26,322 nucleotides of DNA from a virus (IMGVR_UViG_3300034980_000230:1-26322); one strand, 5' to 3'; shown: positions 1 to 26,322, counted from the stretch's first letter. Notes: a model not told the origin generated them from the sequence alone. Program-made: numbers and translations.

Positions 1-263
1 TTCTCAACGCCATCCTTGGATAGAGATTTTACCAGCGTAATAGAGTGTTGAAAGTCACTCCCAACCTTTGCAGACGCAGCACCAAACGCGGCCATCGCCA
101 CAGTGCCAAGTTTAAGGGCTTTAACCAAGCCGCCGGTAATGGCCTTATTGAGCCCACCAACAGTGCCCTCTAAGCCCTTTACGCTACCGCCAGCCTTCTT
201 TAAGCCTACCTTAAAACCCTTGTCGCGTAATGCCAAATCGACAAACAGTTTTCCGAAGGCCAT
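1..263 (-). CDS. Tail tape measure protein, N-terminal fragment
   Basis: Only the first 87 codons are present; the gene runs off the left edge. It starts at ATG 263-261 with GGAG eight bases upstream. The translation begins MAFGKLFVDLALRDKGFKVG and continues into a Gly/Ala/Lys-rich amphipathic stretch, then a segment with SDFQHSITLVKSLSKDG. That pattern of a short folded start, a helical Ala/Gly segment and an 'xFQHxxxxVKxLS' motif is typical of tape measure N-termini. The position agrees: it directly follows the tail tube and the G/GT frameshift pair, as gene H does in lambda. Tape measure proteins set tail length and are normally many hundreds of residues long, so most of the gene lies outside the window. 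The family call rests on the N-terminus plus synteny. Confidence 0.75.
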   Translation of the reverse strand, partial: MAFGKLFVDLALRDKGFKVGLKKAGGSVKGLEGTVGGLNKAITGGLVKALKLGTVAMAAFGAASAKVGSDFQHSITLVKSLSKDGVE

Positions 264-288
264 TTTTCTACTCCGCTATGCCTAAAAT

Positions 289-546
289 CTAACCATTTCT
301 AATGGGTATTCCCATTGCAGCTAAACTACTTTCCAGATTATCAGATTTTCTCTTCTTTTTCTTTCCTGTTTTCCCTACCCCGAGAGCACCGCCAACAGCC
401 TCCATGACCATAGAGTAAAATTCAGCCTTATGTTTCATTACCGCAATCGCACAAAAGTTTAACTGCGGCCATGTCAAATCCAAACATTCATCAAGTGTCC
501 ACCCTATAGAGAACAACCCCCCAAGCGCCTGCTCAATTGACTCCAT
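289..546 (-). CDS. Tail assembly chaperone, T-type C-terminal extension (made by -1 frameshift)
   Basis: An 85-aa reading frame between the G-type chaperone and the tape measure gene. It has no convincing ribosome site before its ATG. Its frame is exactly the -1 frame of the upstream gene and is open without a stop from the slippery heptamer at 627-633 down to 289. The likely product is therefore a fusion of 142 upstream residues with 112 residues from this frame (254 aa), equivalent to lambda gpGT. The T-like part contains a short hydrophobic/aromatic region (WTLDECLDLTWPQLNF) and a very basic KTGKKKKRK patch. In lambda, gpGT helps load tail tube protein onto the tape measure. The frame and context are seen; the function is inferred from family knowledge. 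Confidence 0.7.
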   Translation of the reverse strand: MESIEQALGGLFSIGWTLDECLDLTWPQLNFCAIAVMKHKAEFYSMVMEAVGGALGVGKTGKKKKRKSDNLESSLAAMGIPIRNG

Positions 547-560
547 CTGATCTTCACTAC

Positions 561-1052
561 TTAGGCCTGCGGAACGATCTCTGTCATTGCGCCCATCGCC
601 CCCATGCTCCGCTGTAGGAAGCGCATTAAAAAAGGGACAAGTGCCGCAACAATCTCTTCGATTGGAAGCACATCAAGCGGGTCTTTACCATCAAGCGCGT
701 CAGGATGGGCAAGTGTAAATGCCTGTCCCAACTTTTCCGAAATGTCATCGTTTCCGGCCAACTCTATGATCACATCAATGATCTCAGAAGCATCCCCACC
801 CCGGCCTTCAAAAATATCTGAAACTTGTTCCATTTCAGAGATTTCTTTGAAGAGTCTAAACACCTTGATTTGCCGTCTTGCGGGCAATGCGCTTGGAAGG
901 GTGATCTCTTTACCCCAGCAGTCTTTAATGACTACATCGCTTTCAGGGACAAGCTTCTTTAGAAGATCATCAAGTGAATCAAAAAAGGTAGACTGAAGGC
1001 CAGCTTTTGGCGCTTCATCTACCGTGTCAACTACTATATTTGGGTCGCTCAT
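561..1052 (-). CDS. Tail assembly chaperone, G-type
   Basis: A 163-aa acidic, helical protein. The start chosen is ATG 1052-1050, because GGAGG lies six bases upstream. An ATG seven codons earlier would place that GGAGG inside the coding region. It follows the tail tube gene and precedes a -1 overlapping frame and the tape measure, the arrangement of lambda V-G-GT-H. The C-terminal part carries DPLDVLPIEEIVAALVPFL, and the codons CCT TTT TTA there form a perfect X XXY YYZ slippery site. Unshifted ribosomes finish at 561 with a Met/Ala/Gly-rich tail. The protein would act transiently in tail assembly and not be part of the mature virion. Assignment rests on context and the frameshift rather than on a sequence motif. 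Confidence 0.75.
   Translation of the reverse strand: MSDPNIVVDTVDEAPKAGLQSTFFDSLDDLLKKLVPESDVVIKDCWGKEITLPSALPARRQIKVFRLFKEISEMEQVSDIFEGRGGDASEIIDVIIELAGNDDISEKLGQAFTLAHPDALDGKDPLDVLPIEEIVAALVPFLMRFLQRSMGAMGAMTEIVPQA
627..633 (-). promoter_or_regulatory. Programmed -1 ribosomal frameshift site (U UUU UUA)
   Basis: On the minus strand this is T TTT TTA, with codon boundaries CCT TTT TTA in the G-type chaperone. Both tRNAs can re-pair after slipping back one base. After the slip the next codon is AAT (627-625), and the -1 frame is open to the stop at 289. I checked every triplet from 627 to 547 and found no TAA, TAG or TGA. U UUU UUA is a classic efficient slippery sequence. I did not model a downstream RNA structure. 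Confidence 0.75.
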
Positions 1053-1132
1053 ACACACCTCCGGGGCGTCCACTCAGAGAGTATCACGCCACCGGAAGGT
1101 ATGAAAGAGTCAATACAGATATATTAAACGAA

Positions 1133-1726
1133 TCAAGCTGTAGTGCGCTGGAATTCTACCAAGTTGGATGCTCGGTCCAAGGTTCTACCGTCCCAAGTTT
1201 TTGCACCGTCTTCTGGAATAGCAGCAGTGAAACTCATCGCAAACTGGTGTTCATCTTGGTTAAAGTTGATACTGAATCCGGCATCAGAGAAACAGCGCCA
1301 GATTTTCATATCCATCGTGTTTCCGTTGTTCATAAGGTGCTGAACACGGAGCGTAAGGGCCTTAACAGACGGGCTACCACCCCACTTGAATGTAGTGTTT
1401 GCGCCAGCGCCGCCGCCCTCTTTGGGGCCATCCTCTGCGGTAACACCAGCACCAAGAGAGTCAGCAAAGCGGTTAAAGTCCCACTCAAGAGAGGTAAACG
1501 AAATCTTAGCGCCATTCGTTTGAGTGAACGCCATATACGGGGTTCCGGGGTTACCCTGAGAAATGTATTTCTTTTCTGAGATAATTTCGTAGGTTACGCC
1601 ATCTTCGCCAAGCGCACCAACGTCAAAAGTGGGGGTTGCTCCGGTTTTAGCATACGGACCCATGAAAACTACTGCTGGACCAAACGAAATATCGTCTGTT
1701 ACGAATGTTGGTACGTTATACGCCAT
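1133..1726 (-). CDS. Major tail tube protein
   Basis: 197 aa, starting at ATG 1726 with AGGAG six bases upstream. The sequence is beta-rich with many Gly/Thr/Phe (TFDVGALGEDGVTYEI near residue 33; later FKWGGSPSVKALTLRVQHL and FSINFNQDEHQFAMSFTAAI). This is the usual character of siphovirus tail tube subunits, which stack as hexamers around the tape measure. It stands immediately before the G/GT chaperones and tape measure, the expected place. It is preceded by a 122-bp intergenic stretch with a promoter-like sequence, which fits the need for high expression. No Ig-like C-terminal domain is seen. The assignment combines composition, length and synteny. Confidence 0.75.
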   Translation of the reverse strand: MAYNVPTFVTDDISFGPAVVFMGPYAKTGATPTFDVGALGEDGVTYEIISEKKYISQGNPGTPYMAFTQTNGAKISFTSLEWDFNRFADSLGAGVTAEDGPKEGGGAGANTTFKWGGSPSVKALTLRVQHLMNNGNTMDMKIWRCFSDAGFSINFNQDEHQFAMSFTAAIPEDGAKTWDGRTLDRASNLVEFQRTTA

Positions 1727-1761
1727 CTTGCGCTCCTGACCTTAATGTGTTTGTAGGAAAA

Positions 1762-1775
1762 AGGTGTAAGCACCT
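1762..1775 (-). terminator. Weak hairpin plus T-run upstream of the tail tube gene
   Basis: On the minus strand AGGTG-CTTA-CACCT forms a 5-bp stem and is followed by TTTTCC. It lies between the promoter-like sequence at 1796-1824 and the tail tube start, so it could be a weak terminator or attenuator. The stem is short and confidence is low. Confidence 0.25.
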
Positions 1776-1795
1776 CAGTGGGCGTCATTCATTTA

Positions 1796-1824
1796 TTTGT
1801 AGCACAAAGAGCGAACCAAGTCGA
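1796..1824 (-). promoter_or_regulatory. Possible late promoter for tail genes
   Basis: On the minus strand: TCGACT, 17 bases, TACAAA, with TGC just before the -10 box (extended -10 form). It lies in the 122-bp gap upstream of the tail tube gene. The sequence ATGACGCCC follows the -10 box and also follows a similar box upstream of the protease gene. The -35 match is imperfect. Confidence 0.35.
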
Positions 1825-1848
1825 ATTTTTATAGAAATAGTTTATTTC

Positions 1849-2169
1849 CTATTGTCCATCATCTTCGATCACATTCATGTTCCCGCACCTTCGGCACGGA
1901 ATTCTGGTAGAACCGCCAGATCCGGGGATGACGTATATTAGGAAATCCTTATACCGAACGCGCAACTCGTTGGATTGTTTATTGTAGATGCCAAGACGCG
2001 CCCCACAGCCAGAGCACTCCCAAAGAGTATCAATTGCAGAGCGCCTTGGTTTTGCATCTTCACTGTTCTTTTCAATCGCCGGAATCGCTTGAATAAGGGC
2101 GCCCAGCGTATTGTCCAACTCAGCAACGCTCTTCTCTAAAAGGTCTATCCTCTCTTCAAGTTGTGGCAT
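1849..2169 (-). CDS. Coiled-coil plus zinc-ribbon protein, Com-like
   Basis: 106 aa. Residues about 1-35 form a heptad-type helix (MPQLEERIDLLEKSVAELDN). A zinc ribbon follows, with C52-x2-C55 (WECSGCG) and C92-x2-C95 (PCRRCGNMNV), separated by a basic/aromatic segment (LRVRYKDFLIYV). The CRxCGxxN ending resembles the zinc-binding RNA-binding fold of phage Mu Com. Com activates translation of the mom modification gene, but no mom-like gene is visible here, so the role is open. Its start overlaps the end of the next upstream gene by 14 bases, suggesting coupled translation. It lies between the tail terminator and the tail tube. The zinc ribbon is seen; the Com comparison is from memory of the family. 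Confidence 0.6.
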   Translation of the reverse strand: MPQLEERIDLLEKSVAELDNTLGALIQAIPAIEKNSEDAKPRRSAIDTLWECSGCGARLGIYNKQSNELRVRYKDFLIYVIPGSGGSTRIPCRRCGNMNVIEDDGQ

Positions 2170-2365
2170 TTAGTGTTTGCCCCTTCATGCGGAAATATAC
2201 GCTCCCCTCATTCCCGCAACGACACGAATACTCCAACGAGTCTGTGGATTTTCCCCTTCCACAAATAGCGGAGCCTGAAGGCAAAACCCCAACCCCATCA
2301 CCACAACTTGAGCAAGAAATTCTTGCTGAGTAATCAGACCGGTTTTCAGATATATTTCTTTTCAT
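2156..2365 (-). CDS. Small zinc-ribbon-like protein
   Basis: 69 aa, starting at ATG 2365 with a clear GGAGAGAG ribosome site. It contains C18-x2-C21 (SCSSCG) and a later C48-x-C50 pair (YSCRCGNEGSVYF), with a further Cys at 35, consistent with one small zinc ribbon. No enzyme motif is visible. It is followed by the Com-like zinc-ribbon gene, which overlaps it by 14 bases, so two zinc-ribbon proteins are made in tandem. Function unknown; nucleic-acid or protein binding is a guess from the fold. Confidence 0.6.
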   Translation of the reverse strand: MKRNISENRSDYSARISCSSCGDGVGVLPSGSAICGRGKSTDSLEYSCRCGNEGSVYFRMKGQTLNATT

Positions 2366-2374
2366 GTCTCTCTC

Positions 2375-2803
2375 CTATGGTGTGGTTGCGCCGGTAGCAA
2401 TAACGAAAAACTCACCACGGACAAAGTAAGCCCTCACCTTTTCATTAAACCCCTCAATGGGGCGAACGGCCTCATTCATGTACCCCCGCTGTGGAATACC
2501 ATCCACAACAAGAGACTCTTGCTGTAGTGCATCAACCACCTTGCCGTAAAGATTGAGAGCGTTTGATGCTGAAACCTTGTCATAGCACCATATATCCATT
2601 CTCATCTTCTGAAACGCCATGGAGTATTGAAGGTGTCCAGAGCCAATCCACTCAAGAATGACGAGCGGGTACGTGGGAGTCTGTGCGTCAGGATCTTGAA
2701 AGTGAGCGCCGTAAATCCGACCCTCAACCAAACCTGTAACGCCACTGTCCTGAATCAACTTGACACGTATCAACTGTTTGATTGCTTGTGCTTCATTAGC
2801 CAT
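2375..2803 (-). CDS. Tail terminator / tail completion protein (DUF3168-like)
   Basis: 142 aa. The N-terminus (IKQLIRVKLIQDSGVTGLVEGRIYGAHF) followed by TYPLVILEWIGSG, then an alternating strand (MRMDIWCYDK) and a helix (NLYGKVVDALQQ), reproduces the DUF3168/gpU pattern 'vtaLvggRIy...aPYpyvvl...'. These proteins cap the end of the tail tube and join it to the head. It overlaps the upstream neck gene by eight bases and has AAGG before its ATG. It lies two genes before the tail tube, the expected place. Length is normal for the family. Confidence 0.75.
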   Translation of the reverse strand: MANEAQAIKQLIRVKLIQDSGVTGLVEGRIYGAHFQDPDAQTPTYPLVILEWIGSGHLQYSMAFQKMRMDIWCYDKVSASNALNLYGKVVDALQQESLVVDGIPQRGYMNEAVRPIEGFNEKVRAYFVRGEFFVIATGATTP

Positions 2804-3269
2804 ACTTGGACCTTAACTTTAATTGAAAGATAGTCCCTATAGCCTTTACTATTGAAAGTGCTTTTTTGTCATCATTGTAAACGAACCTGAAAACATCACG
2901 CGGAAGCATGACTCTGGTTCCTTGAATTACATAATTGGCATGTGGGGCTACTGACGTATCGAAACCAAGCCGTATGGCCCTCTTTCCCTTTTTCTCTACC
3001 TTTAGTGCCGCCAACATTTGACCACTGCGAGTATGCACTAATGGCTTGCCACCGTGAACCTTGATGGCACCACCCCGCCTTGCGTATGGATGGCCCATAT
3101 CTGCCAATTGCTCAAGAGAGTGATCGCGCACGGAAACCGCCTCCTGCATTGCGATCTTAAAGACTTTGCCGCCAGCATGCATAGCTGGCTCCGCAATAGC
3201 ATCAAGGCCCGCACCCGTGAGGCTTCTTATCTTTCGGTAAAGGTCTTTTCCGTCAAAGCTTGCTTCCAT
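2796..3269 (-). CDS. Neck protein, HK97 gp10-like
   Basis: 157 aa with many basic residues. An N-terminal helical part (LYRKIRSLTGAGLDAIAEPAMHAGG) is followed by LVHTRSGQMLAALKV and the segment APHANYVIQGTRVMLPRDVF. The 'A.yv..GT....pr.f' string is the signature of HK97 gp10-like/neck morphogenesis proteins, which bridge the connector and the tail. Its start lies 17 bases inside the 3' end of the large glycosyltransferase gene, so translation is probably coupled to it. It sits directly upstream of the tail terminator, as usual. Confidence 0.7.
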   Translation of the reverse strand: MEASFDGKDLYRKIRSLTGAGLDAIAEPAMHAGGKVFKIAMQEAVSVRDHSLEQLADMGHPYARRGGAIKVHGGKPLVHTRSGQMLAALKVEKKGKRAIRLGFDTSVAPHANYVIQGTRVMLPRDVFRFVYNDDKKALSIVKAIGTIFQLKLRSKYG

Positions 3270-6126
3270 TGCTCAAGGATACCTCTTGAGTAGATTTAAT
3301 CAAAGAGTCTTCTTGCTCTTTCGGCTCACCCTCAACCTGCTCCACCCCCCCATGCTCTTCAAGCATGCGCTTTACATTGTCAGGGATGGCGGAAGGGAGT
3401 GACGTTATTTCACTCTGGAAAAATCTACCCTCCTTGGCTCTCCCAATATACGGGTAATCAACAGACACTTCCCTCAGTCCCTCATTCATTTTCATCAGAT
3501 GACCATACATATCGTGACCATCATCAAGTGACGCCCCTGCAAGGGCGTAAGACGCCTTTGCGAGCCTCAAGTAATGAGAGCCCAACTCCTTGTGTCCCAT
3601 CCAGCTTTCAGGGCCATTTATGGCAATAGCAAAGTTGAAACACGTCACCGCCTCATCAGTCCGTCCATCGTTCAGGAAATGAAGACCAAGCGAATTCCAA
3701 GGCATTGCTTCATTGGGATTCTCTTCGCACTCATCATAAAGCATTTTTCCATATTTCTCTAACTTTTGATGGATCTCTTCATTGGACTTATTCAGGCCCA
3801 AGTGGAACAGCTTGAATGGCGCTTTGGCGAAATGAGCGGGGAAGCCGCCTTCTCTTAGCCTGAAAATGGAGCGGCTAATTCCTTCGTGAACCTTGCCCTC
3901 CCACTTAATCTCAAGAGTGGGGTCAATCCTGAACATGCGATGAGTAGAAGACTCATTTGCCCTTTGTTCTCCATTAAACTCACCAAGACTATTGATGAAC
4001 GTGAACAGCCATGAGACCGGCTTAGGGTGTTCAGCCATGCGTCTAATCATGGAGCCTTCTCTGATGTAGTCTGTAAAAAACTCATCAAGGTCCATAGACA
4101 AGACCCAGCCCACACCATCATCCCTTGTTTCTCTCAGTCTGTCCAGCCCAGCGTTCCTGCAAGCGGAAAGGTCGCCATCAAATGTATGGGTCACCCAATC
4201 AACATTATAAAGCTTCCCAATTTGTACCCACTCTTCGCTTGGAGACTTTATCGTTGGGTCAGTCCAGACCATACAAATCTGGTCAACCGTGCCATAAACA
4301 TGCTCCAGCATCCGAATAAAATGGCACGGATCTTCGCCCTCATAAGCAAGGCCAGTAAACGCAATCCCACAGGCCCGTGGAGTAGGAGACAAAACCATAT
4401 TTACTTCATCAACAAGGTGCTGGTATGGCAAATCTCCCTCATGCCTCTTCCCTATAGACGCGGCTGATGGATTGGCGTCAAGTGCGGTATAGTTTTTATA
4501 CTTACGCACCCGGTCAGTGCCGCGCATATACCCAAAATGATGAAACCTTGCATTTGCTGAACGGACGTTGGTCATGGCAAATGACGGCACATTACCGCAA
4601 TGTAGGCCAATCTCATTGCCAGCAAAAATCAAACTATCCTTGGAAAAGTTGCGGTACATACGTGTTCCGCGCATGCTTCCATCGTATGCGCCATTGTCGC
4701 CCCAAGGTGAGTCAATCCTGATGTAGTCAGGAGAATTCCAGTGATTCAACCAAGAGAAATCATATGAAAAGACCTCTGGACTTGGGTTTTTCATAAGCTT
4801 TTCCATGAAGGCCCTGTCAACCCTATTTTCCAGAACCTCATCATGGTCAACTGATATGATCCAATCTGGATCAAACTCATGTGCCAGCTTCAATGCACAA
4901 TTTCTCTCATCACGTTCATTAAAGAAGCCGTCCCAAATAGCGCAAGATACGTCACCATTTCCAGCGTGCCAACTGCCCTTAACTACCTGCTCAATCCATT
5001 TTTTCGCAATAGGAGCAACCCCGTCCTCTTCACAAACAGTGCAAGCGTTCAGCATTTCTTTGTCCGTCACCTCCAGATGCATTTGAAGCTGAGAGAAATC
5101 GTCTGAATCAGCCATGTCTGATGGGTTTGCAGTAAGCAAAACACTAATTGAGTCACCTACTGATGCCATTTTCCTCAAGCTTTCCTTGAAGATAAATAGG
5201 TCATTAAGCGTTTCAAGTTTAACCCTATAGACTGACGCAAGCTTTTGGTCCCTTTGTGTGTAGTCTTTCCACTTGTTCAAATACACCGGATAGTTTGCCA
5301 TCCCATTCAAGATGCCAAGAGAGCCAATCGTCTGATGTCCCTCATGGTGAACATATGTTTGGCCCGCAATCATCAAGCCGTACCCTATATGTTGGGCACG
5401 CAAACAAAGATCGTTGTCCTCAAACCCGCCAATACGCTCGTTGAAAATGGGGTCAAAAACAAACCCATCTTCATTGATTAGGTCTTCAATAAGGTCACGG
5501 GATATGGCCATGCAGAAACCACTAAGGAAATTAGTGGAAATAAAGTTTTCACTATTTGCCTCACTAAACTCTTTTGCAAACTGGTCAACAAGGTCAGGGG
5601 TTAGGCCCTGCACATCAATTACCTGATCCCTGATTACATTGTTGCTTGCTGGCCCCACAATGCCCACTGGTGGATGCTTAGAGAAATCCAAGCCCTTGCC
5701 ATCATTCCCGCCTTTAATATAGTTAAGACTGAATTGTGGCGGCGAAAACGCCTCCCTCATGCCGTCAATCCAACCGGGTGATGGAGCGGTGTCATCATTT
5801 AGAACCACAACCAATTCAGGCATCCCATTTTCTTTTAAGAAATCAATTCCTGCATTTACCGCGCCACCAAACCCAAGCGGCCTATCTGCCTCAACCCATG
5901 TAATGTCAAGGTCCACATTCTCAGTAATCTGCTCGCAAACCTGCTTGGTATGTGAGGCAAGTGCAGCATCCATTGGGTTTAGAGAGACAACAATATGGGC
6001 ACTGTTCCCGCTATTTGCTGAAACTCTGGCAATACAGTTTAGAAGATGGATGCCACCACAAGTAGGGATAACAACTGCAACATCGTGATCGTTGTCGTGC
6101 TTGAACACGTTTTCTCTCTCTGTCAT
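3253..6126 (-). CDS. Giant multidomain glycosyltransferase with TPR-like tail
   Basis: 957 aa. The start chosen is ATG 6126, four bases after GGAGAG; an ATG four codons earlier would overlap that site. Domain 1 (about 10-290) is a GT-A family-2 enzyme: VAVVIPTCGG start, LNDDTAP metal/nucleotide-sugar motif (D111-D112), and GFEDNDLCLR (about 234-243), as in rhamnosyl-type transferases. Domain 2 (about 320-560) carries WIISVDHDE (D427-E430). Domain 3 (about 585-790) has LSMDLDEFF (D679-E682) and ACRNAGLDRL. Both resemble GT-A folds with a DxDE motif. Residues about 805-900 look like TPR repeats (WNSLGLHFLNDGRTDEAVTCFNFAIAI). No membrane segment is seen, so it is probably cytoplasmic. It lies among head-tail genes, with an RmlB-like gene nearby. 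The target sugar and acceptor are unknown. Confidence 0.8.
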   Translation of the reverse strand: MTERENVFKHDNDHDVAVVIPTCGGIHLLNCIARVSANSGNSAHIVVSLNPMDAALASHTKQVCEQITENVDLDITWVEADRPLGFGGAVNAGIDFLKENGMPELVVVLNDDTAPSPGWIDGMREAFSPPQFSLNYIKGGNDGKGLDFSKHPPVGIVGPASNNVIRDQVIDVQGLTPDLVDQFAKEFSEANSENFISTNFLSGFCMAISRDLIEDLINEDGFVFDPIFNERIGGFEDNDLCLRAQHIGYGLMIAGQTYVHHEGHQTIGSLGILNGMANYPVYLNKWKDYTQRDQKLASVYRVKLETLNDLFIFKESLRKMASVGDSISVLLTANPSDMADSDDFSQLQMHLEVTDKEMLNACTVCEEDGVAPIAKKWIEQVVKGSWHAGNGDVSCAIWDGFFNERDERNCALKLAHEFDPDWIISVDHDEVLENRVDRAFMEKLMKNPSPEVFSYDFSWLNHWNSPDYIRIDSPWGDNGAYDGSMRGTRMYRNFSKDSLIFAGNEIGLHCGNVPSFAMTNVRSANARFHHFGYMRGTDRVRKYKNYTALDANPSAASIGKRHEGDLPYQHLVDEVNMVLSPTPRACGIAFTGLAYEGEDPCHFIRMLEHVYGTVDQICMVWTDPTIKSPSEEWVQIGKLYNVDWVTHTFDGDLSACRNAGLDRLRETRDDGVGWVLSMDLDEFFTDYIREGSMIRRMAEHPKPVSWLFTFINSLGEFNGEQRANESSTHRMFRIDPTLEIKWEGKVHEGISRSIFRLREGGFPAHFAKAPFKLFHLGLNKSNEEIHQKLEKYGKMLYDECEENPNEAMPWNSLGLHFLNDGRTDEAVTCFNFAIAINGPESWMGHKELGSHYLRLAKASYALAGASLDDGHDMYGHLMKMNEGLREVSVDYPYIGRAKEGRFFQSEITSLPSAIPDNVKRMLEEHGGVEQVEGEPKEQEDSLIKSTQEVSLSNGSKL

Positions 6127-6152
6127 TTTTCTCTCCATTGGCGTCTTGCGCC

Positions 6153-6782
6153 TTATGCGTCATACCTTGAAACTATCATTTCCCAATGAGTAGGAACGAA
6201 TCTATCTTGTTTTTTCTCAACACCCTGCACTAACCAGCTTTCGCCTTGACCGTCATCTATTAAATCACCCAGCCTTGGTGACCAAATGTCTTCGATTGGA
6301 ATAAGCACTGAAGCGCCGCCTGTGGCGTTTGCTCCGGGGGTTCTTGCTTCCCAGCTATGCCCCATTGGTCCACCACCATAGTCAAACTGAGCATACCGGC
6401 CTTCAACTAATGTGTAGGTGTTGTTTTGTGGCGTCCCATCAACCCCAACCGCCTGCGCTGAAATCTTCGGGACCGTACCCTCATCGGCAAGTCCAGACGT
6501 TGTGATTCCACTTGAGTCGATAGCTGTGAATTGCTTTGTGCTGCATTGTAAGCCGTTCTTTGTGAACGTAAGTATTTCAGATGTAGATGAGCCACCTACA
6601 GTGCCAGAAATAGTTATTGTTCCGCTGCCAGTCGTGCCGCCACTAACCGTAAATTGCAGGCAAGAGGCAACAACAGGCTGTCTGCTTGCGCTCATCGTTG
6701 CTGCTGCGGTAGTTGAGTCAAGAATAGATGATGTTTGCCTCTTTATAGAAACAACCCTATTCCCGATGGTAAATAGGCTCAC
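6153..6782 (-). CDS. Head closure-like virion protein with Ser/Thr/Gly-rich insert
   Basis: 209 aa, with a GTG start at 6782 that overlaps the upstream stop in a GTGA junction. The N-terminal 30 residues and the C-terminal part (PIEDIWSPRLGDLIDDGQGESWLVQGVEKK, then PTHWEMIVSR) resemble small head-closure proteins that recognise the connector. The middle (about 40-120) is a Ser/Thr/Gly-rich beta segment (VSGGTTGSGTITISGTVGGS) that looks like an inserted Ig-like or surface domain. It lies between the connector genes and the neck gene, where a head-closure protein is expected. The insert is a plausible surface-exposed glycosylation acceptor, but that is speculation. The family call is moderate. 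Confidence 0.45.
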   Translation of the reverse strand: MSLFTIGNRVVSIKRQTSSILDSTTAAATMSASRQPVVASCLQFTVSGGTTGSGTITISGTVGGSSTSEILTFTKNGLQCSTKQFTAIDSSGITTSGLADEGTVPKISAQAVGVDGTPQNNTYTLVEGRYAQFDYGGGPMGHSWEARTPGANATGGASVLIPIEDIWSPRLGDLIDDGQGESWLVQGVEKKQDRFVPTHWEMIVSRYDA

Positions 6783-7294
6783 TTCTTATCGTCCTCAAAT
6801 GCCTCATTCTCGGGCGTGGCAGGGTCATCTGCCTTGAAGGTTCCATCTTTTTTGTGTGCCCTTTTTTTCTTTGGCGCTGCCTTGGTTTTGGCCTTCGGAT
6901 TTGGCTTGGGTTCTGCAAACTCAACAACCTCTGGCTCTCCGCCACCCAACTTTTTGAATAAGGGCTTTTCCTGATAATGGGCAGGGGGAACACAGTACCA
7001 CTGCTCATCCTTGACAGCTTCAGGGTCAACCCAAAGAGCGTTTCCAAGCTTTGCAACTGCATCGTCTACCCGCTTATCTTTAGGGCATGAGACAATCACA
7101 TACTTTGAAACCCTATCCATCTGTGGGATGATTTGGTCAATGTCAGTCCCATACAGGGCCAACAAACCCTTATCCATATACATGCCAAACTCAGAAAGGT
7201 CTGAGCAGTCAACATCGTGAGCATATCGAAATCCAGACTTTCCATTACCGTCTGACCTAAAAAACCTGACCACCGCAAATTGCTTGTTAATCAC
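6779..7294 (-). CDS. Virion-cluster protein with basic, disordered C-terminus
   Basis: 171 aa. The start chosen is GTG 7294, which follows the previous gene's stop after one base and has AGAGGTG upstream. The longer ATG start would run far into the rmlB-like gene. Residues 1-120 appear folded (FAVVRFFRSDGNGKSGFRYA; CPKDKRVDDAVAKLG). The tail is Lys/Ala/Pro-rich (PKAKTKAAPKKKRAHKKDG) and ends in ADDPATPENEAFEDDKK. Similar 'K.DG.F.ADDPATP..NEA' endings are known in phage head-tail genes, but I cannot name a function. Its charged tail parallels that of the 103-aa protein on the other side of the rmlB-like gene. Confidence 0.6.
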   Translation of the reverse strand: MINKQFAVVRFFRSDGNGKSGFRYAHDVDCSDLSEFGMYMDKGLLALYGTDIDQIIPQMDRVSKYVIVSCPKDKRVDDAVAKLGNALWVDPEAVKDEQWYCVPPAHYQEKPLFKKLGGGEPEVVEFAEPKPNPKAKTKAAPKKKRAHKKDGTFKADDPATPENEAFEDDKK

Positions 7295-7295
7295 G

Positions 7296-8306
7296 CTACA
7301 CCTCTTCAGAGCAAAATTCAGCAATCTCAACATTGTCACCATTTGAGTAGTGACTGAGAAGCTGTACTATTTCATTAACACAAAGAATGGACCTGACGGG
7401 GCATGACCGTAGAACCCAACGGTTGCTCCCTTGGTCCAGCCCATATGACCTGTCTTGACCGGGCCTGTCTGATACCGCAACCCAAGAATCGCTTGGTTTT
7501 ACACCATGAATATCCGCAATAGCCTCAACAAGATGCCTTACCGAAATCCTGTCAGGCCCCCATATGTTTACCGTCAATACGTCTGATGTCTCAATTGACG
7601 ATTTCAACAGCAGTTGCCCCACCTCAATAAGAGTTTCAGCAAATTCTGTTACATGAACCCACTGCCTTATCTGGTCTCCCCCGCCATGAAGGGGAACGGG
7701 CTTGCCATTTGAGATCATCCTACAGGCTATAGGGACAAGCTTCTCAGGGTATTGGCCGTCACCCCAAGCATTACACCCTCTTGTGATCGCAGCTTTCAGA
7801 CCAAAAGAGCGAGCAATAGACCGCACGGCCATTTCGCCAGCAGCTTTTCCGGCGCTGTAAGGGGATGACGGGTTGAGTGGGGCGTTTGTTGGTGCCCCCA
7901 TGCGTTCATATTTGGTGCCAAAAAGGTCGCCATAGACTTCATCAGTTGAACAATAAAGCAGCGGAATCTTCTGCCTCGCGCATATCTCCGCAACATTCTG
8001 CGTACCGACAGCGTTTACAAACATCGCCAAGCCCGGTTCAGCAAGGGATCGGTCTACGTGAGACTCAGCGGCAAGGTGGAACACAATGTCTGGATTTATC
8101 TCTTCAATAAGACAAGAGATGCTTTCATAATCGCAAACATCAGACTGAACGGTATTTTTGCTGCCTATCAAGCCGACAATAAAGTCCCATTTTGTAGCAG
8201 CGTAGGTTCGCTTATCAAGCACAACAACGTCAACACCCTGCTCTACCAGCATAGAGACAAGATGGTGGCCTATAAATCCAGCGCCCCCCGTTACAATGGC
8301 TTTCAC
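7296..8306 (-). CDS. rmlB: dTDP-glucose 4,6-dehydratase-like enzyme (RmlB-type extended SDR)
   Basis: 336 aa, with a GTG start at 8306 overlapping the upstream stop. It is an NAD-dependent short-chain dehydrogenase/epimerase: nucleotide-binding GGAGFIG (residues 7-13), LDKRTYAATKWD as in RmlB 'LDkLTYAGN', HLAAESHVDRS (77-87), the STDEVYGD dehydratase signature (S120, T121, D122, E123) and YSAGK with Y150 and K154. PEKLVPI and GGGDQIRQWVHV complete the RmlB pattern. The family converts dTDP-glucose to dTDP-4-keto-6-deoxyglucose, the precursor of rhamnose and related 6-deoxysugars. It sits between two virion genes and near a giant glycosyltransferase. No RmlA or RmlC is in the window, so host enzymes may supply or finish the pathway. 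A related GDP- or UDP-sugar dehydratase cannot be excluded. Confidence 0.85.
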   Translation of the reverse strand: MKAIVTGGAGFIGHHLVSMLVEQGVDVVVLDKRTYAATKWDFIVGLIGSKNTVQSDVCDYESISCLIEEINPDIVFHLAAESHVDRSLAEPGLAMFVNAVGTQNVAEICARQKIPLLYCSTDEVYGDLFGTKYERMGAPTNAPLNPSSPYSAGKAAGEMAVRSIARSFGLKAAITRGCNAWGDGQYPEKLVPIACRMISNGKPVPLHGGGDQIRQWVHVTEFAETLIEVGQLLLKSSIETSDVLTVNIWGPDRISVRHLVEAIADIHGVKPSDSWVAVSDRPGQDRSYGLDQGSNRWVLRSCPVRSILCVNEIVQLLSHYSNGDNVEIAEFCSEEV

Positions 8307-8614
8307 TTAGCCTTCTTTGGCGCTTTCTTGGCTACGGGCTTCTTTGGTGCTGCCTTCTTTGGTGCTGCTTTCTTTGGTGCTGCTTTTTTCTCAACCACAA
8401 TCACATCAACAGCAGGGGCCGGTGCGGTGCGCTCTGGCGCTGGCTTTGCCATTGGGCTTTCAGGTTTAACAAATCCAGCGTTCATCATGGCAACCAATTC
8501 GTCACCATCAACGTCTGCCTCCCATCGGCCATTTCGCTGTTCAACAACAATTAGCCGCTTTCCACACCGAACCGAGCCATCAAAATCTGTACCAATAGGC
8601 TTAACAACAAACAT
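8303..8614 (-). CDS. Small virion-cluster protein with KKAAP repeats
   Basis: 103 aa, ATG 8614 with GAGG five bases upstream. Residues 1-55 form a small folded part (VKPIGTDFDGSVRCGKRLIVVEQRNGRW, DVDGDELVAMMNAGFV). A Pro/Ala linker follows, then a histone-H1-like tail of repeated KKAAP units ending KKPVAKKAPKKAK. The tail is encoded by three exact or near-exact 15-bp DNA repeats. Its stop overlaps the GTG start of the rmlB-like gene. It follows the connector gene. The tail could bind DNA or be an acceptor surface; neither is shown. Confidence 0.6.
   Translation of the reverse strand: MFVVKPIGTDFDGSVRCGKRLIVVEQRNGRWEADVDGDELVAMMNAGFVKPESPMAKPAPERTAPAPAVDVIVVEKKAAPKKAAPKKAAPKKPVAKKAPKKAK
8340..8384 (-). 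repeat. Three 15-bp tandem repeats encoding KKAAP
   Basis: On the plus strand, TTCTTTGGTGCTGC(C/T) occurs three times in a row (8340-8354, 8355-8369, 8370-8384), the copies differing by at most one base. Read on the minus strand they encode repeated Ala-Ala-Pro-Lys-Lys units at the C-terminus of the 103-aa protein. Such repeats change copy number easily by slippage. Confidence 0.9.
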
Positions 8615-8621
8615 CTGTACC

Positions 8622-9188
8622 TCACGTCATAGCAAAGGCCCGAACGTATGGTGCCAATATAGCCGCAACAGCATCAGGAATCCCTGACGTACTGCGCTTA
8701 TACTGGTATCTACCGGACTTTTCAAAGGTCAAGCCCACGTTCCGGCTTGCGTTAAAATGGAAAGCAACCAACATGGCTGTCCCAAACTTGAGATCATGCT
8801 TCACTTCTGGATTAGAGCCTGCCGTGTACTTAATTTCCACTTTTTGGCGCCCATTGGTAAAAAATGAACCACTACCAGTCAGACGGATAACGCCCGACCT
8901 TTCATCAATATAGTAGTCAGTAGCAGAAACAGAAGACCCGTCATTAGTTACTGCCGCAACCGAAGACACTGGAAAGTTTCTAAGTACAATCTCATTCACA
9001 CCACCGCCATCAACATTGTACTTTTCGTCATACGTTGTTGACGTGATAGCGGCTACCCCACAGTAGTTAGTGACCTGAACCTCTGCCATTGGTATCAAGT
9101 TTGACTCAATAAGCGTGTCATGCATGGTCACCCCCGCAGGGATGCCCATAAAACGCTTTGCTTGCGGTAATGTGAGGTAATTTGCCAT
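8622..9188 (-). CDS. Head-tail connector (adaptor) protein
   Basis: 188 aa. The N-terminus YLTLPQAKRFMGIPAGVTMHDTLIESNLIPMAEVQVTNYCG matches the start of phage head-tail connectors (HK97 gp6-like), in which a helix pair 'D.ll..li..A...ve.y.g' is followed by strands and loops. The next strands (EIVLRNFPVSSVAAVTNDG; DYYIDERSGVIRLTG) match the 'l.l..~PV.sv.sV..dg..~...~y.~d...G.i' pattern. These proteins form a ring under the portal. It begins right beside the stop of the preceding gene. Length is normal for the family. Confidence 0.75.
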   Translation of the reverse strand: MANYLTLPQAKRFMGIPAGVTMHDTLIESNLIPMAEVQVTNYCGVAAITSTTYDEKYNVDGGGVNEIVLRNFPVSSVAAVTNDGSSVSATDYYIDERSGVIRLTGSGSFFTNGRQKVEIKYTAGSNPEVKHDLKFGTAMLVAFHFNASRNVGLTFEKSGRYQYKRSTSGIPDAVAAILAPYVRAFAMT

Positions 9189-9680
9189 TTAGATTGCTTC
9201 GATTGTTGGCCTGTAGACTGTATGCTTGCCCACTCCAGACTTGGAAACCAAGTTTTTAGAGAGCAGCGCCTTTATTGTAGGCATCCATTCGTCATCTTGC
9301 AAACGGGCAGCAGCGATAGCCTCACGTTTTCCGATTTCTTTTTTATCTTTAATTGCGGTGAGCAGCAATTCCTCTTTGCCTGAAAGATTCTTGCCGTCTT
9401 TTCCCGCAGTCGAAAGGGCATCCACCATGGCCCGCTCTGCCAATTCTTTTTTGGCTTGATCTGTAACGTCTGTCCAACCGATCAGCGTGAACATAAGGGC
9501 GTCCCTGCACTCTATAGTTTGTATGAAAAACGTGTGCGTAGTGCGGTCATCAAATTTGAAATAAACCGCATGGCTTTCAACGACCTCTGCATATGAAGCG
9601 CGGCATACCGGGTATTCATGGCCAACATCATCGCCTTGGTATCGAAGCACATAGTTAAAATCAGGTATATCTGTTCTCAA
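9189..9680 (-). CDS. Unrecognised 163-aa protein with possible winged-helix end
   Basis: The start is TTG 9680, supported by an excellent GGAGG site six bases upstream; no ATG competes. The N-terminal half looks like a beta-rich domain (FNYVLRYQGDDVGHEY, AVYFKFDDRTTHTFFIQTIE). A Lys-rich helical linker (GKDGKNLSGKEELLLTAIKDK) follows. The last 40 residues (DEWMPTIKALLSKNLVSKSG, then VGKHTVYRPTIEAI) have the helix-turn-helix plus wing shape of a winged-helix DNA-binding domain. It lies just downstream of the capsid gene and its terminator, an odd place for a regulator, so it may be a minor head protein instead. Function unknown. Confidence 0.55.
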   Translation of the reverse strand: MRTDIPDFNYVLRYQGDDVGHEYPVCRASYAEVVESHAVYFKFDDRTTHTFFIQTIECRDALMFTLIGWTDVTDQAKKELAERAMVDALSTAGKDGKNLSGKEELLLTAIKDKKEIGKREAIAAARLQDDEWMPTIKALLSKNLVSKSGVGKHTVYRPTIEAI

Positions 9681-9708
9681 GCTTCACCTCCCTCTGTGGA
9701 ATGATAAC

Positions 9709-9743
9709 AAAAAAAATGGGGGAGCGCCCGTAAGCACTCCCCC
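9709..9743 (-). terminator. Strong intrinsic terminator after the capsid gene
   Basis: On the minus strand GGGGGAGTGC-TTACGG-GCGCTCCCCC forms a roughly 10-bp stem with one mismatch/wobble and is followed by ATTTTTTTT. It lies 24 bases past the stop of the major capsid gene and before the 163-aa ORF. It would reduce transcription of the connector, sugar and tail genes relative to the capsid gene. All elements of a rho-independent terminator are present. Confidence 0.88.
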
Positions 9744-9766
9744 AAGACCCATAGAAAGGGTTTAGA

Positions 9767-10840
9767 TCATCCGGGGGTAATGCCCGTGACCAGTGCAGAC
9801 CCAAGTTGGTTTGCTGGTACAGCAGCGCCATCCCAAAAAATGTCGAATGTATCATCGACAGATGTTGTCTTGGCAAGCGGCATAACTGTAGTGGGAGTCA
9901 ATTCCTCAATCCAGTTAAAACGCTTGTTGATTACCAACAGGTTTGTTGATGCGCCAGCAGTGCTGGTCTTGAGGTACGTCTGCTTAGAGTCTGAGCCCTT
10001 AGCTGTGACGTAAGACCAAGTATCAAGCATGTTGGTATCAGGAATCATTGGGATTCCATCATAGGTGCGAACCCGGAAGCCAGCAGCCACCTCAACACTA
10101 TCGTTGAATACCTGACGTTGACCAAGTGCCTTGTTCAGAGCGCGAAGGCCACCGTAGGAGCCTACGATAACAAGATCACTGCGGTTAGCAGAGCCCTTCA
10201 CCAAGTCGATCGCCTTGTCCAAGTTACTCAGAGTCAAGGTGTTGCCGTCAGTCAACGTCAACGCGCCTTCCATGTTATTCACTACCTGTGTACCAGTAGA
10301 GGTAGCGGAAGCGCCATATGTGTTGCATGCGGTCAAGAAGCCCTCTGTAGAGTGAGCATCACCAGAAGACCAGTCGCTTGCAGGGTCACCGAGCAGAAGA
10401 CCAGCATCAAGAAGACTATTAAAGTCCTCAAGCTTCTGCATCATTTCCTCTGCCATGATGTCGATGTACGAACGACCAGTAGCTTGAAGCTTGCGGGAGA
10501 TAGCACCGCGAGACACCAAAGTCTTATAGTCGAACGTGCGGCGGGCATAGGCTCCAACTACGGATGTAGGTGCAGTGCCGTCAGCAACCCAGTCGTTACC
10601 AGCACCCGCACTGGCTTCAGTACGTGTGTTGACAAGAGCAGATTGCCCCTGACCGGGACGGGTATCCATAACTCCCAAGATTCCGTAATGACGGAGCGAA
10701 AGCTGTTGAATAATCCGGTTAGTAAGGTTTTGAACAAGCTTGGCACCAGCGCCAGTAGAATCAAGAGTGGTTGCCCGCTCAAAAGCCTCCCGTCGCTTAG
10801 GGTCCAGTCCTGCCCACATTTGTTGCGTATAATCAGCCAT
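9767..10840 (-). CDS. Major capsid protein, HK97-fold type
   Basis: 357 aa, ATG 10840 with a strong GGAGG site. It begins MADYTQQMWAGLDPKRREAF, has an N-terminal helix, then LVQNLTNRIIQQLSLRHYGILGVMDTRPG and ARRTFDYKTLVSRGAISRKLQATGRSYIDIMAEEMMQKLEDFNSLLDAGLLLGD. The C-terminal half has YDGIPMIPDTNMLD and LLVINKRFNWIEELTPTTVMPLAK. The E-loop/spine-helix/P-domain order and the 'v.~g.p~~~~~~~' loop near residue 255 fit HK97-type capsid proteins. It follows the protease/scaffold gene and ends at a strong terminator, as expected for the most abundant virion protein. No cleaved delta domain is obvious; the scaffold is encoded upstream. Confidence 0.85.
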   Translation of the reverse strand: MADYTQQMWAGLDPKRREAFERATTLDSTGAGAKLVQNLTNRIIQQLSLRHYGILGVMDTRPGQGQSALVNTRTEASAGAGNDWVADGTAPTSVVGAYARRTFDYKTLVSRGAISRKLQATGRSYIDIMAEEMMQKLEDFNSLLDAGLLLGDPASDWSSGDAHSTEGFLTACNTYGASATSTGTQVVNNMEGALTLTDGNTLTLSNLDKAIDLVKGSANRSDLVIVGSYGGLRALNKALGQRQVFNDSVEVAAGFRVRTYDGIPMIPDTNMLDTWSYVTAKGSDSKQTYLKTSTAGASTNLLVINKRFNWIEELTPTTVMPLAKTTSVDDTFDIFWDGAAVPANQLGSALVTGITPG

Positions 10841-10860
10841 GATGGTTAATCCTCCGGGGC

Positions 10861-11466
10861 TTAGTTGAAATCAGGGTTGTGAATGTGACCGTCAAGAGAT
10901 CCGGCCATCAGGACGGCGCGAAGGGCCTCCTTCAGATCGTTTCGGCTTGGCAGCTTGTCGGAACCATGGACGCGCTTGTTGTAATAAAGCACATCTTCAA
11001 AATCCCGAGCCACTGCTGCGACTGCGGAACCTTCAGAGTCGGTCTCCAGAATACCGAGCATTTGCTCATCTGGATGCTTGTCCTTGGTGCGAATCTCGTC
11101 AGAGAAGCGGCGACCAGCACGGCGGGCAGGCTTTGCAGCCATGCGTGCAAGCTTTGATTCCATGGCAGCAAGACGTTCGCGGAGAGCGATTTTCTCTGCG
11201 TCCTCTTCTTGACTCTTGGCCTCTTCTGCTTCTACATCACGCTTTTGCGCGGTAGACACAAGGGCCTCAAGAGAGCGTGCAATCGCGTCCATGCGATCTT
11301 CCGGCTCTGCTGTAGCATCGTCCTGATTTGGGGTTTGTGCCTGCATTTGGCCTACAATGGCCTCAACAGAGCGTGTCAAAGCATCCACCTTCTCGTTGAG
11401 AGCGACAGTTGCCGCAATCTCTGGTGCCGTGGATGCACTATCTGTGCGTTCGACTTCGTTGCTCAT
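10861..11466 (-). CDS. Nested scaffolding protein (internal start of the protease gene)
   Basis: In-frame ATG 11466 (MSNEVERT...) is codon 575 of the 775-aa gene and has AGGAG about eight bases upstream. It would give a 201-aa protein consisting only of the helical scaffold part: two related heptad segments (ALTRSVEAIVGQM and AIARSLEALVSTAQ), then a long charged coil and an ordered C-terminus (DVLYYNKRVHGSDKLPSRND) likely to bind the capsid protein. This is the lambda C/Nu3 arrangement, in which scaffold is made in excess over protease. The ribosome site and frame are seen; independent translation is inferred. Confidence 0.6.
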   Translation of the reverse strand: MSNEVERTDSASTAPEIAATVALNEKVDALTRSVEAIVGQMQAQTPNQDDATAEPEDRMDAIARSLEALVSTAQKRDVEAEEAKSQEEDAEKIALRERLAAMESKLARMAAKPARRAGRRFSDEIRTKDKHPDEQMLGILETDSEGSAVAAVARDFEDVLYYNKRVHGSDKLPSRNDLKEALRAVLMAGSLDGHIHNPDFN

Positions 11467-13188
11467 CAGCGAGTCTCCTGTGGAATGGGCTTTTTCGGCC
11501 CGGTTATTGTCAGCGCCCAAAGCGGCACCAGCAAAATGTGTTGAACCCTTAGAGAGTACGGCATCACCGTCCTCAACTGAGTCCGTTAATCCTTCGCCCT
11601 CTTCTTTTGCGCTTTCAGCATAAAGGGCTTTTTCGTATTCGTCATGTGATCGGCACGGCATAAACGTGCCGCCCTCTCCCTCATGTGCGTAGAGCCCACA
11701 ACCAAGGGCTTCACCACGAAGCTTTGCCTTCTCTTCGTTGGTAAACTCATCATCCCCAAGAGGCTCAACGGGTCCAGTAGGGTTGTCATCCATTGGGCCG
11801 GGAGGATCTTCATAGACTGGCTCTGCTCTCATTTCAGGAGCCTTTTCGTCAGCCTTATCGTAGTATTTCTTTAGATGATTGTAAGCCTCTTTGCGCTCAT
11901 CATCTGAAATGTTTACGCCGCCTCTTGCGCCATTCACAGCGGCCATGGCTGATACGATGCCTCTCCAGATTGCAACCAGCTTGTCATCAACCATCCGAGC
12001 AATGGGAAGCTTATAAGCGCCCTTGTTGTCTTTTGGCTTATCTGAATCGTAGTAAATGTGAGCCTCGGCATATCGGGCCCAATTGTCTCCGCTATCCCCA
12101 AGGATTTCGTCGCGGGCAGTTGTGTCCCAATTCCAGTCTCTATCGTAATCAATTGGAAGGTCAGCAAAAGAAAGTATTTCTCGTTTTTCCTCTTCGTCCT
12201 TCAGGTCTTCCTCTTCGTCTTTTTTATCGTCTTCAAGATCCTCAATTTGGTCCTCATCATCCTTGATGGCACCCTCATCGTGGTCCTCTTGCTCTTCTTT
12301 GTCCTCTTCGGCACGCTCTTGCTCTTCCTCAATCTCGCCCTGTGACTCGTCCTCTTCACCAATCTCGTCTTCAGCTATGGCCTCATCTTCTCCCGCAGAC
12401 TCGTCCTCTTCATCTTTGGCGTCTTCTGCGGCATCACCATCATCCTCTTCATCTGGCTTCAGCCGGTGAGCCTCGTTTTGAGCACGAATAATCTCGTTTG
12501 TCTTACTGCGTACCATTCCAACTCCTTCCAAAAATGAATCTGGATTGCTTGGTTTGCGAGTCACGGCAAGGTGGTCAAGGTCTACTGCGTCAATGATGAT
12601 TCTCTCAATCTCTTCATCGTCTTCATCATAAATAACGCGCATGTCGGTGAACCAGCCACCAATAGACCAGCCAATCGTGTCTCCACGGCTAAGTCTTTCA
12701 ACAAGCATTTTCCCTTTATCTGTGTTTGTGTAAACAGCAGATGTGACTCTTAATACATATTCGTTTTCATCCAGAGCCTTTAGGCCGGGATGGGGGTTGA
12801 CCACCGTGCGCTGCTCAATCTCAGCGTTCATGGTGCGCCCAATCATTTGATCCCACTCGTCCTCATTATGACTTGGTACGTGGGATACGCCGCGCTGAAA
12901 CTGGCGAACCATGTCCTGCAAAGCAAGAAGCGACATTTCCGTGCCGTGCCAATCAACAGATGTGCTGCTTGCGATACCTACAACAATCTCTTGGTTTTCC
13001 TTTGCTCTGTCCTCGTCTATCTCTACCGGCTTCTCTGTTTTTTCATTTCTCACAGAGAGAGCGCCGGAAGATCCGACACTAAGCTGAACGGGGATTCTGC
13101 ACCTAACTTCACAAGAAAGACGGCCTTCCTTTCGGACTGGCGTTCCTATGACTTCTACGCCATCCAGCATTTCATTGAAATTAGGCAC
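10861..13188 (-). CDS. Prohead protease fused to acidic linker and scaffold
   Basis: 775 aa, GTG 13188. Residues about 1-235 are a prohead protease (S78-like): VPSHNEDEWDQMIGR with likely catalytic H107, and GWSIGGWFTD with likely S175, followed by DLDHLAVTRKPSNPDS. Residues about 246-335 are an extreme Glu/Asp run. Residues about 340-450 (DRDWNWDTTARDEI; KGAYKLPIARMVDDKLVAIW; NGARGGVNI; HLKKYY) are a domain often attached to phage proteases. Residues about 575-775 are a helical coiled scaffold (DALTRSVEAIVGQM; ALRERLAAMESKLARMAAKP) ending in a basic/ordered tail. It lies between portal and capsid. A separate internal start makes the scaffold alone. The protease would cut the scaffold and capsid parts during maturation. 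Confidence 0.85.
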   Translation of the reverse strand: MPNFNEMLDGVEVIGTPVRKEGRLSCEVRCRIPVQLSVGSSGALSVRNEKTEKPVEIDEDRAKENQEIVVGIASSTSVDWHGTEMSLLALQDMVRQFQRGVSHVPSHNEDEWDQMIGRTMNAEIEQRTVVNPHPGLKALDENEYVLRVTSAVYTNTDKGKMLVERLSRGDTIGWSIGGWFTDMRVIYDEDDEEIERIIIDAVDLDHLAVTRKPSNPDSFLEGVGMVRSKTNEIIRAQNEAHRLKPDEEDDGDAAEDAKDEEDESAGEDEAIAEDEIGEEDESQGEIEEEQERAEEDKEEQEDHDEGAIKDDEDQIEDLEDDKKDEEEDLKDEEEKREILSFADLPIDYDRDWNWDTTARDEILGDSGDNWARYAEAHIYYDSDKPKDNKGAYKLPIARMVDDKLVAIWRGIVSAMAAVNGARGGVNISDDERKEAYNHLKKYYDKADEKAPEMRAEPVYEDPPGPMDDNPTGPVEPLGDDEFTNEEKAKLRGEALGCGLYAHEGEGGTFMPCRSHDEYEKALYAESAKEEGEGLTDSVEDGDAVLSKGSTHFAGAALGADNNRAEKAHSTGDSLMSNEVERTDSASTAPEIAATVALNEKVDALTRSVEAIVGQMQAQTPNQDDATAEPEDRMDAIARSLEALVSTAQKRDVEAEEAKSQEEDAEKIALRERLAAMESKLARMAAKPARRAGRRFSDEIRTKDKHPDEQMLGILETDSEGSAVAAVARDFEDVLYYNKRVHGSDKLPSRNDLKEALRAVLMAGSLDGHIHNPDFN

Positions 13189-13244
13189 TGACTTTCCGAA
13201 GAGTTTGGCGAAACTGAACAGCGCCTCTTGCGGGCGTCATCTGG

Positions 13245-13273
13245 ATGGTATCAGGTTTCGACATTAACAACAA
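13245..13273 (-). promoter_or_regulatory. Possible late promoter for protease and capsid genes
   Basis: On the minus strand: TTGTTG, 17 bases, TACCAT, with TGA before the -10 (extended -10). It lies in the 142-bp gap between portal and protease genes. It is followed after four bases by ATGACGCCC, which also follows the promoter-like sequence upstream of the tail tube gene. This gap holds no gene; at its left end is a short GC hairpin (CGCC-CGCAAGA-GGCG), and next to the portal stop an A/T run that could form a weak AT hairpin. Confidence 0.35.
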
Positions 13274-13330
13274 CTTTGTATTTTACTAAATTAATTTGTA
13301 GACGCACGCAACCATTAAAAAGGTTTTTTT

Positions 13331-14899
13331 TTAATCCTCTATTGCTACGTCTTCATTTTCTGGAAGCTTATCTTCAGGGGATTCCGCTGGAAAGTCTGAT
13401 TCATCATCTTCTGCGTCATCATCAAGCTTCTGGTCAATCTCATCACCGCCATCCATGCTTGAGCCGCTAAGGGCATCCAAGAATTCTGAAAGGTCTTCAA
13501 CGGGAACGGGGCCGTAGCCGGGAGTATCTGTTCTTGGCACATCACCGCCAACAACGGGCATCATTCCCAACTCTGAACGAACCTCATTGATCGTCATTAC
13601 GCCACGGCGCATATAAACATCGTGCCTGTTTGCTACCTTTAGTTGGTCCTCTGGTGAGTGGGTCTTGCTTCTATCAAATGTGAATTTGATCTTGCCTTGG
13701 AAATCCTCTGGAATCATCCGTGGAATAATCTCAGAGTTAAACTTTGCCTGAATCAACTCAAGGATTGGCGTGATTAGGTGCGAAGATGAAACGTCCATTT
13801 GAACCATAGCGGTAGCGCGAGGCATCTGGTCTGTTGCTCCCATTTCTACCGGCATGACACCAAACACGCGCCAAATCATGCGGCGCATATTCTCTACCAC
13901 CTCAAGCATGGTCAATTCTTTAGGTGTTTTACGCAACTCAACCCATTTTGCATCAACAGAATTTGGGTTTGGGCTTGCAATGACTCTGATTTTGTAGTCT
14001 TTGCCCCTCATTGATTGAAGGTCTGCCTTGGCCCTATCAGCAGCCATGCCGCCCAACCCGCCAAGAACAAGAAGGCCGGGGGGTATCTCATCAGCATCCA
14101 TCGTCATCATTGCCATTTCAGACGATAAAAGAAGCGTAATCGCCTCAGTTATGACGGTTTCCATTAGCGGAATACCTACGGGCGACCTTGAGTTAGTGAA
14201 AAGCTTAAAAACACTAATCTGATAGGGTGTAAATTCAGCAACAACAGACTCTTCGCTGCCGTGTTCCGGCCCTAAAACGGGAAAACTGGTCCCAATAAGC
14301 CGCTCTGTATCTTTCCTGTAGCCAACCGTATACCCCTCTTCATCAATAAAGGGGGAAAATTCAGAGCCAAGCCAAGGCACTAACTCCTTAATTTCATAGG
14401 GATCTTCGAGAATTGCGTCATAACTTCCCACCAATTCAAGCACACCAGAGTCATAAAGCAGCAAATCTGTGACCATTTGGGTCATCATTTCTTGCCATGT
14501 CTGCCTATTATCGTTGGGAACGTCCAGAAAAAACTTCAAATCATCAGCAACTTTGGCCTGCTCTGCATACTCAGCACTGGACGGGTCGGCACTTGGCTCG
14601 ATGTTCCAGTCCCAAGTAGCAACACGCCTAACGATTGCGTCAATAGCCGACCTAATGTCAGGGGTCTTTACATATAAATCGAAGGTTTGCAGTGGGGTAA
14701 GCTGCCTACTGCTTTTATAATTCTGTAACGATGACCCGCTTGGTATTTTACCAATTGGGTATCTATTAACGGCCTGAACAAATCCTGTTCTCTTGTCAGC
14801 GGCCCTAAAGAAACCGTCTGGCCTATAGTCAGGGGCCTCTTTTTTTAAGGAAATGGCGGTTTGTGCTTGGCCCAGCACTCGCATAGGATTTTTCGGCAC
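13331..14899 (-). CDS. Portal protein
   Basis: 522 aa, with a GTG start at 14899 and GAGG five bases upstream. Features typical of portal proteins: TPDIRSAIDAIVRRVATWDWNIEPS near residue 80, a stem/wing region with YDSGVLELVGSYDA, the helix SPVGIPLMETVITEAITLLLSSEMAM, and the conserved KTPKELTMLEVVENMRRMIWRVFGVMPVEMG. The last ~60 residues are very acidic and disordered (DDDAEDDESDF). Portals form a dodecameric DNA channel at one capsid vertex and bind the terminase. It stands between terL and the protease/scaffold gene, the usual place. Length is normal. Confidence 0.88.
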   Translation of the reverse strand: MPKNPMRVLGQAQTAISLKKEAPDYRPDGFFRAADKRTGFVQAVNRYPIGKIPSGSSLQNYKSSRQLTPLQTFDLYVKTPDIRSAIDAIVRRVATWDWNIEPSADPSSAEYAEQAKVADDLKFFLDVPNDNRQTWQEMMTQMVTDLLLYDSGVLELVGSYDAILEDPYEIKELVPWLGSEFSPFIDEEGYTVGYRKDTERLIGTSFPVLGPEHGSEESVVAEFTPYQISVFKLFTNSRSPVGIPLMETVITEAITLLLSSEMAMMTMDADEIPPGLLVLGGLGGMAADRAKADLQSMRGKDYKIRVIASPNPNSVDAKWVELRKTPKELTMLEVVENMRRMIWRVFGVMPVEMGATDQMPRATAMVQMDVSSSHLITPILELIQAKFNSEIIPRMIPEDFQGKIKFTFDRSKTHSPEDQLKVANRHDVYMRRGVMTINEVRSELGMMPVVGGDVPRTDTPGYGPVPVEDLSEFLDALSGSSMDGGDEIDQKLDDDAEDDESDFPAESPEDKLPENEDVAIED

Positions 14900-14906
14900 A
14901 ACTACC

Positions 14907-15110
14907 TCACTCGATAGGTATTACTGTAAATGAAATCTGGTCACCTGAATCTCGCTCAAAGCCCTGTGCAGTAATCTTTTCAGCAACAGCCTCCGCATCA
15001 GATCCAGACAGGATAATTTTTGATTCTTGGGTCTGGATAACGCAGTCTTGCTCCAAAACTAAGACCTCTTCACGAATATGTCTCACACTAATTTGCCCAC
15101 GAACAAGCAT
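14907..15110 (-). CDS. Small unrecognised protein between terL and portal
   Basis: 67 aa, ATG 15110 with a weak GGA upstream. A beta-rich start (VRGQISVRHIREEVLVLEQDCVI) is followed by a short helix (SDAEAVAEKITAQGF) and an ending ISFTVIPIE. The gene is tightly packed between terL and portal and has sensible codon use, so it is probably real. In lambda a small gene (W) lies in the same interval, but this protein does not resemble gpW in any motif I can see. Function unknown. Confidence 0.6.
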   Translation of the reverse strand: MLVRGQISVRHIREEVLVLEQDCVIQTQESKIILSGSDAEAVAEKITAQGFERDSGDQISFTVIPIE

Positions 15111-15133
15111 AAATCATCCAAGTTTCTATTAGC

Positions 15134-16813
15134 CTAATATCTTCTGCGCCGGTCTGATTGGTTTTCATCTAAAGTTAGAATGTCATAGGTGCCACCACCC
15201 TTCAATAGATCACCAGCGATTCTGTCATACGCATCAGCGAAACGATAGTGGTCAGCTTTGCTGCCCTCTTCCCACACATAGCGCGTTCCGGTTTGGTTCA
15301 AAACCCTTTGTGATGCACGCATTTGCCCAACAAATCCTTCCACCGCAAAAACGTCCCTTGGAAACGACCGCCTTACTGGTTGTGCTCGCAGATCATCAAG
15401 GGTTGCATCAAGAAGCTGTGTCCTGTCTATCGAACAAATGCGGTCATTCCAGTGGTATTTGCCGCCATAGGCTTCGCCGCTCACCCTTTCCGAAGGATAA
15501 AACTGTGCGAGCCAGAGTGATGTGTTTGTGTTCTGTATGTAGTAGTCTCGCAATTCTTGGGCCTTGTGTGTTTCCGGCCTCGCATCCATGACTGCAAGAT
15601 TAACGTGGAAGCGAGCAAGGATAGACTGTACGTCCTCAAACGTCTTCGCAGTGCCCACCCAAACAGCTTTGCGTATACCTTCGCCTGACTCACCCCGCTC
15701 ATGCACGCTCACCACAATGTTCAAAACAGCGCCAACATCAATGCCAGCAGACACCATCATACCTGAATACTTGTCTCCACCTGAGCCCTCGTCCATGTCA
15801 TAGTCACCAGATGCATGCTCCAAGTCTTCCAGCCTTACTGACGTTGACGCGGTTTCAAATCCAATACCCAAAACGCCATTATAGAACGCTTGAAGCTTGG
15901 ACGTATCGCCTTGAGAGATCACCCATTCGTTGACAAGCGGCCCAATTTGCTGCGAAAGCATGTCCAATCGGCTGATATGGTAGCCCCTTCGCTCAATTTC
16001 TGGTCTCTCTGCAACCCATTTTGCCCCCTTATAGTCCCGGTGAAAGAAATCGTGGCACGAAATACACTGAATTTTGGTGTCTTTTCCGTCTGGATTCCTG
16101 TCTCTTGCTACCCAATTTCCCGCATCATTTCGCTCAACTACGTTCACAAACCAGTCAATCGGCTGCATAAATGAGCAATTTGAGCACTTAAACATGAATT
16201 TTCGCATGTCTGTTTCGTCATATCTGGCACAAATCCCCACCTTTGGGAGCCTTGGGTTGCCTACCCTGAACAGTTGTGGGTGTGGGGACTCACGAACACG
16301 GTCCCAAGCCATATCAAGGTTTCGCGGGTCGCATCGGTCGTATTCGTCAATGATGAGCACATCAGCGGAAAACTCCACAAAGTTGTTCTCTGTGTTGGAG
16401 CCAAGAAACAAAATTGTTCCTTTTCCAAACTTTTTGACCCCTAAGTTGTCTACCGCCTTACCCCCTCGCATGGCCTCCTTGTGTTTTTTCTTATACGCTG
16501 GAACCGTTGCGATCAGTGGGTTGATTCGACTTTGAACAAACCTGTTTCTTACCGCACCTGATGGTAAAACGTAGGCAACAATGCGGCCCTCCCATCCCGC
16601 ACGCTCAAGGGCAAGGATAATGCTGCACTCTGTCTTGCCGGTCTGCACCGCAGACTGAATATCTGCACCGCCAATGTTGGGGAAATCTTTGTATAACTCC
16701 ACAAGGTAGAGCCTGTCTGCAAACTGCATAGGTTTGCCACGAACGCTTTGATGGTGGTTGCGGGCAATCCGCAGCATTGGGTACGAATCAATAGCAAGCT
16801 TGGCCTGTGACAT
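15134..16813 (-). CDS. terL: Terminase large subunit, GpA family
   Basis: 559 aa. The ATPase domain carries Walker A QSAVQTGKTE (residues 53-62) and Walker B VLIIDEYDR (152-160; D156, E157). A zinc-ribbon-type insertion has C210-x2-C213 and C250-x2-C253, characteristic of the lambda GpA family. The nuclease domain begins at SAGIDVGAVLNIVVSV (D359), with a second acidic motif in LAVMDARPETHKAQEL. It packages DNA into the prohead and cuts the concatemer. Its ATG overlaps the upstream stop in TAATG. It is slightly shorter than lambda GpA, lacking some N-terminal residues. All key motifs appear intact. Confidence 0.92.
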   Translation of the reverse strand: MSQAKLAIDSYPMLRIARNHHQSVRGKPMQFADRLYLVELYKDFPNIGGADIQSAVQTGKTECSIILALERAGWEGRIVAYVLPSGAVRNRFVQSRINPLIATVPAYKKKHKEAMRGGKAVDNLGVKKFGKGTILFLGSNTENNFVEFSADVLIIDEYDRCDPRNLDMAWDRVRESPHPQLFRVGNPRLPKVGICARYDETDMRKFMFKCSNCSFMQPIDWFVNVVERNDAGNWVARDRNPDGKDTKIQCISCHDFFHRDYKGAKWVAERPEIERRGYHISRLDMLSQQIGPLVNEWVISQGDTSKLQAFYNGVLGIGFETASTSVRLEDLEHASGDYDMDEGSGGDKYSGMMVSAGIDVGAVLNIVVSVHERGESGEGIRKAVWVGTAKTFEDVQSILARFHVNLAVMDARPETHKAQELRDYYIQNTNTSLWLAQFYPSERVSGEAYGGKYHWNDRICSIDRTQLLDATLDDLRAQPVRRSFPRDVFAVEGFVGQMRASQRVLNQTGTRYVWEEGSKADHYRFADAYDRIAGDLLKGGGTYDILTLDENQSDRRRRY

Positions 16814-17091
16814 TAGCTACCGCGCATCAGGTTGATGATTTTCCTTACCCTGCTCCCCTCGGGCGTCCCATCAGGGGCTATATGGTCTATCCCCGGCGTC
16901 ACCCCAATGAATCCGCTAAAAATCCGCGTCATAAGCTTGGCCATTCTTGCGTCTGCATCGTCTTGGCCCTTCTTATACGCCTCGTCAATAGCTAAAAGCA
17001 ACGCCTCGCGCTCATCCTCAGACGCCCTAATCATCAAACTGTTCAACGACTCATCACCGTAAAGTGACTTAGCCGGTAGAAAACTGCTCAT
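16813..17091 (-). CDS. Small helical protein before terL
   Basis: 92 aa, ATG 17091 with GAGGGTGG just upstream; its stop overlaps the terL start (TAATG), so the two are coupled. It is mostly helical and acidic at the start (LNSLMIRASEDEREALLLAIDEAYKKGQDDADARMAKLMTRIF), with a loop and a basic end (GSRVRKIINLMRGS). A small terminase subunit is often encoded here, but no helix-turn-helix is evident and a better candidate lies at the right end of the window. Function unknown; terminase accessory is possible. Confidence 0.6.
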   Translation of the reverse strand: MSSFLPAKSLYGDESLNSLMIRASEDEREALLLAIDEAYKKGQDDADARMAKLMTRIFSGFIGVTPGIDHIAPDGTPEGSRVRKIINLMRGS

Positions 17092-17117
17092 ACCACCCTC
17101 TTTAGGGCACTATAACA

Positions 17118-17465
17118 TCACGCAGCGCCGTAGTAATGCTCATCAGCCTCTTCCACTGGAACGCCGCGCATAACTGCATAGCGATGACCGGGATGACGAG
17201 GCACCCCACCCACAGCGGTATCGCGGGGAACCCAAAGCTGACCATAGTGGCTGCACTCTTGCGAGATACGCTCACGGTAGATTTCGCGAGCCTCTTGGAT
17301 GCTGACACGCTTGCATGTTTCGCGCTCCATTTCATCGTAGCCGCAAAAGGTTGCCCAGATGTCTACAGTCTTGCCGTCAGGGTTTACCTGAAACGCAAGG
17401 CCAGTAGACTGAGCCTCATCTTCGTGAGCGACGTTAGCGAGCCAGAATGTTTTTGATGTAGCCAT
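17118..17465 (-). CDS. Unrecognised 115-aa protein with own repressible promoter
   Basis: The start is ATG 17465 (MATSKTFWLANV), supported by AAAGGAGAGAGA a few bases upstream; an upstream ATG would lie within the promoter. The sequence has a beta-rich N-half (STGLAFQVNPDGKTVDIWAT) and a helical, charged C-half (CKRVSIQEAREIYRERISQE), then conserved-looking CSHYGQLWVPRDT and a Tyr-rich end. It is not a recognised family. A sigma70-like promoter with an embedded inverted repeat lies directly upstream. There is no terminator after it, so its transcript may run on into the terminase genes. Confidence 0.65.
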   Translation of the reverse strand: MATSKTFWLANVAHEDEAQSTGLAFQVNPDGKTVDIWATFCGYDEMERETCKRVSIQEAREIYRERISQECSHYGQLWVPRDTAVGGVPRHPGHRYAVMRGVPVEEADEHYYGAA

Positions 17466-17491
17466 GATTTCTCTCTCCTTTCTATACTTAC

Positions 17492-17519
17492 AGTATAACC
17501 CACGGAGGGTTACGGTCAA
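17492..17519 (-). promoter_or_regulatory. Promoter with embedded 17-bp operator (copy 1)
   Basis: Minus strand: TTGACC, 16 bases, TATACT. Between and overlapping the boxes is the inverted repeat TAACCC-TCCGT-GGGTTA (17496-17512). A second dyad, TATAC-N5-GTATA, overlaps the -10 box. A GGAGAGAG ribosome site and the ATG of the 115-aa gene follow. The cassette is nearly identical to copy 2. Confidence 0.8.
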
Positions 17520-17534
17520 GGTGAAAAAGCAACT

Positions 17535-17765
17535 TTATTTTAGAACACTGAGATCGTAGTATTCGCCACTCCGCACCTTTTCCTCAAACTTTTGAATGAG
17601 GTCATGGATCTCTTCCCGCAGATCAGAAGCAGCGTTGTGCTTCTGGCTTCCCGCGCCAAATGCGTGCTTCTCATCAGATGGCGAAAGCACCATCTTCTCA
17701 AAAAGATTCGCGATGTCTTCAGTCAGGCTTTCCATTTCTGTAGCGTCAGTGATTCCGTTTTGCAT
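17535..17765 (-). CDS. Small helical acidic protein
   Basis: 76 aa, ATG 17765 with GGAGAGAGA upstream. Helical and charged throughout (ESLTEDIANLFEKMVLSPSDE; ASDLREEIHDLIQKFEEKVRSG), with an ending YYDLSVLK. It has its own promoter/operator immediately upstream (17791-17818). It stops just before the next promoter cassette, so it can be expressed as a single gene. Not recognised; its size and control fit small early phage proteins that modify the host, which is inference only. Confidence 0.6.
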   Translation of the reverse strand: MQNGITDATEMESLTEDIANLFEKMVLSPSDEKHAFGAGSQKHNAASDLREEIHDLIQKFEEKVRSGEYYDLSVLK

Positions 17766-17790
17766 TGTTCTCTCTCCTTTCTATACTTAC

Positions 17791-17818
17791 AGTATAACCC
17801 AAGATGGATTACTGTCAA
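17791..17818 (-). promoter_or_regulatory. Promoter with embedded operator (copy 2)
   Basis: Minus strand: TTGACA, 16 bases, TATACT, with TAATCC-ATCTT-GGGTTA (17795-17811) between the boxes and TATAC-N5-GTATA over the -10. The -35 box overlaps the last codon and stop of the upstream 66-aa gene. GGAGAGAG and the 76-aa gene follow. Confidence 0.8.
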
Positions 17819-18015
17819 CAAGAAGATGGAAAAAACTTTATTTTTTTTATTAGACTGTCGATTTTGTCTTGAAGGTCGTTGTATTCAGCGACAGCGCGGG
17901 GGTATCTGTCAGGCCAGTAATCATGCACATAAACATTCATCAGCTTTTCTTGTTTATCTGCTTGCTTGTGCAGGGTGCTCAGTTGAGCCCTCATCGACTC
18001 AAGGCTATTCGCCAT
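17815..18015 (-). CDS. Small coiled-coil protein
   Basis: 66 aa, ATG 18015 with GGAGAG upstream. The sequence is a helix (ESMRAQLSTLHKQADKQEKL), a short Tyr/Trp/Pro turn (VYVHDYWPDRYPRAVAEY), then a second helix (NDLQDKIDSLIKKIKFF), as in a helical hairpin. Its end overlaps the -35 box of the next promoter. It follows the methyltransferase gene closely, so they are probably co-transcribed. Function unknown. Confidence 0.6.
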   Translation of the reverse strand: MANSLESMRAQLSTLHKQADKQEKLMNVYVHDYWPDRYPRAVAEYNDLQDKIDSLIKKIKFFPSSC

Positions 18016-18024
18016 GATCTCTCC

Positions 18025-18573
18025 TTATTTCATCCTCAACTCAACGTCAGATTGAACCTCATCACCCCAACAAGACCACCCGTCTGCCTTTTGGCGGGCA
18101 AACAACTCGACTTTACTTTGATTTGGGAACATTTCATCTATTCTGCACCGCACCTCATCCGGTTTTTGGGAGTGTTCACGCCGCATACTGGACACCAATT
18201 GGCGTATGTTTCGCGCCCCACGGGGCTGTGGAATCTTCCCACGCTTGCCGATTATGCACAATTCGCACTGACTCATGGTGTAAAAGCCGGGGTTTACCCG
18301 CTGTTTGTCCCATACAAAGCCCACAGTCGCCCACTGGAAGCCCCAAGCCTTGAGTAAATCAATGCCTTGGTCAAGATGAGGGTTGGTTACCCACAGGAAA
18401 AGCAGGCAGTCTTTGGCTGCAATGCTATCCATGTCCAGATTTTTAAGGTCATTAAGGGTCAATGTAGTGTAGTGGTTCGCCGCTGACCCTGTGTCTTTGG
18501 AGTTTGCCCCAGCATGCTGCTTCTGGCCTTTGTAATCCCAAGGTGGGTCAGCATAGATAATATCAAATTTCAT
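18025..18573 (-). CDS. MT-A70-type adenine N6-methyltransferase
   Basis: 182 aa, near the usual size of small phage MT-A70 enzymes. The catalytic motif DPPW is at residues 9-12 (IIYADPPWDYKG). LLFLWVTNPHLDQGIDLLKAWGF and VGFVWDKQR, a C-terminal VELFARQKADGWSCWGDEV, and RGARNIRQLVSS complete the family pattern. It would transfer a methyl group from S-adenosylmethionine to the N6 of adenine in DNA (RNA is possible). No target-recognition domain or partner restriction gene is seen, so it is an orphan enzyme. Its ATG overlaps the 733-aa gene's stop (TAATG). Protection of phage DNA from host restriction is the usual role. Confidence 0.85.
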   Translation of the reverse strand: MKFDIIYADPPWDYKGQKQHAGANSKDTGSAANHYTTLTLNDLKNLDMDSIAAKDCLLFLWVTNPHLDQGIDLLKAWGFQWATVGFVWDKQRVNPGFYTMSQCELCIIGKRGKIPQPRGARNIRQLVSSMRREHSQKPDEVRCRIDEMFPNQSKVELFARQKADGWSCWGDEVQSDVELRMK

Positions 18574-20774
18574 TAAACTGCCTTTAGTGGGTCACTCAAT
18601 TCATATTCAAGGCTATTACCTATGACCTCAGTGCTGGTGACGCGAACCAGAGGGACAACCTTCTTACCTTCTGGACCTTTCTCATGCTGCGGAATCCTGA
18701 TGGTCCTGATAGCCACCCAATCAATCCCGTCAGGGTGAGGGATTCGTCTACGGTTGAACCGCCTTGCATCACGCGGGCTAACGTCCTTCCTGTCCGTGTA
18801 GATGGTATAGCCACGGCCCTCAAGCAACGAACGCTCATCTGTTGATATGGGCAGCTTGCCGCGCCTAATGTAGCATCGGTCATGCTCCCTACAGTCAACC
18901 CTGTGGTCAAGCTTCCACTTAGGCAGCAGCCCTGCTGACCCACCATCCCCATAGCCAGTGGACGGCATCGTAACACCACCACTCATCTGAACACGGCTAT
19001 ACTTTTTGAGGGACACGTTAATGCCTTCCCTTGCCTTCAACCTTCGCTTCTGTCGCTTTTGTGAGCCTGTAAACTCTACCTGCACAACGCTGTGGTCATC
19101 AATGGCCTGCATCAGATGATTAAGTGGTGATGAAAGGTCTGAATCCTGCTGAAACCAATTGTTGTGCCTTAAACCTGATTCTCTCTGTAAGCCATGGTTG
19201 TCAGGCACCAAAGATGCATAGTTATGCATCCATTCTGCAAGGCCATCAAGATACATTGGGACAAGTATAGGTATCCGTAAAAAGTCCATATCATTTGGAC
19301 AGTCTTTATAGCTAATGACATACCCCGTGTATGCTCCAAAAATAACATTTCCGCTGAAATCTGGAACAGCCACATTTGTCATCTTGAAATCAACATCGCT
19401 GGAAAACAAGAACCCCGTGGCGTAGATAAGGTCCAACTGAACCATCTGACCGTCTGGCGAAACCGCTGATGTTGGAGACATAAACTGCCTAACCTGCGAT
19501 TGCTGGTTTCTCGCTCTTTGGTAAATCAGCATTTCTTCTGGTTTCTCCAGAGCAACAAACGTATTGCTAAATGGTGTTTGCTCTGGAAATCCAATGTTTG
19601 AATTCCTCTGTAACCTTCTACGTGAAAGCGTTGAAAAAGCCTTTTCTTTACCTTTAAGCGACCTCATAAAAGCAGCATCAGCCGGACCAATATCCTTTGT
19701 AGCGCACATCGGAAATTGCATTGGATAGTCATGTGTGTCCAGATGAAGGTGCCTGATTCTCCATAAGGTTCTGCACTCCGAAAACCACCATGACGGAAAA
19801 GCAAAGGGCTTCGCCTTTTTGAGCAAATCCATCACATATTGATGAGCCTGCTTTTGTCCGTCCTCCGGGTATAGGTTGCCGCAATCTCTCGGGTCACCGG
19901 GTTGAACATTTGTTGGAAAGATGTTTGTATTCCGCTCTTTTGTCCTCAATGCTGAAAACAAAATATCGGCGCAGTCCATTGACTCTACATCACTCTTTGC
20001 TGCATTGAAACGCCTTTGGAGAACGGGGTCATTGAATACAGTGTGCCTGCCGCCCCCATAATCCTTGTTAGCTTTATACTGTGATTCGGTCTTCGCGCCC
20101 TTGAAGGATCGGTTTCGTTCAGCTTCCTCTTCCAAGACCTGCTGATAATCTTCATAGGTCGCAGGACCGCCATGAGAAATCAAGTCATCAAGAGAAGCTG
20201 CCTTTGGCGCATAGTCTTTAAGAGATAAATCCTCTGCGCTTACAATGCCTTGATGGTAGCCGTCCTTGAATGACTGCTCTTTCTCGCTGCCCCACTTATC
20301 TTCTGTCTCCGTATCTCCCACCAACTCCATAGCCGCAACCATCGAATCAACATCGCCGCTATCCATTGCGTCATTGAGCAATTCAACCTGCTCTTGCTTG
20401 TCCTTTATCGCCCCCCTTAGAAGGGAAAATTCAGCCTCTATGCTTTCGGGTGTAGCCTTAGAGTCTATGGCGCTTAGGGCCTCCAAGACTTCTTTCTCAG
20501 TCATAGATGAGCCTGCGATGGCCTTCATGTTCGCCTCAGATTCAGAAAGCATGCTGTGAAGGTCTTTCAACTCAACCAGTCGTGACTCTGCAAGGCGCTC
20601 AAGTTTTGAGATTAGAGCAAGGCGTCGAATCTGCCTACCTTTAGCAGTAAAGCCGTCATCAAGGTCATACTCACTTTTGTTTTTCCTGCCCGCCTTTCTT
20701 GCTATTTTGCGGGCACTTTGTGGCTCTTTTCCCGCCCGAAGACCGCCCAGCTTTCTTTTCTTCATCTTTCCCAC
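18573..20774 (-). CDS. Unrecognised 733-aa protein
   Basis: The start is GTG 20774, placed five bases after GGAGAGAG. The first ~40 residues are very basic (MGKMKKRKLGGLRAGKEPQS, ARKIARKAGRKNKSE), then a long helical/coiled segment runs to about 150. The middle (about 240-480) has aromatic-rich stretches such as PSWWFSECRTLWRIRHLHLD and DYPMQFPMCATKDIG, and a beta-rich section (LIYATGFLFSSDVDFKMTNV). The C-terminus is basic with LDHRVDCREHDRCYIRRGKL (a His/Cys cluster that might bind zinc) and DARRFNRRRIPHPDGIDWVAI. No known family is recognised. The promoter upstream carries the shared operator, so it is probably an early or repressor-controlled gene that reads into the methyltransferase. 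Confidence 0.8.
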   Translation of the reverse strand: MGKMKKRKLGGLRAGKEPQSARKIARKAGRKNKSEYDLDDGFTAKGRQIRRLALISKLERLAESRLVELKDLHSMLSESEANMKAIAGSSMTEKEVLEALSAIDSKATPESIEAEFSLLRGAIKDKQEQVELLNDAMDSGDVDSMVAAMELVGDTETEDKWGSEKEQSFKDGYHQGIVSAEDLSLKDYAPKAASLDDLISHGGPATYEDYQQVLEEEAERNRSFKGAKTESQYKANKDYGGGRHTVFNDPVLQRRFNAAKSDVESMDCADILFSALRTKERNTNIFPTNVQPGDPRDCGNLYPEDGQKQAHQYVMDLLKKAKPFAFPSWWFSECRTLWRIRHLHLDTHDYPMQFPMCATKDIGPADAAFMRSLKGKEKAFSTLSRRRLQRNSNIGFPEQTPFSNTFVALEKPEEMLIYQRARNQQSQVRQFMSPTSAVSPDGQMVQLDLIYATGFLFSSDVDFKMTNVAVPDFSGNVIFGAYTGYVISYKDCPNDMDFLRIPILVPMYLDGLAEWMHNYASLVPDNHGLQRESGLRHNNWFQQDSDLSSPLNHLMQAIDDHSVVQVEFTGSQKRQKRRLKAREGINVSLKKYSRVQMSGGVTMPSTGYGDGGSAGLLPKWKLDHRVDCREHDRCYIRRGKLPISTDERSLLEGRGYTIYTDRKDVSPRDARRFNRRRIPHPDGIDWVAIRTIRIPQHEKGPEGKKVVPLVRVTSTEVIGNSLEYELSDPLKAV

Positions 20775-20800
20775 GACACTCTCTCCTTTGTCTTGGTTTT

Positions 20801-20828
20801 ACTATAACCTCCTTCGGGTTATTAGCAA
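20801..20828 (-). promoter_or_regulatory. Promoter with embedded operator (copy 3)
   Basis: Minus strand: TTGCTA, 16 bases, TATAGT, with TAACCC-GAAGG-AGGTTA (20805-20821) between the boxes. GGAGAGAG and the GTG start of the 733-aa gene follow. The spacing is the same 16 bases as in copies 1, 2, 5 and 7. Just upstream (about 20840-20858) is an AT-rich hairpin (AATAAAA ... TTTTATT). Confidence 0.7.
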
Positions 20829-20876
20829 TAGGTTTCTTAAATAAAATCGTTTTTATTGGGAATTGAATCCTCCCGC

Positions 20877-21071
20877 TCACTTCTCAACGATGACGTATGT
20901 AGGCTGCGGGGTAAGCAACCCAAAGGTCAGTAGGTCCAACTCAGTATGGAGTGGCCCCGGATTTTCGTACACTGCATACGTTCCCGGCTGTTGCGGCACT
21001 GTATACATGGCTGGCACTGGTTGTCCCGGCCTAATTGGTGCCAAGCACCCTAAAATTATCACGAAAAGCAT
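20877..21071 (-). CDS. Small lipoprotein-like protein
   Basis: 64 aa, ATG 21071 with GGGAGAGG upstream, starting inside the 3' end of the preceding gene (13-base overlap). The N-terminus MLFVIILGCLAP is a short hydrophobic signal followed by a lipobox-like ILGC, so Cys9 may be lipidated. The rest is Pro/Tyr-rich (PIRPGQPVPAMYTVPQQPGT). Small Pro-rich lipoproteins in phages are often outer-membrane spanins (Rz1-like), but no partner inner-membrane spanin, holin or endolysin is recognised nearby. The signal is very short, so this is tentative. Confidence 0.5.
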   Translation of the reverse strand: MLFVIILGCLAPIRPGQPVPAMYTVPQQPGTYAVYENPGPLHTELDLLTFGLLTPQPTYVIVEK

Positions 21072-21370
21072 GTACCTCTCCCTCTTATTTCACTCATGTC
21101 TAAAAGCTGAGTGTGTCTATCAAAAATCTCAAACGAGCAATCAACCCAAACGCTCACCGGGTCCATTGAATCCTTCATCTTCACCATCCACAGGCTCCTG
21201 TATTCAGAGTCATTATGAACCATGTGAAAAACAACAATGTGGACCCCTTCAGGGTCAATCTTTGGATGGATGGCGTCTATGTCAACAGCCCTATTCCTGT
21301 CCTGAGAGTCATAAGCCATCGCCATAAATCTCTTAGTGGACGCCGTAAGAATAGTATTGGAGTCAGACAT
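21059..21370 (-). CDS. Unrecognised 103-aa protein
   Basis: The start chosen is ATG 21370 (MSDSNTILTAS), with GAGG six bases upstream. An in-frame ATG at 21436 would add 22 basic residues but has no good ribosome site. Mixed alpha/beta sequence: DIDAIHPKIDPEGVHIVVFHM, then SEYRSLWMVKMKDSMDP and VSVWVDCSFEIFDRHT. No known family. It overlaps the lipoprotein-like gene and follows the 325-aa gene after a 149-bp gap, so it is probably in the same transcript. Confidence 0.55.
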   Translation of the reverse strand: MSDSNTILTASTKRFMAMAYDSQDRNRAVDIDAIHPKIDPEGVHIVVFHMVHNDSEYRSLWMVKMKDSMDPVSVWVDCSFEIFDRHTQLLDMSEIRGRGTCFS

Positions 21371-21465
21371 CTTCCACCTCATACCAATGTTACCCGCTAC
21401 GCGGGTTTTTGTAATGATGGGTCTTTGACGTTTCATGGTGTGTCTCGGAAAAGTGGCCCCCCGCC

Positions 21466-21483
21466 CCGGTTGGAAACAACCGG
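21466..21483. other. Perfect 7-bp hairpin in intergenic gap
   Basis: CCGGTTG-GAAA-CAACCGG on the plus strand; the GAAA loop is a GNRA tetraloop if the plus strand is transcribed, and TTTC if the minus strand is. It sits in the 149-bp gap between the 325-aa and 103-aa genes. There is no T-run on either side, so it is not a standard terminator. A second hairpin (ACCCGC-TAC-GCGGGT followed by T5 on the plus strand) lies near 21391-21410. Confidence 0.5.
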
Positions 21484-21519
21484 TAGAGATTGAGAGAAAA
21501 AGACGGGAGGCCGGGTAAA

Positions 21520-22497
21520 TCAAGTGCTTTCCCCATACGCTCGCAAGAGCAAAAGGGCAGCGACTACGCAAGCCTCTGAGGATATATGCCCCTTCGTGGC
21601 TCTGCAAGCTTCTGTGAAGACCGCAGCCTCAAAGCTGCCACGGCAAAGGCCAGTGTGTGCCACGGCATCCATGATGGAACGAAACTTCTTAATCCAAACA
21701 TCATCAGAGTACCGCAAATCAGTGTTCGCAAACTGCATCAAAAAGTCATGCATGAGAGTGAAGGCTGATGTTGATGTCATGTCTCTCAAGAGAAGACCAA
21801 GACCAATAGTCAAATCAGCTTTCGTCTTGAATCGTGCAGATGAAAACTTTTCAAACATAGCCATCTGAACCGTGTTGTACCGCGTCTGCTGGTGTGACAC
21901 ATGATAAGGCAGCGTGGCGTCCATCGCGTTGTAGTCGCCCTCAAGCATCCACCCGTCAGGGGTCTTCATTGCCTGCATCCTGTACTGTGTTGCCTGATGC
22001 CGTCTTTCAAAGGAATACACAGGGTAATACTCACCCTTCCGGCCACAAACCTTGGACCACCCAACAGTCTTTGGGGCAAGGACGCTAACAGCGCACATCT
22101 TTTTGTTTGACGCAGCACTGGCCATGTATGAAGCAAACTGAAACGCCTCATCCTTTGTCGGAAAACCATTTGACCAGCGGTCACCTTTATTCATCCCAAC
22201 GTGCTTGGCCACATCTAAGGGCAGCATATCGTCATCTTCTCGCTCAATATCAGGCTGGTTCAAAACCTCAGAATGAAGCGGAACCTTAACGCTAACAAAG
22301 TAATGCGAACGTCTGCCGTTATTGGTGACCGTAAAAAGGTGGCCCCTCTTCCCGGTGGCTTCCCACTGCTTCTGAGTGTAATACTGGCTGGGTTCAACTC
22401 TGCTGAATTGTAGTGGCTTGACTCCCCTCCACAGCCCAACGGCTGCGGTATAGTCATTACAAACAATATCTAAATATGCTTCTGGGTTGTGTTCCAT
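21520..22497 (-). CDS. Unrecognised 325-aa protein
   Basis: ATG 22497 with GGAGAGAGAG upstream. It begins MEHNPEAYLDIVCNDYTAAV and contains beta-rich segments (GHLFTVTNNGRRSHYFVSVKVP), a central YYPVYSFERRHQATQYRMQAM, and a helical C-terminal third (FTLMHDFLMQFANTDLRYSD; CVVAALLLLRAYGEST). No catalytic motif is seen and the family is not recognised. It is the first gene of a leftward operon; one copy of the shared inverted repeat (22519-22535) lies just upstream. It faces a plus-strand gene across a divergent regulatory region. Confidence 0.7.
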   Translation of the reverse strand: MEHNPEAYLDIVCNDYTAAVGLWRGVKPLQFSRVEPSQYYTQKQWEATGKRGHLFTVTNNGRRSHYFVSVKVPLHSEVLNQPDIEREDDDMLPLDVAKHVGMNKGDRWSNGFPTKDEAFQFASYMASAASNKKMCAVSVLAPKTVGWSKVCGRKGEYYPVYSFERRHQATQYRMQAMKTPDGWMLEGDYNAMDATLPYHVSHQQTRYNTVQMAMFEKFSSARFKTKADLTIGLGLLLRDMTSTSAFTLMHDFLMQFANTDLRYSDDVWIKKFRSIMDAVAHTGLCRGSFEAAVFTEACRATKGHISSEACVVAALLLLRAYGEST

Positions 22498-22518
22498 TTC
22501 TCTCTCTCCTAATGCCTC

Positions 22519-22535
22519 TTACCCATATAGGGTAA
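22519..22535. promoter_or_regulatory. Operator, perfect inverted repeat (copy 4)
   Basis: TTACCC-ATATA-GGGTAA with perfect 6-bp arms, 22 bases upstream of the 325-aa gene start. Unlike the other copies it is not flanked by good -35/-10 boxes in the standard positions, so it may be an operator without its own strong promoter, or part of a weak one. A related half (GTAACCCC) follows at about 22540. Confidence 0.65.
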
Positions 22536-22589
22536 TCCCGTAACCCCCACCTAAAACTAACGTCGGACACATTATGTCCTTTTTTATCC

Positions 22590-22617
22590 TTGACACCAAT
22601 CCATCAGGGGTTATACT
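22590..22617 (+). promoter_or_regulatory. Promoter with embedded operator, rightward (copy 5)
   Basis: Plus strand: TTGACA, 16 bases, TATACT, with CAATCC-ATCAG-GGGTTA (22597-22613) between the boxes and TATAC-N5-GTATA over the -10. GGGAGAG and the ATG of the 47-aa gene follow. This is the clearest plus-strand promoter of the window. Confidence 0.85.
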
Positions 22618-22641
22618 GTATGTATAAAGAGGGAGAGAACA

Positions 22642-22785
22642 ATGGCAAAGCCTAAGAAAAAGAATGAAATCAAACGCCGCAACTGGATTGCGGTAGCCGC
22701 TCACTTTCGTAGTGGTGCCGGTAGTCACAAGGACCGCAAGAAGGCCGCAAACAAGAAGGCGTGCCGTGGGCAGGCAAAATGGTAG
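22642..22785 (+). CDS. Small very basic phage protein
   Basis: 47 aa on the plus strand, ATG 22642, with GGGAGAG in front and a full promoter/operator upstream. It begins MAKPKKKNEIKRRNWIAVAA and ends with a Lys/Arg-rich segment (GSHKDRKKAANKKACRGQ). Similar short basic proteins with 'RNWxAxxxxx...GxHKDRKKA.K...RG' occur in many phages; their function is unknown to me, and nucleic-acid binding is a guess from charge. It is the only plus-strand gene that I consider firmly supported. Confidence 0.75.
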   Translation: MAKPKKKNEIKRRNWIAVAAHFRSGAGSHKDRKKAANKKACRGQAKW

Positions 22786-22858
22786 CTACTTGACGAGATA
22801 AATCCATTTATGGACCAATCTTCTTAATCTGAAAACCTAAGATGCACCTGTGGCAAAT

Positions 22859-22899
22859 TTTCTAACTAAGCAAAATTTCTAATTAAGTATACTTAGTTA
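22859..22899. repeat. Iteron-like cluster of TAAYTAAG
   Basis: TTTCTAACTAAG (22859-22870) and TTTCTAATTAAG (22876-22887) are direct repeats 17 bases apart, followed by CTTAGTTA (22892-22899), an inverted third copy. A 12-bp palindrome TAAGTATACTTA spans the second and third copies. The cluster lies in the 257-bp gene-free interval 22786-23042 between two convergent genes. The rest of that interval has short GC and AT dyads and no ORF that I can support. Confidence 0.65.
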
Positions 22900-23002
22900 C
22901 TTTGTCTTTCATGGTGTTCCTGACAGGTCAACCCACCCACCCTCACGTACTAACAGTGGCGTCAAGAGGACAGCAACAAGATTGTCGGCATACAAAATTA
23001 TT

Positions 23003-23014
23003 CCCTTTTAAGGG
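23003..23014 (-). terminator. Weak possible terminator after the rmlD-like gene
   Basis: On the minus strand, CCCTTAAAAGGG folds into a 4-5 bp stem and is followed by AATAATTTTG. It lies about 30 bases past the stop of the reductase gene. The T-run is interrupted and the stem short. Confidence 0.25.
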
Positions 23015-23042
23015 GGGTAGCGGCGATAGAGTGGTGCGCCGA

Positions 23043-23783
23043 TTAGGTCAAACTTGACCACCTCAAATTTTCTTTGCCGTTGCGGTAACTAAAGAAGGTG
23101 CTGTCTTTCGGGGCTGAGTATCCAACAAGGGCCTTCATCTGTTCCGGGGTATCCACCTTGTTCTGCAATGCTGGATGGTCAGGAAATCGTTTTTTAAGTA
23201 AATCGAATGGTGTGACCGGAATGTCAGGCCCTATCTCATGGATCTGTGGAAGGGACTGGTCAAGTATTGCCTCCACTAAAGGAGGGACAGCCTCATTGAC
23301 CCACCACCTGTTTGATTTGCTGTACGTGTTGACGAATGACCACTTGCTTGCTTGGTCTTCAGTGGTAAAGGCCACCCTTACAATCCGCCCACCTTCACGC
23401 ATTACGGCCTGTTCAGCGCGATACTTTGAGTGAGCATAGAACCCACCGCCTTCTCCACGTAAAATGGGAATTACATAATCTGTGGAAATGTAGACAAACG
23501 GAACGCCATGAACCTTGGCCGCTTTCGCTGTGTTCAATGCAGTAGCGTAGGTATCAGCATGGCACTTTGCCCGCTCAATCTGAGCCTTTGCCACATCAGT
23601 GTATGCCGCACACCCAACAATAAGGCTGTAACGGCCACCCTGAATGGCCGCATTTGACTGAACAGCAGACGCCCAATCAACTTGGAGCCTTGTCGGTGTA
23701 TCTACAAAATAAGAGGATTCGATAAACTTCTCTTTCAGGAGTTTTCCAAGCCTGCCGTTTCCGCCTGTAATGAGTACTTTCAT
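23043..23783 (-). CDS. rmlD: dTDP-4-dehydrorhamnose reductase-like enzyme (RmlD-type)
   Basis: 246 aa from ATG 23783 (MKVLITGGNGRLGK); a longer in-frame start would add 29 residues overlapping a tiny upstream gene. Features: nucleotide-binding GGNGRLG (7-13), CAAYTDV (about 58-64), STDYV (S100-V104) and YAHSK with Y116 and K120. This is the SDR reductase pattern of RmlD, which reduces dTDP-4-dehydrorhamnose to dTDP-rhamnose. It is shorter than typical (about 290), with a truncated or divergent C-terminal substrate domain, so another 4-keto-sugar reductase is possible. It is separate from the rmlB-like gene by about 15 kb and lies in the regulated region. Confidence 0.75.
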   Translation of the reverse strand: MKVLITGGNGRLGKLLKEKFIESSYFVDTPTRLQVDWASAVQSNAAIQGGRYSLIVGCAAYTDVAKAQIERAKCHADTYATALNTAKAAKVHGVPFVYISTDYVIPILRGEGGGFYAHSKYRAEQAVMREGGRIVRVAFTTEDQASKWSFVNTYSKSNRWWVNEAVPPLVEAILDQSLPQIHEIGPDIPVTPFDLLKKRFPDHPALQNKVDTPEQMKALVGYSAPKDSTFFSYRNGKENLRWSSLT

Positions 23784-23791
23784 ACCTATGT

Positions 23792-23893
23792 TTATATCTT
23801 CATAGCCATATAAAGGCAGAAGAAAACTACCAATCCGCCCACAATTGTCTCCGTCCATTCTTTGACGCACTTGTCCACATCTTCATCACTCAC
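23792..23893 (-). CDS. Possible 33-aa membrane peptide
   Basis: GTG 23893 with GGAGG five bases upstream; an ATG at 23905 would add four residues. The peptide begins MSDEDVDKCVKEWTE and ends in a hydrophobic segment IVGGLVVFFCLYMAMKI, long enough for one membrane span. It ends nine bases before the reductase start and would be co-transcribed with it. Very short; no homolog known to me. Confidence 0.35.
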   Translation of the reverse strand: MSDEDVDKCVKEWTETIVGGLVVFFCLYMAMKI

Positions 23894-23914
23894 ACAGGCC
23901 TCCATCTTGCCAAT

Positions 23915-24271
23915 TTATGAAACTTCTAAACACCAGCCGTTCACAATCTGAATATCGGAAATGTCGCCACCCAAATTAAGGGTGATACGACAACGCACGC
24001 CCCAATGACCGCAGGGGCTTTGAGTTATTTTACGGCCAGTCATAGCTATCTGGCAATAAGTATATCCTCCGTGTTTGGACCCAAGCGCATGAGTGGCTGT
24101 AAACGCGCCGTCCCACTGTTTAGCGGAGTCGCTGGGGGTATACACAACCCTAAACTCATCCCACGGATACCCTCGACCGCTCTCCGCAGTCGGTATCCTC
24201 CACACAACGCGGAACCCCGCGCTCTTAAAATCGTCTGTTTCGATTACCTTCCAGTCGGGCGTTCCTGACAT
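23915..24271 (-). CDS. Unrecognised 118-aa protein
   Basis: ATG 24271 (MSGTPDWKVIETDDFKSAGF), with GGGAG upstream; an ATG seven codons earlier lies over the ribosome site. The sequence is beta-rich with conserved-looking Trp and Gly (RVVWRIPTAESGRGYPWDEF; AFTATHALGSKHGGYTYCQI; GHWGVRCRITLNLGGDISDI). No known family. It has its own promoter with operator immediately upstream and is first in a leftward operon leading to the reductase. Confidence 0.65.
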   Translation of the reverse strand: MSGTPDWKVIETDDFKSAGFRVVWRIPTAESGRGYPWDEFRVVYTPSDSAKQWDGAFTATHALGSKHGGYTYCQIAMTGRKITQSPCGHWGVRCRITLNLGGDISDIQIVNGWCLEVS

Positions 24272-24294
24272 TGCTTCTCCCTTTCTATACATAT

Positions 24295-24324
24295 ATAGTA
24301 ACCCATCACGGGTAACCGTGTCAA
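24295..24324 (-). promoter_or_regulatory. Promoter with embedded operator (copy 6)
   Basis: Minus strand: TTGACA, 18 bases, TACTAT (alternatively TTACTA with 17), with TTACCC-GTGAT-GGGTTA (24299-24315 region) inside. A GTATAGAAAGGGAGAAG leader and the 118-aa gene follow. Spacing differs slightly from the 16-base copies. Confidence 0.7.
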
Positions 24325-24427
24325 CAACTAAATTAAAAAAAATTTAGAAAATGGCCCTCCCCTATAGTGACCGATATGAAAAGCCACCATGAGGGGAAGG
24401 CACCCCGTTACCGCAATACTTCTGCAC

Positions 24428-24769
24428 CTACGGGTAAAAGGTGGTAAAGGAGTGAGCCAGTGTATACGAAAGGGGGGAAACAAATAAAACCCCTACCAAC
24501 GGCTCATGCCCGGTTGCGATTGCCCGGTTCCCATGTCTCAAGTCAATGCACAATAAACCTCTCTCATTATCTAAGAGGACCAACTGAGTAAAATTACTCA
24601 TTGGGTCTGAAAAAGTGGGGTTTTTAATGGACCCCAAACCATATAGACCAAAGCTTGCCTTATTGAAGCTTGATGGCTTCGGCACTGAAATGTCTATCAA
24701 AACACAGCATGTAGAGGGATTCAGCAGGTTTACTGGAGTGATGCTTTCCGTGGAAAGGGTATGTCGCAT
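24428..24769 (-). CDS. Doubtful 113-aa ORF
   Basis: A minus-strand ORF in an otherwise gene-poor region (24,325-25,021). ATG 24769 has AGAGG three bases upstream, which is too close. The translation is Ser/Thr/Leu-rich with few charged residues. By my count only about 22% of codons start with G, low for a real protein. It overlaps plus-strand small ORFs that are a little better supported. It may be a shadow. Confidence 0.2.
   Translation of the reverse strand: MRHTLSTESITPVNLLNPSTCCVLIDISVPKPSSFNKASFGLYGLGSIKNPTFSDPMSNFTQLVLLDNERGLLCIDLRHGNRAIATGHEPLVGVLFVSPLSYTLAHSFTTFYP
24460..24591 (+). CDS. Doubtful 43-aa plus-strand ORF
   Basis: GTG 24460 with a good AAAGGAG site eight bases upstream. 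It follows a 23-aa ORF (24376-24447) whose stop overlaps the AAAGGAG. The translation begins VYTKGGKQIKPLPTAHARLR and shows no recognisable fold; first-position G is low. Real only if the region is a plus-strand leader/mini-operon. Confidence 0.2.
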   Translation: MYTKGGKQIKPLPTAHARLRLPGSHVSSQCTINLSHYLRGPTE

Positions 24770-24782
24770 GGGCCTCTGGTAA
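24627..24782 (+). CDS. Possible 51-aa plus-strand protein
   Basis: ATG 24627, with AGTGGGG a few bases upstream. Translation begins MDPKPYRPKLALLKLDGFGT and continues with an amphipathic pattern (EMSIKTQHVEGFSRFTGVML), ending VERVCRMGLW. About 29% of codons begin with G by my count, closer to real coding than the opposite-strand ORF. A GGGGT/ACCCC hairpin could cover its start codon. Family unknown. Of the competing ORFs in this stretch it is the most protein-like. Confidence 0.35.
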   Translation: MDPKPYRPKLALLKLDGFGTEMSIKTQHVEGFSRFTGVMLSVERVCRMGLW

Positions 24783-24878
24783 TTTCGTATCAGTGTGTTC
24801 TGTTTTCGTCCTCTGTTAGTGTAGTGATTGGCTTACGCACCCAATCGGGGATGACTCTGAGCGTTCCGTTGCTCTCAA

Positions 24879-24906
24879 TATACTCTTACCCCAGCAGGGT
24901 TATAAT
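24879..24906 (+). promoter_or_regulatory. Operator with perfect -10 box (copy 7)
   Basis: Plus strand: TATACT, 16 bases, TATAAT, with TTACCC-CAGCA-GGGTTA (24886-24902). The -10 is perfect but the -35 is poor. No plus-strand gene follows within the window. On the minus strand TTATAA-17-TATATT is an alternative reading. The rest of 24783-25021 is AT-rich with A/T runs and the tandem dyads described separately; I see no gene in it. Confidence 0.5.
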
Positions 24907-24994
24907 GCAACCCCCATACATACGATTTTCTTAAAAAAACGATTTTTTTTTACCATAAACGCTGTACGTGATCTAATTTAATCCAATTAAAAAA

Positions 24995-25034
24995 GCTGAA
25001 TTCAAATATGAATTGCTGAATTCAAAACTGAATT
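24995..25034. repeat. Two tandem 20-bp repeats, each a dyad
   Basis: GCTGAATTCAAATATGAATT (24995-25014) and GCTGAATTCAAAACTGAATT (25015-25034) match at 18 of 20 positions. Each holds AATTCA-N4-TGAATT, a 16-bp inverted repeat. The pair overlaps the stop codon of the 98-aa gene. The 20-bp period (two helical turns) suggests binding of a dimeric protein to one face of the DNA. Confidence 0.75.
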
Positions 25035-25318
25035 AGCAGCGCAATAAGGCTCAAGATGAGTGAGCAAGACGAAAAGAACAGGGCAAACTTGGCGCTTCTC
25101 TCTGTGGTGCCGATGTCATCGCGGGATATGCGGTATGTCCAGTGCTCCAAGGGTGACACGTTGGGTATGGCCTCAAAGAATTCCTTGCACTTGCGGTCAT
25201 CCCACACTGCATCACGCGGTATCTGCATCTGGAACCACATGCATGTGCCTGCAACAGTCTCTACGCCGCTATCAGATGAGTGTGCAGCAAACAGACCACA
25301 ACGACCACAGCGAGCCAT
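25022..25318 (-). CDS. Zinc-ribbon/membrane-anchored small protein
   Basis: 98 aa, ATG 25318 overlapping the upstream stop in TAATG. The N-terminus MARCGRCGLF gives C4-x2-C7, with further Cys at about 26 and 44 (KCKEFF), possibly a zinc site. The middle is soluble (DAVWDDRKCKEFFEAIPNVS). The C-terminal ~20 residues (FALFFSSCSLILSLIALLIQF) form one membrane span, so the protein is a tail-anchored candidate with a cytoplasmic N-terminus. Not recognised. Translational overlap makes it co-expressed with the putative small terminase. Confidence 0.6.
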   Translation of the reverse strand: MARCGRCGLFAAHSSDSGVETVAGTCMWFQMQIPRDAVWDDRKCKEFFEAIPNVSPLEHWTYRISRDDIGTTERSAKFALFFSSCSLILSLIALLIQF

Positions 25319-26235
25319 TATGCTGCGTTCTCGTCATCAATTAACGCCGCTATCAATGCCTCTTGCTCTCTCAAGTCTTCTTTGATGGCTGAAAGATACT
25401 TTGACTTGTCACCGCTCTCTCTTGCCTGCTTCACGCCTACAGCCTCAGCCACTTGCGGAGCCTGAACATTGTTGTTGCCGCCGATACCAGCCATAGCCCC
25501 CAACCCGGTAATATCAAACGCAATAGACTCTGTGGGGCCGCCGTACATCAAGAACGCTGCCTTTTGAAGCGTGAGAATATCCGCAATGGTGACGCGCACC
25601 TTTTTCTCTCTCAACTGGCTCAAGATATAGGCACGCCCAAGCTGCACCAACTTACGCATTTGCCTAAAATCCTCTTCGACCTCTTCCATTTCTGGCATCA
25701 CTGAAGCCGCTGGACTTGGCGCGTACACGATCTGCGGAGCAGCCGGTTCAGATGGTGGCGCTGGCTCAACCGCTTTGGCCTCCACTGCATCCGGTTCAGG
25801 TGTGCTTACGTTCACATGCACATGCGCGCTTGGCGGGTTTACTACTTTTGGTTCAAGTTTGATTCCGTCTGCCAGCTTCTCTTGCAAGCTTTCAAGCGTG
25901 AGGTTCTGAAACAAAGACGATGACGGCATAGCAATTTCTATTGAAGCCCGTATTGCGTCAGCGGTCTCCTTCTCAGAACCCTTAATCAGATTCCGCAAAA
26001 AACAGAGAACAACTATATCGGTCTGCTCAACCCCCATCACCCTATCAGACCAATCGTACTTTGCTTTCCACCTACGCAGCAAGCCTTCCGACTTACTAAG
26101 TGAGCGCGCAGCAAGGCGAACACTCCGGGTGTTTGGGTCTTGCACAGCCCACATCAAGAAGCCCATGTAAGCTTTTTTTGATTCCCGAGTCTGCCGGTTC
26201 AGCGTTGGATAAAGATGCTCAAGAGTGATGTTCAA
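25318..26235 (-). CDS. Putative small terminase / helix-turn-helix DNA-binding protein
   Basis: 305 aa from TTG 26235, after GGGGGC; a TTG at 26271 would add 12 residues but lies in a direct repeat and lacks a ribosome site, and the first ATG is inside the conserved domain. The N-terminus RQTRESKKAYMGFLMWAVQD, then ARSLSKSEGLLRRWKAKYDW with WSDRV, matches a domain common in phage small terminase-like proteins ('e..kAy.aF..y......rs...~a..l.~s..l.rrW...~~W..R'), which forms a helix-turn-helix. A Pro/Ala/Glu-rich linker follows (about 140-190), then a helical C-terminus (FRQMRKLVQLGRAYILSQLR). It is well separated from terL (about 8.5 kb). A transcription regulator is the alternative. Confidence 0.6.
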   Translation of the reverse strand: MNITLEHLYPTLNRQTRESKKAYMGFLMWAVQDPNTRSVRLAARSLSKSEGLLRRWKAKYDWSDRVMGVEQTDIVVLCFLRNLIKGSEKETADAIRASIEIAMPSSSLFQNLTLESLQEKLADGIKLEPKVVNPPSAHVHVNVSTPEPDAVEAKAVEPAPPSEPAAPQIVYAPSPAASVMPEMEEVEEDFRQMRKLVQLGRAYILSQLREKKVRVTIADILTLQKAAFLMYGGPTESIAFDITGLGAMAGIGGNNNVQAPQVAEAVGVKQARESGDKSKYLSAIKEDLREQEALIAALIDDENAA

Positions 26236-26252
26236 GGTGCCCCCAAAAATGA

Positions 26253-26282
26253 CAAACCAGTTCAGGACCAAACCAGTTCAGG
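26253..26282. repeat. 14-bp direct repeat upstream of the putative small terminase
   Basis: CAAACCAGTTCAGG occurs at 26253-26266 and 26269-26282, two bases apart (16-bp period). It lies just upstream of, or across, the start of the DNA-binding gene. Candidates are a regulator site or a packaging recognition site. Confidence 0.8.
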
Positions 26283-26322
26283 GTACGCGCACCATTAACA
26301 AATATTTTTTGTATCTGTAAAG

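Follow-up and report, generated by a model that had tools for sequence, protein, structure and literature searches.

A 17-bp operator-like dyad repeated at early promoters of an uncultured bacterial virus, and a candidate XRE-type regulator in its relatives

The DNA analysed here, called the window throughout, is a linear virus record of 26,322 nt from an uncultured bacterial virus. Minus-strand packaging and virion genes fill its left two thirds (Table 1), and the right third is non-structural, with an MT-A70 methyltransferase, a 733-aa protein, an RmlD-like protein and numerous small open reading frames (ORFs). The gene model was made by hand; its intergenic share is about 8%. A strong intrinsic terminator (9717-9744, minus strand; a 12-bp stem and eight T) adjoins the 3' side of the likely major capsid gene. 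Two minus-strand genes within the virion block appear, from a reading of the sequence with no profile search, to encode a glycosyltransferase-like protein of 961 aa (3253-6138) and an NDP-sugar epimerase-like protein (7296-8306). Searches of a phage collection with the window DNA and with the 733-aa protein gave no relatives, and the matches listed from that collection for the terminase large subunit (TerL) reach at most about 26% identity.

Table 1. Features of the window and of the related contig L070 (16 and 18 are the nucleotides between the -35 and -10 hexamers)
Feature	Position	Strand	Remarks
Likely major capsid gene	9767-10840	-	window
Likely capsid genes	9767-13188	-	assigned by order and size
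Portal	13331-14899	-	window
TerL	15134-16813	-	window
115-aa protein (MATSKTFWLAN...)	17118-17465	-	first gene behind copy 1; ORF, start codon by reading
Promoter with copy 1, TTGACC-16-TATACT	17492-17519	-	dyad 17496-17512; orthologous promoter at L005 4577
76-aa protein	17535-17765	-	behind copy 2; ORF
Promoter with copy 2, TTGACA-16-TATACT	17791-17818	-	dyad 17795-17811
MT-A70 methyltransferase	18025-18573	-	downstream of 733-aa gene
733-aa protein	18573-20774	-	behind copy 3; ORF
Promoter with copy 3, TTGCTA-16-TATAGT	20801-20828	-	dyad 20805-20821; orthologous site at L005 1646
325-aa protein	21520-22497	-	behind copy 4; ORF
Copy 4, perfect dyad TTACCCTATATGGGTAA	22519-22535	-	adjoins ribosome site of 21520-22497; related site at L005 123
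Promoter with copy 5, TTGACA-16-TATACT	22590-22617	+	dyad 22597-22613; divergent from copy 4
Basic 47-aa protein (MAKPKKKNEIKRRNW...)	22642-22785	+	behind copy 5; sequence reading
118-aa protein	23915-24271	-	behind copy 6; ORF; its L005 and L006 homologues also follow operator promoters
Promoter with copy 6, TTGACA-18-TACTAT	24295-24324	-	dyad 24299-24315
Copy 7, TAACCCTGCTGGGGTAA	24886-24902	-	good promoter hexamers on neither strand
Operator TTACCCAAACAGGGTAA	L070 2348		precedes sigma-like and HTH pair
Sigma70-region-2-like gene	L070 2387-2896		behind operator 2348
Candidate HTH gene, 102 aa	L070 2906-3214		behind sigma-like gene

Seven copies of a 17-bp dyad, T(A/T)A(C/T)CC-N5-GGGT(A/T)A, lie in the window and start at 17496, 17795, 20805, 22519, 22597, 24299 and 24886 (copies 1-7 below). 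An earlier reading made from the DNA alone (the sequence-only reading) had located seven dyads with one mismatch allowed per arm, and it was right on both points: the dyad is exact at 17496, 22519, 24299 and 24886, has one mismatch at 17795 and 20805 and has two at 22597. When up to two mismatches are allowed, there are nine matches in the window, compared with a mean of 1.94 and a maximum of 6 in shuffled sequence. The matrix scan that had been proposed in the same reading was run with a position matrix whose training set comprised 15 sites in other contigs, from related phages, and none in the window. The seven top-scoring positions in the window are precisely the seven dyads (14.4-22.5 bits), followed by a position with 13.5 bits at 214; random windows of the same dinucleotide composition have a mean best score of 11.8 bits and a mean of 6.7 at rank seven. 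The shuffles and this independent ranking rule out a chance origin of the dyads. All seven are intergenic in the gene model and lie to the right of 17.4 kb, outside the virion genes, so the claim that no copy occurs in those genes is borne out. In 22 aligned sites, the conserved arms reach 1.7 bits per position and the unconstrained centre has mostly 0.05-0.25 bits; the spacing of the dyad to both TTGAC and the -10 is constant.

Sigma-70 hexamers of the form TTGNNN-16-TATANT flank the dyad at copies 1, 2, 3 and 5; at copy 6 the spacing is 18 nt. The right arm, GGGTTA, extends into the -10 (GGGT followed by TATACT). The sequence-only reading had placed copies 1, 2, 3, 5 and 7 between a -35 and a -10 with 16-nt spacing, which holds for the first four and fails for copy 7, where the minus strand has TTGCAT-16-TAAGAG, with a poor -10, and the plus strand has a poor -35. 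It had also omitted copy 6, though that copy is flanked by suitable hexamers (Table 1). The evidence favours counting copy 6 and leaving out copy 7, for which the promoter claim is weak because of the poor -10. The -10 is poor at copy 4 as well; copies 4 and 7 make up a second subclass, with a 34-nt repeat in common (D13) and no good -10. Behind copy 7, an open frame (24800-24886, minus strand; ...EYIESNGTLRVIPDWVRKPITTLTEDENRTH) starts at a stop inside the operator and has no clear ribosome site or ATG.

Copies 1 and 2 had been described as having almost the entire cassette in common, ribosome site included, and they do share a cassette of 64 nt with 83% identity. Directly behind the operator in each (17481-17495 and 17780-17794, minus strand) is the stretch TATACTGTAAGTATA, itself a short dyad, located where transcription is expected to start; in close relatives, this stretch is conserved as TATACTRTAWGTATA.

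The contigs closest by TerL are L005 (87%) and L006 (81%). In both, the operator cassette precedes homologous genes, with the arms kept and the central bases changed; the L005 homologue of the 115-aa protein is 80% identical and stands behind the same promoter. A pattern scan of viral contigs led to another relative with the same promoter-operator, L070 (19,961 nt), which has eight strong copies (251, 2348, 3767, 4236, 4460, 19212, 19334 and 19897) plus weaker ones. Its genes are for replication and recombination: a DnaB/primase-type protein, RecU, a helicase, a PD-(D/E)XK nuclease and an AAA protein. Two contigs homologous to L070 (L072 and L073) have sample numbers in their names that assign them to the two metagenomes of L005 and L006, and it is therefore likely that contigs of the L070 and window types represent different portions of a single kind of phage. 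No contig was found to join the window genes to the regulator gene described below, and in the closest group the link consists of the shared metagenomes and the shared promoter.

Several other sites and genes were met. A weaker operator-like dyad (L070:6768, L072:2402 and L073:661) precedes the same gene, for a protein of 127-131 aa, in three contigs, and the start codon is farther away there than at the other promoters. Early operons contain a gene pair for a MoxR-type ATPase and a VWA protein (L079:7583-10460, L092:4716-7581 and L070:1-1866), each gene with its own operator wherever the start is visible. One perfect promoter-like copy in a prophage-like contig, L049, was set aside as chance because it is single and no related genes were seen; contigs L050-L055, which match the promoter half-pattern, were rejected as the left arm is absent.

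Host operator sites can occur in phage promoters, and the dyads might be bound by a host regulator, the phage using or sensing the host regulon. Among the species genomes of 84,980 bacteria and archaea (GTDB), however, the promoter-operator pattern occurs just three times; one match falls within an ABC-transporter gene, and no second copy accompanies any of the three in the stretch fetched. Operator abundance instead tracks a phage gene (see below), and we consider control by the host very improbable.

That the repressor gene is not visible in the window had already been stated in the sequence-only reading, and an HTH_3-like profile search of this fragment agrees: the regulator gene is not there. 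The same reading had suggested looking for a helix-turn-helix (HTH) gene next to a further copy of the operator. Such a gene is present in L070, behind the operator at 2348 and a sigma-like gene (Table 1), and it is the sole HTH_3-like match in that contig; its homologue is likewise the sole match in the 86-kb record G005. The L070 protein scores under the Pfam cut-offs (HTH_31, E 1.4e-4 and 22.6 bits with a cut-off of 27; HTH_3, 17.4 with a cut-off of 23), its homologues score more weakly still, and a search of solved structures with its sequence gave no useful match. Predicted models made from one and from two sequences have the same four helices and hairpin (mean pLDDT 73). Compared with known structures, the models resemble SinR, HipB, restriction C-proteins and P22 c2, though the scores are modest (Foldseek probability 0.9-1.0, E 0.02-0.1), and the best VIA match has Z 7.4 and rmsd 2.9 over 74 residues. 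The protein probably, not certainly, belongs to the XRE family; the assignment is only probable because of the sequence scores below the Pfam cut-offs.

The four HTH proteins share Q-x-x-SQW-...-G-x-D-x-R-x-PPW around the predicted recognition helix. In each of the four records with both genes, the sigma-like gene adjoins the HTH gene, and the order sigma-like/HTH/RecU is constant in L070 and in two distant records, G011 and G012. A scan with the VWA protein for further sigma/HTH neighbourhoods returned only a contig that was already known.

The distant records, of up to 86 kb, were reached through portal homologues with 35-49% identity, and in them the dyad takes the form TAAC-N9-GTTA. G005 carries the portal plus homologues of the VWA, sigma-like and HTH genes; since both gene sets are present, the structural and regulatory parts are joined on one record in the wider group. 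It contains 20 of the dyads, where 0 to 0.2 would be expected per piece of 20 kb or less, and 16 of the 20 lie between 69.9 and 79.2 kb. In L082 (G005 75.3-79.3 kb), the operator run is preceded by conserved AAGT(A/G)GAGACT, not TTGACA, which suggests a second promoter class. A profile search for the HTH protein in 16 more records found it in G011 and G012 only. Those two have 12 and 10 dyads, respectively, and the 14 HTH-negative records have 0-2 each. With G005 included, HTH presence is associated with a dyad array (Fisher p = 0.0015), a value confounded by record length and shared descent; the three HTH-positives are the longest records, yet two HTH-negatives of 59-60 kb have zero dyads.

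A TTG stands 7-9 nt upstream of the dyad at 11 of the 12 sites in G011 and 8 of the 10 in G012 (background 2% and 10%), and an operator lies ahead of the VWA gene in L070 (251), G005 (9120) and G011 (32227). The outer TAAC/GTTA bases are common to the lineages, and the inner bases differ. Together, the HTH sequence motif and the conserved outer bases fit a common ancestry of protein and site, without being proof of it. In the window and in the arrays of L070, G005, G011 and G012, one motif is found at many early promoters and is rare in the virion module.

The HTH protein might nevertheless be a bystander, with Cro/CI-like control exerted by another, unrecognised phage protein; the HTH call by sequence is weak, and in the closest group only L070 joins operator genes and HTH. 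We find this hard to credit, given a co-occurrence that is perfect in the records tested, a gene order that is fixed in L070, G011 and G012 and a conserved recognition-helix region.

A second question is the sign of control. The poor -10s at copies 4 and 7 count against shut-off and are what one would expect if an activator or an unusual sigma factor were at work. If the dyads were activator sites, or part of promoters for the phage sigma-like protein, the genes would be turned on; the GAGACT that replaces TTGACA at several G005 sites and the constant pairing of sigma-like and HTH genes would suit this. Most sites, however, have near-consensus sigma-70 hexamers, a dyad that fills the spacer is in the usual position for a steric block, and a sigma factor has no need of two-fold symmetry. 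We judge activation to be quite unlikely.

As for lifestyle, 15 records, some of them 75-86 kb long, yielded no tyrosine integrase (PF00589), the seven records searched for a serine recombinase (PF00239) yielded none either, and a portal scan of GTDB genomes revealed no prophage relatives. A virulent lifestyle is likely, with the proviso that records may be incomplete. Because neither kind of recombinase was found, the data agree better with a timed shut-off than with silencing in a lysogen. The same operators could serve a prophage repressor, which would confer immunity and hold the early operons silent in a lysogen, as in phiC31, P1 and SPbeta. Dispersed early-promoter operators are best known in temperate phages, and the window and most records are fragments, which could miss integration or partition genes. 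The negative searches speak against a prophage repressor, as does the nature of the only HTH candidate, which is small and encoded in an operon with its own operator (L070), features that suit a Cro-like role better than a CI-like one. Lysogenic control therefore seems unlikely to us.

Our preferred explanation, which we hold to be probable, is that the seven sites are operators of one phage-encoded regulator, an XRE/Cro-like dimer that excludes sigma-70 RNA polymerase at many early promoters. The sequence-only reading had likewise proposed one repressor for many early promoters; the single regulator acting through a promoter-embedded operator is well supported by the conservation in relatives and the co-occurrence with the XRE-HTH gene, and prophage-type silencing is not supported, as no integrase was found in the records searched. 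As to the identity of the regulator, its binding and the sign and timing of control, we infer the following. A small XRE/Cro-like HTH dimer would occupy each 17-bp site and sterically exclude RNA polymerase, and numerous short early and replication operons would be turned off together. Since the sigma/HTH operon in L070 has its own operator, the regulator would be made early from that operon and would then repress the early promoters, that of its own operon among them. The sigma-like protein may redirect transcription to late genes; a joint early-off, late-on switch through this neighbour is a guess.

For a virulent lineage with members in metagenomes only, the fuller picture would be of a lambda-Cro-like protein that acts at ten to twenty promoter-embedded operators and is encoded with its own sigma-like factor, one operon closing the early genes and opening the late ones, while the inner operator bases and the HTH co-diverge and the architecture stays. 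We offer this picture tentatively and with some doubt. In a virulent group, operator logic of the lambda type would serve early shut-off at many promoters, not lysogeny. A likely master switch can be named for this broad group of uncultured phages, which lacks a closely related sequenced isolate, and one 102-aa protein and one 17-bp site offer a simple binding assay. Direct tests of how operator specificity evolves would also be possible with the diverged protein-operator pairs of the group.

Several known systems can be compared with this arrangement. In phage lambda, OL1 and OR1 lie in PL and PR as 17-bp dyads with 6-bp arms and a 5-bp centre, in the -35/-10 spacer and with the right arm overlapping the -10, and are bound by CI and Cro. 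The present sites have the same dyad geometry and promoter position, as symmetric dyads of about 17 bp between the -35 and -10 at copies 1, 2, 3, 5 and 6 and at most of the relatives' sites, and the candidate regulator is probably also of the XRE-type HTH kind. In lambda, however, three operators are clustered at each of two promoters, whereas here single operators of a different sequence (TAAYCC/GGGTTA) are spread over many promoters. The CIR operators of phiC31 and the C1 operators of P1 are dispersed at early promoters of one temperate phage genome; the layout is the same, with other sequences and other repressor families, and the phages are temperate.

In SPbeta, MrpR, a protein with a tyrosine-recombinase fold, keeps lysogeny through a 15-bp element (SPBRE) in many phage promoters (PMC10516654). 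One element, many promoters and one master repressor are the points of likeness, but the present candidate is a small protein, probably of the XRE family, and the records searched yielded no integrase. The stoperators of cluster A mycobacteriophages are 13-bp asymmetric sites, bound by a monomer, oriented with transcription and in many cases inside transcription units (PMC9283540, PMC6550527). The stoperator comparison made in the sequence-only reading is apt for a dispersed-operator regulon, with many sites and one regulator, and not for the sites themselves, which are excluded from that class by their symmetry: they are two-fold symmetric, 17 bp long, mostly promoter-embedded and lambda-like in their place in the spacer. 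The nearest early phage XRE regulator met in the literature search is TgrL of phiCbK, which is made early and represses most of its direct host targets; the sites described in the available part of that account are in the host chromosome, and an array of phage operators is not described there (PMC10688885). An identical arrangement in lytic phages was not met in this literature search of limited scope, which is weak evidence of absence. The system has the dispersed-operator logic of the temperate phages above and the geometry of lambda, both already known, and the lineage in which they are combined here is an unstudied one.
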